Source: Planctomycetota bacterium
GTDB lineage: Bacteria; Planctomycetota; Phycisphaerae; UBA1845; UTPLA1
NCBI GenBank assembly: GCA_015654675.1
Contig: JAATGM010000017.1
Coordinates: 1-64,000, forward strand
Direction: 5' to 3'
Length of the DNA stretch: 64,000 nt
In this document: in pieces, positions 1 through 64,000 of the stretch
Layout of the letters: each line of letters starts with the position of its first letter
Position numbering within the stretch: the stretch's first letter is position 1
Translations under genes and position numbers: made by a program
Notes under the pieces: generated by a model
What the model was told of the DNA's origin: nothing
Databases searched by the model: none
What the model saw: only the letters and a program-made list of their open reading frames with translations

Positions 1-510
<510 letters not shown>

Positions 511-613
511 TATCTATGACGGGCTGTCGGGTCCTATCGACAGATCCCGCCAAACATTCTCACTGTCTCGAAGTGATCCAAGCGTCCACGCAACCTATTC
601 ACAATATTTTTCG

Positions 614-663
614 GCGGTGATGAGCGCCCTTGTTCGACCGACTTGTGTCACGCTCATCGCCGC
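614..663 (+). repeat. Inverted repeat in the 23S-5S spacer, likely rRNA processing stem
   Basis: GCGGTGATGAGCG (614-626) can pair with CGCTCATCGCCGC (651-663), giving a 13-bp stem with one G-U pair and a 24-nt loop. It lies in the roughly 200-bp spacer between 23S and 5S. Long stems in rRNA spacers are often RNase III-type processing sites, so that role is inferred. No T-run follows, so it is not a simple terminator. Confidence 0.55.
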
Positions 664-708
664 TTACGAATTGCGGCCGGCGCGCGTCGAAAGTCGCTCG
701 TCGGTCTT

Positions 709-815
709 GCTGGTGCTCATACTGGCGGACCAACACCTGATCCCATTCCGAACTCAGAAGTGAAGCCCGCCCGGTCGATGGTAGTCTGAAGAGGCGAGAG
801 TAGATCAGTGCCAGC
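709..815 (+). rRNA. rrf: 5S ribosomal RNA
   Basis: The ends GCTGG and CCAGC pair as the terminal stem. The interior has the conserved 5S segment with CCGAACTCAGAAGTGAAGC near 749-767. The length of about 107 nt is slightly short but acceptable for 5S rRNA. It sits about 200 bp after 23S in the same direction, as the distal gene of an rRNA operon. Exact ends are estimated from the terminal pairing. Confidence 0.93.
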
Positions 816-824
816 TTTTCGATG

Positions 825-858
825 CGGCCTGCCCTAAAGGCGGGCCGTGTCTTTTTTT
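825..858 (+). terminator. Rho-independent terminator of the rRNA operon
   Basis: CGGCCTGCC and GGCGGGCCG form a 9-bp stem with one G-U pair and a short CTAAA loop. It is followed by TGTC and seven Ts. It lies 10 bp after 5S rRNA, as expected for the end of the operon. The T-run also holds the stop codon of the opposite-strand sigma gene, so the two units are tightly convergent. Confidence 0.88.
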
Positions 859-1480
859 ACTCGGGATTCACGCCCAATTGCTCGAACTGGTCGCGCAACG
901 CCGCCAAGGCGCGATGGCAAATCATGTGGATCGAGCCGCTCGTGCGCTTCAATCGCTTTGCGACATCCGATACCGGCATTCCCTGAAGAAATCGCATTCG
1001 AATAACGTCGCGATAATGGTCCGGCAGTGCCGCAAGACACGCGGCCAGTGCGCCCAGCGCCTCCTGGTTGCGGATGACCCGGCTGGGAGTGCCCGTGTCG
1101 GCGCACAGCCGTTGCAAAAGATCGATGTAACTCTGGTTGTCACTCGGCGGAGCCTGCTTGAATTCGCGGCGGACATCGCGGCGATCCGCGTGCAGGGCGC
1201 GGTGCTCGTCAATCAGTTTGCGATCGAGAATGGTGAAGAGCCATCGAAGGAACGAATCCTTGCCGCGATAGTCGAAGCTCGCAATGGCCCGAAAGGCCTC
1301 CAGATAGACCTGCTGGAGGATATCTTCCGGGTCGAAACGGGCCTTCATGACCGGGTCCATCTGCCGCAGGAGGCGGGCCCGCAGTCGTGGGTGATAGAGC
1401 ACCAACAGCCGCTGGAGGGCCTGCTGATCGCCCTTGGCGGCGTGCTGGACGAGTACGACGGTGGCGTCCTGATCTGGCAC
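857..1480 (-). CDS. ECF-type RNA polymerase sigma factor
   Basis: The 207-residue product has the two-domain layout of small sigma-70 factors. Region 2 lies near residues 20-100 (DPEDILQQVYLEAF, then FLRWLFTI), and region 4 with its helix-turn-helix lies near 140-195 (LPDHYRDVIRMRFLQG, then VSDVAKRL). It should direct RNA polymerase to a regulon not visible here. I chose a GTG start at 1480 because AAAGGA lies 5 nt upstream. The frame stays open to an ATG at 1756, but that version adds 92 residues without sigma features and overlaps the divergent kinase start. The neighbouring kinase suggests a shared signalling circuit, as is common in planctomycetes, but no direct link is shown. Confidence 0.9.
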   Translation of the reverse strand: MPDQDATVVLVQHAAKGDQQALQRLLVLYHPRLRARLLRQMDPVMKARFDPEDILQQVYLEAFRAIASFDYRGKDSFLRWLFTILDRKLIDEHRALHADRRDVRREFKQAPPSDNQSYIDLLQRLCADTGTPSRVIRNQEALGALAACLAALPDHYRDVIRMRFLQGMPVSDVAKRLKRTSGSIHMICHRALAALRDQFEQLGVNPE

Positions 1481-1522
1481 GGGGGTCCTTTCGGTCGGGC
1501 CGCGGTGCAATCGCGGGCCTAA

Positions 1523-1528
1523 ATTGTA
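1523..1528 (-). promoter_or_regulatory. Possible -10 box for the sigma-factor gene
   Basis: On the minus strand TACAAT lies 43 nt before the chosen GTG start at 1480, in the divergent 205-bp region shared with the kinase. No convincing -35 element is seen at the usual spacing, so this is a weak prediction. Confidence 0.25.
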
Positions 1529-1685
1529 ATCGCCCGGCGGACAATATGTGATAAGGTCGAAATCGGCGATCCTGGGCGATTGGGAAGCGTAGATTGTTTG
1601 TCCGGCAGGGTTTGCGCAGGTCGCTTCTAGTTGGCTCCCGGCCGGGTTAGACTGGCGCAAGGTTGACGTCTCGGCACGAAACGAC

Positions 1686-3374
1686 ATGACAGACCGGAGC
1701 GGCGCAGAAAACCCGATGTGGGACGCCGACGAAAGCGATCCGCGCGCGGAACGCATCGGGGAGCTGTTGAACGAGTTCCTCGATCGAACGCAGGGCGGCG
1801 AAGCGCTGACCGTCGATGCGTTCGTGTCCCACTATCCGGACTATGCGGACGAGCTTCGGCGGCACCTGGACGGCCTCAAGATCCTGCGCGGGCTGGGCGG
1901 GTCGTCCGGCGACGATGCCACGCGCCTGGTAACTCCCGGAAAGCCGGGAAGTGGGAGCTTTGCTTCCGGAGGGAAAAACACCGGCGAGGAGCTGGCTCTC
2001 CCTGAACTGGAAGGATATGAGATCGTCCGCGAAATCGGCCGCGGCGGCATGGGAGTGGTTTACAAGGCAATTCAGCTTTCAACCAAGCGCGCGGTGGCGC
2101 TCAAGGTCCTGCTGGAGGGGCCGTTTGCATCCGAAGCGGCTCGCAAACGCTTCGAACGCGAAATCGAACTGGCGGCCCAATTGCGGCACGCCAACATCAT
2201 CCCCATTTACGACAGCGGCCGCTCGTCCGGACGAATGTTTTATGCGATGGAGTACGTCCACGGCCGGCCGTTGATCGAGCACGTCCGAACGCAGGGCTCC
2301 AATCAAAACGACAAGCTTCGACTCTTTCTTAAAATCTGCTCCGCACTGCAGCATGCGCATTTGCGAAGCGTCGTCCATCGCGATCTGAAGCCAGGCAATA
2401 TTCTCGTGGATGGCGACGGCGAGCCGCGTGTTCATGATTTCGGACTGGCGAAGTTCGGCGGCGCCCAAGACATGGGAATGTCGCTCACGGCCCAGATTGT
2501 GGGCACGCCGGCCTACATGGCGCCCGAGCAGGTGGCCGGCGACCCGACGGCAATCGACGCACGCACGGACGTATATGCGCTGGGCGTAATTTTATTCGAG
2601 CTGCTGACTCAGAAGATGCCTTATCCAACGGATGTTCCGCTCGGCGAGGTGTTGAACAACATCACCCGCGCCGAGCCGGCGCGTCCCAGCAAGCTGAACA
2701 AGGCCGTGCGCGGAGACATCGAGACGATTACGTTAAAAGCGCTCTCGAAGCGAAAAGACGAGCGCTATCAGTCCGTGGCCGAGCTGTCGCAGGACATCGA
2801 GCGGTATTTGGCCGGCGATCCGATTCAAGCTCGCCGCGCCAGCCCGCTTTACCTCATCGGAAAAGCGGTCTGGCCGCATCGATATGTCGTGGCTGCGGTC
2901 ACTGCGATCCTGGTGCTGGGTGTCGCGTTCTCGGTTTCGCTCGTGAGCAATCGGCTCAAGTCGGAGCGGCAAAAGCTTGACCAGGATCGGCGCGAACTGC
3001 AGATCCAAAAAGAAGCTGACGACCGGCTACGCGAGCTGGAAGCGAAGAATGAGCGAGTTTTTGCAAATTGGGTTAATCAGGCGGTGAAGGATCTAGACCC
3101 GAAGGCCGCGGCTAAGTTGGTGGATAACGCTCAGGGGCTTTTGCGCAACGTAGGCCAGCAGGACCTGCGAACAGGGCTAATGCGAGTTGGTACCCAGGCG
3201 GCCAAGGAATTCGGAAACCGGATCGACAAGCTTTTCGTCGACAGTCCTTCGGACATCAGCACCGCGACTCAGCAGGCGTCGGAGCCGAGCGCAGAAGACG
3301 AACCGTCGGATACGCAGCAGCCCCCAGCACCACCACCCGCATCTGGGGACAAGGCCGGCCAAAGCGCCGGTTGA
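1686..3374 (+). CDS. Membrane-anchored Ser/Thr protein kinase
   Basis: The 562-residue kinase has a complete catalytic domain from about residue 111 to 375: glycine loop GRGGMGVVYKA (118-128), Lys140 in VALKVL, HRDLKPGN (231-238), DFG (251-253) and GTPAYMAPEQ (273-282). A single membrane segment lies at about 399-421, then a charged, probably coiled-coil stretch to about 465 and a Pro/Glu-rich tail. The first 70 residues (RIGELLNEFLDR, then the HYPDYADELRRHL-type motif) resemble the short module that precedes many planctomycete kinases. The kinase is cytoplasmic with the C-terminal part outside. It diverges from the ECF sigma gene. Its substrate cannot be read from sequence. Confidence 0.95.
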   Translation: MTDRSGAENPMWDADESDPRAERIGELLNEFLDRTQGGEALTVDAFVSHYPDYADELRRHLDGLKILRGLGGSSGDDATRLVTPGKPGSGSFASGGKNTGEELALPELEGYEIVREIGRGGMGVVYKAIQLSTKRAVALKVLLEGPFASEAARKRFEREIELAAQLRHANIIPIYDSGRSSGRMFYAMEYVHGRPLIEHVRTQGSNQNDKLRLFLKICSALQHAHLRSVVHRDLKPGNILVDGDGEPRVHDFGLAKFGGAQDMGMSLTAQIVGTPAYMAPEQVAGDPTAIDARTDVYALGVILFELLTQKMPYPTDVPLGEVLNNITRAEPARPSKLNKAVRGDIETITLKALSKRKDERYQSVAELSQDIERYLAGDPIQARRASPLYLIGKAVWPHRYVVAAVTAILVLGVAFSVSLVSNRLKSERQKLDQDRRELQIQKEADDRLRELEAKNERVFANWVNQAVKDLDPKAAAKLVDNAQGLLRNVGQQDLRTGLMRVGTQAAKEFGNRIDKLFVDSPSDISTATQQASEPSAEDEPSDTQQPPAPPPASGDKAGQSAG

Positions 3375-3381
3375 ATCCATT

Positions 3382-4011
3382 TCATTTCCTGAAATTTTCC
3401 AGTCTGGGGAGGAGCGACTCGACAGCAGCCACGAGCGTAGTTTGGCTCGCATCGGTCAGGTCCCCGGGCTGAAAAACGGCCACCGTTCCGGGTCGAAATT
3501 CGACGCTCTGTTCGGCCGGAATGGACGGAAGCCAGTCCGCGACGCAACCAACCATTAAGTCGAGCTCGCGCGGGTCGTCGGCGATCCAACGCCATTCGCC
3601 GTCACGCCGCGTCACGAAGCCAGGGCGAATTGCGGCCGCCGCCAGAATAGGGTCGCGCGAAATCAGCATCGCACGCGGCCCGTTTGGAAGCTCGACGGTG
3701 AGCACGACGAAGCAATAGTGCCGCCGGTTCTCGCCAAAGCCGGAATCAAATTCGACCTCGACGCATGCTTGCTCTCGGCCGGCGACGTTCGACGCGAACG
3801 CGGCGCTGACGATGCGGTTGTAGCCCAGATTGAGCACAATCAGGTCCGATGTCGACGCGTGCATTGAGCCGCGCGGATTGATGAGCAGTTGCCAGCCCGA
3901 GGAGAGCCGAGCGGCTTCGGCAGCGGCCTTGCGCCGCCGCGACTGCCACGCCGACAACACGCCAAGAAGTAGTACGATCGCGGCGCCGGCGATGGCCAGA
4001 GTTGCAATCAC
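3382..4011 (-). CDS. Single-pass membrane protein of unknown function
   Basis: The 209-residue product begins with one hydrophobic segment (residues 2-21, IATLAIAGAAIVLLLGVLSA), followed by Arg/Lys and an otherwise soluble domain. No family is recognised. The start is GTG at 4011, 6 nt after the stop of the exported protein encoded by 4018-4926, so the two are probably one operon. The stop lies 7 nt from the end of the convergent kinase gene. Base use is similar to its neighbours. Confidence 0.7.
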   Translation of the reverse strand: MIATLAIAGAAIVLLLGVLSAWQSRRRKAAAEAARLSSGWQLLINPRGSMHASTSDLIVLNLGYNRIVSAAFASNVAGREQACVEVEFDSGFGENRRHYCFVVLTVELPNGPRAMLISRDPILAAAAIRPGFVTRRDGEWRWIADDPRELDLMVGCVADWLPSIPAEQSVEFRPGTVAVFQPGDLTDASQTTLVAAVESLLPRLENFRK

Positions 4012-4017
4012 GGCCGG

Positions 4018-4926
4018 TCAGGGAGTTGGCTCGGGCGGCTGCGTGTCGTCCGGCGCTGACGTAGGGGTAGGGAATCCGGGAAGCGTGTGGAAACCGTAGG
4101 CGATTCCAGGTTTGAGAAGCCGAAGAGACGCGATCCAATCGTGCAGGAGTCGATAGCCGCGGGCCGTTCGCTTCTGGTAGATCGGGCGAAAGCCGGCAAT
4201 CGGCGGATGGGGATGGCGGGATTCGCTGTCGGGCAGCGTGTAGCAAAGCAGCAGCGACTCATCGGGCTTGTCGCGATTGATGAGCGGCAGATCGTTGACC
4301 AGCCACTGACGCAGCGCAAGAAAATTGGCATAAGTCATCTGGTCTCGACGCTTCGGGTCGTTGTAAAGGCGAAACTTGTTCGAGGGGTCGGGGTTCCCGT
4401 GACAGGCGGCGGTCGCACAGTTGACGAGCAGGGAGGGTTGGATGCGCTTGCGGAAATCCACCAGAATCTCGGGGTCGCGTTGAATCCTGATGTCGTCCGC
4501 GAAGAGGAATTCGTCATTGGTGTCGCGCACCCACCAGGCGATGACCGCAAGTTTTTTTGCCGGAGTCATGGCGAGGAAGCGTTTGCGGGCTTCGTCGCCG
4601 CGGAAGGCGAAGTCGCCTTGCTTGAGAATAAGGAATTTATTGATCGTCTCGGGCGAAATCTGCACGGAGACGCGATCGACCAATTGCTCGGGATCGTCCT
4701 GCCGTTTGGCTCGCGCGGCGCGCAATTCCATAAACTTGATGCGATTGATCACCTCGGGCGTGACACGATCAATCAAATCGTTCCCGGCGGCGTCTGCCGA
4801 TGTGTCCGCAGCTCGCGTGGCATCGCCCGGTTTGGGTTGTGCCCACGTCCGGTCGGCCGAAAGAGCCGCGACGAGAATTGCAACCAGGAGGGCGGGCATT
4901 CCGATCGGCACAAGCCATCGAATCAT
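4018..4926 (-). CDS. Exported protein with CX4CH haem-like motif
   Basis: The 302-residue protein starts with a typical signal peptide (cleavage probably after the ALSADRTWAQ region, near 30). Near residue 165 it has NCATAACHGNPDP, a Cys-X4-Cys-His motif instead of the usual CXXCH of c-type cytochromes, followed by KFRLYNDP and a region ending in a Pro/Thr-rich tail. CATxxCHG-type motifs recur in planctomycete proteins related to cytochrome c-like domains, so covalent haem binding is possible but not shown. It would act in the periplasm. It precedes the membrane protein at 3382-4011 and diverges from the small protein at 5023. Confidence 0.72.
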   Translation of the reverse strand: MIRWLVPIGMPALLVAILVAALSADRTWAQPKPGDATRAADTSADAAGNDLIDRVTPEVINRIKFMELRAARAKRQDDPEQLVDRVSVQISPETINKFLILKQGDFAFRGDEARKRFLAMTPAKKLAVIAWWVRDTNDEFLFADDIRIQRDPEILVDFRKRIQPSLLVNCATAACHGNPDPSNKFRLYNDPKRRDQMTYANFLALRQWLVNDLPLINRDKPDESLLLCYTLPDSESRHPHPPIAGFRPIYQKRTARGYRLLHDWIASLRLLKPGIAYGFHTLPGFPTPTSAPDDTQPPEPTP

Positions 4927-5022
4927 GGCGTCGGTCCTCGGGGCGCGGGCTGACGATTGACCCGGCCGTGCGAAGCGAGAATATACGGGCGTCGAGAGTG
5001 CGGCAACGGCAGGTGTTTCAAG

Positions 5023-5331
5023 GTGGCGGAAACGCGCAAACAGCGGAAGGCGAAAGGCCAGGGCGACTCGGCCGGGCGATTAGTGGGCCGGGTCATCGTT
5101 CTGGATACGGCGGGGTCCGTCATTTTTCTGGGGACGCTGCGGTCGGTCGAGCCGGATGGTTTCTGGCTGGACGACGCCGACGTGCATGACTGCGCCGACG
5201 GCCACGCGACCAAAGACCTCTATGTTTGCGAGGCGAGACAATATGGAGTCCGCGCGAATCGCAAGTCGTTGTTCGTCTATCGCGCGGCAATCATCAGCTT
5301 TTCGGGGATCGAGGACGTCGTAGCCGGATGA
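5023..5331 (+). CDS. Small LSm-like hypothetical protein
   Basis: The 102-residue product has a basic N-terminus (VAETRKQRKAKGQG), then alternating beta strands: GRVIVLDTAGSVIFLGTL, GFWLDDADVHD and a C-terminal SLFVYRAAIISFSGIEDVV. This pattern resembles short Sm/LSm-like barrel proteins of planctomycetes, but no binding partner is known. GTG at 5023 is preferred; the frame stays open to 4957, where the extra 22 residues have no similar character and reach close to the divergent gene start at 4926. Confidence 0.6.
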   Translation: MAETRKQRKAKGQGDSAGRLVGRVIVLDTAGSVIFLGTLRSVEPDGFWLDDADVHDCADGHATKDLYVCEARQYGVRANRKSLFVYRAAIISFSGIEDVVAG

Positions 5332-5376
5332 TGAAGGCCCGGGGCTTTTGCGGCGGACTCGTCGATGCCTTGAGAA

Positions 5377-5874
5377 TCAGGCCGGTACGCGGACCCAGTA
5401 CATGTAGTCGAGGTCGATCGTGATTCCGGCGAGATGTCGCAGCATATTCGCGACCTGGGCGCGATGATGCGTGGAGTGGATGATCATTTGCGTCATCATG
5501 TCGGCGAGCGAGGCGCGAAATAAGCTGCCCTTTGAATCGCGATAGGTGATCGGCCGCGCAACATCCGCTGGATTGACCGTCGCCAAGAATCTGTCGCGCT
5601 CAGACCACGCGGCTCGCAAGCGTTCGAACATCGCCGCGGGGCTCGCCTTTTCCTCCTGATCCGGCCATGGCGTTTCGGCCTTGCCTTGAATCCGCGACGT
5701 CCAGACGGATTCGCCGGCCCAGATGTGCAGGAGCGTCCTGCGTAGCGAGCCGATGCCCATTTCGAACGGTTGGTCGAGCTTGGAATCTGAAAGTGGGCCA
5801 GCGGCGCGGAACAGCTCGGTGTTGGCCCAGTCGCTGTAGCGGAGCAATGAATCGAAGGATGCTAGGTTGGACAT
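5377..5874 (-). CDS. DinB-family protein
   Basis: This 165-residue four-helix-bundle protein has the DinB features: YSDWANTELFRA at the N-terminus, the first metal ligand in LLHIW, and the paired histidines in HSTHHRAQ near residue 138. Members of this family bind a divalent metal and many act as thiol-dependent transferases; the substrate here is unknown. It closely resembles the second half of the gene at 6024-7016 (both contain LDQPFEMGxG). GAGAGG lies just before the ATG. It follows a remnant of a VOC protein by 7 nt, so it may once have been in a VOC-DinB operon. Confidence 0.88.
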   Translation of the reverse strand: MSNLASFDSLLRYSDWANTELFRAAGPLSDSKLDQPFEMGIGSLRRTLLHIWAGESVWTSRIQGKAETPWPDQEEKASPAAMFERLRAAWSERDRFLATVNPADVARPITYRDSKGSLFRASLADMMTQMIIHSTHHRAQVANMLRHLAGITIDLDYMYWVRVPA

Positions 5875-5881
5875 TGACCTC

Positions 5882-5989
5882 TCACTTTGTAGCGGGTTTC
5901 CAGAGTCCGATGATGGATCCTTCGGGATCAGTCAGCCAGACGGATTGGCCGGTGTGAATGGTGACTACCGGCTTGTCCATGGTCGACAT
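5882..5989 (-). pseudogene. C-terminal remnant of a VOC/glyoxalase-like gene
   Basis: A 35-codon frame encodes a peptide containing TIHTGQSVWLTDPEGSIIGL and ending KPATK. This matches the last strand of VOC-fold (glyoxalase/bleomycin-resistance) proteins, where DPxGNxIGLW is usual. The rest of the domain is missing: upstream the frame meets a stop near 6032 and enters the next DinB gene. It is most simply a gene fragment left by deletion between two DinB genes. A short expressed peptide cannot be excluded. Confidence 0.5.
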
Positions 5990-6023
5990 CTTTACATCTG
6001 GTTGGGCCGGCGAGCGACGCGGG

Positions 6024-7016
6024 CTAGGGTTTCAGCGATTGCAGGTAGTCGCAGGCGGGCGGTTGGCCGCCTAGGCGACGAATCATGTTAAGGGCTTGGG
6101 CACGGTGGTGCGTGGAGTGGTTGCAGAGTTGGAGCAGCGTGACGCCAAGCGGAAACTCACGCACGACGTTGGGACGCGGGGTGCCTTTGACGACGCGGTT
6201 GAGGTCGGCGTCGGTGAGCTTGGTGATATAGCCGTTTCGCTTCTCAGCTGTCTCATTGAATTGGGTGCCGAGCTCATTCACCGATGCTTTTTCATCTGGA
6301 GGGGGGAACAAGCGGGCGGGGCCCTGGGTCCAGTTGTCCAACCACCATTGTTCGGCGTCGCGGATGTGCGAGAGGGTTTTGCGAAGGGTGCCGACTCCCA
6401 TTTCGAACGGCTGGTCGAGCTGGGCGTCGGAGAATGATTCGGCGGCGGCGTGGACGCGGACTCGGGCCCAGTCGGAGAATTTGAAATAGTCGCGAAGGGT
6501 GCGGAGGTCGAATTTTGTTGTCGGGTCGGGTTTTTCAACCCGCATAAAGATGTAATCGGCGGCGGGCTTGGGGAGCTCGGCGCCGACCTGGCGGAGCATG
6601 TTGATGGCCTGCGCACGGTGGTGCGTGGAGTGGTTGCAAACATGCAGAAGCAAATCGCGAACGACGAACGTGGCCGTCTCGCCCCTCATGTTTTTGTATG
6701 TGATGGTGCGATCGACGTCCGTCTTGGGGAGGAAATCCGTGCGCTCAGCGGCAACAGCGTGGAGGCGGTCGCGTAATTCGCGGATGGAGATAGCCGGTTC
6801 GGGTTGCGGAAACTTTGCCTTGGACGGGTCGATCCAGCGATCGAGCCAGACGCGCTCGGCGCCCCAGAGGTGGAAGAGCGTGGCGCGGATCGAGCCGACG
6901 CCCATCTCGAACTTGCGATCAAGTTGCGCGTCTGTGAGCGGTTCGGCGGACGCGAGGACTTTGTCATGTGCCCAGGTGTTGTAGATGAAAAATTCTTGGA
7001 GCGTTGGTGCGAGCAT
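6024..7016 (-). CDS. Protein with two tandem DinB domains
   Basis: The 330-residue protein is two DinB units in one chain, residues about 1-165 and 170-330. Each repeats the same landmarks: W-A near the start, FEMGVG, a HLWGAE or HIRDAE metal segment, and NHSTHHRAQ. Normal DinB proteins have one unit of about 160 residues, so this is an internal duplication. The ATG at 7016 has GAGGG about 10 nt upstream; the frame extends further to 7220 but the added residues are low-complexity and Pro/Arg-rich. Substrate is unknown; likely thiol or detoxification chemistry by family. Confidence 0.88.
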   Translation of the reverse strand: MLAPTLQEFFIYNTWAHDKVLASAEPLTDAQLDRKFEMGVGSIRATLFHLWGAERVWLDRWIDPSKAKFPQPEPAISIRELRDRLHAVAAERTDFLPKTDVDRTITYKNMRGETATFVVRDLLLHVCNHSTHHRAQAINMLRQVGAELPKPAADYIFMRVEKPDPTTKFDLRTLRDYFKFSDWARVRVHAAAESFSDAQLDQPFEMGVGTLRKTLSHIRDAEQWWLDNWTQGPARLFPPPDEKASVNELGTQFNETAEKRNGYITKLTDADLNRVVKGTPRPNVVREFPLGVTLLQLCNHSTHHRAQALNMIRRLGGQPPACDYLQSLKP

Positions 7017-7552
7017 CTGCGGGTCCCTCAAATGAATTGATGATGGTAGCAACGGTGGGCAGCGGGGGCGATTCGATCTTTGGGGCTGCGGCGAGCGTAC
7101 TAATGGCACGGCCGGTGCGGGAGAGGGATGCCCGTCATTTCGGCCTGGTTTCGGCCCCGTCTGTCCCGAGTTTTCGCGGACAAATCGCGGCTTTTTGAAT
7201 CCGAGCGCGGCCGGTAGCATCGCGTCGTCGGTGCGTTCGTCGTCTGTGGCCGCGAAGCGGAGTCGCGTCTTAAATCTCGGAGAATCGGTGAGTTGTGACG
7301 GTTAAGGGGGCCGGCAACCGCGACGATGTATGACAGGGTCAGCTGCGCACCATATGCGCTGGCTGGCGTGTTTAAGGCATTTCCTTATAATGGTTTAGGC
7401 GCGTTGGGTGGCGCGGCTGACGGGGACGGAGTCTGCCCGGAACTCGGAAAAAAGGCGGCAAGCCGCGCGGTGCGGCGGCGAAAGCGGAGAAGAGCCCGAT
7501 AAGTCGGCAGGCGGGGTCGCGCGCGTATAGCGGTTTCGTTCATCCGACCAGC
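7017..7552. other. 536-bp intergenic region before the glycan locus
   Basis: This gap separates the leftward DinB genes from the rightward surface-glycan cluster. It holds a possible promoter at 7386-7391 and a rightward open frame from 7421 that reads into the acetyltransferase gene at 7553. No RNA gene, repeat or other coding region was recognised. Confidence 0.6.
7386..7391 (+). promoter_or_regulatory. Possible -10 box upstream of the glycan locus
   Basis: A perfect TATAAT occurs in an otherwise GC-rich gap, about 160 nt before the first gene of the cluster. The matching -35 position (near 7363-7368) is poor, so the prediction rests on the -10 only. Confidence 0.35.
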
Positions 7553-8086
7553 GTGATTGATGAGCCGGTGTCGATTGGACGCGGAACGAAGATTTGGCAC
7601 TTCTGTCACGTGTGTGCGGGGGCGGTGATCGGCGAGCGGTGCTCGCTGGGGCAAAATGTTTTCGTTGGCGGGCGGGCGCGGTTGGGCAACAACGTCCGCG
7701 TACAGAACAATGTTTCGATCTACGACGAAGTGGTGATTGAGGACGATGTGTTCTGCGGGCCGAGCATGGTGTTCACGAACGTGACGACGCCGCGGAGTTT
7801 TGTTTCGCGGAAGGATGCGTTTGAGAAGACCGTAGTTCGGCGCGGGGCATCGATTGGGGCGAATGCGACGATTTTATGTGGGACAGAGTTGGGGCGATAT
7901 TGCCTTGTTGGGGCTGGGGCGGTGGTGACGCAAAATGTTGCGCCGCATGCGCTGGTGGTTGGAGTGCCGGCGCGGCAAATTGGATGGGTGTGTAGGTGTG
8001 GGGCGGAATTGCTGGGGCGAGCGACTTCGTTGAAGTGTCCCGAGTGCGCGGCTACGTATCGTGAACAGCGGGGGGGTGTTGGTTGA
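7553..8086 (+). CDS. wbpD: WbpD-like sugar nucleotide N-acetyltransferase
   Basis: This is a left-handed beta-helix acyltransferase resembling WbpD, which acetylates the 3-amino group of UDP-GlcNAc(3NH2)A using acetyl-CoA. Visible features are GTKIWHFCHV, CSLGQNVFVGG, stacked hexapeptide repeats to about residue 145, and a C-terminal CxC...CPEC pair that may bind zinc. The start is uncertain: GTG at 7553 has no ribosome-binding site, and the family-conserved segment FVHPTSV lies directly upstream in the same open frame (from 7421), where no ATG, GTG or TTG exists. The gene overlaps the next one by a TTGA. Context with wbpI, wbpB and wbpE homologues supports the assignment. Confidence 0.85.
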   Translation: MIDEPVSIGRGTKIWHFCHVCAGAVIGERCSLGQNVFVGGRARLGNNVRVQNNVSIYDEVVIEDDVFCGPSMVFTNVTTPRSFVSRKDAFEKTVVRRGASIGANATILCGTELGRYCLVGAGAVVTQNVAPHALVVGVPARQIGWVCRCGAELLGRATSLKCPECAATYREQRGGVG

Positions 8087-9216
8087 GCGATAAGAAGTTG
8101 AGTGTAGTTTGCGTTTGCGGTGCGCGGCCGAACTTTATGAAGATTGCGCCCCTGATGGAGGCGTTTGCGGCATCGGGGCAGATCGCGACGACGCTGGTGC
8201 ATACCGGGCAGCACTATGACGAGCGGATGAGCGAGCTTTTCTTTCGGCAGCTTGGGATTCCGGAGCCGGAGATCAACCTCGAGGTTGGCTCGGGCAGCCA
8301 TGCGGTGCAGACGGCCGAGGTGATGAAGCGTTTTGAGCCGGTGGTTATTGAGCGGCGGCCGGACTGGGTTGTGGTCGTGGGGGACGTGAACAGCACGATT
8401 GCCTGTGCGCTGGTGGCGGTGAAGCTCGAAACGAAAGTGGCGCATGTGGAAGCGGGGTTGCGGAGCTATGACCGCTCGATGCCGGAAGAGATCAATCGGC
8501 TGCTGACGGATTCGATCAGCGATCTGTTGCTGGCGAGCGAGCCGGACGCGGTCGAAAATCTGCGCCGTGAAGGGCTCGATGGCGAGAAGGTCCAGTTCGT
8601 AGGCAACGTGATGATCGACACGCTGATGAAGCACCGGGCCCGCGCGGATCAGTCGCGGATCTTGTCGGAGCTCGGCGTCGCTCGCGGTGGGTATGTCGTT
8701 GTCACGTTGCATCGGCCGAGCAATGCGGATCGGGCGGAGGCGCTGAGCGAGATTCTCGGGGCGTTTGAGGAAATTGCCAAAGACGTCGACATTGTGTTCC
8801 CGATGCATCCGCGAACGCGAAAAAACCTGTCGCAATTTGGGCTGGCGGATCGTGCGGCGCGAATCAAGCGGTTAAAGATCGTGGAACCATTGGGGTATCT
8901 CGACTACTTGAAGTTGATGGCGGATTCGCGTGCGGTGCTGACGGACTCCGGCGGCGTACAGGAAGAGACGACCATCCTCGGCGTACCGTGTTTGACCATG
9001 CGGCCAACGACCGAGCGGCCTATCACCATTACGCATGGGACAAATCGACTGGTTCCGGTGGGGGCCGACGGGTATTGCTCTCAGAATGCGATTCTGACTT
9101 CGTATCGCGACGCGATTGCTGCGAAGCCGAAGCACGGCGGGCATCCGCCGTTGTGGGATGGCAGCGCCGCAAAGCGGATCGCGGCTTGCTTGTTGAAGGC
9201 AGCATGCGCAACTTGA
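8083..9216 (+). CDS. wecB: UDP-N-acetylglucosamine 2-epimerase, WecB-like
   Basis: The 377-residue enzyme interconverts UDP-GlcNAc and UDP-ManNAc (or a related sugar). It shows GARPNFMKIAPL at the N-terminus, HTGQHYDERMSE, GDVNST, HVEAGLRS, MPEEINR and TLHRPSNAD, which contain the Asp, Glu and His residues conserved in the non-hydrolysing family, plus TDSGGVQEE and TERPITITHGTNRL near the UDP site. It starts at TTG 8083, overlapping the previous stop, so translation is probably coupled. A second, WbpI-like epimerase follows immediately; the TERP segment here marks this one as closer to WecB. Confidence 0.9.
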   Translation: MSDKKLSVVCVCGARPNFMKIAPLMEAFAASGQIATTLVHTGQHYDERMSELFFRQLGIPEPEINLEVGSGSHAVQTAEVMKRFEPVVIERRPDWVVVVGDVNSTIACALVAVKLETKVAHVEAGLRSYDRSMPEEINRLLTDSISDLLLASEPDAVENLRREGLDGEKVQFVGNVMIDTLMKHRARADQSRILSELGVARGGYVVVTLHRPSNADRAEALSEILGAFEEIAKDVDIVFPMHPRTRKNLSQFGLADRAARIKRLKIVEPLGYLDYLKLMADSRAVLTDSGGVQEETTILGVPCLTMRPTTERPITITHGTNRLVPVGADGYCSQNAILTSYRDAIAAKPKHGGHPPLWDGSAAKRIAACLLKAACAT

Positions 9217-10307
9217 AGCTGGTGACAGTGGTCGGGGCGCGGCCGCAGTTTATCAAGGCGGCGGCGGTGAGCCGGGCGATCGCGGCGAACAACGCGGCAT
9301 CTGGCTCCACGAGGATCAGCGAGCGAATTGTTCACACCGGGCAGCATTACGACGCAAACATGTCTGAGGTGTTTTTCCGGGAGCTGGAGATTCCACCGCC
9401 CGCGGTGAATCTGGAAATTGGGAGCGGCACGCATGGGGCGCAGACGGGTGCGATGCTTCAGCGGCTGGAAGAGACGCTGACGGCAGAGCGGCCGGATTGG
9501 GTTCTGGTGTACGGAGATACGAACTCGACGCTGGCGGGGGCATTGGCGGCTGCGAAACTTGGAATTCCAGTGGCGCATGTTGAAGCGGGATTGCGAAGCT
9601 TCAATCGGGCGATGCCGGAGGAGATCAATCGGGTTGTTACAGATCGATTGAGTTCGTTGCTGCTTTGTCCCACGCGGCAGTCGGTGGCAAATCTCATTGC
9701 TGAGGGGATCGAGGACGGTATGCGACAGACCGGCGATGTCATGTATGACTCGGTGTTATTCCATGCCGATCGGGCCAAGCAGAACCGCGACGTTTTTGCG
9801 CGGGCCGGCGTGACGGCAGGTGAGTATGTCCTGGCGACCGTACATCGAGCGGAGAATGCGGATGACGTAGGGCGGCTGGCTGAGATCATTGCGGGGTTGT
9901 CGGCGTCGCGGTTGCCGGTGGTGATGCCGGTTCACCCGCGGACGCGGGCGCGGGTTGCCGAGGCTGGCGTTCGGTTGAACGGCTCGATTCGTGCGATGGA
10001 GCCGGTCGGCTACTTGGAGATGCTGGCTTTGGAGCGGGCGGCGCGGGCGATTGTGACGGACTCGGGAGGCGTGCAGAAGGAGGCGTACTTTCTCGGTGTA
10101 CCGTGCGTGACGGTGCGCGAGGAAACGGAGTGGGTGGAGCTGGTAGAGGCAGGGTGGAACCGTTTAGTCGGAGCGGATCGGGCGGCCATCGCGGCCGGTC
10201 TTGCGTGGGCGTCAGCGTCGGACCGTCCCCCCAAGGGGGTTGGACTGTATGGCGACGGGCGGGCAGCGGAAAAGGTCGTAGCGGAGTTGATCGCGGCGGC
10301 GGCATAG
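9204..10307 (+). CDS. wbpI: UDP-sugar 2-epimerase, WbpI-like
   Basis: The 367-residue protein is a paralogue of the preceding epimerase with the same catalytic segments (GARPQFIKAAAV, GDTNST, HVEAGLRSFNRAMPEE, TVHRAENADD, TDSGGVQKEA). It differs in having VREETEWVELVEAGWNRLV, the form seen in WbpI-type epimerases that act on UDP-2,3-diacetamido-glucuronate and in some WecB proteins. ATG 9204 overlaps the previous gene by 13 bp and has AAGG upstream. Its likely role is the last step to UDP-ManNAc(3NAc)A, but substrate preference between the two paralogues cannot be fixed from sequence. Confidence 0.88.
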   Translation: MRNLKLVTVVGARPQFIKAAAVSRAIAANNAASGSTRISERIVHTGQHYDANMSEVFFRELEIPPPAVNLEIGSGTHGAQTGAMLQRLEETLTAERPDWVLVYGDTNSTLAGALAAAKLGIPVAHVEAGLRSFNRAMPEEINRVVTDRLSSLLLCPTRQSVANLIAEGIEDGMRQTGDVMYDSVLFHADRAKQNRDVFARAGVTAGEYVLATVHRAENADDVGRLAEIIAGLSASRLPVVMPVHPRTRARVAEAGVRLNGSIRAMEPVGYLEMLALERAARAIVTDSGGVQKEAYFLGVPCVTVREETEWVELVEAGWNRLVGADRAAIAAGLAWASASDRPPKGVGLYGDGRAAEKVVAELIAAAA

Positions 10308-10316
10308 CGCGAAGAC

Positions 10317-11402
10317 GTGTCCAGGACAGCAACTAGAAAGCAGACGAAGGAGCAGGCACGGCCGATTGGCGCGGCTGGCAAGCGCGACCTTCGCTTGTGC
10401 GCGGTCGGCGTCGGGAACTGGGGACGGCACGTCCTCTCGGCGTTTGCTCGAACGCCAAATTGCCAGGTGGCTTATGTGTGCGATGCGGATGCCACGGCAC
10501 TCACGCGCGAGGCGGGGAGGTTTCCGGGAGCCCGACAAACAGCGCGGATCGACGACGCCTTGAACGATCCCGAAGTGGATGCGGTTTCGATCGCCACCGA
10601 TGCGATGACGCATGCGCGGCTTGCGATTGCGGCGCTGCGGGCGGGGAAGCATGTCTTTGTGGAAAAGCCACTGGCGATGTCAGCGGCCGATGCACGCGCG
10701 GTGCTCGAAACGGCTCGGTCGGTGGGGCGGAAGCTGATGGTGGGCCACCTGCTCGAATATCACCCGGCGGTTGCAGCGGTCGAACGGTTGCTTCGGCACG
10801 GCGATGCGGGCGAGCTTTATTACGCCTACACCCAGCGGATAAACCTGGGCGTCGTTCGAAAAGACGAAAACGCCTGGTGGTCGCTGGCTTCGCATGACGT
10901 GGCGGTGATCTGCCGGCTGTTCGGGGCCGAGCCGGAGTCGGTTTCGGCGGCGGGGCAGAGTTTCTTGCAGGCAGGCATTGAGGACGTCGTCTTCGCGACG
11001 CTGAAGTTCGGCGATGGGCGAATGGCGCATGTTCACGTTAGCTGGCTTGATCCGCATAAGGTACGAAAAGTAACGCTGGTCGGTGCGCGGAAGATGATCA
11101 CGTTCGACGATATGTCGGCGAACGAGAAAGTCCGCGTGTACGACAAGGGGGCCGATCGCGGTGAACACGTGACGGAGTTTCCGGATGTCATTACGCTGCG
11201 GACTGGCGACATCGTCATTCCGAAGATCGCGGGCGACGAGCCGTTGCTGGTTGAGTGCCGGCATTTTGTGGAGTCGGTTCTGGCGGAAACGCCGGTGCTG
11301 ACGGATGGCGAGAATGGACTGCGCGTGGTGCGCGTTTTGGAAGCGGGGCAGCGGTCGCTCCGCGGTGGCGGGGGCCTGGTGAAATTGAGAGAGATCGAAT
11401 GA
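10317..11402 (+). CDS. wbpB: Gfo/Idh/MocA oxidoreductase, WbpB-like
   Basis: A 361-residue NAD-dependent dehydrogenase. The Rossmann region has VGVGNWGRHVLSAF (about residues 31-44), followed by the family signature HVFVEKPLA near 105-113 and SLASHDVAVI near 200. Because it sits between WbpI-like and WbpE-like genes, it most likely oxidises the C3 hydroxyl of UDP-GlcNAcA before transamination. The start is GTG 10317; the first 25 residues are basic (RTATRKQTKEQ) and may not be part of the fold. The end overlaps the next start. Confidence 0.85.
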   Translation: MSRTATRKQTKEQARPIGAAGKRDLRLCAVGVGNWGRHVLSAFARTPNCQVAYVCDADATALTREAGRFPGARQTARIDDALNDPEVDAVSIATDAMTHARLAIAALRAGKHVFVEKPLAMSAADARAVLETARSVGRKLMVGHLLEYHPAVAAVERLLRHGDAGELYYAYTQRINLGVVRKDENAWWSLASHDVAVICRLFGAEPESVSAAGQSFLQAGIEDVVFATLKFGDGRMAHVHVSWLDPHKVRKVTLVGARKMITFDDMSANEKVRVYDKGADRGEHVTEFPDVITLRTGDIVIPKIAGDEPLLVECRHFVESVLAETPVLTDGENGLRVVRVLEAGQRSLRGGGGLVKLREIE

Positions 11403-12508
11403 ATGTTCCCCTGCTGGATTTGACGGCTCAGTACGCGACGATTCGCGACGAGATTCAGGCGGCGATGCGCGAGGTTTGCGACACGCAGCGATTCATTCTC
11501 GGGGCGACGGTGGAACGTTTCGAGAAGGCGTCGGCCGCGTATTGCGGCGCGAAACATGCGATCGGGATGTCGAGTGGAACCGACGCGCTGCTGGCGGCGC
11601 TGATGGTAGCTGGCGTCGGACCAGGCGATGAGGTGATAGTTCCGCCGTTCACGTTTTTTGCGACGGCCGGGACGGTGGCGCGGCTTGAGGCGCGGCCGGT
11701 TTTTGTGGATATCGAGCCGGCGACGTTCAACATGGATGTGTCGAAGCTCGAGCGGGCGATCACGAAGAAGACACGGGCAATCATGCCGGTGGATTTGTTC
11801 GGCCAGCCGGCGGAAATGGACGCCATTGGCGAAATTGCGCGGCGGAACAAGATTCCGGTGATTGAGGATTCGGCCCAGGCAATCGGGGGGACTCATCGCG
11901 GGAAACGCGTCGGCCAGATGGCTGAGATGACTTGTTTGAGTTTCTTTCCGACGAAGAACCTGGGGGCGTTCGGCGATGGCGGCATGGTGGTGACAAACGA
12001 TGACACACTGGCGAAATCGCTGCGGATGACGCGAGTTCACGGGGCAGAAACCGAGTACCACCACTCGTTTGTGGGCGGGAATTTTCGGCTTGACGCCCTG
12101 CAGGCGGCTGTGCTCGATGTAAAATTGCAGCACCTTGAAAAATGGATCGAGATGCGACGGCAGAATGTGGCGCGGTACAACGAATTGCTTGCGGGGAGCG
12201 GCGTGACGACGCCGGTGGAGCTGCCGCACAATCGCCATACCTATCACCAGTACACGATCAGGATTCCGAACGGCCGGCGCGACCCGGTGTTTGAGGGACT
12301 GAAGGCGGCCGGCGTTTCATCGAAGATTTACTATCCGATTTGCCTGCATCAGCAGGAGTGTTTCAAGAAGTTCGAATACGGGCGGGGGGATTTTCCCGTG
12401 TCGGAGAAGGCGGCGACGGAGGTGCTGTCGCTTCCGATGTATCCGGAATTGACGGAAGAGATGCAGCGGTACGTCGCCGAACAGATTCGGCGCCTGGTGA
12501 AGGGATAG
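11399..12508 (+). CDS. wbpE: DegT/DnrJ/EryC1 sugar aminotransferase, WbpE-like
   Basis: The 369-residue PLP enzyme has the family landmarks: GxxxAL-type substrate segment SSGTDALLAAL (59-69), Asp157 in IEDSAQAIGG, and the Schiff-base lysine K186 in FFPTKNLGAFGDGG. It should transfer an amino group from glutamate to the 3-keto sugar produced by the WbpB-like enzyme. ATG 11399 overlaps the stop of that gene (ATGA); the frame stays open further upstream, but that part belongs to the previous gene. Length is normal for the family. Confidence 0.93.
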   Translation: MNVPLLDLTAQYATIRDEIQAAMREVCDTQRFILGATVERFEKASAAYCGAKHAIGMSSGTDALLAALMVAGVGPGDEVIVPPFTFFATAGTVARLEARPVFVDIEPATFNMDVSKLERAITKKTRAIMPVDLFGQPAEMDAIGEIARRNKIPVIEDSAQAIGGTHRGKRVGQMAEMTCLSFFPTKNLGAFGDGGMVVTNDDTLAKSLRMTRVHGAETEYHHSFVGGNFRLDALQAAVLDVKLQHLEKWIEMRRQNVARYNELLAGSGVTTPVELPHNRHTYHQYTIRIPNGRRDPVFEGLKAAGVSSKIYYPICLHQQECFKKFEYGRGDFPVSEKAATEVLSLPMYPELTEEMQRYVAEQIRRLVKG

Positions 12509-12533
12509 CGGGGGCGCTGTCATCGACGTTGCG

Positions 12534-13502
12534 GTGATCGCTGACCAAACTCAGCTTGATTCGACGGCAACGGGCCCGCGCGAGCATGTCGGGCTGATCG
12601 GGTTTGAATTCTGGTGCAATGTTGTCGGCGACTATCTCGCGGGAACCCCTTATCAATCGCACTATGCGAGCGGCGCGCTCAATTCAGTTCAGGGGCCAAT
12701 CGCTCAATGGCGGATGCTGAATCAATCGCCTTGGCGGGACTTGCGGATCATACATGCGGTCAATGCGTTGGCGGGATTGCGATCGTTGCTGGGATTTCGA
12801 GTGCGCGGATGCCGCGTCGTGCTGCACTGGATCGGCGCGGATTATCGAAGGTTGGCCGCGCGAAATGGCGTGCAGCGACGCGCGACCCGCGCGAGTCTGA
12901 CGGCACTCGGCGCGACACATCTGATCGACTCCCCTGAACTTGCCGACGACCTAGCGAAGCTCGGAATTCATGGCGACGTGGTGCGGCTTGTGCCGCGAGC
13001 CGTCGATGCTGATTTAATGCCTCTGCCGAGCCGGCCGGCTGCGTTGGCTTACTGGGCGGATGGTCGGGCGGATTTTTATGGTCGACCGATCATCTATTCA
13101 CTGGCGCGACGCTGGCCGGACGTGCCGTTTCGCATCGTCGGGCCGTCGGAAGGCGATCCGACTGCTCCCCGCAACGTCGAGTTCCTCGGATTCCAAAAAG
13201 ACCTCGGGCCGGTATACGCGGATACGAGCGTCCTCATTCGCGTGTTGGAGCATGACAGCATCAGTGCAATGGTGCTGGAGGCACTGGCCCGCGGACGCGA
13301 CGTGATATACTCGCGCGAATTTCCCGGAACGCGGCATGCGACCGAGGAACGCGGAGCGATCGAAGCGATGCAGGCGCACATCTCGGAATATCGCGTGAAT
13401 ACGGCAGGCGCTGGCTTCGTTCGTGAGGAGTTTGCACCACGACGTTGGGGCGTAGCGCTGTGCGCGGCATACGATCGGGTCCTGGGGCGGCGAGCCGGCT
13501 GA
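12534..13502 (+). CDS. Probable glycosyltransferase, GT4-like
   Basis: The 322-residue protein has a divergent N-terminal half and a C-terminal GT-B-like half: GRPIIYSLARRWPDVPFRIVG, NVEFLGFQ, then DTSVLIRVLEHDSISAMVLEALARG, which matches the nucleotide-sugar binding E-x7-E region of GT4 proteins (HDSISAMVLEAL). It probably adds one sugar to the growing glycan. The GTG start at 12534 lies 25 nt after the aminotransferase and lacks a clear ribosome-binding site. The acceptor and donor are unknown. Confidence 0.68.
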   Translation: MIADQTQLDSTATGPREHVGLIGFEFWCNVVGDYLAGTPYQSHYASGALNSVQGPIAQWRMLNQSPWRDLRIIHAVNALAGLRSLLGFRVRGCRVVLHWIGADYRRLAARNGVQRRATRASLTALGATHLIDSPELADDLAKLGIHGDVVRLVPRAVDADLMPLPSRPAALAYWADGRADFYGRPIIYSLARRWPDVPFRIVGPSEGDPTAPRNVEFLGFQKDLGPVYADTSVLIRVLEHDSISAMVLEALARGRDVIYSREFPGTRHATEERGAIEAMQAHISEYRVNTAGAGFVREEFAPRRWGVALCAAYDRVLGRRAG

Positions 13503-13509
13503 CAGATCA

Positions 13510-14886
13510 ATGGAATCGGTGATTAGTCAGGTTTCGGAAATAAACGAGCGTGAAGGGGCCGTGGCGCGAGCGGGGCGCGTCTGGCGGTCGCTGCGCGCAA
13601 CGATGCATTCGGAAACGGGATACGCTGGCGGGACGACGACGCGCGATGATGTACGCGCTGTGCGCTGCCTCATTCACTCCGGAGCATCATTGCTCGATGG
13701 GCAGCAGATACACGAATTCCAAGATGAGCTGTCCCAATACCTCGGCAGCCCAAACGTGACCACCTACGGCGCGGCCCGGATGGCACTCTACGTGTTGCTC
13801 AAGGCGATGGGACTGCGCGAAGGCGACGAGATCATTCTGCCGGGCTACAACTGCATTGTGATTCCCAATGCGATCCGTTTCGCAGGGCTGCACCCCGTTT
13901 ACGTTGATATTCGCGAATCCGACTTGAACATCGACCCGGACCTGGTGGAGCGGGCCATCACGCCGCGAACGCGCGCAGTGATCGTGCAACACACCTTCGG
14001 CGTGCCGGCCGACATGGATGCCCTGGCCGACATTTGTTCTCGACGCGGACTGCCGCTGATTGAGGACTGCGCGCATGCGCTCGGAGCTGAGCTGGACGGT
14101 CGAAAACTCGGAACGATGGGTTATGCCGGGTTTTATTCGACCGAGGCCACCAAGATGCTCTCGACCGAGAAGGGCGGAATCCTGGTAACGACTGATGCGC
14201 CGCTGGCCGCGCGGATCGAAGCGACGTATCGCGAATTGCCATTCCGCAATCCGGCGTACGAGTTGCTCATGGCGAAGCGATTCATCATGCGTGGCTGGTC
14301 CGAACGCGGAGCAATTCAGTTTCCCGTCTCGCTGCTGCGAATTCTGGACTTCAAGTCCGGCCTCAGACGGATGGCGCGAATCGAGCGATATGATGCCGAC
14401 GACTACGCTGCCGAGTTGGCCGGCCGGCGCGCCGAGCCCTATCCGTGCAAATTGAGCGCGGTGATGTCGGTAGCGGGTCTAGGGCAGCTTCGCCGGATTG
14501 ATCGAGATATTGAACATCGCAGGATGCTGGCGCGGGAACTCGAACAAATACTGCCGGCCGCCGGCGCTCAAGTGCTGGAATATGACCGTACACGCGGCCG
14601 TCCGAGTTGGGTGCGGTTCCCATTCATCGTTGACGATCCCGCGCTCTGGGCGACGCGCCTGACTGAATGCGGACTCAAGCCCGGTGTATGGTTAAACGAT
14701 CCCTGCCATCCGCGCGGCTCCAACGGCGAGTTTGCGATGTATCGTCGTGGCTCGTGCCCGGTGGCGGAGCGAGTTTCGCAACGAATTCTGAATGTCCCTG
14801 TGCACTCAATGGTTGAATTGGCCTGCATTAAGCGACTTGAACAGTATTGCGGGCGTAGTGCGAACTTCGCGAGTGTCGGGAGCTGA
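13510..14886 (+). CDS. DegT-family PLP aminotransferase (sugar-modifying)
   Basis: The 458-residue protein has an N-terminal extension of about 60 residues, then a DegT fold: TYGAARMALYVLLKAMG (85-101), Asp186 in IEDCAHALGA, and K215 in STEATKMLSTEKGG as the expected PLP lysine. It is related to the protein at 38412-39632. It may make the amino sugar that receives the acyl group formed by the downstream FkbH/ACP genes; this is inferred from position. The ATG is 7 nt after the preceding stop. Confidence 0.85.
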   Translation: MESVISQVSEINEREGAVARAGRVWRSLRATMHSETGYAGGTTTRDDVRAVRCLIHSGASLLDGQQIHEFQDELSQYLGSPNVTTYGAARMALYVLLKAMGLREGDEIILPGYNCIVIPNAIRFAGLHPVYVDIRESDLNIDPDLVERAITPRTRAVIVQHTFGVPADMDALADICSRRGLPLIEDCAHALGAELDGRKLGTMGYAGFYSTEATKMLSTEKGGILVTTDAPLAARIEATYRELPFRNPAYELLMAKRFIMRGWSERGAIQFPVSLLRILDFKSGLRRMARIERYDADDYAAELAGRRAEPYPCKLSAVMSVAGLGQLRRIDRDIEHRRMLARELEQILPAAGAQVLEYDRTRGRPSWVRFPFIVDDPALWATRLTECGLKPGVWLNDPCHPRGSNGEFAMYRRGSCPVAERVSQRILNVPVHSMVELACIKRLEQYCGRSANFASVGS

Positions 14887-14892
14887 TGTATC

Positions 14893-15549
14893 GTGCGGGA
14901 AGGCGTCGAGACCGCGGCGATGAAAGATGACGCATTGTCGAGCGGTGAGCAGACAAGCGTTCGTTCCATCATGGGCGGCACGCTGCGAGGCCTGGCATGT
15001 TTCACGCTTCGATTGTCCTACAAGATCAAGGCGTTACTTCTACGGTTCGTGGTCGGCGAAGAGGCATTGGCGTGCGTGTTGCAGGACGCCGTGCGACCCG
15101 ATCTTGTGCTGACGATGGGCGGGGCGACGCTGGGCAACCATGTTCGTGTCGGTCGCGGTCTGGTTCTTCATGGATCAAAGGGATCGTTTCGAAATCTCTC
15201 TGTGGGCGACGACGTCCACATCGGTCGTGGCGTGTTGATCGATATCGGACATCCTGTCATCATTGGTAATCGCTGCGGCCTCGGTATGTATACCAAGGTG
15301 CTCTCGCATCAAAACGTTGGCGGCAGCAAACTGCGGCATCGTTATCCAAGCGTGGGCGGGCCTATAGTCATTGCCGATGATGTTGTTATTGCGTCGAATT
15401 CCTGCATTCTGTACCCCACTTCGCTGCAGCCGGGGACACTCGTTTCGGCCGGCTCTGTGGTACGTGGCACATACGATAAAGCGTGCGTGCTGATGGGAAA
15501 TCCGGCACGCGTAACCACCGTTTTCGATGAGCAGTCAACCGGAGCGTGA
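14893..15549 (+). CDS. Hexapeptide-repeat acyltransferase
   Basis: A 218-residue serine O-acetyltransferase-like or sugar acyltransferase protein. Imperfect hexapeptide repeats run from about residue 75 to 190 (LGNHVRVG, VGDDVHIGRGVLIDIG, IGNRCGLGMYT, IADDVVIASNSCI), ending MGNPARV, which is typical of the left-handed beta-helix family. It may use acetyl-CoA or the acyl-ACP made by the nearby FkbH/ACP pair. GTG 14893 is given; ATG 14932 is another possible start because the first 13 residues are not conserved in kind. Confidence 0.8.
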   Translation: MREGVETAAMKDDALSSGEQTSVRSIMGGTLRGLACFTLRLSYKIKALLLRFVVGEEALACVLQDAVRPDLVLTMGGATLGNHVRVGRGLVLHGSKGSFRNLSVGDDVHIGRGVLIDIGHPVIIGNRCGLGMYTKVLSHQNVGGSKLRHRYPSVGGPIVIADDVVIASNSCILYPTSLQPGTLVSAGSVVRGTYDKACVLMGNPARVTTVFDEQSTGA

Positions 15550-15550
15550 T

Positions 15551-16462
15551 ATGAACCTGAAGTCTGACGGCCCCGTACAGCCGCTCATGCGGGAAATTTC
15601 GCGGTTGAATCCGATGCAGACTGCGTTCATCGAGTCGGCGCTTCGCGATCTGACGGCGGATGAGCTTCAAGCGCTGGAGTCATACCTCGGATTCTGCAAG
15701 GAATGCGGCGTTGAAACGCCATACCTGGCGCAATGCTATGACCTGATTGTGCGAGACACATTGCGCGAGCAGGTCTATTTCATGCGGCACAAGCGATATC
15801 GATACTCCACATACGCCGAGGTTGCGAACTCCGTTTATCTCAATCCCGAGTACATGCAGAAGTACATGCATGGTCTGGCGTTGACCTCGTATTTCTGGCC
15901 ACAACATGTGGCGCTTCGGCGGCGTTTCATGAAGGCATTGCCGAAGGAACGGAGCGGTCACTATCTCGAAATCGGGCCTGGACATGGCGTTTATTTCATG
16001 AACGCGATGCGATCGTCCCGGTTTGACAGCTTTGAAGGCGTCGACATCAGCCCTAAGAGCATCGAACTGACCCGGAAAATCCTGACGAGCGGACACTTCG
16101 GCCGCTTCGAAAACTACAACCTGCTCTGTCAGGATTTCCTGACCGAGAAGACGTCGCGTGACCAATACGACGCGATTGTGATGGGTGAAGTGCTTGAACA
16201 TGTCGAGCAGCCCGAGGCGTTCTTAAGGAAGATCTCGAGTCTGGCGCGGCCCGATGCATTTATCTGGATTACGACCGTGATCAATGCACCGGCCGTTGAT
16301 CATCTGGCATTGTTCGAGTCGGATGCGGCGTTGGAGAAAATCGTCGCGCAGGCGGGATTGTCGGTGCGCGAGAAACTGCTGATCCCGTACGTGGGCCAGA
16401 CCGTCGCGAATTCGCTGGAAAAGCGATTGCCGATGAACATCGGCCTCGTGCTTGCGAAGTAG
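15551..16462 (+). CDS. Class I SAM-dependent methyltransferase
   Basis: The 303-residue protein has a helical N-terminal part (about 1-120) and a Rossmann methyltransferase domain with YLEIGPGHGVYFM (motif I, near 132-144), the acidic GVDIS, and IVMGEVLEHVEQPEAFL. ATG 15551 is preferred over the in-frame ATG at 15527 because GGAG lies 7 nt upstream and the longer form overlaps the previous gene. It is tightly packed with the VOC, FkbH and ACP genes, so a role in methylating a carrier-bound acyl group or the sugar is likely but unproved. Confidence 0.85.
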   Translation: MNLKSDGPVQPLMREISRLNPMQTAFIESALRDLTADELQALESYLGFCKECGVETPYLAQCYDLIVRDTLREQVYFMRHKRYRYSTYAEVANSVYLNPEYMQKYMHGLALTSYFWPQHVALRRRFMKALPKERSGHYLEIGPGHGVYFMNAMRSSRFDSFEGVDISPKSIELTRKILTSGHFGRFENYNLLCQDFLTEKTSRDQYDAIVMGEVLEHVEQPEAFLRKISSLARPDAFIWITTVINAPAVDHLALFESDAALEKIVAQAGLSVREKLLIPYVGQTVANSLEKRLPMNIGLVLAK

Positions 16463-16465
16463 AAA

Positions 16466-16885
16466 ATGGATTCGTACGGGATGGCCTTTCATCACCTCGG
16501 GTTGGCGGTGCGAGAGCCCGAACGAGCGAGTCGCTTCCTGCGCGGTCTCGGTTACCAGGTTGGCGATGTCGTACACGACCCGTTGCAGCAGGTTCAGCTG
16601 ATCTGGTGCGAGCGTCCAGACATGCCCGCTGTCGAGCTGATTTTTCCGAGCGACGGCCCCGGTCCGCTCGATGCGATCCTCAGCGAGCGGAGCGAAATGA
16701 TCTATCATCTCTGCTACGAATCCGAGGGCGCTTTGGCGTCGGTCGAGGCGATCAAGCAGTCCGGGCAGCGGGTTGTCTGTGTTTCTCCGCCGAAACCGGC
16801 CATCTTGTTCGGGGGGCGACCGGTAAGCTTTTACGTCATTCGCGGATTCGGCCTGATCGAAATTCTGGAGCGCGCGGCTCGATGA
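16466..16885 (+). CDS. VOC-fold protein, methylmalonyl-CoA epimerase-like
   Basis: The 139-residue single-domain-pair protein starts FHHLGLAVREPERASRFL, has VELIFP in the middle and IYHLCYES, then ends FGLIEILE. The spaced His, Glu, His and Glu positions fit the metal site of VOC enzymes related to methylmalonyl-CoA epimerase. Such proteins appear beside FkbH-like and ACP genes in several sugar-acylation clusters, where they may act on a carrier-bound acid. The stop overlaps the FkbH start (ATGA). Confidence 0.83.
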   Translation: MDSYGMAFHHLGLAVREPERASRFLRGLGYQVGDVVHDPLQQVQLIWCERPDMPAVELIFPSDGPGPLDAILSERSEMIYHLCYESEGALASVEAIKQSGQRVVCVSPPKPAILFGGRPVSFYVIRGFGLIEILERAAR

Positions 16886-18678
16886 GTGGAGTCACCCTCG
16901 GTCGGACCGGTGGACGTCGAGGTATGCCGGATTTCGCGTCTCTACTTGCGGCCGTGCGCGAAGCGGACAAGGTGTCGGATCTCTACGGGCGGGACGTTTC
17001 CGTAGTATTCCTGCGTAATTTCACGATCGAAGGAGCAGAGCCGTTCCTCAAGTTTCACCTTCACAAGTCGCGCATTCGCCCGACGATCGCCTTCGGGAAG
17101 TTTGACACAATTCGGCAGGAACTCATGGACGGCTCGTCCGTGGTTCATACGGCGAAGCCGGAAATCGTCGTGTTGGCGCTGATGCTTCCCATATTGGACG
17201 CGAGCTACGGAAACGTGGGGTGGCGCGCCGACGTCGCGATCCGAGAGGTCGAGGGACTCTTTGACCTGGCGGCACGTCAGACGAATGCGCTAGTCGTCGT
17301 CAATACGTTTCTACCGCCAAGCTATCGCGAACTCGGGATTGCAGCCGCGCCGCGCGGCGACGATTTTGAGGGCGAGGTGGCCCGCCTGAACGTATTCGTG
17401 CGAGAGTACTGCCGGAGTCATGCCGCGCAATTCATTCTGGTCGACTGGGAACGATTGCTCCGAATCGTTGGTGAAGAAGCGGGGATTGACCGGCGATATT
17501 GGTATTTGTCAAAAGCGCCGTTTCGACAGGCGTTTCTCAATCTATATGCGCTGGAAATCGCGAAAGTGGCGCGAGCCCTCAAAGGGGCGAGTCGCAAATG
17601 CCTCGTGCTGGATTGCGACGATACGATTTGGGGCGGAACGATCGGAGAGGACGGGGTTGACGGGATCGAGCTTGATCCGAATGAATGGCCTGGGCGGGCG
17701 TTCTATGAATTCCAGCGGACCGTGCTGCAGCTTGCGGCTCGGGGCGTGCTGATCACGCTTTGCAGCAAGAACAACGAGGACGACGTCTGGGAAGTGCTAG
17801 AGAGGCATCCTGCGTGCCTTATCAAACGGGCGCACCTGGCGGCGTGGCGGATTAACTGGAACGACAAGGCGAATGGAATCAGCGAATTGGCGCAGTCGCT
17901 GAATCTTGGGTTGGACGCGTTTGTTTTTGTGGATAACAGCCCGACCGAGTGTGAGTTGGTCAGGCGTTTTCTGCCGGCGGTCGAGGTCGTGCAGGTTCCG
18001 GAAAAGCTGTACGACTATCCGAACCTGCTACTAGAGGAAGGGCTGTTTGATACGCTTTCGATCGGTGACGAGGATCGCCGACGGGGGCAGATGTATCAGG
18101 AAGAGGCGGCCCGGAATTCGGAAAAGGAGAGATTTGCCAGCATCGATGAGTACCTCGCGACGCTTGAGCTCGTGGCTGTAATTCGCGACGCGCGTCCCGC
18201 CGACTTTTCGCGCGTCGCGCAGCTAACGCAGAAAACAAACCAATTCAATCTGACCACGCGGCGCTATACAGAGCCGGAAATAGCTTCGCTGGCGGCCGGA
18301 CCGGATTCGGCGGTTTTCTCGCTCGCGTTGCGCGATCGCTTTGGGGATTTCGGGCTGACTGGCGTGCTGATCGCGCGGCGGCGTGGGCGCGCGGGCTCAA
18401 TCGACTCGCTCCTCCTGAGCTGCCGAATCCTGGGGCGGAAGGTGGAATTGGCGTTCGTCGAAGACGTCCTGTTGTCACTGGAACAGCGGTGGGGGATCGA
18501 ATCGTGGGAAGCCGATTTTATCCCGACGGCGAAGAACGGCCAGGTGGCTGGGTTCTGGGAGCAACTGGGATTCGAAGTGGCTGAGAACGATGGCGGTCGT
18601 AAGCGGTATCGATGCGCCTGCAAATCGCGGCCGCGAACCGGTGGACTGGATTTTATTTTGAGGAGTCAGGGAGACTGA
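16882..18678 (+). CDS. FkbH-like HAD-IIIC protein
   Basis: The 598-residue protein has the three-part FkbH layout: an SGNH-like N-terminal region (FLRNFTIEGAEPFLKFHL, 43-60), a HAD domain with DCDDTIWGGTIGEDG (244-258; the usual DxDxT is present) and FVDNSPTE further on, and a GNAT-like C-terminal domain (about 440-570, KTNQFNLTTRR). Studied FkbH proteins load a glyceryl unit from 1,3-bisphosphoglycerate onto an ACP phosphopantetheine. The ACP gene begins 2 nt downstream, which supports that reaction here. Start: ATG 16882 overlaps the VOC stop; the frame runs upstream only through other genes. Confidence 0.9.
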   Translation: MSGVTLGRTGGRRGMPDFASLLAAVREADKVSDLYGRDVSVVFLRNFTIEGAEPFLKFHLHKSRIRPTIAFGKFDTIRQELMDGSSVVHTAKPEIVVLALMLPILDASYGNVGWRADVAIREVEGLFDLAARQTNALVVVNTFLPPSYRELGIAAAPRGDDFEGEVARLNVFVREYCRSHAAQFILVDWERLLRIVGEEAGIDRRYWYLSKAPFRQAFLNLYALEIAKVARALKGASRKCLVLDCDDTIWGGTIGEDGVDGIELDPNEWPGRAFYEFQRTVLQLAARGVLITLCSKNNEDDVWEVLERHPACLIKRAHLAAWRINWNDKANGISELAQSLNLGLDAFVFVDNSPTECELVRRFLPAVEVVQVPEKLYDYPNLLLEEGLFDTLSIGDEDRRRGQMYQEEAARNSEKERFASIDEYLATLELVAVIRDARPADFSRVAQLTQKTNQFNLTTRRYTEPEIASLAAGPDSAVFSLALRDRFGDFGLTGVLIARRRGRAGSIDSLLLSCRILGRKVELAFVEDVLLSLEQRWGIESWEADFIPTAKNGQVAGFWEQLGFEVAENDGGRKRYRCACKSRPRTGGLDFILRSQGD

Positions 18679-18679
18679 A

Positions 18680-18913
18680 ATGGAACAGCGCGTCAGAGAA
18701 GTGATATCACAGGTCCTCGGCGTCGACGCGAAATCGATCAACAGCACCACATCGGTGCAGAGCGTCAGCGCTTGGGACTCGCTGGCACATATGAACCTGG
18801 TACTGGCGCTGGAAGAGGCGTTCGGAGTGGAATTCACCGATGAGCAGATTCCGACGATGACGAGTTTTCCGGAGGTCCTGAAGGCGGTTGAGGCGCGCGG
18901 CGGCCGGGCGTGA
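18680..18913 (+). CDS. Acyl carrier protein
   Basis: The 77-residue protein is a complete ACP: acidic helices and AWDSLAHMNLVLALEEAFG, in which Ser34 of DSL is the phosphopantetheine site. It starts 2 nt after FkbH and is the last gene of this rightward run. It is most likely the carrier for the FkbH-made acyl group and not the fatty-acid synthase ACP, because no fatty-acid gene is near. Confidence 0.93.
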   Translation: MEQRVREVISQVLGVDAKSINSTTSVQSVSAWDSLAHMNLVLALEEAFGVEFTDEQIPTMTSFPEVLKAVEARGGRA

Positions 18914-18939
18914 GTCGTTCGACGCATCCGTGCGACCGC

Positions 18940-19857
18940 TTAGCGAACATCGCCGGCCGGGGCCTTCTGCATCGTGGCCAGCATGACGCCAATGTCCCAG
19001 TGGTCGGGCCATCGCCAGCGGGCAAGCCGTTCACGCGTGTGCGTGTTGATGCTTCTCGCCAGGTGAAAGGGATTCAGGAAGCGCAGCGGGTTTGGATGCG
19101 GCGCGGCAGCCGTCCCGTCTGTGGGAACAGAGATGCGAATCACCCGGTCATAGTGAAAATCGGTAAATCCCAGTCGTTCGACAAGTCGTTTGAGCGTCCC
19201 GGGCGAGAAGTAGTGGTAATGGTCGGCCGCCCAGCACCACCAGGTATCGCCCCCGGAGAAACGCGACGCGCTTTCGTAATTGCCGGTGGTGACTGTGAAC
19301 CAGCCCCCGGGCTTGAGGCGCGCGGCGGCAGTCTCAATGACGACATCGGGCTGCGGCAGGTGTTCAATAACGTCCCACATGATAATGGCGTCAAACGCAG
19401 GGCATGGGGGAAGCGTGTCGACTGGCCCGAGATGCATGTTCAGCCCGAACAATTCTTTGGCGCGACGGACGCCGGTTTCGGACATTTCCGTTGATACGAC
19501 GTCGTGTCCGTTCGCGACGAGTACGCTTGAAAACGCGCCGAGCCCACCCCCAATTTCGAGAACGCGCCTTGCCGATGGACACTTGGAATGGAACGCATCG
19601 TAAAGCGCGCTCGCATGTTTGAGCTTGAGCTGCGGGTCGAAGTATGTGTTCTCGTGGCCGGGGGCGTAGGCCTCATTGAAGAAATCGTCGGCGTAGGACT
19701 TGTCGAAGTGCGGACACTGAAAGACATGACCACAAATCCGGCACTCGGCGATTGCGATCGTCGGCCCCAATGGAGTGCGCACATACCGGCTCGTGCGGCA
19801 CTTCGTACCGCAGATGACGCAAATTCCGTCGGCGGTCGGCTTTGCAATGTCTGACAC
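18940..19857 (-). CDS. Methyltransferase with N-terminal zinc-binding cysteines
   Basis: The 305-residue protein has an N-terminal metal site (CVICGTKC, then CRICGHVFQCP) and a class I methyltransferase domain: RRVLEIGGGLGAFSSVL, MWDVIEHLPQPD and LKPGGWFTVTTGN. Proteins of this layout often methylate sugars in surface-glycan loci. GTG 19857 is chosen because AGGAG lies about 10 nt upstream; a TTG at 19911 would add 18 residues and sits 2 nt after the flippase stop. It follows the flippase in a leftward pair that is convergent with the ACP gene. Confidence 0.85.
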   Translation of the reverse strand: MSDIAKPTADGICVICGTKCRTSRYVRTPLGPTIAIAECRICGHVFQCPHFDKSYADDFFNEAYAPGHENTYFDPQLKLKHASALYDAFHSKCPSARRVLEIGGGLGAFSSVLVANGHDVVSTEMSETGVRRAKELFGLNMHLGPVDTLPPCPAFDAIIMWDVIEHLPQPDVVIETAAARLKPGGWFTVTTGNYESASRFSGGDTWWCWAADHYHYFSPGTLKRLVERLGFTDFHYDRVIRISVPTDGTAAAPHPNPLRFLNPFHLARSINTHTRERLARWRWPDHWDIGVMLATMQKAPAGDVR

Positions 19858-19912
19858 TTCTATGCGACTCCTAAACGTACCCAAGATAAGGGCGAAAATG
19901 AATTTCGCCAAT

Positions 19913-21484
19913 TCAGGCGGGTTGGCGACTTCGGATTCGGGCGGCGATCGAACGTGCGGTGCTCAGCGCGCTGTCACGATCGTGCGGGCGCAGCACAATG
20001 AGATATGCACCGATCGCATACACCATCCCACAGACGGCGAAGGAAAGGCCCAGCTCGATGAGATTGTGGGGCGAGCGCCAATTCAGCACTGCGAGGCAGA
20101 CTCCCGCGAATACCGCCGCCAGTGCGATCGGACGGGCGAGCGCGCCGATGTAAAAATCGGTGAACGAGAGGCCCGCTATTTTGCGCAGGTAGTATGGAAT
20201 GAATCCGACCGCGATCGCTGCGAGCGTCAGGCCGGTTCCGGTCGCCAAACCGGAGAGCCCCCACCCCGCGAAACGGCAGAGCGACGTACCCAGAACGACA
20301 TTCAGGATCGCTCCAATGAGGGCGGCGATCGTCGGCGCGGCAATGCGGGCTTGGGCGACAAAGATGGCCTGCGACGGACTGGTTCCCAGCGCGACAATGA
20401 GCGGCAGCAGGAATATCGGGATCGTCCGAGCGGCGAGTGCCTGATCGGGCTTCGGAAGAGACTTGCCGAGCCAGAGCGCCAGAATTGGAGTTGCGTACAC
20501 GGACACGAAAACGCAGACCGGTGCAACCAGACAGGTCGCATAACGGATCGCTGTAACGATCAGGCGACGCATATCTTCACCGCGATCCTGGCTGGAAAGA
20601 AGCGTCATTCGCGGCATGATGATGCGGATCAACGGCGCAATTGCGGAGCGAATCCATGGGTCCCAGCATGCACCGACGCTATAGATCGTGATCATGGCGA
20701 GGCCGGCCGGACCATACAGCCATTTGATGATGAAATTGGCCGAACCGTAGTAGAGCGCCCAGACGAGGGTCCCGATCGTCGAGAACGCGCTGAAAGAAAC
20801 GAGCGACTTGAGCGCGGTCCGGTCGACGTTTCGAAGCGAAAGTTTGAGCCAGGGAAATCCGCGATAGGCCACGGAAACAGCGATCTGATTGCTCACCAGA
20901 GAACCTACCAGCCATGCGACGCCGAACCAAATCAGACTGGGCGCCAGGAAGATAAAGGTGAGGACGATCGTCAGCGTGCGGACGATGTCGCCAGTCAGTG
21001 TGATGACGTTTATTTCCGCCAGTTTCTCTTTGGCATAAAGCGGTGTCGTAAAGATGTTCGTGAAATAAGTCGTCGCGGTCGCGGCCGCGAGGAATACGAG
21101 CAGAATCTGCGAAGCTCGCGCGGCCGTGCCGAGGGCGATAAGCCTGGGCAGGAACAGGGCGCAAATGCTTCCCGCCAGCATAAAAACCACGGCGGTGGCA
21201 AGCATGGCGACGAAGCCCGTACACATGTAGCGGTTGGCCTCGTCGAGATCGTTTCGACCGACGGCGTGCGTTACATACCGCGAAATGGCGGGGCCAACCG
21301 CGAGGGTCAGCATTGGCAAGTAAGTGATGAATGTGCGCACGAGCAACATGGTGCCGTACTCGTCTTTCCCCATGCGCTTGATCATGAAGGGGACGAGCAG
21401 CAGGTTCATCACCATCAGGGTGCCTTGGCACGCGATGATTCCCCCCGCGTTGAGAGCGGCTCGTTGTCGTGTGGTCAGCGTCAC
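19913..21484 (-). CDS. Polysaccharide flippase, Wzx/MATE-like
   Basis: The 523-residue protein has about 12-14 predicted membrane segments with few charged residues, including GIIACQGTLMVMNLLLVPF at the start and LARPIALAAVFAGVCLAVL near the end. This is the layout of lipid-linked oligosaccharide flippases (RfbX/Wzx). It would move undecaprenol-linked units outward for the polymerase at 26030. GTG 21484 is preferred because AGAGGA lies 6 nt upstream; ATG 21574 has no such site and would leave 3 bp to the divergent gene at 21578. Confidence 0.85.
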   Translation of the reverse strand: MTLTTRQRAALNAGGIIACQGTLMVMNLLLVPFMIKRMGKDEYGTMLLVRTFITYLPMLTLAVGPAISRYVTHAVGRNDLDEANRYMCTGFVAMLATAVVFMLAGSICALFLPRLIALGTAARASQILLVFLAAATATTYFTNIFTTPLYAKEKLAEINVITLTGDIVRTLTIVLTFIFLAPSLIWFGVAWLVGSLVSNQIAVSVAYRGFPWLKLSLRNVDRTALKSLVSFSAFSTIGTLVWALYYGSANFIIKWLYGPAGLAMITIYSVGACWDPWIRSAIAPLIRIIMPRMTLLSSQDRGEDMRRLIVTAIRYATCLVAPVCVFVSVYATPILALWLGKSLPKPDQALAARTIPIFLLPLIVALGTSPSQAIFVAQARIAAPTIAALIGAILNVVLGTSLCRFAGWGLSGLATGTGLTLAAIAVGFIPYYLRKIAGLSFTDFYIGALARPIALAAVFAGVCLAVLNWRSPHNLIELGLSFAVCGMVYAIGAYLIVLRPHDRDSALSTARSIAARIRSRQPA

Positions 21485-21577
21485 CCGCGATCCTCTACGT
21501 CCGGGAGCCAGCGACGGTTCCCGTTGAATGAATGTTATCGGCGAAAGCCGGGGGCGGCGTTTGTTTCGGGCCATTGA

Positions 21578-22552
21578 ATGGCGATAAGCACTCTACGTAA
21601 GGCCGATTCGCAAAGCCAATCCGGCGCACTTGGGAAAATTCTGACGAATTCCGCGTTACTGCAGGCGGGTGCGTGGCTCGGCGGAATCTTTCAGGAAAAC
21701 GGCGATGCGGCGGTCAGAATTCCACTCGCAGTGCGGGGGTTTTCGAGTCGCCTCAGCGACGTGCCAATTCCGGATTGGCCTTTTGGACCTTCCGGGGCGG
21801 AGACTGACGAGGCGCTTCGTTTATTCGTCGAAGCCGGGGCTCTCGCGGAATGCGATGGAGCGCTCTGCTGCACCGATGATGGCCGCGGCCTGCTTGCGGC
21901 CATTCAACTCATGTATCAACGGGATCGGGAGCGAATCTGGGAGCGGATCCCCTGGCTCACGCGCGCGGCGGCGGGGAAACGCGTGTTGGACGCCGGGTGC
22001 GGACTGGGGGCGTACAGCTTGCTGTTTCGTGATCTCGGTGCGCAGTCGGTGATTGCCATGGACTACAGCCCGTTGCGACTCGGAACCGTCGGGCAAATGG
22101 CGGACGCGTGCGGCGGCGGCGTGAGCCCGATGCGGTCGTCTGTGGAAGCGATTCCGCTGGCGACCGGATCAATCGATCTGATCTTCAGCCGGGTTGTGAT
22201 TCCGTATGTGCATCAGGTGCGAACGATGCAGGAGTCCGCGCGCGTCCTGGCTCGGGGCGGCCGGGCGCTACTGATTCTGCACGCGGCGAAGTTTTACTGG
22301 GGGCAGCTCCGGCGTTTTGGGTTGCGGCCGGGGTTGATCGGCGAGCGGGCGCGTGCGAGTCTTGGTCTGGCGGGTGGGGCGGCGTTTTCGCTACTGGGCG
22401 TGGAGCCGCACTGGAAATTGCGAAAGATTGGATTTTACCTGAGCTACCAGACGCGCGGGGCGTTTTCAAGACTGGCGGAGCGATGCGGGCTGAAAATTGA
22501 TTCGTGGGAATCCAATGGCGACAAGCCGATCGCCTGTCTCTCAAAACCGTGA
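21578..22552 (+). CDS. Class I SAM-dependent methyltransferase
   Basis: The 324-residue protein has an N-terminal region of about 120 residues with no clear family, then a Rossmann domain with RVLDAGCGLGAYSLLF (motif I), the acidic residue in VIAMDYSPL and ARVLARGGRALLILHA. It is probably a glycan or lipid-linked sugar methyltransferase. The gene starts a long rightward unit that diverges from the flippase, and its end overlaps the next methyltransferase by 38 bp. No strong ribosome-binding site precedes ATG 21578. Confidence 0.8.
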   Translation: MAISTLRKADSQSQSGALGKILTNSALLQAGAWLGGIFQENGDAAVRIPLAVRGFSSRLSDVPIPDWPFGPSGAETDEALRLFVEAGALAECDGALCCTDDGRGLLAAIQLMYQRDRERIWERIPWLTRAAAGKRVLDAGCGLGAYSLLFRDLGAQSVIAMDYSPLRLGTVGQMADACGGGVSPMRSSVEAIPLATGSIDLIFSRVVIPYVHQVRTMQESARVLARGGRALLILHAAKFYWGQLRRFGLRPGLIGERARASLGLAGGAAFSLLGVEPHWKLRKIGFYLSYQTRGAFSRLAERCGLKIDSWESNGDKPIACLSKP

Positions 22553-23540
22553 GTTACAACTGGCTGGGGCCGAGTTGATAGAGAGGGAATTGCATCCGCT
22601 GCAGCACGCTCTGCGGTGTCCTTACCATCCGGACGGCGATTCGCTTTGCAATCGGCACAGTGAAAAGAATGACAGCGACGAGTTCGTTCTGCGGTGCCCT
22701 GAGTGCGAGCGAGAATTTCGAGTCGAGGCGGGCGTGTATCGCCTCATGCCGGACGAATTTCGAATCGATCAAAACCCGCACCGCGTGGACTCCGAATCGA
22801 TCCAACAAATGACCCGGGAAATGCGACAACGCGACGAACGCGCGGTACGAAGTTCGCTCTTTCGCCGCGAGCCGGACGGCTCTCCGCTGTATTGGATGAA
22901 CATCCAATACGACGCAGTGGCGCGATTGGCGTCCGTCGGAGGTGGAGCGATCGGCGTGGACTTCGGCACGGGCGTTGGTCGTTATGTTCCGTGGCTGCTG
23001 GAGCGGTTTGAGCGGGTGATTGCAATCGATTTTTCATTTGAATCGCTGCGGGCACTTCAGGAAAACTTGTCAGCGGAACAGCGAGTGCGATGCCTGTTTG
23101 TGCAATGTGACCTGAGCCGGCTGGGGCTCGCACGGGGCGTGGCGAGCGGCGGGCTGTGCATAGAGGTCTTGCAGCACGTTCCGGATGCGGGGATGCGAAA
23201 ATCGGCGATCGCAAATATCGCGCGGGCGCTGATTGATGACGGGACTCTCTGCCTCGTGACGAATGCATATGCGATCGCACGGCGTCTGGGCGGGTCGCCG
23301 CAGGTTCGTCAGGATGGGACGATCTATTCGTATTGGCACACCTACGGCGAGCTGCGCCGGCTGGTTGAGCCGTACTTCGAGATTGAAACGTCCCGTGGAA
23401 TTATCTCGTATGACACCTTCCCGGTGCGAAAGTTGCCGGCCAGATGGCGGCTTCGCGCGGATGCGATGTTGGAGCGCTCGTCCCTGGGACGACTATTCGG
23501 GCGAGACATGCTGCTAAATCTGCGGCGGAATGCGAATTGA
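22515..23540 (+). CDS. Methyltransferase with N-terminal zinc ribbon
   Basis: The 341-residue protein carries a Trm112-like ribbon near residues 33-75 (LRCPYHPDG, then LRCPECEREFRVEAGVYRLMP) followed by a class I methyltransferase domain (GVDFGTGVGRYVPWLLERF, AIDFSFESL, CIEVLQHVPDA). This fused layout differs from the preceding methyltransferase. ATG 22515 is preferred over TTG 22497 because GGGAA precedes it. It lies in an overlapping pair, so both are probably made together. The substrate is unknown. Confidence 0.8.
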   Translation: MATSRSPVSQNRELQLAGAELIERELHPLQHALRCPYHPDGDSLCNRHSEKNDSDEFVLRCPECEREFRVEAGVYRLMPDEFRIDQNPHRVDSESIQQMTREMRQRDERAVRSSLFRREPDGSPLYWMNIQYDAVARLASVGGGAIGVDFGTGVGRYVPWLLERFERVIAIDFSFESLRALQENLSAEQRVRCLFVQCDLSRLGLARGVASGGLCIEVLQHVPDAGMRKSAIANIARALIDDGTLCLVTNAYAIARRLGGSPQVRQDGTIYSYWHTYGELRRLVEPYFEIETSRGIISYDTFPVRKLPARWRLRADAMLERSSLGRLFGRDMLLNLRRNAN

Positions 23541-23551
23541 GTGCCAACGCT

Positions 23552-24880
23552 ATGAGTTTCGCGACGCGCAAGCAGCGCGTGTTGATGATCGCGCATGAGT
23601 TTTATCCGTGCAGCGCGATCGGCTGCCATAGATCCGGGAAATTCTGCAAATACCTCGGGCGATATGGATGGGAGCCGGTGGTTCTAACCGCAAGGCAGCA
23701 GTACGCACATGGCCGGCTAGACGCATCCCTGCTGCGGCAGCTTCCCGATGACTTGCATGTAAAAAGGACCTTCTATCCCGATCTGGAAGGCGTTCGAAAC
23801 GCCATTCGCGGCGCCCGGGTCATGCTGCGGCGACCGCATTCGGGAAATGGCAGGGCCAATGGCGGGGTTAGCTCGATGGTTGAATCGCGCGCCGGCGTTG
23901 CACGCTGGATGTCGGTTCCCGATTGGGCCGTCTATTGGCTGCCCTGGGCGCTCTATTCAGGTCTTGCGGAGGCACGGCGCAGCGACGCGATTTATGTCAC
24001 CGGACCGCCGCACGGCGCGGTTGTGGTCGGGGCCGTTTTGGCCCGATTAAGCGGTCGCCGTCTGGTAATCGACCTGCGCGACCCGTGGATGCTCGACAAG
24101 ACCCTTGTTTATCCAACCGAGTTACATCGCGGAATGAACCGAAGACTCGAGCGATGGTGCTTCGCTTCAGCCGCGACAGTTATCTGTAATACGCGGCCAG
24201 CCATGGAAGCTTATCGACGGCTCTATCCCGAGTTGCCCGCCGAGAAATTCACGACGTTGCCGAATGGATTCGACGTGACCGATTTTCCTGCCGACGAAGG
24301 CGAAGTGGCGCCGCGGGTGCGAAACGAGATCCGCATGTCCTATGTCGGAAGCTTGTACGGGGGACGCGACCCTCGGCCTCTGTTTCGAGCTGTTCGCGCT
24401 GCCACCGAGCCAGGGCGCGGCGCCGGGATGAAATTCCGCATTCAGTTCTGGACGGGGACCGATGAGCTGGCACGGGCCTATGCGCGCGAGGCGGGTGTCG
24501 AAGACATGGTAGACGTGCACAAGCTCGTTCCGCACCGCGAGGCCATCGCCGCGATGCGCGCGTCCGACGTATTGCTGGTGATCGGCGCATCCGACACCGA
24601 CGAGTTGCATGTGCCAGGCAAGCTTTTTGAGTATGTCTACTGCCGCAAGCCGGTACTGGCACTCGTCGAACCTGGCGCCATCAGCGACTTGATCGACGAG
24701 TATCAGCTCGGTTTGTGGGCGCGCCCGGCCGACGAGACGCGACTCGTCTCACATCTCGCAAACCTTCATTCGCATCTGGCTAACGGGGACGCGTGGCCGA
24801 TCAAGCCGGAGGCATTTCAAGACTTCGATCGTCGAATTCAGGCCGGACGGCTCGCGGCGATCCTGGGGGGGCAGGGCTAG
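23552..24880 (+). CDS. Glycosyltransferase family 4
   Basis: The 442-residue GT-B protein begins RVLMIAHEFYPCSAIGCHRS, typical for GT4 proteins. It has LVIDLRDPW in the linker region and a C-terminal donor-binding half with MSYVGSLYGGRDPRPL, PHREAIAAMRASDVLLVIG and VPGKLFEYVYCRKPVLAL (KLFEY is the usual sugar-nucleotide segment). It should add one sugar to the lipid-linked unit at the cytoplasmic face. ATG 23552 follows the methyltransferase stop by 11 nt. Confidence 0.88.
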   Translation: MSFATRKQRVLMIAHEFYPCSAIGCHRSGKFCKYLGRYGWEPVVLTARQQYAHGRLDASLLRQLPDDLHVKRTFYPDLEGVRNAIRGARVMLRRPHSGNGRANGGVSSMVESRAGVARWMSVPDWAVYWLPWALYSGLAEARRSDAIYVTGPPHGAVVVGAVLARLSGRRLVIDLRDPWMLDKTLVYPTELHRGMNRRLERWCFASAATVICNTRPAMEAYRRLYPELPAEKFTTLPNGFDVTDFPADEGEVAPRVRNEIRMSYVGSLYGGRDPRPLFRAVRAATEPGRGAGMKFRIQFWTGTDELARAYAREAGVEDMVDVHKLVPHREAIAAMRASDVLLVIGASDTDELHVPGKLFEYVYCRKPVLALVEPGAISDLIDEYQLGLWARPADETRLVSHLANLHSHLANGDAWPIKPEAFQDFDRRIQAGRLAAILGGQG

Positions 24881-24881
24881 T

Positions 24882-25955
24882 ATGGAAGTTCGGGAACTGA
24901 AGGGCGACGAGATTGCGGAGTGGGATGCGTTTGCATCGGCTCATCCAGAGGGCAACGTATTTCACTGTTCGCGGTATGCGCGAATCCTGGACGAGTGGGG
25001 ACACGATTACGAAATCGTCGCGGCGCGCGACGGAGGCAGGTTCATCGCCGGAACGGTGATTGATTCCCGCCCGCTGCCCATGACGACCTGGCGGAGCGGA
25101 AACGCCGAGGGCGGCGTCTTGCTCGCCCGCAATGACGCGACACTATTGCAGGCTTTTTGTAAGGGACTTGTGGGAGTTCTCACGTCGAAATCTTATGTCG
25201 ACTTTCGACTCTATATGCACCAGCCGCGGCGGATTGATGGACTCGATGTCACGGAGAATCTGCTACTGCACGACGCCGTCGCGAAACTTGATTTCAAGCG
25301 TGACGAGAATGAAATCGGCACATACTTCGTCCGGCTCGATCGCGACGATGAAGCGCTGGTCGAAAGCTACAACAAGAACTGCCGCCGCGACGTTCGCAAG
25401 GCCGAGCGCGAAGGTGTTACGGTCGAAGCTTCATCCGACGAGGCGCTGCTGGAACTCTTTTATGAACAGCACGCCTCGACGTATAGCCGCAAGGGACTGC
25501 AAGTACCGCTGAAGAAGCCGTTTGTGGGTACGTATGCGCGCGGCATTCGCGAAAATCTGATGCGCATCTATTCGGCGAAATTTGGCGGTAAAATCGTCAA
25601 CATGGCCATCATCTCGCTGGTCGGCATCCCCCGCTATATGAAGGGGGCTTCGATCGTAAGCACGATGGACGAACGGGTTCCGCCGTCCGGGCAGATTCTG
25701 CACTATGAGATCATGCGGCGGCTGCGGGACGAGGGGTACCGGCTCTATGATCTGGGTGGCAGCCCCGGTTTCGAGCCCGTTGAAGGCCACCCGAATTACT
25801 CGGTTTGGCGCTTCAAGCGTGGGTTTGGCGGCCAGTTCTGGCAGGATCTGGGGGAATACCACCTGGTAATCGATAAGATGAAACACCGCGTGCTCTCGCT
25901 CGCCAAGGGCGTCCATGGAAAGTTGGGAAGTCTTCGGACCGTTCTGGATGGATGA
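24882..25955 (+). CDS. FemAB-like GNAT-fold protein
   Basis: The 357-residue protein has two GNAT-like halves: EGNVFHCSRYARILDEWGHDYEIV at the start, YNKNCRRDVRKAEREGV in the middle and LYDLGGSPGFEPVEGHPNYSVWRFKRGFGG near the end, which is characteristic of the FemAB family found in exopolysaccharide and exosortase (XrtA) loci. Classical Fem proteins transfer amino acids from tRNA to peptidoglycan precursors; members in glycan clusters may aminoacylate sugars. It starts 2 nt after the glycosyltransferase, so an operon is likely. Confidence 0.8.
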   Translation: MEVRELKGDEIAEWDAFASAHPEGNVFHCSRYARILDEWGHDYEIVAARDGGRFIAGTVIDSRPLPMTTWRSGNAEGGVLLARNDATLLQAFCKGLVGVLTSKSYVDFRLYMHQPRRIDGLDVTENLLLHDAVAKLDFKRDENEIGTYFVRLDRDDEALVESYNKNCRRDVRKAEREGVTVEASSDEALLELFYEQHASTYSRKGLQVPLKKPFVGTYARGIRENLMRIYSAKFGGKIVNMAIISLVGIPRYMKGASIVSTMDERVPPSGQILHYEIMRRLRDEGYRLYDLGGSPGFEPVEGHPNYSVWRFKRGFGGQFWQDLGEYHLVIDKMKHRVLSLAKGVHGKLGSLRTVLDG

Positions 25956-26029
25956 CGAATCGAGTGGTGGCTTTGAGAGCTGCAAGCTGCCGATGATTGG
26001 TATGGCGATTTCCACGTGAGCGACATGAA

Positions 26030-27349
26030 GTGACGCAACACGCCCCGACATATTCACCGCATGCTTTTCAGCCGGAATTGGACCCGGACTACCTCTTAGC
26101 GGCAGCCGAGGACGAAGGCGCGCGTACGCCGACGGGAATTTTATTCCTCATCGCTCTGTTCGCAGTATCTGTGATCGTATTCGGAAATGATAAATCCTTT
26201 TACCGGATTCCCTATTACCTTGGCGTGCTAAGCGCCGTAGCCGCCATTTTGGTTTACTTTCAGTACTCGTTCCCCATCCCGATTCCGGTGCTTCTCTTCA
26301 TCTCCTGGTTTGCTTGGGGCGGCGTAACGGCGTTTGCGACGGAATCGCGTGAAATTTCGATGACGGCCCTTGGAACGGTGGGCCAGATTGTAATCATGTT
26401 CATTGTTTTCGCGACCACCTGCCAGGACAGTCGTGCCGTATGGACGGTGGGCATCGCATTCGTGATTGGCGCCATCGCTAATGCGATTGCCGCAATCGTT
26501 TTTTCGTTCAACCTGCGCGACGGGCGCGCCGCAGGATTCGCTGTGAACCCAAACAGCGCGGCCGGCGTTTACGGCGTGGCGATTTGCATTCTTCTGGCGG
26601 GTATCCCGGCACTACGCGGCGGCTTCATGCGGGTCTTGTGCATCGGTGTCATTGGCGCGATGTTTTTCGCTGTCGTTCGCACGGGTTCCCGGGCCGGTGC
26701 GCTGACCGTCGTCCTTTCACTCCTTTGGTTCTTGTTTTTCTATCGCCGGGCGCTGTTATCAAAACCGCTGCTGCTTGGATTTCTGGTAATGCTCTTTATG
26801 GCCAGCGCCATCATCCTGCCGAAGCAGTTGGCCGACACTGAATTGGGTAAGCGCGCAGTCTCCGCCGTCGAGACACTGCGCGGCGATCGTTCAAAGGGAG
26901 AGGGCAGCACCGTGGCGCGTGTCGGACTAAAGTTCAAAGCGCTGCGCGTTTCGCTCGAACATCCGATTTTGGGTGTCGGCATCGGGTGTTTCACCCCATA
27001 TATGTTCCGTCAGGAGGGCGAAACCCTCAGCACGCATGACAATTTTCTGGATGTTCTGTCTGGAACAGGATTCCCGGGATTCGCACTCTACTATGCGATC
27101 TATGTCTGGCTCTGGATGACCGCCGGGCGGCTCCGCAAGTCCGGCGTCCTAACGCAAGGCGAGTTGTCGCTCGTCTGTATGGCCCAGACGTATATTGTCT
27201 TTCGCACCGCGTGGGATTTCTTCGAAAATACCGGCTGGAACACCAAGCCGCCCTGGATCATCATGGCGGTTCTCGCCGGTGTGCTCACCGGAATGAAGGG
27301 TCGCATCGCGCATCGAATTGATACGCTCCAAGCGTATGGGGTCATCTAA
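26030..27349 (+). CDS. O-antigen polymerase or ligase, Wzy/WaaL-like membrane protein
   Basis: The 439-residue protein has around 10-11 membrane segments and, before the last helices, a large loop containing VGIGCFTPY and STHDNFLDVLSGTGFPG, the H-N segment typical of the O-antigen ligase/polymerase (Wzy_C) domain. It should join flipped repeat units or attach the polymer to its carrier. GTG 26030 is preferred, with GAG upstream; TTG 25997 would add 11 residues. Its position between FemAB and AsnB is typical of XrtA-type clusters. Confidence 0.85.
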   Translation: MTQHAPTYSPHAFQPELDPDYLLAAAEDEGARTPTGILFLIALFAVSVIVFGNDKSFYRIPYYLGVLSAVAAILVYFQYSFPIPIPVLLFISWFAWGGVTAFATESREISMTALGTVGQIVIMFIVFATTCQDSRAVWTVGIAFVIGAIANAIAAIVFSFNLRDGRAAGFAVNPNSAAGVYGVAICILLAGIPALRGGFMRVLCIGVIGAMFFAVVRTGSRAGALTVVLSLLWFLFFYRRALLSKPLLLGFLVMLFMASAIILPKQLADTELGKRAVSAVETLRGDRSKGEGSTVARVGLKFKALRVSLEHPILGVGIGCFTPYMFRQEGETLSTHDNFLDVLSGTGFPGFALYYAIYVWLWMTAGRLRKSGVLTQGELSLVCMAQTYIVFRTAWDFFENTGWNTKPPWIIMAVLAGVLTGMKGRIAHRIDTLQAYGVI

Positions 27350-27386
27350 AGCGCGGCGTACGTCCACGTCGCCGGTCTAATCGCAA

Positions 27387-29318
27387 ATGTGCGGAATCTG
27401 CGGAATAGTGACCAGTGAGACGGTCTCGGACGAGATCGTGGCGGGAAGGGTGCGCGCGATGGCCGATCGCATCGCCCATCGCGGGCCCGATGACTTCGGC
27501 GTGCGCGTCTTTCGAACCGGAGACGTTACAGCCGGACTCGGCCAGCGCCGCCTGAGCATTATCGACCTGTCACCGGCCGGCCATCAGCCCATGCAAAGCC
27601 CGAGCGGGCGTGACATCTGGATCACCTTCAACGGAGAGGTCTACAACTTTCTAGAACTTCGCCCCGAGTTGGAATCGAAGGGATTTCGATTTCGCTCGGG
27701 TACCGATACCGAGTGCGTTCTTGCCGCCTACGAAATCTGGGGGGCCGCATGTGTCGAGCGGCTTGGCGGGATGTTCGCATTCGCCATCTGGGACGGCGAG
27801 AAGGGCGAATTGTTCTGCGCCCGTGACCGGCTGGGAAAGAAACCCTTTCTTTACTGGCACGACGGCCCGCGATTCGCGTTTGGATCCGAGCTGGGTGCAT
27901 TGGCCGCCCTGGAGCAGATGCCTCGCGCATTCGACGAACAAGGCGTCGCAGCCTACTTCTCGCTTGGATTCGTGCCCGGCGAACTTTCAATTCTTTCGGC
28001 GGTTCGCAAGCTGCCGCCAGCCTCGCGCCTGACGCTGCGCAACGGGCGCGTTCAGATTGACCGCTATTGGAACCCGATTGACGCCGCACGCCGAACAACG
28101 CGTCGCGATGCGAAAGATGAGGAGCTAATAGACGAACTGGACGGACTGCTACGGCGCGCCACTCGGCGCCGGATGATCGCCGATGTGCCGCTCGGCGCGT
28201 GGTTGTCCGGCGGTGTGGATTCGTCGCTGGTGGTGGCCGAGATGTGCGAGACTGCGCACGGCAAGGTTCGCACATTCACGATCGGCTTCGGGGACAGCGA
28301 TCGCGACGAATCCAAGATGGCTTGCGGCGTGGCCCAATATCTCGGCACCGACCATGAGGAATTCCACATCACGCCGGCAGAAATGCTGGCCGAGGTGCCT
28401 GTTGCGGCAGGCGTATATGACGAGCCGTTTGCGGACGAAGCCGGCCTTCCGACTTATGTGGTTTCAAAGCTTTCGCGAAGGCACGTCACAGTCGCACTTT
28501 GTGGTGATGGCGGTGATGAGACTTTTCTCGGCTACAGCCACCACCTGAATGCCGGAACACTTGACTTGGTCGATCGATTTCCGAGTTGGCTGCGCATTGC
28601 TACGTCGCGATTGGGGGGAGCACTGGGCGCGATGTCGGGATCGCGTTGGCGCCAGCGGATTCGATCGCTCGCGTATGAGGACTGGGCCGAGCTTTACGTC
28701 CGCATGACATCCACGCTTCGGCCCGACGCTGCCGGGCGCGTCGTGGCGGCGCCGTTCGTACTGGACGGCACAATCTATAGAAAAACTGCGGCGCAGCTCG
28801 ACGACTTTCCCGCACCGACCAAATTGGCGCTGCTCGATCTGACGACAACTCTGCCCGATAAGTTTCTCGTCAAGGTCGATCGCGCTGCGATGCACGTCGC
28901 GCTGGAAGTTCGTGCGCCTTTCCTCGATCACGAGCTGGTCGAATGGGGATTGTCGCTGCCGATGCGATACAAAATTCGCGATGGTGTCGGGAAGTGGATT
29001 CTTCGCCAACTGCTCTATCGTAAGGTCCCGCGCGAACTAGTTGACCGTCCCAAGATGGGCTTCTGCCCGCCGGTCGATGCCTGGCTGCGCGTGGAGTTGG
29101 CCGACTGGGTTCGAGATACGCTTTCGGCTAAGCGCGTTCGAGAGGTTGGCTTGCTTGATGCAAAGGCCGTCTTGCGGATTGTCGACCTTCATCTTTCCGG
29201 TCGCGCCGAGCTCGGTCCTGCGCTCTGGACGTTGATGTGTTTCATGACTTGGCACGACAAGCTCGGTCGTGCTGTCATCAGGCCACAGGATGCGATTGCG
29301 CCGGCTTGTGCAATCTGA
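27387..29318 (+). CDS. asnB: Class B asparagine synthetase / amidotransferase
   Basis: The 643-residue protein has the N-terminal glutaminase domain with Cys2 as nucleophile (MCGICGIV), RRLSIIDLS and FNGEVYNFLELR, and a C-terminal ATP-PPi domain with SGGVDSS (274-280). It matches the form of AsnB that is found in exopolysaccharide (XrtA-associated) loci, where it may amidate a sugar acid and not aspartate. That substrate is an inference from location: several sugar acids are predicted here (WbpD-like pathway, AlgD). The ATG starts 37 nt after the polymerase. Confidence 0.92.
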   Translation: MCGICGIVTSETVSDEIVAGRVRAMADRIAHRGPDDFGVRVFRTGDVTAGLGQRRLSIIDLSPAGHQPMQSPSGRDIWITFNGEVYNFLELRPELESKGFRFRSGTDTECVLAAYEIWGAACVERLGGMFAFAIWDGEKGELFCARDRLGKKPFLYWHDGPRFAFGSELGALAALEQMPRAFDEQGVAAYFSLGFVPGELSILSAVRKLPPASRLTLRNGRVQIDRYWNPIDAARRTTRRDAKDEELIDELDGLLRRATRRRMIADVPLGAWLSGGVDSSLVVAEMCETAHGKVRTFTIGFGDSDRDESKMACGVAQYLGTDHEEFHITPAEMLAEVPVAAGVYDEPFADEAGLPTYVVSKLSRRHVTVALCGDGGDETFLGYSHHLNAGTLDLVDRFPSWLRIATSRLGGALGAMSGSRWRQRIRSLAYEDWAELYVRMTSTLRPDAAGRVVAAPFVLDGTIYRKTAAQLDDFPAPTKLALLDLTTTLPDKFLVKVDRAAMHVALEVRAPFLDHELVEWGLSLPMRYKIRDGVGKWILRQLLYRKVPRELVDRPKMGFCPPVDAWLRVELADWVRDTLSAKRVREVGLLDAKAVLRIVDLHLSGRAELGPALWTLMCFMTWHDKLGRAVIRPQDAIAPACAI

Positions 29319-29359
29319 TCGAATAAACGCCTCACTGATGTCCTCCGCGAGCTGTGTTT

Positions 29360-30049
29360 ATGAGCTCCATCACTTCCGACGCGCTTCCGTTTCCAAAATT
29401 GAAATCGGGAGAATTGCTGAATACGGCCTCGGCACTGGAGCGACTGGACTATTGCCTTGAATGGCGGGCATGGCTCTGGCGAAGACCAGCCGCTTACCTG
29501 ATGGCGCCATTCGAAAAGTTTCGCGGTAAGCGCGTGCTCGAAATCGGGGCTCGATTCGGCAAGATGAGCTGCCTGATCGCCGCTGCAGGCGGCATCGTGA
29601 CCGGGGTCGATATTAATGCGAAAGCCGTGGAACGTGCCAAGGCAGAATCTCTGCGATGGGGCGTCGAGGACAGAGTCCGGTTTGTCGCGTACGACGGCGA
29701 CGGCCGTAATCTGCCATCGGGCCCGTTTGACGTTATTTTTTCGAAGAGCGTGCTGGTCTTGATCCGTAAGGAAAAGCTTTCCGAGTTGTTATTGGAGTTG
29801 CGTTCCCGTCTGGCGCCGGACGGCGCCGGCCTCTTCCTTGAAAACGCGAATAATTGGATTCTAGACAGGCTCCGGCGGCACATCGTTCATCGACGGGGAA
29901 AGAAGTGGGATATCGTTCACTGGGGCTTCTACCCGGAGAGTCTGTCAATACTGGAGCGCGCGCTTGGGCCCCTTCGAGTCAAACGATTCGGTTCGCTCGT
30001 CTGGTCGATCCAAGCGGGCGGCGATGGCTTGGAGCGAAACGCCAGATAG
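29360..30049 (+). CDS. Class I SAM-dependent methyltransferase (copy 1 of a duplicated gene)
   Basis: The 229-residue protein has RVLEIGARFGKMSCLIAAAGG (motif I), the acid in GVDINAKAVERAKAES and GPFDVIFSKSVLV. It is clearly homologous along its full length to the protein at 39633-40319: both share ALERLDYCLEWR, WGVEDRVRF and FDVIFSKSVL. In both places a polysaccharide deacetylase gene follows. It probably methylates a glycan sugar. ATG 29360 is used; GTG 29354 is a nearby alternative. No good ribosome-binding site is seen. Confidence 0.85.
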   Translation: MSSITSDALPFPKLKSGELLNTASALERLDYCLEWRAWLWRRPAAYLMAPFEKFRGKRVLEIGARFGKMSCLIAAAGGIVTGVDINAKAVERAKAESLRWGVEDRVRFVAYDGDGRNLPSGPFDVIFSKSVLVLIRKEKLSELLLELRSRLAPDGAGLFLENANNWILDRLRRHIVHRRGKKWDIVHWGFYPESLSILERALGPLRVKRFGSLVWSIQAGGDGLERNAR

Positions 30050-30144
30050 GCAATGCGAAGTTCTCGACGAGTGCGGTTCAAAATCGCAATCAGAATAAGG
30101 TCAGTTTCCCTGATGGCCACGAGTCCCGCCACCGTGAATATCGC

Positions 30145-31194
30145 TTGAGTTCGCTTCTAAGATTGCGATTGGCGGGTGGCGCGGCGGCGATGCGGGCAAC
30201 GGGCCTCACATTGCTGGCGCGGCATCGGTACGACTGGATGCCGGCCGTTCTGGCCTACCATGGAGTCCACGATGGCTCGTTGGCTGATGATCACACACTC
30301 TTCAATACCAAGCACGTTTCCTTCCGCGAATTTCAACGTCAACTCCGCTGGCTGAAGCGCCACTATCATGTCGTCTCGCTTGCCGAAGTTGAGTCCGCAC
30401 TTCGCACGGGCGAGACGCGGCGACGCTTGGCAGCCATTACGATCGATGATGGCTACGAAAACAATTTCACTGTGGCGTGGCCTATCCTCAAGGAACTCGG
30501 CTTGCCGGCAACGGTGTTTGTCACAGTTAACGTGATTGAGAATCAACAGCCATACGACCATGACCGCGTCGAGTTGGCCCTTCGATGCACAGATCGATCC
30601 GCCGTTGAACTGACGTCAAACGGCGAGACCCGTGCGTTCGAACTCAATTCTTCATCGACTCGGAGCAATGCCGTTTATGCGATCAAGGCCTGGCTCTCAA
30701 AGCTGCCGGGCGATAGAGCGGTCGCACTTCGCGATCAACTCATGGCCCGTTGCTGGGACGATAACTTCCTGCGGCAACATCGCGTCGCCTACCAGCCGAT
30801 GTCCTGGCAGCAGGTTCGTCAGCTTGCAGATGAAGGAATGGAAATCGCAAGCCACACACTGAGCCATCCGCATCTCGCCCGGATCGGCGACGGAGACGTG
30901 CTTCGCGAACTTCGCGACAGCCGTCGCATTCTCGAAGGGCGGATCGCAAGGCCCGTCACGCGAATCAGTTATCCGCACGGCAGCTTCGACCAGCGGACCG
31001 AGCGAATCGCGGCTGAAATCGGGTACACGTCGGCGTTCACGTCCCGGCCGTGGTTTAGCGGGACGTCGCCGAGTCTCTATGCCATTCCTCGAGTTAGCGT
31101 CAGCGCCGGCGCGCCATTTGGCGTGTTCGTCGTGTCGGCCACGCGCGCGCTCCAGATGGTGGGGCGCGGTCCGGGCGGCGGCTCCGAGTCATAG
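30145..31194 (+). CDS. Polysaccharide deacetylase (NodB-like)
   Basis: The 349-residue protein has the NodB catalytic segments ITIDDGYENN and SHTLSHPHLARIG (the Asp pair and H-x3-H), with YHGVHD upstream. It removes acetyl groups from N-acetylated sugars of a polymer or lipid-linked intermediate. The start is uncertain: TTG 30145 gives a basic, weakly hydrophobic leader like that of related proteins, while ATG 30190 is a possible shorter form; the frame extends further upstream, where it overlaps the previous gene. Confidence 0.82.
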   Translation: MSSLLRLRLAGGAAAMRATGLTLLARHRYDWMPAVLAYHGVHDGSLADDHTLFNTKHVSFREFQRQLRWLKRHYHVVSLAEVESALRTGETRRRLAAITIDDGYENNFTVAWPILKELGLPATVFVTVNVIENQQPYDHDRVELALRCTDRSAVELTSNGETRAFELNSSSTRSNAVYAIKAWLSKLPGDRAVALRDQLMARCWDDNFLRQHRVAYQPMSWQQVRQLADEGMEIASHTLSHPHLARIGDGDVLRELRDSRRILEGRIARPVTRISYPHGSFDQRTERIAAEIGYTSAFTSRPWFSGTSPSLYAIPRVSVSAGAPFGVFVVSATRALQMVGRGPGGGSES

Positions 31195-31245
31195 CCCGCA
31201 CTCGCCGATGCGCGATGGCGGACAAGCCCCCGGGGCGCGCCGAAC

Positions 31246-32391
31246 ATGACCAATAGCGGCATGCGGAATCCCATTCATGTTGTTCATCTTTTCGGAACAC
31301 TCTTGCCGGGCGGCGCGGAGCGGCAGGCCCTGGCGATTGTTCGCCACTCCGACCGGGCGCGCGTCCGCTTCAGCGCAATCAATTGCTGCGCTGCCGAGAA
31401 TCTTCTGGCGACGGAGTTCGATGCTGCCGGCTGTTCGACGCACTTGTTGGACAAGTTCTCGCGCAACTACGTTTCGTTTCTGTGGGAGCTGCGTGGCAAA
31501 CTGCGCGAACTCAAACCAGATGTTGTGCATGCGTGGCTTTACGCTCCCGGCTTCTGGGGCCGGTTCGCCGCCATCACGGCCGGAGTGCCGGGAGTCGTCG
31601 CCTCAACCCGAACCGGATCGACCTACTCGCACTGGCACGAGGCGTTTCTGGATCGTCAGCTGTCAAAGCGGACTTTCGCGAGAATCGTTAACTCGGAAGG
31701 CATTCGCGAGGCTTTGGTTCGAACGGTTGGATTGTCGCGTCAGGGAATCCGCGTGATCTACAACGGCGTCGACGAGGCCCGTCTTGCACCCAGTGCACCC
31801 CGACCCGAGTTGCGGCGTCGACTCGGCTGGCCCGATGACGCACCGGTGGTATTAGCGGTGGGGCGGTTGGTCCACGAGAAGAACTATCCGATGATGCTGC
31901 GAGTTCTGCGCCGCCTGCGCGATCGGACGCCGAAGCTTCGCGCGGCCATTGCCGGTTGGGGCCGACAGGAAGAATTGTTGACCGACCTGCGTATTGAATT
32001 GGGGCTTGAGGACTGCCTTGACCTGCTTGGCCGACGGGAAGACGTTGCCGATCTCATGCACGCCGCTGACGTTTTCGCCATGAGCTCCAATTCTGAAGGC
32101 TTTTCCAACGCATTGCTCGAGGCCATGTGGGTGGGCAAGCCGGTCGTGGCTACGCGGGTCAATGGGGCCGTCGAAGTCGTTCGCAACGGCGAAAACGGCG
32201 TTCTGGTCGATATCGGTGACGAGGCCGCGTTCGTGGCCGGAGTTGAAGGCCTACTCCGCGACGCTGAAATGCGGCGCCAACTGGGCGAAACTGCGGCGAG
32301 CGATGTACGCAGGCAGTTTTCGATGTCGGCGATGGTCGCGGCTCACACCGAAGTTTATGAAGCGGCCGCATTCCGGAGTACGCCAAGTTGA
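31246..32391 (+). CDS. Glycosyltransferase family 4
   Basis: The 381-residue GT-B protein has HVVHLFGTLLPGGAERQAL (typical N-terminal loop of GT4), a middle PDVVHAWLYAPGFWG and the C-terminal donor site: LAVGRLVHEKNYPMMLRVL and SSNSEGFSNALLEAMWVGKPVVAT. The E-x7-E element (EGFSNALLE) is intact. The ATG at 31246 is followed by another at 31261. The stop TGA overlaps the next ATG by one base. Confidence 0.93.
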   Translation: MTNSGMRNPIHVVHLFGTLLPGGAERQALAIVRHSDRARVRFSAINCCAAENLLATEFDAAGCSTHLLDKFSRNYVSFLWELRGKLRELKPDVVHAWLYAPGFWGRFAAITAGVPGVVASTRTGSTYSHWHEAFLDRQLSKRTFARIVNSEGIREALVRTVGLSRQGIRVIYNGVDEARLAPSAPRPELRRRLGWPDDAPVVLAVGRLVHEKNYPMMLRVLRRLRDRTPKLRAAIAGWGRQEELLTDLRIELGLEDCLDLLGRREDVADLMHAADVFAMSSNSEGFSNALLEAMWVGKPVVATRVNGAVEVVRNGENGVLVDIGDEAAFVAGVEGLLRDAEMRRQLGETAASDVRRQFSMSAMVAAHTEVYEAAAFRSTPS

Positions 32392-33563
32392 TGAGTGAGG
32401 CAACAACACCAAACAAGCCGCCTTCAAGCACGGGCGGTTGGCGACGCTGGGCCAAGCGGCTGGCGTTGCTCATCTTCGCATTGGTCGCCGCTATCGGATT
32501 GACCGAGGCCGCGCTTTGGGTTGTCGCCCCGGTGCCGTTCGACGAGTGGATGGTCTACGTCCCCGACGGTCGCATTCGCGCCCGCGCCGAGCCGAACCAG
32601 GTAATCCACACGGCCGACGGCGCGGCAGTGCGGATCAATAGTTTGGGATTTCGAGGTCCCGAGTATTCGTGGACTCCGGCTCCTGGAACGCTCCGCATTG
32701 CGGCGTTCGGCGGCTCTTCAACGTTTTGCTGGCAGAACAGTAGTGACGAAACAACCTGGCCGGCCAGATTGCAACACGATCTGTCCGAAGCCCTGCACAT
32801 GCCGGTCGAAGTGATCAATCTCGGCCTACCCGGATTCGATGCGACGCAGTCGAAAACCAACTACATGTTCCTCGGCCGCGCGCTGCATCCGGACGTTGTG
32901 ATCGAGTACGACGGCTGGAACGATATGAAGTACTTCCGCATGCTCGAGCGGGCACCCGACACGTTCACTCGCTGGGTGCCCAACAAACCGTGGTGGCAGA
33001 AACTGGCGCGATCGACGCAGATCGGCCGTCGTGCACGAAACGCCGTCTGGAATATGACGCTGCGGAAACTGGAAGTTCGCTTCTCGTCACTCGAAAAGGA
33101 AGGCATTGCCGAGAATCAGCCGATCAAGCCGGCCGCCTTCCAATGGGCGCGGAAGAACTATGAGGACTTCGCGCTCCTCGCCCGGACTGACGGCGTCCTG
33201 CCGGTTCTGGTCAGTCAGGGACACATCATCGATCCGGCAAACCGCGGTCGGAAAGGCGGCTACGACGAGTCGCTGGCCGAGGCCGGCGACATGCTCGACA
33301 TGTCCTTTCCGGTCCTCTATCAGTCGGCCCAGGAAATGAACCACATTGTCAAAGACGTGGCGGCGAAGGGCGGGGCGGTTTTCGTCGATGGCTATGCCGG
33401 CGTGCCGCACGACTTCGACCACTATAAGGACAGTGTGCACTTCAACGACAAGGGATCCGACGCACTCGCCCGTCTGATCACCGATGCGCTCTTGGCAGAT
33501 CCGCGGTTTCAGCAGATTGTGCTGCGCGTGCGCCAGCAGACCACTTCGGCGCCGGCCCGCTGA
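32391..33563 (+). CDS. Membrane-anchored SGNH-hydrolase-like protein
   Basis: The 390-residue protein has a single N-terminal membrane segment (about 23-46) and an extracytoplasmic SGNH fold: FGGSSTF (106-112) with the probable serine nucleophile, YDGWNDMKYF with the Asn of block III, and DSVHFNDKGSDAL with Asp and His of block V. Such proteins add or remove O-acyl groups on exported glycans. No MBOAT partner is seen in this window. ATG 32391 overlaps the GT stop. Confidence 0.82.
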   Translation: MSEATTPNKPPSSTGGWRRWAKRLALLIFALVAAIGLTEAALWVVAPVPFDEWMVYVPDGRIRARAEPNQVIHTADGAAVRINSLGFRGPEYSWTPAPGTLRIAAFGGSSTFCWQNSSDETTWPARLQHDLSEALHMPVEVINLGLPGFDATQSKTNYMFLGRALHPDVVIEYDGWNDMKYFRMLERAPDTFTRWVPNKPWWQKLARSTQIGRRARNAVWNMTLRKLEVRFSSLEKEGIAENQPIKPAAFQWARKNYEDFALLARTDGVLPVLVSQGHIIDPANRGRKGGYDESLAEAGDMLDMSFPVLYQSAQEMNHIVKDVAAKGGAVFVDGYAGVPHDFDHYKDSVHFNDKGSDALARLITDALLADPRFQQIVLRVRQQTTSAPAR

Positions 33564-33578
33564 GCATTGGGAAGCGAC

Positions 33579-34673
33579 GTGCGAATACTCATGGTGTCGC
33601 ATACCACGCTTCCCTGGACGGCCGACTATGCCACGCATTTCCGGGATGTCGGTGACGACGTGCTGGTGGTCAGCTTTTCACCAGGTGAAATTCCAGGCGT
33701 TCCGGTCGAGTTTGTCGGTACGCTGCCATTCAACAAGTATGCCGACAAGCACCAATTCCTCACGCGCATACCTCGAATTCAACGGATTGTCCGCGCGTTC
33801 GCGCCCGACGTGGTCTTTGCGACATACCTGGTGTCCAATGGACTGACGGCAGCGCTGTCGTGGACAGGTCCGCTGGTGGTTGACGCCGTCGGCGGTGACG
33901 TTCGCGATCCCTACGGACGCGGCGATTGGCGTGGTGCGGCGCGGCGCTTTGTGCTGCGGTGTATCTGCGATCGCGCGACGGCGATTCACTCGTGGTCGTC
34001 CGAATTGTCGAATCAACTAGTGGAGATCGGCGTGCCTCCGGCCAAGATCGCTGAATGGCCCATGGGGGTGGACGTCGAGATTTATCGTCCCGCCCAACAA
34101 CCCGCAGCGAGCGACCGCTTCGTCTGCACTCGCAAACATGAGCCGATCTACGACATCGGCACCATTCTCGGCGCCTTGGAGTTCCTGCACCGCGAAGGCA
34201 CGGAGTTCAAATGTACCTTCGTTGGCGGCGGCCACCTGCTGGCCGAACATCAGGCGCGCATCAGTTCAGACGGCCTCGAGGCATCGGTTCGATTTACTGG
34301 ACCAGTCCCCAAAAACCGTATCGCTGAATTATTGAGAGAGTCAGGCATCTACATCTCAGCGTCGCTGGCCGATGGAACAAGCTCATCATTGCTCGAAGCG
34401 ATGGCCTGCGGCCTGCTGCCGGTGGTTAGCCGAATCCCGGCCAATCTTCCGTGGATCGAGCACGGCCGAAACGGTTTGCTCTTCCAGCCGGGCCAGACCG
34501 TCGAATTGACCGGGGCACTGAGGCGCGCCATGTCCGACACGGACTTGCGGGCACGGGCTGCAGTGGAGAATCGCCTCCGCGTAACGAGCCAAGGCAACCT
34601 TTCAACGAATCTGGCACGCATGAGCGACCTATTGCGATCAGCCGTTGCTGATGGAAGGCGCGGAGCCGCGTGA
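33579..34673 (+). CDS. Glycosyltransferase family 4
   Basis: The 364-residue GT-B protein opens RILMVSHTTLPWTADYATHF and has PDVVFATYLVSNGL, GGDVRDPYGRGDWRG, and a donor-binding C-terminus with VRFTGPVPKNRIAELLRES and ADGTSSSLLEAMACGLLPVVS. GTG 33579 follows GGGAAG; TTG 33567 would add four residues. It overlaps the next gene (GTGA), so it is likely co-translated with the GDP-mannose dehydrogenase. Confidence 0.9.
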   Translation: MRILMVSHTTLPWTADYATHFRDVGDDVLVVSFSPGEIPGVPVEFVGTLPFNKYADKHQFLTRIPRIQRIVRAFAPDVVFATYLVSNGLTAALSWTGPLVVDAVGGDVRDPYGRGDWRGAARRFVLRCICDRATAIHSWSSELSNQLVEIGVPPAKIAEWPMGVDVEIYRPAQQPAASDRFVCTRKHEPIYDIGTILGALEFLHREGTEFKCTFVGGGHLLAEHQARISSDGLEASVRFTGPVPKNRIAELLRESGIYISASLADGTSSSLLEAMACGLLPVVSRIPANLPWIEHGRNGLLFQPGQTVELTGALRRAMSDTDLRARAAVENRLRVTSQGNLSTNLARMSDLLRSAVADGRRGAA

Positions 34674-35980
34674 AGATCACGATCTTTGGCATGGGATACG
34701 TCGGCGTTGTCAGCGCCGCCTGCCTCATACGCGACGGGCACGACGTCACAGGCGTTGATCCGATCGCGTCGAAGGTGGACGACATCGCCCAGGGGCGTAC
34801 GCCGGTGCAGGAACCGGGCGTCGCCGAGCTCTTGGCCGCGGGTCATTCCGCCGGTCGGCTGCATGCGACGACTGATCCCGCAGTCGGTTTGAGCGGCAGC
34901 GACATGGTCTGGATTTCGGTCGGGACGCCCTCGCGGGCTGACGGATCAATTAACCTGGCCGCCGTCGAGACGGCCGCGCAGCAGGTTGGCGCTTATCTCA
35001 AACAAGCATCGGGCCGACCGCTCATCGTGCTCCGGAGCACAGTAGTACCCGGAACGACGCGGCGGGTGGTTATCCCCGCGATCGAGCAGTCCAGCGGATT
35101 GGCCGCCGGGCGGGATTTCCAAATCGTCTTTCACCCCGAGTTTTTGCGCGAGGGTTCGGCCGTGGAGGACTTCGACGACCCGCCGAAGATCGTCGCAGGT
35201 GAAGGGTCGTCGGGCGCTGCCGATCGCCTGTTCGCAATTTACTCGCGGTACGATGCGCCGCGCTTTCGCCTCCAACTCGAGGAATCGGAACTGGTAAAAT
35301 ACTGCGACAATCTGTTCCACGCGGTGAAGGTCACCTTCGCTAATGAAGTGGGGGCGATGGCCCGGGCGGCGGGTGTCGATGGTCGCCGGGTGGCCGACGT
35401 CTTCTGCGCCGACACGAAGCTCAATATCAGCCCGCGCTATCTTCGGCCGGGATTTGCGTTTGGCGGCTCATGCCTCCCCAAAGACTTGCGCGCGTTTCTG
35501 CGCGAAGCCGAACTTCGCTCGATCCGAGTTCCGATGCTCGCGTCGGTCGCGGAAAGTAATTTGCACCAGATCGACGCGTTGGTCTCCCGCGTCCTGGCTC
35601 ATCGGCCGAAGGTGGTCGGCATGATCGGTCTTGCGTTTAAGGCCGGTGTGGACGATATGCGCGAAAGCCCCTATGTGATCGTGGCCAAGCGGCTGCTCGG
35701 CGAGGGCGTGGCGGTAAAGATCCACGATCCGGGCGTACACCCGGACCGTCTGATCGGGGCCAACAAATCGCTCGTTCAGTCCGCTCTCGGACATCTTGAG
35801 CAGCTACTCGTGGCCCGCGTTGACGAATTGGAAGCGTGCGACGTCATCTTGATTAACCATTCCACTGTGAACGCAGCGGTGATCGCCGGCTGGTCGAAAC
35901 GCGGCAAGCGGGTGATCGATCTTGCCGGAATTTCCGGTGTCGAGCGAAGTGCGCCCGGCTACGAAGGGATCGCCTGGTAA
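34670..35980 (+). CDS. algD: GDP-mannose 6-dehydrogenase-like enzyme
   Basis: The 436-residue NAD-dependent nucleotide-sugar dehydrogenase opens with the dinucleotide fold ITIFGMGYVGVVSAACL and has the catalytic cysteine C268 in RYLRPGFAFGGSCLPKD. This form, the length of 436 and the position of the cysteine match AlgD, which oxidises GDP-mannose to GDP-mannuronate, better than UDP-glucose dehydrogenases. Specificity is an inference. It supplies a sugar acid for the locus. GTG 34670 overlaps the previous stop. Confidence 0.87.
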   Translation: MKITIFGMGYVGVVSAACLIRDGHDVTGVDPIASKVDDIAQGRTPVQEPGVAELLAAGHSAGRLHATTDPAVGLSGSDMVWISVGTPSRADGSINLAAVETAAQQVGAYLKQASGRPLIVLRSTVVPGTTRRVVIPAIEQSSGLAAGRDFQIVFHPEFLREGSAVEDFDDPPKIVAGEGSSGAADRLFAIYSRYDAPRFRLQLEESELVKYCDNLFHAVKVTFANEVGAMARAAGVDGRRVADVFCADTKLNISPRYLRPGFAFGGSCLPKDLRAFLREAELRSIRVPMLASVAESNLHQIDALVSRVLAHRPKVVGMIGLAFKAGVDDMRESPYVIVAKRLLGEGVAVKIHDPGVHPDRLIGANKSLVQSALGHLEQLLVARVDELEACDVILINHSTVNAAVIAGWSKRGKRVIDLAGISGVERSAPGYEGIAW

Positions 35981-35986
35981 TCGCGG

Positions 35987-37246
35987 ATGCACGTCCTCTA
36001 CCTTCATCAGTACTTTGCTACACGAAGCGGACTGACAGGCACGCGCTCATACGAATTTTCGCGGCACCTGATCGCACGCGGCCATCGCGTAACCATGATT
36101 ACGTCTGGACGACGCAACACGCCCGAAATGACCGTGCCGCCGGGACGCGATTACATTGAAGTCGACGTAGACGGCATCCATGTCGTGCCGATCAATGCCG
36201 CATACAACAATCCGCTCGAGGGCACCGGCATGGGTGGCTATCGCCGCATGGCCGGCTTCATGAGTTTCGCCAAGTTGGCCGAGCAAGTGGGGCGGCGGTT
36301 GACCCTGCCCGATGTTGTATTCGCGACGCATACGCCGCTCACAATTGGTCTGCCCGGGATGAAGCTGGCGAGGCACTTTGGCGTTCCGTTCGTTTTCGAA
36401 GTCCGCGACCTCTGGCCCGAAGCGCTCATCAATATTGGCGCCCTCACCAATCCGCTGGCCATCTGGTGGATGCGGCGATTGGAGCGGCGGCTGTACGGTG
36501 CGGCCGATCGAATCGTCGCACTCTCTCCAGGAATGAAGGCCGGCATCGTTCGAACCGGCACGCCCGGTGACAAAGTCACGGTCATTCCGAATGGCTGCGA
36601 TTTGGGGCTCTTTCGACCGGACATCGATGGCCGAGCCGAGCGAGCTCGTCTGGGTCTCGGCGATCGATTCGTGGCGCTCTATTTTGGCGCCATGGGCCGC
36701 GCAAATGGGCTTGGATATGTCCTCGATGCCGCAAAGATCCTGCAAGACCGAGGCGACAAGCGCGTTGTTATTGTGCTCCATGGTGATGGCGGCGAAAAGC
36801 CGCAATTGGCCGATCGGGCGCGGACTGAGGACTTGCAAAACGTCGTCTTCAGCCAGCTCGTGCCAGATAAAGCGCAGGTCGCTCAAATCGTCGCGGCAGC
36901 CAATGTTTGCATGACGATCTATTCGTCCACGCTTCGCGAAACCGGCTGGTCCCCGAACAAGATGTTCGACGCCATGGCGGCCGGCCGGCCTATTCTCATC
37001 AATGTGCCCGGCTGGCTTCGCGAGACAGTCGAAGGCAACGGCTGCGGTTTGTTCATCGATCCACAGCGGCCGGAGGCACTGGCCGACCGGCTCGGTGAAC
37101 TTGCGGCGAGTCCCGAGAAATGCGCCGAAATGGGTCAAAAGAGTCTCGCGTTGGCCGAGCGCGAGTTCAGTCGAGAAATACTGGCAAATCGCCTGATCGG
37201 TGTATTGGAATCTGCCGGCGGCCGAGCCACGGCGGGCGCGGCGTAA
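35987..37246 (+). CDS. Glycosyltransferase family 4, WbuB-like
   Basis: The 419-residue GT-B protein starts VLYLHQYFATRSGLTGTRSYEF, the form found in WbuB-like GT4 proteins, with FEVRDLWPEALINIGAL in the linker, VTVIPNGCDLGLFRPD and FDAMAAGRPILINVPG at the donor site. It likely transfers an N-acetylated amino sugar, as WbuB does with L-FucNAc, but specificity is uncertain. It starts 6 nt after the dehydrogenase. Confidence 0.9.
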   Translation: MHVLYLHQYFATRSGLTGTRSYEFSRHLIARGHRVTMITSGRRNTPEMTVPPGRDYIEVDVDGIHVVPINAAYNNPLEGTGMGGYRRMAGFMSFAKLAEQVGRRLTLPDVVFATHTPLTIGLPGMKLARHFGVPFVFEVRDLWPEALINIGALTNPLAIWWMRRLERRLYGAADRIVALSPGMKAGIVRTGTPGDKVTVIPNGCDLGLFRPDIDGRAERARLGLGDRFVALYFGAMGRANGLGYVLDAAKILQDRGDKRVVIVLHGDGGEKPQLADRARTEDLQNVVFSQLVPDKAQVAQIVAAANVCMTIYSSTLRETGWSPNKMFDAMAAGRPILINVPGWLRETVEGNGCGLFIDPQRPEALADRLGELAASPEKCAEMGQKSLALAEREFSREILANRLIGVLESAGGRATAGAA

Positions 37247-37261
37247 CGGAGGAGCGAGTCG

Positions 37262-38404
37262 TTGATCTACATTGAAATTGCCATGTGGGCGATGATCTTC
37301 AGTGCGGCGTACTCGATGTTCCTGTACCCGTTGCTGATGTTTGCCCTGAGCAAGGTGTACCGCAAGCGATTCGTACGCGAGCCGATCACGCCAAAATTTA
37401 CACTGCTGATCGCGGCGTACAACGAAGAAAAGGCGATCGCTGCGAAGATCCAGAATTCACTGGAAATCGATTACCCACGCGACCATCTCGAAGTAATCGT
37501 CGCGTCGGATGCTTCGACCGATCGCACCGACGAAATCGTCCGCAGCTTCGCGGATCGGGGTGTGCGACTATTGCGATTCGAGGGCGGACTCGGGAAATCG
37601 GCCATGCTCAACAAGGCCGTCGAGCAGGCGACGGGCGATCTGCTCGGTTTCTCGGATGCGACCGGCATGTGGAGCAAAGAATCGGTGCGATCCATGGCTG
37701 AGCACTTTGCCGACTCGCGGGTTGGTTGTGTCTCGGGCTGGGTGGCCTACCGATACGATCGCTCGCTGACGGCCCAGGGCTTTAACGTCTATCAGCGCTT
37801 TGTGATGGCGGTGCGGCGCGCCGAGGCGTCGTTTGGTGCCGGTTTCAACGCCCCGGGGTCAATCCATTCGGTGCGAAAATCGATGTTCATTCCGTGTCCG
37901 CCAGACACGTTTATGGATATGGGCGACCCGTTTCACATCGCCATGCAGGGTTTTCGCACAACATTTGAGGAGCGGGCGATTTCTTGGGAGGAATCGCGAA
38001 CCGAGGCGAAGGATGAGTTCCGCGCGCGAATGCGAATCAATCTGCGATCCTGGCGATTTCTCTTTTATGCAGTGCCGCGCCTGCCGATCTTTCGCTCGCC
38101 GATGTACTGCTTTCAATTGATTTCGCACAAATTCCTGCGCTGGACCATCGGGCCTTCGCTGGTTCCGATCTTCATTCTCAACGCGTTGCTGCTGAAACAG
38201 GGCCTCATCTATCAGGCCCTCTTTGCATGCCAGGTTGCCTATTATGGCGCAACGCTCATCGGGGTTATCTGCGCCAAAGTCGGCATCGCGGTTCGCGGCC
38301 TGTCGGGCCTTGTCTTTTTCAACACGGTCAACTTCGCGTATCTGATGGCATTGCTGAAATTCCTCGGCGGGGCGCGGGCACACCGATGGGTGCCCTCTCG
38401 CTGA
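37262..38404 (+). CDS. Membrane glycosyltransferase family 2
   Basis: The 380-residue protein has an N-terminal helix (about 3-30), a GT-A domain with FTLLIAAYNEEKAIAAKI (46-63) and VIVASDASTDRT with the DAS nucleotide site, then about three C-terminal helices after residue 270 (LVPIFILNALLL and onward). It is a processive-type or polymer-extending GT2 at the membrane. TTG 37262 is supported by a strong GGAGGAG at 37249-37255, close to the ideal distance. Confidence 0.87.
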   Translation: MIYIEIAMWAMIFSAAYSMFLYPLLMFALSKVYRKRFVREPITPKFTLLIAAYNEEKAIAAKIQNSLEIDYPRDHLEVIVASDASTDRTDEIVRSFADRGVRLLRFEGGLGKSAMLNKAVEQATGDLLGFSDATGMWSKESVRSMAEHFADSRVGCVSGWVAYRYDRSLTAQGFNVYQRFVMAVRRAEASFGAGFNAPGSIHSVRKSMFIPCPPDTFMDMGDPFHIAMQGFRTTFEERAISWEESRTEAKDEFRARMRINLRSWRFLFYAVPRLPIFRSPMYCFQLISHKFLRWTIGPSLVPIFILNALLLKQGLIYQALFACQVAYYGATLIGVICAKVGIAVRGLSGLVFFNTVNFAYLMALLKFLGGARAHRWVPSR

Positions 38405-38411
38405 CTCCTTC

Positions 38412-39632
38412 ATGACGAAACAACTGATCCTTTCTCGCTATCTCATTCCTCGTCGCGCGTGCGTGACAGGTCCCCGGATCGAACGGTACGAGCGCGCGTT
38501 TGCGGCCGCCACTGGTTCGCGATTCGCTGTCGGCCTTCACAAGGGACGTATGGGTTTCTACTGCCTGCTCAAGGCGCTCGGGCTGAAAGCCGGCGACGAA
38601 ATCATCATGCCGGCCTACACATGCCTGGTAGTACCAGCAGCAGCTGTCAGACTGGGCGTCGTGCCGGTGTACGTCGATATAGAGCCGGATTATTTCGGCC
38701 TCGATGTAAACCGGCTCGCCTCAGCGATCACGCCGCGAACTCGAGCGATCATGATCCAGCATACATACGGTTGGCCCGCGCCCGGCGTGGATCAAATCCG
38801 CGAAATCGCCCGACAATCAAACCTGCCGATCGTAGAAGACTGTTGTCATGCGCTCGGGACGCGCTATCGGGGAACGCATGTCGGTAACTTCGGCGCCGGT
38901 GGCTTCTTTTCGAGCCAGTGGAGCAAACCCTTCACGACCGGCCTGGGCGGCATGCTCGTCATGAACGACGCGGCGCTTTATGAGCGCGTGAGAAAAGTTC
39001 GTGACGAGGAAGCCGGCAAACTCTCCCCCATGATGGCAGCTCAGCTCGCCATGCAGGGGATTGTGTTCGAAACCCTAGTCTATCCTCGAACAATGACCGC
39101 GGCCCAACGCGCGTATCGCTGGCTTGGGAAAAAATCGTTGATTGCCGGCTCAACTTCCCAACGGGAATACGTCGACATGACCGGCGACTATCTGTTTGCC
39201 ATGAGCGAAGTGCAGGCCGCGGCCGGGCTCTATGAGTTGACGCGAATTCGCATAGCCATCGAACACCGACGAAGACTCGGTCTCTGGTACGCCGAGAAAC
39301 TTCGAGCGGCAGGGTGGGACTCGCCGATCTGGCCGGCCGAGAGCGATGTGACGCTTGTCCGGTTTCCAGTGCGTGTGGCAAACAAAGCCGAAGTTCTACG
39401 ACTCGCCGGCAAAGAGCTGGTAGAGATGGGCGACTGGTTCGTGCGGCCGCTGCACTCGCACCTTGCGGCTCAGGAGCAGTTTGGATACAGGACGGGCATG
39501 TGTCCAAACGCAGATCGCGCGGCTGATGAAATTGTAAACCTGCCGACGCATCCGCGTGTGAGCGACCACCAGGCGCGGCGCGTCGTGGATTTTCTGGAGC
39601 GAGTTGGACACCGGCCGACTCATTCGAATTGA
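38412..39632 (+). CDS. DegT-family PLP aminotransferase
   Basis: The 406-residue protein has LHKGRMGFYCLLKALGL, Asp143 in VEDCCHALG and K172 in SSQWSKPFTTGLGG, where the PLP lysine is expected. It is a paralogue of the enzyme at 13510-14886 but without the N-terminal extension. It probably aminates a keto sugar for the glycan. It starts 7 nt after the GT2 stop and its own stop directly abuts the next ATG. Confidence 0.85.
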   Translation: MTKQLILSRYLIPRRACVTGPRIERYERAFAAATGSRFAVGLHKGRMGFYCLLKALGLKAGDEIIMPAYTCLVVPAAAVRLGVVPVYVDIEPDYFGLDVNRLASAITPRTRAIMIQHTYGWPAPGVDQIREIARQSNLPIVEDCCHALGTRYRGTHVGNFGAGGFFSSQWSKPFTTGLGGMLVMNDAALYERVRKVRDEEAGKLSPMMAAQLAMQGIVFETLVYPRTMTAAQRAYRWLGKKSLIAGSTSQREYVDMTGDYLFAMSEVQAAAGLYELTRIRIAIEHRRRLGLWYAEKLRAAGWDSPIWPAESDVTLVRFPVRVANKAEVLRLAGKELVEMGDWFVRPLHSHLAAQEQFGYRTGMCPNADRAADEIVNLPTHPRVSDHQARRVVDFLERVGHRPTHSN

Positions 39633-40319
39633 ATGAACACTGCAATTGACGACTCGCTTCCGTTCTCGCGCGTTAAGCCAGGTGAATTCCTCGGCACGGT
39701 CGCAGCTCTGGAGCGCCTCGACTACTGCCTTGAGTGGCGTCCGTGGCTTTGGCGACGCCCCGCAATCCACCTATTGGCGCCGTTCGAGCGATTTCGAGAA
39801 AAGCGCGTGCTCGAACTCGGCGCGCGATTCGGGCGGATGAGTTGCCTGTTGGCGTCGGCCGGCGCCGCGGTAAACGGAGTCGACGTTGCGGGCGACGCAA
39901 TTCAGACAGCTCGGCTGGAGGCCGCACGATGGGGTGTTGAGGATCGGGTTCGATTTGATGTTTATGATGGAAATGGTCGAAATCTTCCGCCGGGCCCATT
40001 TGACGTGATCTTCTCGAAGAGCGTCCTGGGGATGGTCATGAAGAATAAACTGCCCGATCTGCTTTCGCACCTGCGATCGCGGTTGGCACCCGGTGGAGTG
40101 GGACTATTCCTGGAGAATTCAAACAACCGGATTCTTGAGATTCTCCGCAAACACGTCATCCATCGCCGCGAACGATGTTGGAATGATATTCATTGGGGCT
40201 TCTATCGATCGAAGCTCGCTATTGTGGAGCGCGTTTTCAGTCCAATGAATGCCAAGCGTTTAAACTTCATGGTTTGGGCAATTCGGGCGTGCGGCAACGG
40301 ACCGAAATCATCCTGGTGA
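39633..40319 (+). CDS. Class I SAM-dependent methyltransferase (copy 2 of a duplicated gene)
   Basis: The 228-residue protein is a full-length paralogue of that at 29360-30049, with RVLELGARFGRMSCLLASAG and GPFDVIFSKSVLGM. Both share ALERLDYCLEWR and HWGFY near the end. The differences are spread along the chain, which points to an old duplication. It is followed by a deacetylase gene, as is copy 1. The ATG begins immediately after the aminotransferase stop. Confidence 0.86.
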   Translation: MNTAIDDSLPFSRVKPGEFLGTVAALERLDYCLEWRPWLWRRPAIHLLAPFERFREKRVLELGARFGRMSCLLASAGAAVNGVDVAGDAIQTARLEAARWGVEDRVRFDVYDGNGRNLPPGPFDVIFSKSVLGMVMKNKLPDLLSHLRSRLAPGGVGLFLENSNNRILEILRKHVIHRRERCWNDIHWGFYRSKLAIVERVFSPMNAKRLNFMVWAIRACGNGPKSSW

Positions 40320-40335
40320 ATGAGCAACGACACTA

Positions 40336-41346
40336 ATGATCGTACTCGGAATAGTCGCGTTCGCAGTGATTCCACTGGTCGTGCTCGCGGCGGTCGGCTG
40401 GTGCATTTACCAGGAATATCGCCGCGATCGGATTCCAATCCTGCTCTACCACCGTCTAATTTCGCGCGAACAAGTGCTGGCTGGCCAAATTCCGGACAAC
40501 GAGCCCATCTATGCCGCCTACGACGACGTGTTCGCGGGGCAGATGGAACAGCTCCAGAATGAAGGCTACACAACACTTAATTGCGACGATCTCTTGAATA
40601 TCCGGACCGGTCGACAGTCGCAGCCCCCGCGCCCGGTGGTCATCACGTTCGACGATGGATACGCGAGCAACTACACGATGGCTTTTCCCGCGCTGCGGCG
40701 CCATGGTCAAAAGGCCACGATCTACGTTGCGCCGCAGCCCGATGAGTACTCGCGGAAGCTCATCGCCGGCATCGACGGATTTCTCTCACCCGATCAGATG
40801 CGTGAACTCGACCGCAACGGCGTGTCGATCGAATCGCATACGCTGACTCATTGCGTCCTGAGCGAGCTCTCGGACGAGCAAGCTCGCCACGAGCTGACTG
40901 AGTCGAAACGCGTCCTGTCGGACATACTCGGCCGGCCGGTGCGGCATCTGGCCGTCCCGCGCTCCGGATACAGCCGTCGCATTCACCGACTGGCGGTCGA
41001 GGCGGGCTACGAGACGGTCTGCTGCAACAACAAGGGCAGCAGCACGTCGTCGAGCGACTTGATGGCCTTACCGCGCATCGTGATCGAGCGCGACATGAGC
41101 GTGGCCGACTTCGCACGATTGTTGCGGCCGCGTACCGCCGCAATGCTTCGCATTATCGGTAACTTGAAGCGGATTCCCGAGCGGCTCTTTGGGCCGACCG
41201 GCGCAAAAAACATTCGCACCTGGCTATACAATAGTCCGCTCGGCGGCATTTTCGTCACGCGCCGGCTGAAGCGCGTCCTGGCGGTTGGCGCGGCGGCGTA
41301 TGCCCTGGCCTGCCTTGTCTTTTACGTTCGATTGCTGGTCCATTGA
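40336..41346 (+). CDS. Membrane-anchored polysaccharide deacetylase
   Basis: The 336-residue protein begins with one membrane helix (2-25, IVLGIVAFAVIPLVVLAAVG) and has the NodB segments ILLYHRL, ITFDDGYASNY and SHTLTHCVLSEL. A further hydrophobic stretch lies near the C-terminus (ALACLVFYVRLLVH). It probably deacetylates glycan at the membrane. It ends in a TTGA overlap with the next deacetylase. Confidence 0.88.
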   Translation: MIVLGIVAFAVIPLVVLAAVGWCIYQEYRRDRIPILLYHRLISREQVLAGQIPDNEPIYAAYDDVFAGQMEQLQNEGYTTLNCDDLLNIRTGRQSQPPRPVVITFDDGYASNYTMAFPALRRHGQKATIYVAPQPDEYSRKLIAGIDGFLSPDQMRELDRNGVSIESHTLTHCVLSELSDEQARHELTESKRVLSDILGRPVRHLAVPRSGYSRRIHRLAVEAGYETVCCNNKGSSTSSSDLMALPRIVIERDMSVADFARLLRPRTAAMLRIIGNLKRIPERLFGPTGAKNIRTWLYNSPLGGIFVTRRLKRVLAVGAAAYALACLVFYVRLLVH

Positions 41347-42350
41347 AAACTCGGATACGACAAATGTTGATGCTGGGACTCGGCATAGCGGGCGTCGCGA
41401 TACTCGGGCTGGTCGCGTCGATGGCATACGTTTACGGGTCGGAAGCGCGGTCGCCTCGACTCGTCTGTCTCATGTATCACCGCTTTGTGACCGACAGCGA
41501 GTATCGCGCGTGCCATGGATCCGAGCGGGTCTACTCATTGCCGATCGCGCACTTCGAGGATCAGCTTCGCTACCTGCGTGATCATGGATATACCAGTGTC
41601 AGCATGGCGGATGCGGTCGCATTCGCCCGCGGTGAGCGAGATCTGCCACAGCCAAGCGTGCTTATCACAATCGATGACGGCTGCCGGAGCGTCGTGACGC
41701 GCGCGGCCGGCCTGCTCAGCAAATTTGGAATGCGAGCCATTCTCTTCGTCACCACCGATCCGAAGGCCCATGTATTCGAGAGTGGCGGCGCCGAACAGGC
41801 CCGACTCAGCGACGACGAGCTTCGCGCAATCCCACCCAACGTGATTGAGCTCGGCGCTCACAGTGCCACCCATCGACCGCTTACGACGCTTTCCGACGCC
41901 GACCTCGCTGCCGAGCTTCGCGGCTCGCGAGAAACGCTGGAGCGAATTCTCGGGCGATCCGTTCGCTTTATGGCCGTGCCTGGCGGCTGGTACGACGACC
42001 GCGTCCGTCAGGCGACCGTCGCCGCCGGCTACGATGCGGTTTGTGCCTCGAATGTCGGCTCGGTTCGACATGGGTGCGACCTTTTTGAAATGCCGCGGGT
42101 GAACGTGTCGGGAACCTATGGCTTGTCCGCCTTTGAACGGTTTCTCTCACCGGCCGGAATTGCCCAGCGGCGGTTCATGAAGGCGATCAAGCAGATTCCT
42201 CAGCGAATTGTTGGTCCCAGAATCTGGACTCCGATCGGCAAGGCGTTGCGGGCGGCGCTGCCATCGCGAAGCGCCGCGGCGGCGCTGATGATCGTCGGCG
42301 TAGGAATGGCAGGCGTGGGTGTCGTCCTCCGGGCTCGACAAGCGGCGTGA
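41343..42350 (+). CDS. Membrane-anchored polysaccharide deacetylase
   Basis: The 335-residue protein has an N-terminal helix (about 7-30), LMYHRFV, ITIDDGCRSVV and AHSATHRPLTTL, the same catalytic segments as its neighbour. The C-terminus (AALMIVGVGMAGVGVVL) is a second membrane segment. It is only moderately similar to the preceding deacetylase, so the pair may have different substrates. The start is TTG 41343 (coupled); ATG 41364 is an alternative. The stop overlaps the GNAT gene (GTGA). Confidence 0.86.
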   Translation: MKTRIRQMLMLGLGIAGVAILGLVASMAYVYGSEARSPRLVCLMYHRFVTDSEYRACHGSERVYSLPIAHFEDQLRYLRDHGYTSVSMADAVAFARGERDLPQPSVLITIDDGCRSVVTRAAGLLSKFGMRAILFVTTDPKAHVFESGGAEQARLSDDELRAIPPNVIELGAHSATHRPLTTLSDADLAAELRGSRETLERILGRSVRFMAVPGGWYDDRVRQATVAAGYDAVCASNVGSVRHGCDLFEMPRVNVSGTYGLSAFERFLSPAGIAQRRFMKAIKQIPQRIVGPRIWTPIGKALRAALPSRSAAAALMIVGVGMAGVGVVLRARQAA

Positions 42351-43459
42351 CCCAGGTCGAACAATCCAACCATGCGGCGGCGCCGCCGCGCCGGTACTGG
42401 CAGACGCGCATCCTGCGGCCCGAAGATGCCCCGGCGATGGCCGAGTTGTCGTGTCGCTGCTTCGGCGATCGGGCTGACAGCATCGACTTCATCCGCTCGC
42501 GCTACACCAATTCGCGCGGCCCGACCGCCTATGTATGGGCGGCCGATGTTCACGGCGAATTGATCGGTACGCAGGCCATCACAATCTTGCCATTCTTTGT
42601 CCGGGGGCAGGCGGCGACGGTCGGCATGTTCACCGCCGGCATGACCCATCCCGACCACCGCAAGCGCGGCGTCTTTCGTGACGTGGTCGAAGCAGCCGAG
42701 CGATTCGGCTTCGAGCAGGGCATCGTCGGGCTCTTTACGATGCCGAATGACGAGTCCTTTCCGTCTTTTCAGAAATCAAAACTCTGGCGGACGCTGCCCG
42801 ACCGGCCGTTGCGGGCGATGGCAGTGGACGCCCGTCGATTGCTCGCCGATCGAGGAATGCCGGGGCCTCTAGCGACTATAGCGGGCTGGATGGGAGACAT
42901 GCGTTATGGCCCGCGATTGAATCGAGTGGCGCCGGGCGTTTCCGAAATTCGCGATCTGGGCGAAGTCGCGAGTGAAATCGACCGGTTAGCCGAATCGCGC
43001 GGCCAGGCATTCGGCGGAATCATGTGTCGGCGCGATGCCGCTTTCTTGCGCTGGCGCTTTGCGGACAATCCGAGTCACTTCTACCGCTATTTTGTCTCGC
43101 GCGGCACGGCCGGTCTCGATGGATACCTGGTCACCCGGACCGAGCAGCGCATGGGGACCAAGCTGGCGCACGTCATTGATTGGCTGGTCGTCCCGCGACC
43201 GGACGTGCTGGAGTCCTTGCTGGCTGCTGGTGGCCGCGCAGCCCGCGAAGATGGCGCCTCGTTACTGACCATGATCGCCAGCGGCGGCGTCGAGGCCGAG
43301 CGATTCGCGGCATTTGGATTTCATGTCGTTCCGAATCGGTTTGCAAAGCGCAGCTTTCATACGGCTTACGCGTTGAACCCCGCCAGACCCGAGCTGCGCG
43401 ACCTCGCCGCGAACGACGGGGCGTGGTACCTGACCCTGGGCGATTTTGACTCAATCTGA
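42347..43459 (+). CDS. GNAT-family acetyltransferase
   Basis: The 370-residue protein has a GNAT domain in the first 160 residues, with VGMFTAGMTHPDHRKRGVFRDVVEA (the acetyl-CoA pocket element Q/R-x2-G/A is modified to RKRGVF) and a second region related to the same fold. It may acetylate an amino sugar. The GTG start is coupled to the deacetylase stop. The exact substrate is unknown. Confidence 0.75.
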   Translation: MTQVEQSNHAAAPPRRYWQTRILRPEDAPAMAELSCRCFGDRADSIDFIRSRYTNSRGPTAYVWAADVHGELIGTQAITILPFFVRGQAATVGMFTAGMTHPDHRKRGVFRDVVEAAERFGFEQGIVGLFTMPNDESFPSFQKSKLWRTLPDRPLRAMAVDARRLLADRGMPGPLATIAGWMGDMRYGPRLNRVAPGVSEIRDLGEVASEIDRLAESRGQAFGGIMCRRDAAFLRWRFADNPSHFYRYFVSRGTAGLDGYLVTRTEQRMGTKLAHVIDWLVVPRPDVLESLLAAGGRAAREDGASLLTMIASGGVEAERFAAFGFHVVPNRFAKRSFHTAYALNPARPELRDLAANDGAWYLTLGDFDSI

Positions 43460-43460
43460 T

Positions 43461-44390
43461 ATGACAATTCTGAACGCCCTGACCGTTGACGTCGAAGACT
43501 ACTACAACCAGCTCGCCATCGATTTTTGCGATCGAATCGAGCCGCCTCGCCCAGAGTCGGCCCGCGATACCGAGCGAATGCTCGATCTCTTCGCCGAGTT
43601 CAAGGTTCGCGCGACCTGCTTCATCCTTGGCGAAATGGCCGAGTATTTCCCCGCAACCGTCGCGCGGATCGCCGGCGAGGGACACCAGCTCGGCGTTCAC
43701 GCCTATTACCACCATCAGATCTGGAGACACACGCCGGAGGAGTTCCGGCAGGTCACCGATCGCGCCATCAAGCGCATTGAGGATGTGGCCGGTCGAAAAG
43801 TGGAGGCCCATCGCGCCGTCGCTTTCTCGCTCACGCAACAGACGCTGTGGGCCTTGCCGATCCTCGCTGACCTGGGTATCCGCTACGACTCGAGCATCTT
43901 TCCCTTCAAGGGACGGCGCTACGGCATCCCGAACGCGCCGCGTGGCCCTCACAAGATCGCGCTCCCGGACGGACGATGGCTCTGGGAATTTCCGCTCAGT
44001 ACGGTCGACGCCTGGGGCAAGCGCTGGCCGGCGTGCGGCGGCGGCTATTTGCGGCATTTCCCGCTCGCCTACGCCCGCTGGGGCCTCCGGCGTCTCAACG
44101 CGGAGGGAATACCAGCCAACATCTATCTTCATCCCTACGAGATTGAATCGAATCCCCGCATCGAAATCATCCCCGGTCTCGATTCGTTCTCGCAGCGGAT
44201 GAAGTTTCGGTTCTTCAACTATCACCAGGTTCGCCGTCGAGCGACGACCATGCCCAAGCTCCGCGCGCTGCTTGGCTCAAACCGGTTTGGTCCCATCGAC
44301 CAGGTACTTGACGAATGGTCGCGTTCCGCGGCCGCTCAATCAGCTCCTACCATTAATCCCGCCCATCTCGCCGCCACTGCGTCGGCCTGA
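43461..44390 (+). CDS. Polysaccharide deacetylase of the XrtA/PEP-CTERM-associated type
   Basis: The 309-residue protein opens LNALTVDVEDYYNQLAI and has RATCFILGEMAEYFP and LGVHAYYHHQIWRH, which distinguish the exosortase-associated deacetylase group from the other three deacetylases here. The C-terminal region (YLHPYEIESNPRI, then FNYHQVRR) matches the extra domain of that group. It would act on lipid-linked or polymer N-acetyl sugars. ATG 43461 begins just after the GNAT stop. It is the last gene of the glycan locus. Confidence 0.88.
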   Translation: MTILNALTVDVEDYYNQLAIDFCDRIEPPRPESARDTERMLDLFAEFKVRATCFILGEMAEYFPATVARIAGEGHQLGVHAYYHHQIWRHTPEEFRQVTDRAIKRIEDVAGRKVEAHRAVAFSLTQQTLWALPILADLGIRYDSSIFPFKGRRYGIPNAPRGPHKIALPDGRWLWEFPLSTVDAWGKRWPACGGGYLRHFPLAYARWGLRRLNAEGIPANIYLHPYEIESNPRIEIIPGLDSFSQRMKFRFFNYHQVRRRATTMPKLRALLGSNRFGPIDQVLDEWSRSAAAQSAPTINPAHLAATASA

Positions 44391-44481
44391 TTTTTCACTT
44401 CTCCGATTCCCCCAGGATTGCTTCCGCCGCCTTGCTGCAACGGGGCCGGCGGACTAGATTTAGCCACAAGGAGTACGCTGC

Positions 44482-45735
44482 ATGGCGGTGATGCCGGACG
44501 TTCAGCCGACACGATTGACGCGCGACGAAGTCGAAAGCGATCGCTGGGTCCTCAATTTCGGCCCGCAGCATCCTGCCACACATACAACGTTGCGGCTCGT
44601 CCTTGAACTCGACGGCGAAACCGTCGTCGGCTGCACTCCCCACATCGGCTATCTCCATAGCGGCTTCGAAAAACTCGGCGAACACCTCGACTACAACCAA
44701 TACGTCGTCGTTACCGACCGGATGAACTACATCTCGCCGATTTCGAACAACATCGCATGGCACTCCGCCTGTGAAGAATTGTTCGGCATTGAGCTGACGC
44801 CGCGCTGCAAGGCCATCCGCACGATTTGCGCCGAACTCGGCCGCATTCAGGACCACCTCTTGTGCGTCGGCGCGGCCGCTCTCGATCTCGGCGGCTTCAC
44901 GGCTTTCCTTTATGGCTTCAACGAGCGCGAGATCATCTACGATCTGTTGGAGGAAATCTGCGGTGCCCGCTTCACGAATAGCTACACACGCGTCGGCGGG
45001 CTGATGCACGACATCCCGCCCGAGTGGCCGGGCCACGTCAAAGACTTCATGAAGCGCCTTCCGCAGGCCGTCAGCGATCTGGAATCCCTGCTCACGCGAA
45101 ATCGGATTTTCATCGAGCGGACGAAGGGCATCGGCGTACTGACGCGCGAACAGGCCATCGCCTGGTCCGTCACCGGGCCGCTGGCCCGCGCCAGCGGAGT
45201 CATGCGCGATCTCCGCAAGGATGAGCCCTACCTCTGCTATGCCGACAACTGGGACGGAAAAGGATCGTCGGCGGTTCAGTTCAAGGTTCCCGTTTCAAGC
45301 GGCTGCGATGTCTACGCACGCTACCTGGTGCGGCTCGAAGAGCTGCGACAGTCGATGCTGATCATCGAGCAAATCGTTGACAACATTCCCACCGGTCCCG
45401 TTAACGTGCTGCCTGATTCGAGAAAGACCCTGCCTGACAAGCGCGAAGTCTACTTCTCGATCGAAGGCCTGATCCACCACTTCGAAATGATCATGTGGAA
45501 CCGCGGCTTCGCGCCGCCGGTGGGGGAGGCCTATGCCGCCAACGAAACTGCCAACGGCGAGTTGGGCTTCTATCTTACGTCGAACGGCGATAACAAGCCC
45601 TATCGCGCTCGCTGCCGTCCGCCCAGCTTCATTAACTATCAGTGCTTTCCGGATCTGATCAGAGGCCATTCCCTTTCCGACGTGGTCGCCGTTCTCGGCA
45701 GTCTGAATATCATCGCGGCGGAGCTAGATCGCTGA
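44482..45735 (+). CDS. nuoD: NADH-quinone oxidoreductase subunit D
   Basis: The 417-residue protein is the 49-kDa subunit of respiratory complex I, part of the peripheral arm next to the quinone site. It has FGPQHPATH (34-42), GYLHSGFEK, DRMNYISPISNN, and RPPSFINYQCF near the C-terminus. AAGGAG lies 8 nt before the ATG. It is separate from NuoC, not a fused CD subunit, and no nuoC is present in the window. It begins the complex I group that includes nuoE and nuoF. Confidence 0.97.
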   Translation: MAVMPDVQPTRLTRDEVESDRWVLNFGPQHPATHTTLRLVLELDGETVVGCTPHIGYLHSGFEKLGEHLDYNQYVVVTDRMNYISPISNNIAWHSACEELFGIELTPRCKAIRTICAELGRIQDHLLCVGAAALDLGGFTAFLYGFNEREIIYDLLEEICGARFTNSYTRVGGLMHDIPPEWPGHVKDFMKRLPQAVSDLESLLTRNRIFIERTKGIGVLTREQAIAWSVTGPLARASGVMRDLRKDEPYLCYADNWDGKGSSAVQFKVPVSSGCDVYARYLVRLEELRQSMLIIEQIVDNIPTGPVNVLPDSRKTLPDKREVYFSIEGLIHHFEMIMWNRGFAPPVGEAYAANETANGELGFYLTSNGDNKPYRARCRPPSFINYQCFPDLIRGHSLSDVVAVLGSLNIIAAELDR

Positions 45736-45782
45736 TCGCCGGGCGCTTCCAATGACCGGCCGTCGCGTTACATTCGCGCGCA

Positions 45783-48194
45783 ATGGAAATTGATCCGATT
45801 GACGAACATTCCCATGCCCACGGGGGGCTAACTCGCGCCATTCTCACCCTGGCATTTCTGCTTTGTGGCGTGGCGTCCTTTGCATGGGGCATGGGCTGGA
45901 TCGGAGCCGAGTTTGGAGCCGCCGCTTCGGTCGGCGTCGTCGATCATCGTCTCACTGCTCGCTGGCTGGGCGCGGGGCTGCTGTTTTCAGCCGGGCTCTT
46001 CTTCGCGATGCATCGTCGATTTGCGGGCGCTGCAACTCGCGCAATGTCCGAATATGGCCGCTCGATCGACGCGCTCTCGTCCCGCGCGCGATGGATCGAT
46101 CTTGGCCTGGCCAGCGCCCTCGGGCTGTTTCTTGAAGTCGCCCTGATCCGCTGGCACGGCACCGAGTTCCGCGCATGCGCATACCTTAAGAACATCACCC
46201 TGTTGGCCTGCTTTCTGGGCCTCGGGCTCGGCTTCGCCCGCGCCCGCCGAGCCATCGTGAGTATGCCGGCGATGCTCGTTCTCCTCGCGGCCCAGCTGCT
46301 CGTCATGGATGTGCTGAGTCTCGCCGACGCCGATCGAGCCATTCGCAATCCGATCGCCGCCGAGGTGTATTGGGGCATGGGGCACATCACAAATGCACTG
46401 CACGTCGCGGTTTTCTACGGCTTCTTCGCCGCGCTGTTCGTCAGCACGATCGTTATCTTCATCCCCATTGGACAGTTGACCGGCCGGCTGATGGTTCCAG
46501 CCGCGCCGCTCGCGTCATACACCGTGAATATTCTGGGCAGCATCGTCGGCGTCGTGCTGTTCTCGGCTGTGTCTTACCTGTGGCTCCCTCCCGCCATCTG
46601 GTTCGGCATTGTCGCCATCGCCTGCCTGTGGCTCGTCCGAAGCAACCGGAGCGGGCTCGTCGTCGGCGGATGTGCGATGGCCGCCACGCTGGCATGGCTC
46701 GGGTTCGAACCGAGGCCTCAGGTGCGCGATATCTATTCGCCCTATCAACGCCTCGAAGTTCAGGCGAAAGAATTCCCACTAGCCGACGCGTCGCGTGTCA
46801 TCCTGGGCACATCGGTCAGCGCGAACAAGACGTGGTATATGGAGGCCAACGACTTGTCGGACGCCTTTGTCGCGCGATGGGGCGCCCGAGTCGAACCCGT
46901 CAGAGCGAAGGCCGCCGCCTACAACCTTCCCTATCGCACCGGACCTCGGCCTGACAAGGTCCTGATAGTCGGAGCCGGCGCCGGCAATGACGCCGCAGCC
47001 GCGATCCGCAATGGCGCGGGCCACATCGATGCGGTCGAGATCGATCCAGCCATCCTGCAGCTGGGTCGCGATGTGCATCCGGAATCCCCTTATCAATCAC
47101 CTCGCGTTCAAACACAGCTCGCGGACGCCCGGGCCTACATGAAAGGTCTGCCTGCAGCTCAGTTTGACCTCATCGTGTTCGGATTGCTTGACTCGCACAC
47201 GCTGCTCACCGGCATGGCGTCGATCCGGCTGGACAACTTTGTCTACACGCTGGAGTCCATGCGCGAGGCACGCCGCCTACTCCGGCCCGGTGGTCGCGTC
47301 TGTCTCTCATTCGCCGTCGGGCCAGAGAGTGTGTTCGCGGCTCGCATTTTCAAAATGCTTACAACCGCATTCGGACATCCGCCGACCTCCTACACGCTTC
47401 AGGGAACAGACACTTCGTTCGTCATTGGATTGGACGCGCCCGCGTCCCCCGTCTCGGACACCGAATTACCCGAATCAACCGCGACGGTTTCTGGCGCGGC
47501 CAAATTGCTCGATCCGCCGATGGCGACTGACGATTGGCCGTTTCCATTCCTGACCGGCCGGCGCTGGTCTGATTTTCCCCGACCCTATCTCTATCTGATC
47601 GGCCTTCTGGCAGGAATTACGCTCATTTGGGTGGGGAGCACGCGCGACCGCGGCGCCGGCTTCGACGGACAGTTCTTTTTCCTGGGCGCGGCATTCCTCC
47701 TGGTCGAAACGAAGGGTATTACCGAACTGGCCCTCGTCTTCGGAACCAGCTGGATTGTCACCAGCGTCGTCATCGTTGCGATTCTGGTGCTGGTGTTGCT
47801 GGCGAACTGGGTGGTCGCCGCAATCCGCGTACCGAATTTGCACCTGGTGTACTTCCTGCTGCTGGCGAGTCTGTTGTTGGGATACGCAATCCCAATTGAG
47901 CGACTGCTCCCGCTCGGAAGGACCGTCGGCGGAATCGCCGCAGCCGGTCTGCTTTGCCTGCCGCTGCTGTTTGCAGGAATTATCTTCGCCGCCTCGTTGC
48001 GCAGGTGTGAATCGCTGCCGTCAGCATTTTCCAGCAATCTGCTGGGCGCCATACTCGGCGGCCTGTGCGAATACAGCAGTATGGTTCTCGGCTTTCGAAA
48101 CCTTTACCTTGTGGCTGCGGCACTTTACGGATTGGCCTGGTTGTGTGTCGCGGTGCGCAAATCGCCCGCGGCGTTGGATGGAATAACTCGATGA
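45783..48194 (+). CDS. Polytopic membrane protein with spermidine-synthase-like domain
   Basis: The 803-residue protein has about 8 membrane segments to residue 310, a soluble domain with VLIVGAGAGNDAAAAIRNG, AVEIDPAI and LRPGGRVCLSFAVGP (a SAM or decarboxylated-SAM binding Rossmann fold as in spermidine synthases), and about 6 further helices at the end. Such fused proteins are common in planctomycetes; their reaction is unknown and polyamine synthesis is not established. It sits between nuoD and nuoE. It overlaps the lipoprotein gene by ATGA. Confidence 0.8.
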   Translation: MEIDPIDEHSHAHGGLTRAILTLAFLLCGVASFAWGMGWIGAEFGAAASVGVVDHRLTARWLGAGLLFSAGLFFAMHRRFAGAATRAMSEYGRSIDALSSRARWIDLGLASALGLFLEVALIRWHGTEFRACAYLKNITLLACFLGLGLGFARARRAIVSMPAMLVLLAAQLLVMDVLSLADADRAIRNPIAAEVYWGMGHITNALHVAVFYGFFAALFVSTIVIFIPIGQLTGRLMVPAAPLASYTVNILGSIVGVVLFSAVSYLWLPPAIWFGIVAIACLWLVRSNRSGLVVGGCAMAATLAWLGFEPRPQVRDIYSPYQRLEVQAKEFPLADASRVILGTSVSANKTWYMEANDLSDAFVARWGARVEPVRAKAAAYNLPYRTGPRPDKVLIVGAGAGNDAAAAIRNGAGHIDAVEIDPAILQLGRDVHPESPYQSPRVQTQLADARAYMKGLPAAQFDLIVFGLLDSHTLLTGMASIRLDNFVYTLESMREARRLLRPGGRVCLSFAVGPESVFAARIFKMLTTAFGHPPTSYTLQGTDTSFVIGLDAPASPVSDTELPESTATVSGAAKLLDPPMATDDWPFPFLTGRRWSDFPRPYLYLIGLLAGITLIWVGSTRDRGAGFDGQFFFLGAAFLLVETKGITELALVFGTSWIVTSVVIVAILVLVLLANWVVAAIRVPNLHLVYFLLLASLLLGYAIPIERLLPLGRTVGGIAAAGLLCLPLLFAGIIFAASLRRCESLPSAFSSNLLGAILGGLCEYSSMVLGFRNLYLVAAALYGLAWLCVAVRKSPAALDGITR

Positions 48195-48991
48195 TGAAAA
48201 TCAGACAGATGGCGATCGTGACGATTCTTGTGGCAGTGGGGGGGTGCGGTGGGCCGAAGAAACCCAGCGCCGTCCTCGAAAGGCCGGCGGACTTCCCGGC
48301 CAGCTGGGAGGGTCATCAACTTTTCAATACGCAGGTCGCGTACATCTATGCGGTCGACGAAACGTCTGCCGCAATGGCTGAAAAGGTCGTCAAAGATGTC
48401 GCCAAGTACATCAAGAAAAATCACGATCGCGTCCTGCCCAAGGGTCTGGTCATCGTCATGGAACCGAACGACCCGCCTTTCGTCACATCGCTGGAGGAGA
48501 TCGAGTCGATCCAGACCGATCCCGACCTTCCTGCCACCAAGCGCCGTCATCCCAAGACGCCTGCTGAATTGCGGCAGGAACTCGCGGCAAAAGGCATTCC
48601 CGAAGCACCGATGGTCCGGGCAGGCAGCATTCCACTCTCGGCTCGAATCCTTCGTGCGCACGGTCTTGTACTTCCGCAGCTTCCGTGGGCAGTAGCCATG
48701 CCGTCGCGCGAGCTCGCTGTCGCATCCGGTACCGACGTCTTCGCGGCTGCCCTGCATCATCAAAAACCGGATATCTCAGTCGCACGGGCGCACGAGGCGG
48801 CCGCCAAGATTCCCGACATGGCGGCCAAGGCCTTTGAGGTCAACCGCGGGCAGCCGATTTTTGTGTTGTGGGCAAGCGAACAATCGGATTGGTCAGAGGA
48901 TCAGCGTCGCGAAGCAATTCTCGCGTACGTACGTGCGACGCTGCGGAAAAACTCGCTGCCCGTGCCGAAAGACGAAGCCCTCGGCTGGTAG
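48191..48991 (+). CDS. Lipoprotein of unknown function
   Basis: The 266-residue product has a signal peptide and lipobox ending VAVGGC, with Cys19 as the lipidated residue. The mature part has no recognised domain; it includes VKDVAKYIKKNHDR and a C-terminal DWSEDQRREAILAYVRATL. ATG 48191 overlaps the stop of the membrane protein, so the two may work together. It lies upstream of nuoE, which may be fortuitous. Confidence 0.75.
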   Translation: MMKIRQMAIVTILVAVGGCGGPKKPSAVLERPADFPASWEGHQLFNTQVAYIYAVDETSAAMAEKVVKDVAKYIKKNHDRVLPKGLVIVMEPNDPPFVTSLEEIESIQTDPDLPATKRRHPKTPAELRQELAAKGIPEAPMVRAGSIPLSARILRAHGLVLPQLPWAVAMPSRELAVASGTDVFAAALHHQKPDISVARAHEAAAKIPDMAAKAFEVNRGQPIFVLWASEQSDWSEDQRREAILAYVRATLRKNSLPVPKDEALGW

Positions 48992-49055
48992 CCGCCGGAC
49001 GTGATGCGTGGGCAAATTGGCCCTATACTTTGCCCCCGCAGGACAGGAGTACCTC

Positions 49056-49667
49056 ATGGCGTGGGAAGCACTGGATCGCCGGACGGCGGTCATCGAAAAA
49101 GACGCCCCGGCCGTTCTCAACGAGGCCGTGCGCGAAAAAATCCGTTCGTTCTTCCCGCGCTACGAGACAAAGCGGGCGGCCCTGTTGCCGGCCCTGCACG
49201 TCGTGCAGGATGCCCTGGGCCATGTTGATTGGCAGGCGATGCGCGAAATCGCCGAGGTCCTTGAACTGAAGCCGGCCGAGGTCTTTGACACAATCAGCTT
49301 TTACACGCACTTCTGGACGCACGACAAAGGCAAGAAAGTCATCACGCTCTGCCGCAGCTTGTCCTGCCAGCTCATGGGTGCCGACGCCGTCAAAGCTGCA
49401 ATTGAAAAGCAATTGGGAATTGGCGAACACGAAACGGCCGCCGATGGGCAATACAGCTTTGTGACCGAAGAGTGCCTTGCGGCCTGCGATCACGCGCCGT
49501 GTCTGCTGATGAACGAAAAGCTGCATCGCCGCGTCAAGGCCGACGACATCGCGAAGATGCTCGCCGATCCGAACAACGATCGCCTTGATCTGCCGCGCTC
49601 CGACCTCTTTGACGCCCCGAAACCACCGGCCAGCACCTCAGAATCGAATCCCAACCCGGAGCCCTGA
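49056..49667 (+). CDS. nuoE: NADH-quinone oxidoreductase subunit E
   Basis: The 203-residue protein is the 24-kDa thioredoxin-like subunit of complex I. Its [2Fe-2S] cluster ligands are Cys99, Cys104 (CRSLSC), Cys140 and Cys144 (CLAAC). ATG 49056 is preferred because AGGAG lies just upstream; GTG 49008 would add 16 residues. The C-terminal 25 residues are Pro/Ser-rich and not part of the fold. It pairs with NuoF to form the NADH-oxidising module. Confidence 0.95.
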   Translation: MAWEALDRRTAVIEKDAPAVLNEAVREKIRSFFPRYETKRAALLPALHVVQDALGHVDWQAMREIAEVLELKPAEVFDTISFYTHFWTHDKGKKVITLCRSLSCQLMGADAVKAAIEKQLGIGEHETAADGQYSFVTEECLAACDHAPCLLMNEKLHRRVKADDIAKMLADPNNDRLDLPRSDLFDAPKPPASTSESNPNPEP

Positions 49668-49668
49668 C

Positions 49669-50916
49669 ATGGGCCCCGATGTTCCGGGCGCGATTCCTTC
49701 GGCTCGCGAACGCCGCTGGCGCAACTGGGCATGTTTCCTGCTCATGCTTGCGGCAAATCAACTCATGCTTGGGCCGGTCATTCGGCTTTCGCAGTGGGAT
49801 CTATCCGCAGAGATTGATGCAGGTGTGGCGGAGGGGTTGGCGTGGCTCAATCACCGGCTCGATATTCCTCATCCCGGCCGCGATGCGGCGCGGGATCGCA
49901 TGCACGACACGGCGTATTACAACGGCAAAGTTTACAACGTTTTCCCGCCGCTGGTTCCGTTGCTCACCGTCGTCGTTTCACCATTGCATCGGCTCATCGC
50001 GATGCCGACCGACCGCTGGTTTCCCTTCTTTGAACAACTGCTGTTCTTCTGGCCGTTGCCAATCGTCGGCTTTTTCGTCTTCAGACGGCAGTGCGACGAC
50101 CCCGCCTGGGCGGCCCTGCTGACCGTCGGCTGGATGGGCGGCACCGCACTGCTTCCCAATCTCGAATACACCCGCCACGGATACTTGGGCCCGATCAATC
50201 ACGTCTTGTCCCAGATCGGGCTGCTCATCCTCGCCGCCGACCTCCTCGGCCGACAACGGATTTGGCCGGCGCTCATCGGCCTGTTCATCGCGGTCTGGTC
50301 GCGACAGATGACCTGCCTTTATGCGATGCCCTTGCTTTACGTCGCCTGGCAGCGTCGCCGCCTGATGCTCTGTCTGCTCGGTTTGGTGGTCATCGCGGCG
50401 CCGATTCTTACTTTGAATTGGCTTAAGTTTGGAAACGTCGCGGAGTTTGGCTATCGCTTTATCTACGTCAACCGCGACGACGCGATGGCGCAGCGTGCCA
50501 GCCACGGAATATTCTCGCCCGTGTTCTTCATGGAGAATCTGTGGTACATGCACGCCGAGCTGCCAGCCGTCGAACCGGGGCTCACCAACGTGCGCATCGC
50601 GGCCAGCGGCGACGGCGCGTCTATCTGGTTCACGTCGCCAATTCTGCTATACGTGCTCATCGACGCGCGCCGCTGGTGGCGCGACCCGCGACGCCGCTTG
50701 CTGATGTTGAGCACGATTCCGGTCATGCTCGGCCTGCTTTTCTATCATACGACGGGATTTATGCAGATCGGCTACAACCGATTCGCACTCGATTTCATCC
50801 CCATCTGGCTGGCCGTCATCGCGCCGTTTAGTCGCGGCGGCTGGCGCACGTGGTTTACGCTGGCTGCCACGGCGTGGAGCCTGCTCTATTTTCAATCGGT
50901 AATCCGCATCGGTTAA
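49669..50916 (+). CDS. Polytopic membrane protein, GT-C glycosyltransferase-like
   Basis: The 415-residue protein has about 9-10 membrane segments and a short periplasmic loop after the first helix (HDTAYYNGKVYNVFPPLVPLL), where an Asp and the YNGK.Y..FPP pattern resemble GT-C type membrane glycosyltransferases of planctomycetes. Its acceptor and donor are unknown. It begins 1 nt after nuoE and separates it from nuoF; GGAG precedes the ATG. This placement is unusual for complex I operons. Confidence 0.7.
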   Translation: MGPDVPGAIPSARERRWRNWACFLLMLAANQLMLGPVIRLSQWDLSAEIDAGVAEGLAWLNHRLDIPHPGRDAARDRMHDTAYYNGKVYNVFPPLVPLLTVVVSPLHRLIAMPTDRWFPFFEQLLFFWPLPIVGFFVFRRQCDDPAWAALLTVGWMGGTALLPNLEYTRHGYLGPINHVLSQIGLLILAADLLGRQRIWPALIGLFIAVWSRQMTCLYAMPLLYVAWQRRRLMLCLLGLVVIAAPILTLNWLKFGNVAEFGYRFIYVNRDDAMAQRASHGIFSPVFFMENLWYMHAELPAVEPGLTNVRIAASGDGASIWFTSPILLYVLIDARRWWRDPRRRLLMLSTIPVMLGLLFYHTTGFMQIGYNRFALDFIPIWLAVIAPFSRGGWRTWFTLAATAWSLLYFQSVIRIG

Positions 50917-51005
50917 CCGTCCCGGGCGCAACGTGCCCGTAATGTGGTCGCTTAATCCGGAACCTGCTATATTGGCTTTCCAGTCATCATTAAGAGCCAG
51001 GACCA

Positions 51006-52370
51006 ATGCCACGATTCGAACCAGTCTTATCGAAGAACTTCAGGACCGAAGGAATCCGTTCGCTCGACGTTTATCGAAAAAACGGCGGGTATCGCGCGGC
51101 CGAAAAGGCCCTGAAGACCATGTCCCCCGAGCAGGTCATTGAGACCGTCACGGCGGCCAACCTTCGCGGCCGCGGCGGTGCCGGCTTTCCGGCCGGTATG
51201 AAATGGTCATTCCTGCCGAAGGACCGAAAGATCACAAACCTCTGCGTAAACGCCGACGAGTCGGAGCCGGGAACCTTCAACAATCGGGTGCTCATGGAGA
51301 ACGATCCGCACCAGATGCTGGAAGGCGCTCTCATTGCCGGCTACGCGACGCGGACAACCACGGCCTACATCTACATGCGCGTCGAGTTTCACGAACAGTT
51401 CCACATCCTGCAGAAGGCCCTCGATGAGGCCTATGCGGCCGGCTACTTCGGAAACAACATCCTCGGCACCGGCTTCTCGATGAATTGCTATGTCCACCGC
51501 GGAGCTGGCGCATACGTCTGTGGTGAGGAAACGGGCCTGATCGAAAGTCTCGAGGGCAAACGCGGCTGGCCGCGAATCAAACCGCCGTTCCCGGCCGTCG
51601 AAGGCGTCTTCCGCCGGCCGACGGTCGTGAACAACGTCGAAACGCTCGCATGCTGCGTCCACATCATCGAGCGCGGCGCCGATTGGTTTAAGTCGATCGG
51701 GACGCCCGGATCGGCCGGTCCAAAGCTCTACACGATCAGCGGCCCGGTCAAGCGGCCCGGTTGGTACGAGGCACCGCTCGGGCTGTCCTGCCGCGACCTG
51801 ATCTTCGGCGACGACTTCGCCCAGGGCATGCTCGATGGGAAGGGCGTCAAGGGCTGCATTCCAGGCGGACTGTCGGTCGGCGTGCTCACCGAGAAAGAAC
51901 TCGATTGCAAACTCGACTTCGATGAAGTCCGAAAGTTCGGGCTCCTTGGCCTGGGGACCGCCGGCGCGATTGTTATCCCCGCCGACGCCGATATCCGCCA
52001 GGTGCTCATGAATTGCGCTCGCTTTTATGCCCACGAGAGCTGCGGACAATGCACGCAGTGCCGAGAAGGCACGGGCTGGATGTACAAGATCGCCGCCCGA
52101 ATCGCGCTGGGCGCGGGCCGAATCGAGGACCTCGACCTGCTCTCCGAGCTGAGCCAGAACATGGGCATGATGCCTGGGCTGTCGATTTGCGGCCTGCCCG
52201 ATGGGGCGGTCTATCCCATACGCACCATCGTTCAGAAGTTCCGGGGCGAATTCGAAGAACGCATCCGCGCTCAGGAGCCGGGCCGCGCAGCCGAGGTGTT
52301 GCAGCGGCTCAATCGATCGGCCTACTCTTTGCCGATTTTCGGCCAATCGCGCCTCGCGGGGGCCGTGTGA
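51006..52370 (+). CDS. nuoF: NADH-quinone oxidoreductase subunit F
   Basis: The 454-residue protein is the 51-kDa NADH- and FMN-binding subunit of complex I. It has the glycine-rich NADH loop RGRGGAGFPAGMKW (54-67), NADESEPGTF for FMN and the [4Fe-4S] ligands Cys346, Cys349, Cys352 and Cys395 (ESCGQCTQC). It completes the NADH dehydrogenase module with NuoE. The stop overlaps the GTG of the next gene. Confidence 0.97.
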   Translation: MPRFEPVLSKNFRTEGIRSLDVYRKNGGYRAAEKALKTMSPEQVIETVTAANLRGRGGAGFPAGMKWSFLPKDRKITNLCVNADESEPGTFNNRVLMENDPHQMLEGALIAGYATRTTTAYIYMRVEFHEQFHILQKALDEAYAAGYFGNNILGTGFSMNCYVHRGAGAYVCGEETGLIESLEGKRGWPRIKPPFPAVEGVFRRPTVVNNVETLACCVHIIERGADWFKSIGTPGSAGPKLYTISGPVKRPGWYEAPLGLSCRDLIFGDDFAQGMLDGKGVKGCIPGGLSVGVLTEKELDCKLDFDEVRKFGLLGLGTAGAIVIPADADIRQVLMNCARFYAHESCGQCTQCREGTGWMYKIAARIALGAGRIEDLDLLSELSQNMGMMPGLSICGLPDGAVYPIRTIVQKFRGEFEERIRAQEPGRAAEVLQRLNRSAYSLPIFGQSRLAGAV

Positions 52371-52762
52371 CGCAAATCGTCGAGTCGCGTTGGAAACATT
52401 TCGAGCAGCGATTCGCCAGCCGCCAACTTTTTGCGCGCGTCGGCCACGTCCTCGCGGCAATGCCCGCGCACATCGTGGATGGCTTGCTGAGCGATCCCGC
52501 GTTTCATCTCGCCGAAGACAACTACGCTCCCGGCAAGGGCCGCACCGTCTGGATGGCAAGCCCGACTTCGAGTGCGATGGGAAGTCGCAGTGTCGTGCTC
52601 AAGCCGCGACTGGCCGATTGCGACGAGTCCTTCGCGCAGTGGGTCATCGCGCACGAACTCGCCCATGCCCATCTGCGAAACGGCGGCTGGGGCGAGATCG
52701 TCGATCCCGAGCATGCTGCCGACGCACTCGCTGCAAGCTGGGGCTTCCCGCGCCCGATCTGA
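52367..52762 (+). CDS. Small HExxH zinc-metalloprotease-like protein
   Basis: The 131-residue protein has the zinc motif HELAH at 96-100 (H96, E97, H100), followed by EHAADALAASWGF where E115 or H116 could be the third ligand. It is short for a complete protease and resembles small planctomycete proteins with the HELAHA..LRNGG pattern. GTG 52367 is coupled to the nuoF stop. It may be a maturation or stress protease, but this is a guess. Confidence 0.65.
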   Translation: MTQIVESRWKHFEQRFASRQLFARVGHVLAAMPAHIVDGLLSDPAFHLAEDNYAPGKGRTVWMASPTSSAMGSRSVVLKPRLADCDESFAQWVIAHELAHAHLRNGGWGEIVDPEHAADALAASWGFPRPI

Positions 52763-52796
52763 TGGATCGATAAAGCATCGAAAAAGGATCGCCGCC

Positions 52797-53486
52797 ATGG
52801 AAATGACCGCCGATCGCTGGGCTAAGTCCGACCAATACATCCGCGACGTCTTTGGCCGCGAGGATGGCGTGCTCGTGGGTTTGATGGACCGCGCCGTGGC
52901 CGCCGGCCTGCCGAACATCGCCGTTTCACCGGAAACCGGCCGGCTGCTCATGATGCTCGCCGGCATGACCAATGGCGGTCGTGGCGCCGCGCTGGCGCTC
53001 GAGCTGGGCACGCTCGCTGGGTACACGGCTATCTGGATTTCGCGCGGGGTTGCGGCAAACGGCCGGCTTGTCACCCTTGAGCCGAACGCGAAGCATGCGG
53101 CCTTCGCGCGCGAGGCGATCCGCGCGGCGGGGGCCGCCAGCCGCGTCGAAGTCCGCGAGCGGAAATCGCTCGATGCGTTTCCGGAGTTGTCGAGTGAATT
53201 CGGCCCGGCGTCGTTCGACTTCATCTTCGCCGACGCCATCAAGACCGAGTATTCGCAATATTTCCGTTGGGCCCGCGAGCACCTGAAGCCGGGGGGCCTC
53301 TTCGTCGCTCACAACGCCCTCGGATCAGCTCATTGGTGGGTCGACGCGGCCTCCACGCCCGACTCCGAGCCGGAGCGGCAGGCCGTCGATCGCTTTAATC
53401 GTGAGATCGCCGCCGATCCGCTGTTTGACGCGATGGTGTTGCCGACGCATCAGGGCTTGATGGTCGCCCGCCGCAAGCCGATCTGA
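52797..53486 (+). CDS. Predicted O-methyltransferase
   Basis: The 229-residue protein has the COMT-like class I fold: LALELGTLAGYTAIWISRG (motif I), FIFADAIKTEYSQYF and LKPGGLFVAHNALG. The segment AHNALG is at the position where metal-dependent enzymes of this group usually have DN, so His replaces the metal-binding Asp; the metal site may be altered. AAAAAGGA precedes the ATG. The stop is 8 nt from the convergent end of prfB. Substrate unknown. Confidence 0.8.
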   Translation: MEMTADRWAKSDQYIRDVFGREDGVLVGLMDRAVAAGLPNIAVSPETGRLLMMLAGMTNGGRGAALALELGTLAGYTAIWISRGVAANGRLVTLEPNAKHAAFAREAIRAAGAASRVEVRERKSLDAFPELSSEFGPASFDFIFADAIKTEYSQYFRWAREHLKPGGLFVAHNALGSAHWWVDAASTPDSEPERQAVDRFNREIAADPLFDAMVLPTHQGLMVARRKPI

Positions 53487-53494
53487 GATTCGAC

Positions 53495-54611
53495 TTACTT
53501 TCGCTTCGCCCGCGCTGCTGCCCGGCGGCGCAGCTCGGCGTCAATGAATTGCTGAATGTCGCCGTCGAGCACTTTCTGCGGGTCGCCGACCTCGATGTTA
53601 TTGCGAAGGTCTTTCACGCGCGGATCATCCAAGACGTAGTTGCGGATCTGATTTCCCCACGCAATTTCGCCCTTCGCGCCATAGTTCTTCGCCAGCTCGG
53701 CATCGCGCTTGGCCTGCTCCATCTGTTCCAGCTTCGATTGAATCATCGCCAGGGCCAGCTTCTTATTCTGCTGCTGGCTCCGCTCGTTGACGCATTCGAC
53801 GACCATTCCCGTCGGTATGTGCTTGATACGAACGGCGGTTGACAGCTTGTTGACGTTCTGTCCGCCCGCGCCGCTGGCCCTGCGGAAAAAGACGATATCA
53901 AGCTCGTTTTCGTTCAGCTCGATCTTCTTGTCCTCGACATAGGGCAGCACGTCCACGGCCGAAAAGCTCGTCTGCCGCTTGCCCTGCGAATTGAACGGGC
54001 TGATCCGCACCAGCCGGTGTACGCCGGTTTCGCACGAAAGATACCCATAGGCGTACGGCCCGTTCACCTGCAGGTTGATCGACTGGATACCCGCCTCTTC
54101 GCCGTCCTTGCGGTTCACTTCCTCGACTTTGAATCCCATCCGCTCGAAGTAGCGCAGATACATCCGCAGCAGCATCGACGACCAGTCGCACGCCTCTGTG
54201 CCGCCGGCCCCGGCCTGAATGGCGAAAAATGCATTGCCGGCGTCGTCCGGACCTGAAAGCAGCGCCATCAGCGCGACCTTGTCGACCTCGCGTGCGAGGG
54301 CGACGTGCTCATTCTCGGCCTCGGCCCGCGTTGCCGCGTCATTCTCCGACGCTGCCAGTTCGTAAAGCACCGACAAGTCAGCCGCGCGCCGCGCAACCGC
54401 CTCAACCGGCTCCACCACGGCTTTCAAGGTCTTCACTTCGCCAACGACGGTCTGGGCCGACTCCTGATTGTCCCAGAAGCCCGGCTGGCCCATGCGCGTT
54501 TCTAATTCAGTGCGGCGAATCTTCTTGGAGGGCAGGTCAAAGAGTGTCCCGGATCGTGTTGATCCGGGCCGTTAGTTCGTCCAGCGTCGGCACTTCGGCG
54601 GTGATGCTCAT
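53495..54611 (-). CDS. prfB: Peptide chain release factor 2, with programmed +1 frameshift
   Basis: RF2 ends translation at UGA and UAA codons. The first 24 codons (54611 to 54540, starting MSITAEVPTLDELTARI) end at an in-frame TGA in CTT TGA C (54542-54536). Slipping by +1 continues in the second frame as L-D-L-P-S-K-K-I-R through the rest, giving 371 residues. The main part shows GPYAYGYLSCETGVHRLVRI, SPFNSQGKRQTS and GASGAGGQNVN-type GGQ (in RASGAGGQNVNKL). GGAG lies 9 nt before the ATG. The first in-frame ATG of the main frame is at 54493, after the frameshift point. This is autoregulation: low RF2 favours the shift. Confidence 0.94.
54536..54542 (-). promoter_or_regulatory. CTTTGAC +1 frameshift site in prfB
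   Basis: On the minus strand the heptamer CTT TGA C matches the conserved recoding site of bacterial RF2 genes. Upstream is CGGGACACT instead of a strong AGGGGG-type stimulator, so the helper Shine-Dalgarno element looks weak. The in-frame TGA occurs at codon 25, as in E. coli (codon 26). Confidence 0.92.
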
Positions 54612-54659
54612 CCGTGCGTCTCCTCTGCGTGCGTCGCCTCCGCGAAGCACTTATAGTCT

Positions 54660-55964
54660 ATGCCGATGGACCCAACCTCGCAATCCGCGGCGACGCCGAT
54701 GTCGTCGCCGCGCCGCGCAAATCGCTCGCTTCTCTTTCTCATCCTGATCGTCGCCATCGTTGCCGGCATCTGGTACGTCCTCGATCGGAAAAATCGGCCC
54801 GTGCTCGTCGCCGGCCCGATGGTACAGCTGAGCGGCTCAACGGCAGACAACAAGTCCAATACGATGTCCATTGTCTGGCAGGCGGCTCCAAGCGGCGGCG
54901 GCAACCCTCTGACAGCCGGACGAGTCGATTGGAACGGCGCATCACACTCGCAGGATTCATCCATCGTCTCCTCCAGCGGATACTGTCGCGCGGCGTTTTC
55001 CGATTTGCCTCCTAACGCGGAATATTCGTATTCCGTCGCGAATCCCGGCCTGCTGGGACGCATGGTCGAAGTCAGTCCGACGCTCAAAATGCGCACTCCT
55101 CCGACGCCCGACAAATCGTATCGATTCCACGCATTCGGCGACTCCGGGAATGGCAGCAATACGCAGCGGCTCATGGCCGAACGGATGATCGCGACCAACC
55201 CCGACCTGGTCATTCATCTGGGCGACCTCATCTACCCGGCCGGTTCGCCCGACGATTACAAGCGCAATTTTTTTGACCCCTATCACGAGTTGCTCGCCCG
55301 TGTACCGTTTATGCCGACCCTGGGCAATCACGACGTGACGACCGGAAAAGGGCAGCCCTTTCTGGACGTTTTTGACCTGCCGACCAACGGTCCCGCGGGC
55401 ATCCAGCCCGAGCGAAACTTCTACTTCGACTATGGCTGCGCTCGATTCGTCGGGCTCGACACCAACCGCGCTGAAGAGGGGGGCGCCATTTCCGAGGCGG
55501 AGATGCGCGAGAAAGTCGCACCCTGGCTGCGGGGCGTGCTCTGCGGGTCAAAAGCGCGCTGGAAGTTCGTGTACTTTCATCATCCGCCCTATACGGGCAG
55601 CACCCATTCGGCCGCTGCGCAAAAATTCGTCCACGACATTTTCGTGCCGGTCTTCGAGAGCTGCGGCGTCGACGTGGTTTTCGCCGGACACAATCATCTT
55701 TACGAGCGAACGAAGCCGATCCGCGCGGACAAAATTGTGCCACCCGGTCAGGGAATTGTGTACATCGTCAGCGGTGCGGCCGGCGTCAGCCGCTATCCCG
55801 AGGACAAACAGCCGCCTGAATACATGGAAAGGTTCAATTCAGATGTGTTCAGCTTCACGCAGGTCGACCTGTCGCCCACGAAGTTTGAACTTCAGCAAAT
55901 TGATCAGGCCGGCAAAGTGATCGACCGGCTCACAATCGAAAAACCGAATCAGTCGCCGAGTTGA
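54660..55964 (+). CDS. Membrane-anchored calcineurin-like metallophosphoesterase
   Basis: The 434-residue protein has one membrane anchor (about residues 22-42) and an extracytoplasmic domain with the purple-acid-phosphatase motifs: FGDSG, HLGDLIY, LGNHD, YFHHPPYTG and FAGHNHLYER. These supply the dinuclear metal ligands. An Ig-like segment (about 50-140) precedes, typical for this family. It hydrolyses phosphate esters outside the cytoplasm; the substrate is unknown. ATG 54660 has no ribosome-binding site; ATG 54666 and 54696 are alternatives. It diverges from prfB by 48 bp. Confidence 0.86.
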   Translation: MPMDPTSQSAATPMSSPRRANRSLLFLILIVAIVAGIWYVLDRKNRPVLVAGPMVQLSGSTADNKSNTMSIVWQAAPSGGGNPLTAGRVDWNGASHSQDSSIVSSSGYCRAAFSDLPPNAEYSYSVANPGLLGRMVEVSPTLKMRTPPTPDKSYRFHAFGDSGNGSNTQRLMAERMIATNPDLVIHLGDLIYPAGSPDDYKRNFFDPYHELLARVPFMPTLGNHDVTTGKGQPFLDVFDLPTNGPAGIQPERNFYFDYGCARFVGLDTNRAEEGGAISEAEMREKVAPWLRGVLCGSKARWKFVYFHHPPYTGSTHSAAAQKFVHDIFVPVFESCGVDVVFAGHNHLYERTKPIRADKIVPPGQGIVYIVSGAAGVSRYPEDKQPPEYMERFNSDVFSFTQVDLSPTKFELQQIDQAGKVIDRLTIEKPNQSPS

Positions 55965-55982
55965 AGCCAAGCGCGCGGCGGC

Positions 55983-57137
55983 TCACGATTTCATCGCGGC
56001 CTGAAGCGACAGGATCGCCAGCGCCGTCACATAATTCGGGTCGCCCTCGTTCCAGCGGTCGGCGTCATTCACCCACGAGCCGTCATCGCGCTGCAATGAA
56101 ATGAGCTTGCGGCACAATTCCATTCGCCAATTGTGAATGTTGCCCTGCGAATCAGTGACAGTCGGCTCACCCCACGCCTGTAATGCCCGCGCGAAGACGT
56201 GAAAGTAATAATACAGCCCCTGCCGCGTGCTGCCGGCCGGCATGTTGGCATTCGCGTCCAGCGTGTAATGGCTGCGAATCCAGTCGTACGCGGCCTTCAC
56301 CCGTGGGTCCTTTTTCTCCACTCCGGCATAGAGCATGCTCTTGAAACCCGAATAGGTCATCGTTCCGTACGAGCGCTGCTCGCCCGTCATCAACTCACCC
56401 AGATTCGCGGCCTTGCTCTCGCCCCCGCCTGCCGCGCTATAGATGAATCCTCCGTCGTTGTTGCCCTTTTTCGCGAATGGCTGGTCGTTTGTTGCCGTCG
56501 AATTTTGGCAGCGAGTGATGAACTTGAGCGCCTTCTGATAAGCGGGATCGCTGGCCGGCAACCCGCTCTGATGCAGCGCCTCGAGCATCATTTGAGTGTT
56601 CGAAAGGTCGGGGCGTTTTTTCTCGGTATAACCGGCACCGCCGTACCACGGGTTGGCAAGGTCGTACTTCTCCCGCTCGTCATACTGAAGCGTCGTCAGG
56701 TAGCGCTGCGCCGCTGCGATGTCGGCCGAGTAGCGCTCGTCCTTCAACGATGCAAGGAACATCAGCGCGATCGACGTCTGGTAGTTCGCCAGATTCATGC
56801 CGGGGGCATAGATGCCGCCATCCTTCTGGCGGAATTGCAGAATATGCTCGGCCGCCTTCTGAACAATGGGACTCTTCGGCCCATAGGCCGGATCCTGCGC
56901 GAACGCCTGCCCGACGATCGCGGTCACTGCCGGCCCATATTTCGGCGTCCAGCCGCCTTTTTTGTCCTGGCTCGTCTTGAGGAAAGCGAGTCCGCGGTCG
57001 ATCGCCGCCTGCGTCTGCTTTGCCAGATCAGCCGGCAAGCCGGCCGCAGCGTTATTCTCGGCAAATGTTGCCGAACCCGGCACCGCCATCAGTGATGCGA
57101 TAAGGCATAATCCCACCGACGCAGCTTTTCTCGGCAT
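55983..57137 (-). CDS. Exported terpene-cyclase-like alpha/alpha repeat protein
   Basis: The 384-residue protein has a signal peptide (about 1-26, PRKAASVGLCLIASLMAV) and helical repeats with QDKKGGWTPKYG, FRQKDGGIYAPG, NNDGGFIY and QRDDGSWV: the QxxGG-type repeat seen in squalene-cyclase/prenyltransferase folds. Secreted members are common in planctomycetes, but no enzyme activity is established and the DxDD motif of cyclases is not seen. ATG 57137 has GAGGAG 8-9 nt upstream; ATG 57179 would add 14 residues ahead of the signal peptide. Confidence 0.83.
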   Translation of the reverse strand: MPRKAASVGLCLIASLMAVPGSATFAENNAAAGLPADLAKQTQAAIDRGLAFLKTSQDKKGGWTPKYGPAVTAIVGQAFAQDPAYGPKSPIVQKAAEHILQFRQKDGGIYAPGMNLANYQTSIALMFLASLKDERYSADIAAAQRYLTTLQYDEREKYDLANPWYGGAGYTEKKRPDLSNTQMMLEALHQSGLPASDPAYQKALKFITRCQNSTATNDQPFAKKGNNDGGFIYSAAGGGESKAANLGELMTGEQRSYGTMTYSGFKSMLYAGVEKKDPRVKAAYDWIRSHYTLDANANMPAGSTRQGLYYYFHVFARALQAWGEPTVTDSQGNIHNWRMELCRKLISLQRDDGSWVNDADRWNEGDPNYVTALAILSLQAAMKS

Positions 57138-57287
57138 CGATTCGCTCCTCGACAATTTCTCCGCGTGCTCGGCTTGCACGCGTCACGAACATATGGCAGA
57201 ATACAGGCGTGCATCGATGCGGTCGATGCGCTCCCTCAAAACGCCTCTCCTCGCAGTAACGGATTGGTCCCGCGAGAGGTCTATTCT

Positions 57288-59150
57288 ATGAGCGAAAAAT
57301 CGGTTCGATCGGGTCGGAGTTTTGGTAAGTCCAGCGCGCTGAGCATGCTGGGACTGGCATTGCTGGGCTTGGCGCTGGCTGGCTGCGGAACATCGCAGGA
57401 TGCTGGTGGGCAGTTCGGTAATCCCGCCGCGGCGCCCACCGAGGCGACGCCAACAGCGGATGCCGCCACACAATTGGCACGCGACATTGAAGAAGCCGAC
57501 ATCGTCAAAGTAGTCGGCGACCGAATCTACGTGCTGAATCCGTACAAGGGCCTGATCGTTGTCGGCGTGGCCGATCCTGACAATCCGAAAGTCCTCGGCT
57601 CGCTCGACCTGCGCGGCCGCGGTATCGAAATGTATGTCGTCGGTCAGCGGGCGTACGTCCTGCTGAGTGCTGACTTCGGCGTCGCATTCGACGATTTGCC
57701 AAGCTCCAACAGCAGCAGTGGGGGGGCTATGCCCAATCGTTCGATTCCCCCACCCGAGTTCACTGGCAGCCAGCTCGCAATTATCGACGTCAGTGTCGCG
57801 TCGACGCCGACCAAGCTGGGAACGATCAACCTGGTCGGTTACGCCAATGCCAGCCGCCGCGTCGGCGATGTAATCTACGTCATCGGCGATACGAATCCCG
57901 GCTACCTGCACTTCTATACGAATCCGGCCGACGAGCCCGTCAACGAGGGCTTCGTCGCTTCGATCAACGTCGCCGATCCCGCCAACATCGTTCCAGTCGA
58001 GCGAAAGACCTTTTCCGGCCACGGCCTTCTGCTTCACGCATCAACTGACGCGCTGTTCGCGGCCGCGCAGGACTGGAACGACAGTCAATCAGAAATCGTG
58101 ACGCACATTCAGTATGTCGATATCAGCGACGTCGGCGGTGCGATCACCCTACGCGATACCGTCGATGTTCCCGGCTCCATCCGCAACCGCTTCTACATGG
58201 ACGATTTCAACGGCGTCCTGCGGGTTGCCACCGAATCGAACGGATTCGGCTTCGGCAAAGTCCGGCTATTCACGTACGACCTCGCGACGCCCGACAACAT
58301 CACGCCGCTCGGCCAAACTGAAATCATCCAGGGCGAAACGCTGCAGGCCGTTCGCTTTGATGGCCCGCGCGGCTATGCCGTTACGTTCCTTCAGGTCGAT
58401 CCGCTCTTCGTGCTCGATCTGAGTGATCCCGCCCATCCGGCCGTCGCCGGCCACCTCGAGGTCCCGGGATTTTCAACGCACATTGAGCCACGCGGCGAGC
58501 GCCTCATCGCTGTTGGGGTCGACAACACCAACGGCCAGCGGCCGGCCCTTTCCTATTACAACGTCTCCGACCCGGCCCACCCGAGCGAATTCAGCCGCGT
58601 GGTGCTCGGACCGCCGGGCTCGTACAGCGACTCTCAGGCGACGTATGATGAAAAGGCCTTCAAGATCATCGACGACCTGAAACTCATCGCGATTCCATTC
58701 CGCCATCAGGATATGACTTACGGCGGCGGCCCGGTTCCCGTGCCTGCGGCCGGATCGGGTGCGGAAACCGATGCAGCATTTGCACCCGCCCCGCGCTGTA
58801 TGAACGCGGTTCAACTCGTTGATTTTGGCGACTCCGGGCTGACCAAGCGCGGCGCCTTTGAGCATCGCGGATACGTGCAGCGCGTTGGCGTGATTGCCAA
58901 TCGCGTCTTCGCCATTTCCAACGCCGCCATTCAGACCGTCAATATCGAAGATCGCGACCAGCCCACCACGGCCGGCGATGCCGCGTTTTTCTCGAGCGAC
59001 GAGATGCCGCTCTACCTGGACGACTGCGGTTATTGGTATTACGGCTTCCCCCAAAACGATAATTGCGGTGGTATTGCGATCATTCCGCTCGGAGCGCTCA
59101 TGTTGGGCCTTGGAGTCGTTCGCTGGCGAACTGGCCGGCGGCGGGCCTAA
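57288..59150 (+). CDS. Beta-propeller lipoprotein with C-terminal anchor
   Basis: The 620-residue protein has an N-terminal lipobox (LALAGC, Cys33) and many repeats of the form LAIIDVSVASTPTKLGTINL, LFVLDLSDPAHPAVAGHLE and VQLVDFGDSGLTKRGAFEH, which point to a beta-propeller related to the planctomycete beta-propeller-domain proteins. The C-terminus has a Cys-Gly pair (NDNCGG), one hydrophobic segment (IAIIPLGALMLGLGVV) and Arg-rich RWRTGRRRA, a layout like sorting signals. It is unusual to have both lipid and C-terminal anchors. GAGAGG precedes the ATG. Confidence 0.8.
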   Translation: MSEKSVRSGRSFGKSSALSMLGLALLGLALAGCGTSQDAGGQFGNPAAAPTEATPTADAATQLARDIEEADIVKVVGDRIYVLNPYKGLIVVGVADPDNPKVLGSLDLRGRGIEMYVVGQRAYVLLSADFGVAFDDLPSSNSSSGGAMPNRSIPPPEFTGSQLAIIDVSVASTPTKLGTINLVGYANASRRVGDVIYVIGDTNPGYLHFYTNPADEPVNEGFVASINVADPANIVPVERKTFSGHGLLLHASTDALFAAAQDWNDSQSEIVTHIQYVDISDVGGAITLRDTVDVPGSIRNRFYMDDFNGVLRVATESNGFGFGKVRLFTYDLATPDNITPLGQTEIIQGETLQAVRFDGPRGYAVTFLQVDPLFVLDLSDPAHPAVAGHLEVPGFSTHIEPRGERLIAVGVDNTNGQRPALSYYNVSDPAHPSEFSRVVLGPPGSYSDSQATYDEKAFKIIDDLKLIAIPFRHQDMTYGGGPVPVPAAGSGAETDAAFAPAPRCMNAVQLVDFGDSGLTKRGAFEHRGYVQRVGVIANRVFAISNAAIQTVNIEDRDQPTTAGDAAFFSSDEMPLYLDDCGYWYYGFPQNDNCGGIAIIPLGALMLGLGVVRWRTGRRRA

Positions 59151-59188
59151 CGCGCTCAGTGCCAAATCCGCCTTGGGTTGCTTTCCGG

Positions 59189-59221
59189 CTGAACCGTGCT
59201 TAGATTCAAGGTACGGTTCAG
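59189..59221 (+). repeat. 9-bp inverted repeat just before the phosphofructokinase gene
   Basis: CTGAACCGT (59189-59197) and ACGGTTCAG (59213-59221) are exact inverted copies with a 15-nt loop, ending 18 nt before the ATG at 59240. There is no T-run, so it is not an obvious terminator. It could be an operator or a 5'-UTR hairpin that affects ribosome access. Confidence 0.6.
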
Positions 59222-59239
59222 AGGTAAAACGTTTCACCT

Positions 59240-60598
59240 ATGGCGGATTTGGCTCCCCGTAAACGATTGGCAATTATGGTTGGCGGAGGCCCTGCGCCGG
59301 GCATCAATTCCGTCATCGGGTCGGCCACGATTGAGGCGATCAACAGCGGCCTTGCCGTCACCGGCATCTACGACGGCTTCCGCTGGATTTCCTCGCCCGA
59401 CTTCGCCCCCGAGAAGCATGCTACCGAACTCACCATTAGCGACGTTGCCCGGATTCATTTCGCCGGCGGATCCATTCTTCGAACCAGCCGAACCAGTTTG
59501 CTCAACACCGACAAGCTGAAGGCGTCACCAGTGGTGATGCCCGACGTCGATCGAATCCAGCGCGTCATCACAAACCTCCGCAATCTGAACGTGAATTATC
59601 TGATCACCATCGGCGGCGACGACACGGCCCTGTCGGCCCGCTTCGTGTCCGAGCGAAGCGAGGGCGCCGTTCGCGTCGTTCACGTCCCGAAGACCATCGA
59701 TAACGATCTGCCGCTGCCCGGAGACATCAACACCTTCGGCTTTTCCAGCGCCCGCTATTGGGGAACGCTGATCGTCAAAAACCTCATGACCGATTCGCTC
59801 ACCACCGGCCGGTGGTACCTGATCACGGCCATGGGTCGAAATGCGGGCTTCCTTGCCCTCGGCATCGCGAAATCGTCAGGCGCAACGCTCTGTCTCATTC
59901 CCGAAGAGTTCAGCGAGAAGACGTCCCTGGCGCGCATCGTCGATGTCATCGAGGGCTCGATGCTCAAACGCCGCATGATGGGTCGGCCGGACGGCGTCGC
60001 AATTGTCGCCGAGGGTTTGGCCTATCGCCTGGGAGATCGAGCTGAGCTGGAGCGCATCATGGGCCGGGAAGTGCCCGTCGATGCGCACGGGCATCCGCGA
60101 CTTTCCGAAGTTCCCCTGGGTGACATGCTCAAACGCGAGCTTGAGGTCCGCGCCGCCGCCCGAAATGAGAAAATCACACTCGTAACGCACGAACTCGGCT
60201 ACGAACTTCGCTCAGCCGACCCGACCCCGGCCGACATCGCCTATTGCCGCGACCTCGGCTACGGCGCAATTCGAATGTTGCTCGACTCGCGCAACGTCGT
60301 GCCGCACGGCGCGATGGTGACGCTCGTGGGCGGAAACCTCGTCCCGATGGACTTCCAGACCATGGTTGATCCGGCCACCAACCGGACGCGAATTCGTATG
60401 GTCAACACGCAGTCGCTCTCGTATCGCGTTTCGCGCGCCTACCAAATCCGGCTCGAACTCTCCGATCTTGAAAACGCTGAAACGCTTGAAAAACTGGCAA
60501 CACTGGCAAAGCTAACCCCCGAGCAATTCCGCGAGCGATATCGCCAGGCCGCCACTCGCCTTGTTGATTTGCAAGCGCAGCCCCCGCCGCCCAGTTAA
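59240..60598 (+). CDS. pfp: 6-phosphofructokinase, probably pyrophosphate-dependent
   Basis: The 452-residue protein has the PFK fold with VGGGPAPGINSVIG at the start, GGDDT (125-129) and PKTIDND (150-156), with Asp154 as the catalytic base. In the E. coli ATP enzyme the equivalents of Asp128 and Lys151 are both glycine; having Asp and Lys together is the known signature of PPi-dependent PFK. It thus probably makes fructose-1,6-bisphosphate reversibly with pyrophosphate. The length is over 100 residues more than PfkA. It is a single gene with a hairpin upstream. Confidence 0.9.
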   Translation: MADLAPRKRLAIMVGGGPAPGINSVIGSATIEAINSGLAVTGIYDGFRWISSPDFAPEKHATELTISDVARIHFAGGSILRTSRTSLLNTDKLKASPVVMPDVDRIQRVITNLRNLNVNYLITIGGDDTALSARFVSERSEGAVRVVHVPKTIDNDLPLPGDINTFGFSSARYWGTLIVKNLMTDSLTTGRWYLITAMGRNAGFLALGIAKSSGATLCLIPEEFSEKTSLARIVDVIEGSMLKRRMMGRPDGVAIVAEGLAYRLGDRAELERIMGREVPVDAHGHPRLSEVPLGDMLKRELEVRAAARNEKITLVTHELGYELRSADPTPADIAYCRDLGYGAIRMLLDSRNVVPHGAMVTLVGGNLVPMDFQTMVDPATNRTRIRMVNTQSLSYRVSRAYQIRLELSDLENAETLEKLATLAKLTPEQFRERYRQAATRLVDLQAQPPPPS

Positions 60599-60705
60599 CG
60601 TCATCAGGCATGCGGCATCCACCCAGTGGGGGGCGGTCGACATCCGGCGTTTTACCGACTATTTTCTCTCCATTCGGCCAGGCGGAATACCGCTTCGCTG
60701 ACCGC

Positions 60706-60788
60706 GCCGAAGTGGCGGAATGGCAGACGCAGCGGATTCAAAATCCGCCGATCGCAAGGTCGTGAGGGTTCAAGTCCCTCCTTCGGCA
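60706..60788 (+). tRNA. tRNA-Leu, anticodon CAA
   Basis: GCCGAAG and CTTCGGC form the acceptor stem. The anticodon arm GCGGA-TTCAAAA-TCCGC gives anticodon CAA, and GAGGGTTCAAGTCCCTC forms the T arm. The extended variable region (GATCGCAAGGTCG) is typical of tRNA-Leu, a class II tRNA. The 3' CCA is not encoded: the discriminator A is followed by GTATT. Length 83 nt. Confidence 0.95.
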
Positions 60789-60815
60789 GTATTCCCAACT
60801 CAAATGCAGCAATGC

Positions 60816-60834
60816 GAGCCCGGATTCTGGGCTC
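60816..60834 (+). terminator. Weak hairpin after tRNA-Leu, possible terminator
   Basis: GAGCCC and GGGCTC can form a 6-bp stem with a 7-nt loop, followed by CCGTTCTT. The T-run is poor, so the termination role is doubtful. It lies 27 nt after the tRNA. Confidence 0.3.
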
Positions 60835-60981
60835 CGTTCTTCGAAGTGGTTCGAGTTGGCGAGTTCGGATGCATCGAACAATCACGCATGTCTCGAAGCG
60901 ACGTCAGGAACGGATGATTCTGAATGTTAGTTATCTATTAGTATGCCTTAAGGACGACATCACAAAAACGGAACCAGCTCC

Positions 60982-61749
60982 ATGAAAGTGACGGTATTGG
61001 GTTCGGGAACGTCGCATGGCGTTCCGATGATTGCCTGCGACTGCGCGGTTTGCACGTCTTCTGATCCGCGGGATCGGCGGACCCGGCCGAGCGTCTATCT
61101 GGACTTCGGGGCGCGCGGCATCCTGATCGACACGTCGCCGGAGTTGCGACTGCAATGCCTGGCCTGCGGGGTGCGGCGGTGTGATGCCGTGCTCTATACG
61201 CACCACCATATCGATCATATCGCCGGACTGGATGACCTGCGGCGGTTCAATTGGCTGCAGGAGAACGCGACCCTGCCGTGTTTCGCGCGCGAGGACACGA
61301 TCGCGCGGCTGCGGCAGATGTTCGCCTACGTATTCGAGCATGATCCGGAGTATCCGTCATACAAACCCAAGCTGGAGCTGGTGCGGATCGATGGGCCGTT
61401 TGAGGTATTCGGAGTTCGGGTGACACCGCTACCGCTACTACACGGGAAAATGCCGGTGCTGGGGTTCCGGATCGGGCGGTTCGCGTATTGCACGGATGTT
61501 TCGGAGATTCCGCCGTCCTCGTGGGAGCTGCTGGAGGGCTTGGATGTGCTGATTTTGGACGCCCTGCGACGGCGGGCGCACCCGACACATTTTTCGCTGG
61601 ATCAGGCCGTCGAAGCGGCGCGGCGGATTGGGGCAAAACGGACCTATTTCACGCACATCGCGCACGAGCTGCCGCACGCTGCCACGAACGCGACGCTGCC
61701 GGCGGGGATGGAACTGGCATACGACGGACTTTCGTTCCGCGTTGACTGA
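60982..61749 (+). CDS. MBL-fold metallohydrolase, PhnP-like
   Basis: The 255-residue metallo-beta-lactamase-fold protein opens VTVLGSGTSHGVPMIACDCAVC, in which CDCxVC provides an additional zinc site as in PhnP-related proteins. The main metal motif is YTHHHIDHIAGLD (HxHxDH). It may cleave cyclic phosphodiesters; PhnP hydrolyses 5-phosphoribosyl 1,2-cyclic phosphate, but no phn genes are nearby, so the substrate is uncertain. It precedes purA by 68 nt. Confidence 0.87.
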   Translation: MKVTVLGSGTSHGVPMIACDCAVCTSSDPRDRRTRPSVYLDFGARGILIDTSPELRLQCLACGVRRCDAVLYTHHHIDHIAGLDDLRRFNWLQENATLPCFAREDTIARLRQMFAYVFEHDPEYPSYKPKLELVRIDGPFEVFGVRVTPLPLLHGKMPVLGFRIGRFAYCTDVSEIPPSSWELLEGLDVLILDALRRRAHPTHFSLDQAVEAARRIGAKRTYFTHIAHELPHAATNATLPAGMELAYDGLSFRVD

Positions 61750-61817
61750 CGGTGCGGGTGCGATAGTCTGAAGCGGTTTGCCGACGATTGATCGGCGAGC
61801 GGGCCTGTGAGTTGACG

Positions 61818-63137
61818 GTGGATTTCGCATCGCTGGGTAACACGTGCGTGGTGGGCCTGCAATGGGGCGACGAAGGAAAGGGAAAGATCGTCGACGTTTT
61901 GACGGAGCACTTTGACGTCGTCGTGCGGTATGGCGGGGGCGCGAATGCGGGGCATACGGTCCGTCTGGGGGATCAGAAATTTGCATTGCACCTGCTGCCC
62001 AGCGGAATTTTGCGGCGCGGGGTTATGTGTGTAATTGCTCCCGGAGTTGTGATCGATCCGGAAGTGCTGATCGGTGAGATCGATGGTCTGACTGCTCGCG
62101 GCCTTGAAGTGGGAAGAAATCTGCAGTTGTCCAGCCGGGCGCATGTGGTGATGCCGTGGCACAAGAAGCAGGATCGGCTCTCGGAGGGAGCACTGGGGGA
62201 AGATCGCAAGATTGGAACGACCGCGCGCGGCATTGGACCGTGTTACGCGGACAAGATGTTGCGGACGGCGGCCGTGCGGGTCGAGGATTTGTACAAGCCG
62301 GACGCATTTCGCGCGAAGGTGACCGACGTGGTCGGCCAACGCAACAAGTTGTTTGCGGCGCTGTTCGGCGATCACGAGCCACTGGATGCGGAGCAGATCG
62401 CGGGGCAATACCTGCGGTTCGCGGAGCGGCTGCGGCCGTTTTTGACGGACACGACGCCGTATCTGCACGATTGCATTTCAGCCGGCCGGCGGATGCTCTT
62501 TGAGGGAGCGCAGGGCACGCTTCTTGACGTCGATCATGGGACGTATCCGTTCGTTACGAGCAGCAATTGTGGTGTCGGCGGTGTGGCCTCTGGGTCGGGA
62601 GTTCCGCCGCGAAGCGTACAAAGCGTCGTCGGCGTGATGAAGGCCTACTGCACGCGCGTCGGGAGCGGGCCGTTTCCGACGGAGCAGGACAATTCGACCG
62701 GGCAGCTCATCCGAGAGCGTGGGCATGAATACGGGACAACCACCGGGCGGCCGCGGCGGTGCGGTTGGTTTGACGCGGTGGCGGCGCGCTATTGTGTGGC
62801 GCTAGGAGGTGTGACGCAGATTGCGCTGATGCACCTGGACACTTTGGCGACGCTCCCGGAGGTCCGGATATGCACGGGATATCGACTGGAGGGGCGGACA
62901 ATTGAGCAGTTCGTGCCCGATTGCGAGCTCCTGGGGCGAGTTGAGCCGATATTTGAAACGCATTCGGGCTGGCGGGGCGATATTTCGGGCGCGACAGCCA
63001 TCGAACAATTGCCGTCCGAGGCACGTCGGTATGTGGAGCGGCTGGAGGTGCTGCTGGGGGCGGCCATCACGCTGGTAAGCGTAGGGGCCGATCGAACAGC
63101 CACGCTGCATCGCACTTCGCATGCGGGAGCGAACTGA
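61818..63137 (+). CDS. purA: Adenylosuccinate synthetase
   Basis: The 439-residue enzyme catalyses the GTP-dependent first step from IMP to AMP. It has the N-terminal P-loop-like GLQWGDEGKGKIVD, VVRYGGGANAGHTV, TTARGIGPCYADK and FEGAQGTLLDVDHGTYPFVTSSN. GTG 61818 gives a leader fitting the family; TTG 61788 and TTG 61812 would be longer. The frame overlaps the uppS region at the end only by a few residues. Confidence 0.95.
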   Translation: MDFASLGNTCVVGLQWGDEGKGKIVDVLTEHFDVVVRYGGGANAGHTVRLGDQKFALHLLPSGILRRGVMCVIAPGVVIDPEVLIGEIDGLTARGLEVGRNLQLSSRAHVVMPWHKKQDRLSEGALGEDRKIGTTARGIGPCYADKMLRTAAVRVEDLYKPDAFRAKVTDVVGQRNKLFAALFGDHEPLDAEQIAGQYLRFAERLRPFLTDTTPYLHDCISAGRRMLFEGAQGTLLDVDHGTYPFVTSSNCGVGGVASGSGVPPRSVQSVVGVMKAYCTRVGSGPFPTEQDNSTGQLIRERGHEYGTTTGRPRRCGWFDAVAARYCVALGGVTQIALMHLDTLATLPEVRICTGYRLEGRTIEQFVPDCELLGRVEPIFETHSGWRGDISGATAIEQLPSEARRYVERLEVLLGAAITLVSVGADRTATLHRTSHAGAN

Positions 63138-63138
63138 C

Positions 63139-63924
63139 ATGCCGACGATGCAACGACTTGATCCGCGTGAGCTGCTCGGCATCGGGCCCGAGCGATTGCC
63201 GCGGCATGTCGCGATTATCATGGACGGTAACGGGCGCTGGGCTCGGCGTCAGGGCCTTCCGCGGGTGAGCGGACATGAGGCTGGCGCTGCAAATGTTCGC
63301 GAGATCGTGACCGAATGCGCGCGGCTGGGCATCGAGTGCCTGACGCTTTACAGCTTCAGCATCGAAAACTGGAAGCGGCCGCTGGATGAAATTGAGCACC
63401 TCATGCGGCTGTATGTGCAGTACCTGATCAGCGAGCGCGATGAGATCATGTCCAACGACATTCGCGTGTTGCAGGTCGGGCGGCGCTTCGGCCTGCCGCC
63501 GAAGGTGCTGCGCGAATTGGATGAGACCGTATCGCTATCGAGCCGAAACACCGGGATGAAACTCTGTCTGGCGATCAACTATGGCTCGCGGGCCGAATTG
63601 ACGGATGCGGTTCGTGAGATCGCGGGACGGGTGAAGCGCGGCGAACTGTCGCCCGAACAAATCGACGAGCGGATGATCAGCGACTCGCTTTACACGCGCG
63701 GTTTGCCCGATCCGGACCTGTTGATTCGCACAGCGGGCGAGCTGCGTGTGAGCAACTTTCTGCTCTGGCAGATCAGCTATGCCGAACTGTTTATCAGTGA
63801 CGCGTATTGGCCTGATTTTCGCCGTGAGCAGCTTCATGCCGCGATTCGGGCGTACGCGCAGAGAGAGCGTCGATTTGGTACTCTAGATGCTTCACCGGCC
63901 GAGGCGGCCGGGAACGAAGGATAA
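63139..63924 (+). CDS. uppS: Isoprenyl (undecaprenyl) diphosphate synthase
   Basis: The 261-residue cis-prenyltransferase condenses isopentenyl diphosphate into undecaprenyl diphosphate, the lipid carrier for peptidoglycan and for glycans such as those encoded in this window. It has HVAIIMDGNGRWARRQGLPR with the catalytic Asp, YSFSIENWKRP, LCLAINYGSRAEL, and LIRTAGELRVSNFLLWQ. ATG 63139 is preferred with GGAG upstream; ATG 63121 would add six residues. Its usual neighbour cdsA may follow. Confidence 0.95.
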   Translation: MPTMQRLDPRELLGIGPERLPRHVAIIMDGNGRWARRQGLPRVSGHEAGAANVREIVTECARLGIECLTLYSFSIENWKRPLDEIEHLMRLYVQYLISERDEIMSNDIRVLQVGRRFGLPPKVLRELDETVSLSSRNTGMKLCLAINYGSRAELTDAVREIAGRVKRGELSPEQIDERMISDSLYTRGLPDPDLLIRTAGELRVSNFLLWQISYAELFISDAYWPDFRREQLHAAIRAYAQRERRFGTLDASPAEAAGNEG

Positions 63925-63936
63925 GGATCGGCAACG

Positions 63937-64000
63937 ATGAAACTATCGCGACGTTGGGTATTTCTCCTGGGCGCTGCCGTGCTGGCCGTCGGTTCGGGAA
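63937..64000 (+). CDS. Start of a further gene, truncated by the window end
   Basis: After AAGGA and ATG 63937 a frame reads MKLSRRWVFLLGAAVLAVGSG and runs out at the window end. It has a basic start and a hydrophobic segment, so it is a membrane or exported protein. The gene after uppS is often cdsA (phosphatidate cytidylyltransferase), but 21 residues cannot confirm this. Confidence 0.5.
   Translation, partial: MKLSRRWVFLLGAAVLAVGSG

Follow-up and report, generated by a model that had tools for sequence, protein, structure and literature searches.

The genes at the locus

The window (the whole stretch of DNA analysed, 64,000 nucleotides) contains six forward-strand genes arranged head to tail, with a spacing of few bases, within the glycan locus of a planctomycete of the Phycisphaerae type. 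They encode a DegT/DnrJ/EryC1 aminotransferase of 458 aa (13510..14886; PF01041, 218 bits), a hexapeptide (LbH) acyltransferase proposed to transfer an acyl group to an amino sugar (14893..15549; PF00132 Hexapep, 33 bits), a SAM methyltransferase of 303 aa that we called MT1 (15551..16462, alternative start 15527; PF13489 Methyltransf_23, 67 bits), a VOC protein of an FkbH-linked subfamily (16466..16885; PF13669 Glyoxalase_4, 64 bits), a long-form FkbH of 598 aa comprising an N-terminal region, a HAD phosphatase and a GNAT-like transferase (16882..18678; TIGR01686, with a match to 3slr), and a dedicated ACP of 77 aa with a DSL serine (18680..18913; PF00550 PP-binding, 35 bits). Pfam and TIGR01686 bear out the families that a sequence-only reading had assigned to six packed genes at this place, and codon-usage gene calling recovers the same set. 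The FkbH open reading frame starting at 16606 is too long, and the likely start is 16882, which overlaps the VOC stop as ATGA, with 16924 as an alternative. A scan for promoters and terminators gave counts not above those of shuffled sequences.

The glycan locus extends over 7.5-44.4 kb. Upstream of the cassette, on the same strand (7553..13502), family matches identify an LbH protein, two UDP-GlcNAc 2-epimerases, Gfo/Idh, DegT and glycosyltransferase-like proteins. A methyltransferase and a flippase-like protein (MatE/Polysacc_synt; Pfam) follow on the opposite strand (18940..21574), and the remainder, again on the forward strand (21578..44390), encodes methyltransferases, glycosyltransferases, FemAB, an O-antigen-ligase-like protein, AsnB, deacetylases and a nucleotide-sugar dehydrogenase. 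Proteins of the FemAB and GNAT types are both encoded within the locus. It contains relatives of XrtA/PEP-CTERM families, but the scores with TIGR03006 (221.7 against 276.2), TIGR03108 (525.8 against 816.9) and TIGR03019 (46.1 against 260.35) are all below the NCBIfam cut-offs, so that it does not qualify as an XrtA/PEP-CTERM polysaccharide locus.

The FkbH-ACP pair

The window FkbH scores 282.4 bits with TIGR01686, against a curated cut-off of 146.65, and is the only FkbH in the genome, which has three PP-binding matches at E 0.01, the cassette ACP among them. It keeps D244, D246, T248, S295, K329, D351 and C514, which are conserved positions of the HAD and GNAT parts and to which we presume catalytic roles; the first six are invariant in 59/59 distinct FkbH rows (window counted), and the carrier serine position is occupied by serine in all 62 aligned carriers. 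The ACP adjoins FkbH in 20/22 loci of FkbH relatives and a match to it is present in 33 of 39 loci centred on the VOC protein, so that the pair put forward by the sequence-only reading stands; a chance pairing is ruled out by its recurrence in the 20 relatives' loci. Since members of the FkbH family load glyceryl units, the pair of the cassette probably makes a glyceryl-type donor.

In the tree, the window FkbH clusters with proteobacterial and deltaproteobacterial FkbH, apart from those of its own family. Vertical inheritance with the latter was ruled out (p-AU 8.4e-131, log-likelihood 279 lower), for an own-family group that was named after the tree had been seen, that excludes L050 (the divergent second FkbH of G016), in which 3/17 rows are repeats of others with a different name, and in a tree with long branches. 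The base composition of the cassette is only slightly lower (58.6% versus 60.1-61.5%). In a Rhizobium locus (L075) the VOC protein is near that of the window whereas FkbH falls in another clade, and therefore parts of the cassette also travel separately.

The VOC protein and its link to FkbH

In the AlphaFold2 model of the VOC protein (pLDDT 96.7), H10, E57, H81 and E132 are predicted to occupy, in matching strands, the four metal-site positions of methylmalonyl-CoA epimerases; we take them to be the ligands of an H-E-H-E metal site. All four align with the corresponding residues of Clostridium acetobutylicum glyoxalase, and the nearest folds in a Foldseek search of the model are glyoxalase I of this organism (2qh0, 3hdp) and methylmalonyl-CoA epimerases. 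The four positions are conserved among FkbH-linked VOCs, and D38 is present in 44/44 rows counted, after rows below 60 bits, including the VOC of L067, had been dropped. The VOC of Rhodobacteraceae SC52, from a locus containing FkbH, is without D38, and therefore this signature is not universal. As the motif at 109-118 belonged to the pattern used for the search, its conservation is in part built in.

For comparison we used 13 VOC matches distant from FkbH, hand-picked among the strongest of a 246-genome scan. This epimerase-type set forms its own clade (support 98), with the window VOC outside, and none of its 13 genomes is among the 21/246 that carry FkbH. Neighbouring carboxyltransferase and/or methylmalonyl-CoA mutase genes were confirmed in 4/4 loci checked, of the 13. 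The Glu36 of the set is missing in FkbH-linked VOCs, which have Asp38 instead, and the window VOC reaches 32 bits with the epimerase model TIGR03081 of NCBIfam, against a cut-off of 114.95. An ordinary methylmalonyl-CoA epimerase is ruled out by the tree, the residues and the neighbours (checked in 4/13 loci). The identification of Glu36 with the catalytic base of these epimerases was dropped, as E43, located by comparing a wild-type chain with its E43L and E43Q variants, corresponds to window position 45 and not 36.

A scan for VOC relatives, run blind to FkbH, returned 39 loci from many phyla, of which 34 contain FkbH, at 2 kb or less from the VOC gene in 29. Four loci (L084, L086, L089 and L094) were already in the VOC query, and without them the counts are 30/35 and 25/35, respectively. 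As for the five loci without FkbH, three are from genomes with an above-cut-off FkbH elsewhere, L077 has a partial match below the cut-off, and L103 has none. Similar gene sets with the same little-studied VOC are thus found in many unrelated bacteria, a link to FkbH that the sequence-only reading had not foreseen. That reading had proposed a search for the gene order elsewhere, and five of the genes, DegT excluded, recur in the order LbH-MT1-VOC-FkbH-ACP in two unrelated MAGs (L074 and L076), whose VOC-adjacent MT1 is 55.6% and 54.6% identical to that of the window, respectively. Rearranged sets are found in other families of the same phylum, as ACP-VOC-MT1-FkbH (L067) and VOC-MT1-FkbH-ACP (L062). 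For MT1, a profile search of solved structures gave generic methyltransferases only, with no close solved relative. Further afield, the plasmid pSymB of Sinorhizobium meliloti carries VOC-MBOAT-(409 aa protein)-ACP-FkbH; an MBOAT match is present in 13/39 VOC loci, three of which supplied the MBOAT profile, and the family has no match among the scanned ORFs of the window.

The reverse link is looser, and most FkbH loci seen are without a VOC of this type. At E 1e-5 the VOC was not detected in 16/22 loci of FkbH relatives, so FkbH-ACP does not require it. Among the 21 FkbH-carrying genomes of the 246-genome draw, only G000 and G077 have a match to the VOC profile near FkbH on one contig, gene mapping adds a weak match of 47 bits in G224, and in nine the VOC match sits on a different contig. 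Of six plasmid-borne FkbH loci inspected, only two include a VOC.

A possible pathway and its alternatives

We propose that the cassette is a pathway for a carrier-bound acyl donor used in glycan decoration, with the VOC as epimerase and the LbH protein as transferase, a reading whose chances appear evenly balanced. Judging from its family, the HAD domain of FkbH would strip the phosphate from 1,3-bisphosphoglycerate, and a D-glyceryl unit would be passed to the ACP. The VOC protein, by way of a metal-bound enediolate, would then deprotonate and reprotonate C2 of the glyceryl thioester, the most likely outcome being epimerisation of D- to L-glyceryl-S-ACP, and MT1 may methylate a hydroxyl of either the acyl unit or the sugar. 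The LbH protein would move the acyl unit onto an amino sugar made with DegT, for incorporation into a surface glycan; in other bacteria an MBOAT-type surface acyltransferase or an NRPS condensation domain probably receives the donor. We consider it likely that a glyceryl-type donor decorates a glycan in this organism. Action of the VOC on the carrier-bound unit is somewhat less certain, though still probable, whereas its assignment as a C2 epimerase is tentative, and the amine set by the cassette DegT is a possible acceptor that we propose with similar reserve.

Regarding the last steps, the sequence-only reading had placed both DegT and LbH in the set, and this holds for LbH. It lies directly upstream of VOC/FkbH in 16/22 relatives, and L085 encodes a DegT-LbH fusion immediately 5' of VOC-FkbH; other LbH fusions are to a formyltransferase (L030, L042) and to GNAT (L038, L046), and solved relatives include VioB (7txp). 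The cassette DegT, with the sequence FYSTEATK, presumably its PLP-lysine motif, has no counterpart at E 1e-5 in any of the 22 loci of FkbH relatives. The DegT proteins encoded 4-5 kb away in L074 and L076 are closer to the window DegT at 11399, and the fused DegT of L085 is closer to that at 38412. An alternative, which we regard as unlikely, is that FkbH-ACP and the VOC make the glyceryl donor while DegT and LbH carry out a separate, ordinary amino-sugar N-acetylation, and another acyltransferase of the locus delivers the glyceryl unit. This would agree with the failure of DegT to stay with the cassette, with the FemAB and GNAT proteins of the locus, and with the LbH itself, which matches many acetyltransferase models and shows little conservation between loci that share the gene order: a BLASTP search of the fetched loci at 1e-8 gives no match to the window protein, whose identity to its equivalents in L074 and L076 is 27-29%, and these equivalents are without the histidine of the window SHQ. 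However, the position of LbH next to VOC/FkbH, its fusion to DegT and the few-base gene spacing argue against a separate function.

It is equally improbable that the VOC leaves the carrier-bound unit alone and instead, like a glyoxalase, detoxifies methylglyoxal derived from triose phosphates, or acts on the sugar. The nearest solved structures are indeed titled glyoxalase I, but in a Microbulbifer NRPS, a sugar-free setting, VOC, FkbH and carrier are fused, with the VOC between the condensation domain and FkbH-carrier, and the proximity of FkbH in 29/39 loci spans many phyla. The gene set for methoxymalonyl-ACP (FkbG-K) comprises FkbH, an ACP, a methyltransferase, and acyl-ACP and 3-hydroxyacyl-ACP dehydrogenases; a polyketide-type extender pathway of this kind, lying by chance inside the glycan locus, would share the first three with the cassette but is very improbable, as the 40 ORFs scanned gave no match to a ketosynthase or to either dehydrogenase family.

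Taking the carrier-bound donor pathway more broadly, FkbH-linked VOCs could represent an unrecognised class of ACP-dependent glyceryl C2 epimerases, and FkbH-ACP-VOC(-MT1) a portable donor module with three outlets, namely N-acylation of sugars by LbH, acylation of surface polymers by MBOAT (with glycerate in the role of D-alanine in D-alanylation) and NRPS lines, a generalisation that we hold to be rather doubtful. If true, a family annotated merely as 'VOC family protein' would gain a function in the stereochemical editing of carrier-bound glycerate, glycerate-decorated surface glycans would become predictable from genomes, and one common module would link glycan acylation to the glyceryl chemistry of NRPS/PKS. 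L-glycerate or O-methyl-L-glycerate would then be expected on surface glycans of planctomycetes, rhizobia and other bacteria, and S. meliloti, through its pSymB group, would be a direct test organism.

Comparison with known systems

The window VOC shares the fold and four metal-site positions of methylmalonyl-CoA epimerase and glyoxalase I, but differs from the epimerase in its partners (FkbH-ACP, not mutase/carboxylase), in its separate clade, and in having Asp38 and no Glu36. In the Dlt system an acyl group is delivered from a carrier to an MBOAT protein, from DltC to DltB. The MBOAT-containing VOC loci, including the S. meliloti group, resemble such Dlt-type or MBOAT-SGNH surface acylation, whereas the window has FkbH instead of DltA. 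In Campylobacter jejuni, FkbH and ACP genes are presumably found in the same region as Cj1295. This gene has been tied to a di-O-methylglyceric acid derivative of pseudaminic acid on flagellin, an established case of a bacterial amino sugar that bears methylated glycerate (PMC3068675); 'acyl carrier', Cj1299, Cj1302 and Cj1304 are absent from that text.

Glyceryl loading by FkbH and a carrier occurs in the NRPS/polyketide pathways of suomilide, varlaxin and vioprolide, with glycerate methylation proposed in the first two, according to the parts of the reports consulted (PMC10143770, PMC8609519, PMC8949500). These pathways have FkbH plus carrier in common with the window, which differs in its stand-alone enzymes in a glycan locus, its VOC and its LbH transferase; the published descriptions consulted name no VOC. 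Enterobacterial flagellin glycosylation islands have ACPs and FabG, with no FkbH in the portion consulted (PMC4875605), and the excerpts of PMC13130089 and PMC13317340 mention neither FkbH nor VOC. In the open-access library searched, which leaves out most subscription journals, FkbH and glyoxalase are not paired in any paper. Open-access searches on FkbH with MBOAT, VOC, DltB or glyceryl-ACP, and on glyceric-acid flagellin, glyceryl polysaccharide, HAD-IIIC/O-antigen and glyceroyl, gave no such gene set among the matches listed, and one on the catalytic residues of methylmalonyl-CoA epimerases brought up nothing of use.

The sequence-only reading drew a parallel with the viosamine island of Pseudomonas (in P. 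syringae vioA, vioB, vioM, vioT, vioS, vioR and acp), and the comparison is a fair one. As described in the sections consulted, both have an aminotransferase, an acyltransferase, a methyltransferase and an ACP, and the product of the island is an N-acylated, O-methylated amino sugar (PMC3927599). The cassette is set apart by the absence, among the 40 ORFs, of any Pfam match to 3-oxoacyl-ACP synthase III/ketosynthase or reductase/ketoreductase families. Where the island, by the same partial account, uses a KS III and a reductase for its 3-hydroxybutyryl unit, the window has FkbH in their place, with the VOC protein added.

The six-gene cassette and its surroundings

The six genes named by the sequence-only reading were all found, on a single strand and separated by a few bases or overlapping, and the names given to them match the results of our profile searches. 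They encode DegT (13510-14886), the hexapeptide acyltransferase LbH (14893-15549), the methyltransferase MT1 (15551-16462, with an alternative start at 15527), a VOC protein (16466-16885), FkbH (16882-18678) and an acyl carrier protein (ACP, 18680-18913). The FkbH is a long-form protein that combines an N-terminal region with HAD and GNAT-like parts; the sole solved chain that it matches is 3slr (BF1531), and its only Pfam match at an E-value of 0.01 is NIF. Residues D244, D246, T248, S295, K329 and D351 are invariant across all 59 distinct FkbH rows, and the ACP serine is present in 62 of 62 aligned carriers. Position 352 is Asp in 58 of the 59 FkbH rows and Asn in the window alone, where motif IV reads D-N-S-P instead of D-D; this Asn form is similar to the motif of NIF/SCP phosphatases. 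One FkbH and three PP-binding matches occur in the genome (62 contigs, 4.93 Mb, 96% complete).

The cassette lies inside a glycan locus spanning approximately 7.5-44.4 kb of the window. Its upstream part includes LbH, Gfo/Idh, DegT and glycosyltransferase-like genes and two UDP-GlcNAc 2-epimerases, which form a tandem pair (8137-10307; 305 and 300 bits, both above the TIGR00236 cut-off). Downstream are found methyltransferases, a flippase, glycosyltransferases, FemAB, an O-antigen-ligase-like gene, AsnB, deacetylases and a nucleotide-sugar dehydrogenase. A methyltransferase and a flippase-like gene at 18940-21574 are on the opposite strand, the locus being otherwise one-directional. Several of its genes are similar to XrtA/PEP-CTERM families, all below the NCBIfam cut-offs, and among the 40 window ORFs scanned there was no Pfam match to ketosynthase, ketoreductase, acyl-ACP dehydrogenase or MBOAT families. 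Immediately past the locus (44482-49667), a spermine-synthase/methyltransferase-like protein is encoded between NADH dehydrogenase 49 kDa-like and 2Fe-2S thioredoxin-like genes.

The link between VOC and FkbH

The VOC profile also matches methylmalonyl-CoA epimerases, and 152 of the 246 genomes drawn from the phylum match at 1e-8. For comparison we selected by hand 13 VOC matches, among the strongest, located away from FkbH. These form a separate clade (support 98), none of their genomes is among the 21 of the draw with FkbH (at 1e-30), and in the four loci checked the neighbours are a carboxyltransferase and/or methylmalonyl-CoA mutase, confirmed by Pfam. In the 44 other distinct VOC rows, counted after removal of rows below 60 bits (including the VOC of L067), H10, E57 and E132 are present in all and H81 in 43. 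Asp38 is found in all 44, versus Val or Ile in the 13 comparison rows, whereas Glu36, present in all 13, is missing from the 44. The search pattern described below in part dictates the motif at 109-118, but neither Asp38 nor the metal site.

We scanned 84,980 species genomes with an alignment built from nine VOCs, the single search pattern PK[PK]A[VIA][ALV]F[GDQ][GN][RK] and no use of FkbH, which yielded 60 stretches and 39 confirmed loci. A six-frame profile search (at least 60 bits for FkbH, 25 for ACP and 120 for MT1) detected FkbH in 34 of the 39, at most 2 kb from VOC in 29, ACP in 33 of the 39 and MT1 in 10. An MBOAT match is present in 13 of the loci. Four contigs (L084, L086, L089 and L094) had already contributed to the query, and without them FkbH is present in 30 of 35 loci and lies no more than 2 kb away in 25. 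Its distance in L087 is 7.7 kb, on the opposite strand. Of the five loci lacking FkbH, three (L101, L102 and L107) come from genomes that carry it above cut-off elsewhere; the genome of L077 has a partial match below cut-off, and for L103 the genome search gave no match anywhere.

The converse link is less strict. In the 246-genome draw, G000 and G077 alone have a VOC-profile match near FkbH, apart from a weaker match (47 bits) in G224 (L067, order ACP-VOC-MT1-FkbH); in nine further FkbH genomes the VOC match is on a separate contig. The association is thus asymmetric: a VOC of the window type is tied to FkbH far more strictly than FkbH is to VOC.

The exact order LbH-MT1-VOC-FkbH-ACP occurs in a Deltaproteobacteria MAG labelled Myxococcota (L074) and a Woeseiaceae MAG (L076). 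In Microbulbifer halophilus, a 2781-aa NRPS (L099:3190-11535) has condensation domains followed by VOC, FkbH and a carrier domain in one chain. An MBOAT gene directly adjoins VOC or MT1-VOC in L088, L101, L102 and L109, and lies between FkbH and MT1-VOC in L078, L080 and L081; GDSL-like (L088) and DltD-like (L101) neighbours score slightly under the Pfam cut-offs.

Six of 88 plasmid records with a long FkbH match were also examined, and VOC was present in two of these FkbH loci. Sinorhizobium meliloti pSymB (CP140883.1; L118:1564-7443) has the order VOC-MBOAT-409 aa protein-ACP-FkbH, with a Pfam-confirmed MBOAT and a VOC that retains H10, D38, Q41, E57, H81 and E132; this group looks like surface-polymer acylation using an FkbH-loaded donor. 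The 409 aa protein, annotated as a TonB-dependent receptor, has no Pfam match and is SGNH-like by eye only. Rhodobacteraceae SC52 presents ACP-FkbH-MBOAT-hypothetical-VOC-acyltransferase, its VOC without D38. VOC is absent from the loci of Tistrella (MBOAT, ACP, methyltransferase, FkbH), Niveispirillum (FkbH-ACP-WcbI-type acyltransferase), Streptomyces (FkbH in a KS-type cluster) and Maritalea, where no ACP is annotated and FkbH is close to pseB, DUF4910 (which we take to be the Cj1295 family) and an N-acetylneuraminate synthase family gene. In this Maritalea locus (L121:4667-9987) the FkbH-bearing gene, 2.46 kb long, adjoins SDR, DUF4910 and N-acetylneuraminate synthase family genes. On a Paludibaculum plasmid, ACP-VOC is approximately 20 kb from FkbH.

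Related loci and origin of the cassette

FkbH is above cut-off in 22 of 61 genomes of the lineage and in 15 of 17 of the family, the window's own counted in both. In the 22 FkbH loci retrieved from lineage genomes, some of which end at contig edges, ACP adjoins FkbH in 20, LbH is directly 5' of VOC or FkbH in 16, VOC is directly 5' of FkbH in six, and DegT is matched in none at an E-value of 1e-5. A TMEM260-like membrane protein (cluster c2) is encoded 3' of FkbH-ACP in 12 of the 22 maps (relatives L029-L046), and the single PF11028 match in the window's genome is located on a different contig. LbH is fused to a formyltransferase in two relatives (L030, L042) and to GNAT in two others (L038, L046). 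In a Phycisphaerales contig (L085) it is fused to DegT, directly ahead of VOC-FkbH, this DegT being nearer the window's third DegT (38412) than the one at 13510. Since these fusion partners belong to amino-sugar chemistry, we favour an amine as the acceptor of the acyl unit. The sequence-only reading had also spoken of planctomycetes, rightly so, as L086, L089 and L094 are named Phycisphaerae or Planctomycetota.

By the labels in the FkbH and VOC trees, the loci of the VOC scan belong, among others, to Pseudomonadota, Myxococcota, Fidelibacterota, Armatimonadota, Planctomycetota, Bacteroidota, Acidobacteriota, Actinomycetota, Gemmatimonadota and Vulcanimicrobiota. The window's FkbH clusters in its tree with those of Nitrosospira (L073), L074 and L076 (support 100), and a separate 19-row group (100) comprises the window's family and two order relatives; a constraint grouping the window FkbH with 17 family rows was rejected (p-AU 8.4e-131). 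The constrained group was chosen with the tree already in view and without L050 (a divergent second FkbH of G016), three of its 17 rows are duplicates, some branches are long, and the base composition of the cassette differs little (58.6% versus 60.1-61.5%). The VOC tree has the window within a group of 14 rows (99), eight of them Pseudomonadota, its closest rows being L074 and L076 (82); the window's MT1 shares 54.6-55.6% identity with its counterparts in L076 and L074. MT1, VOC and FkbH thus have a common history, unlike that of the family's own LbH-(VOC)-FkbH-ACP version, and the cassette was likely acquired laterally. The parts also mix: a Rhizobium VOC (L075) belongs to the window's VOC group and its FkbH to a different clade.

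Proposed VOC chemistry and known systems

The AlphaFold2 model of the window VOC (pLDDT 96.7) has as its best structural matches the Clostridium acetobutylicum glyoxalase I structures 2qh0 and 3hdp (TM 0.83-0.84, query length), followed by methylmalonyl-CoA epimerases. Both enzymes move a proton at the carbon adjoining a thioester or hemithioacetal. Because a glyceryl thioester has the type of carbon on which both act, the most economical guess, by analogy, is that VOC would epimerise this thioester at C2 through an enediolate.

Earlier work proposes that glycerate is loaded in the cystomanamide and vioprolide pathways (PMC8949500), and that FkbH loads it before a methylation step in those of suomilide and varlaxin (PMC10143770, PMC8609519). 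Campylobacter jejuni flagellin provides a known case of a bacterial glycan bearing methylated glycerate (PMC3068675). No paper naming both FkbH and glyoxalase was found in the open-access literature searched, and the VOC step could be the new part of the cassette system. The nearest studied logic is that of the viosamine island, which differs in relying on a reductase together with a KS III (PMC3927599).
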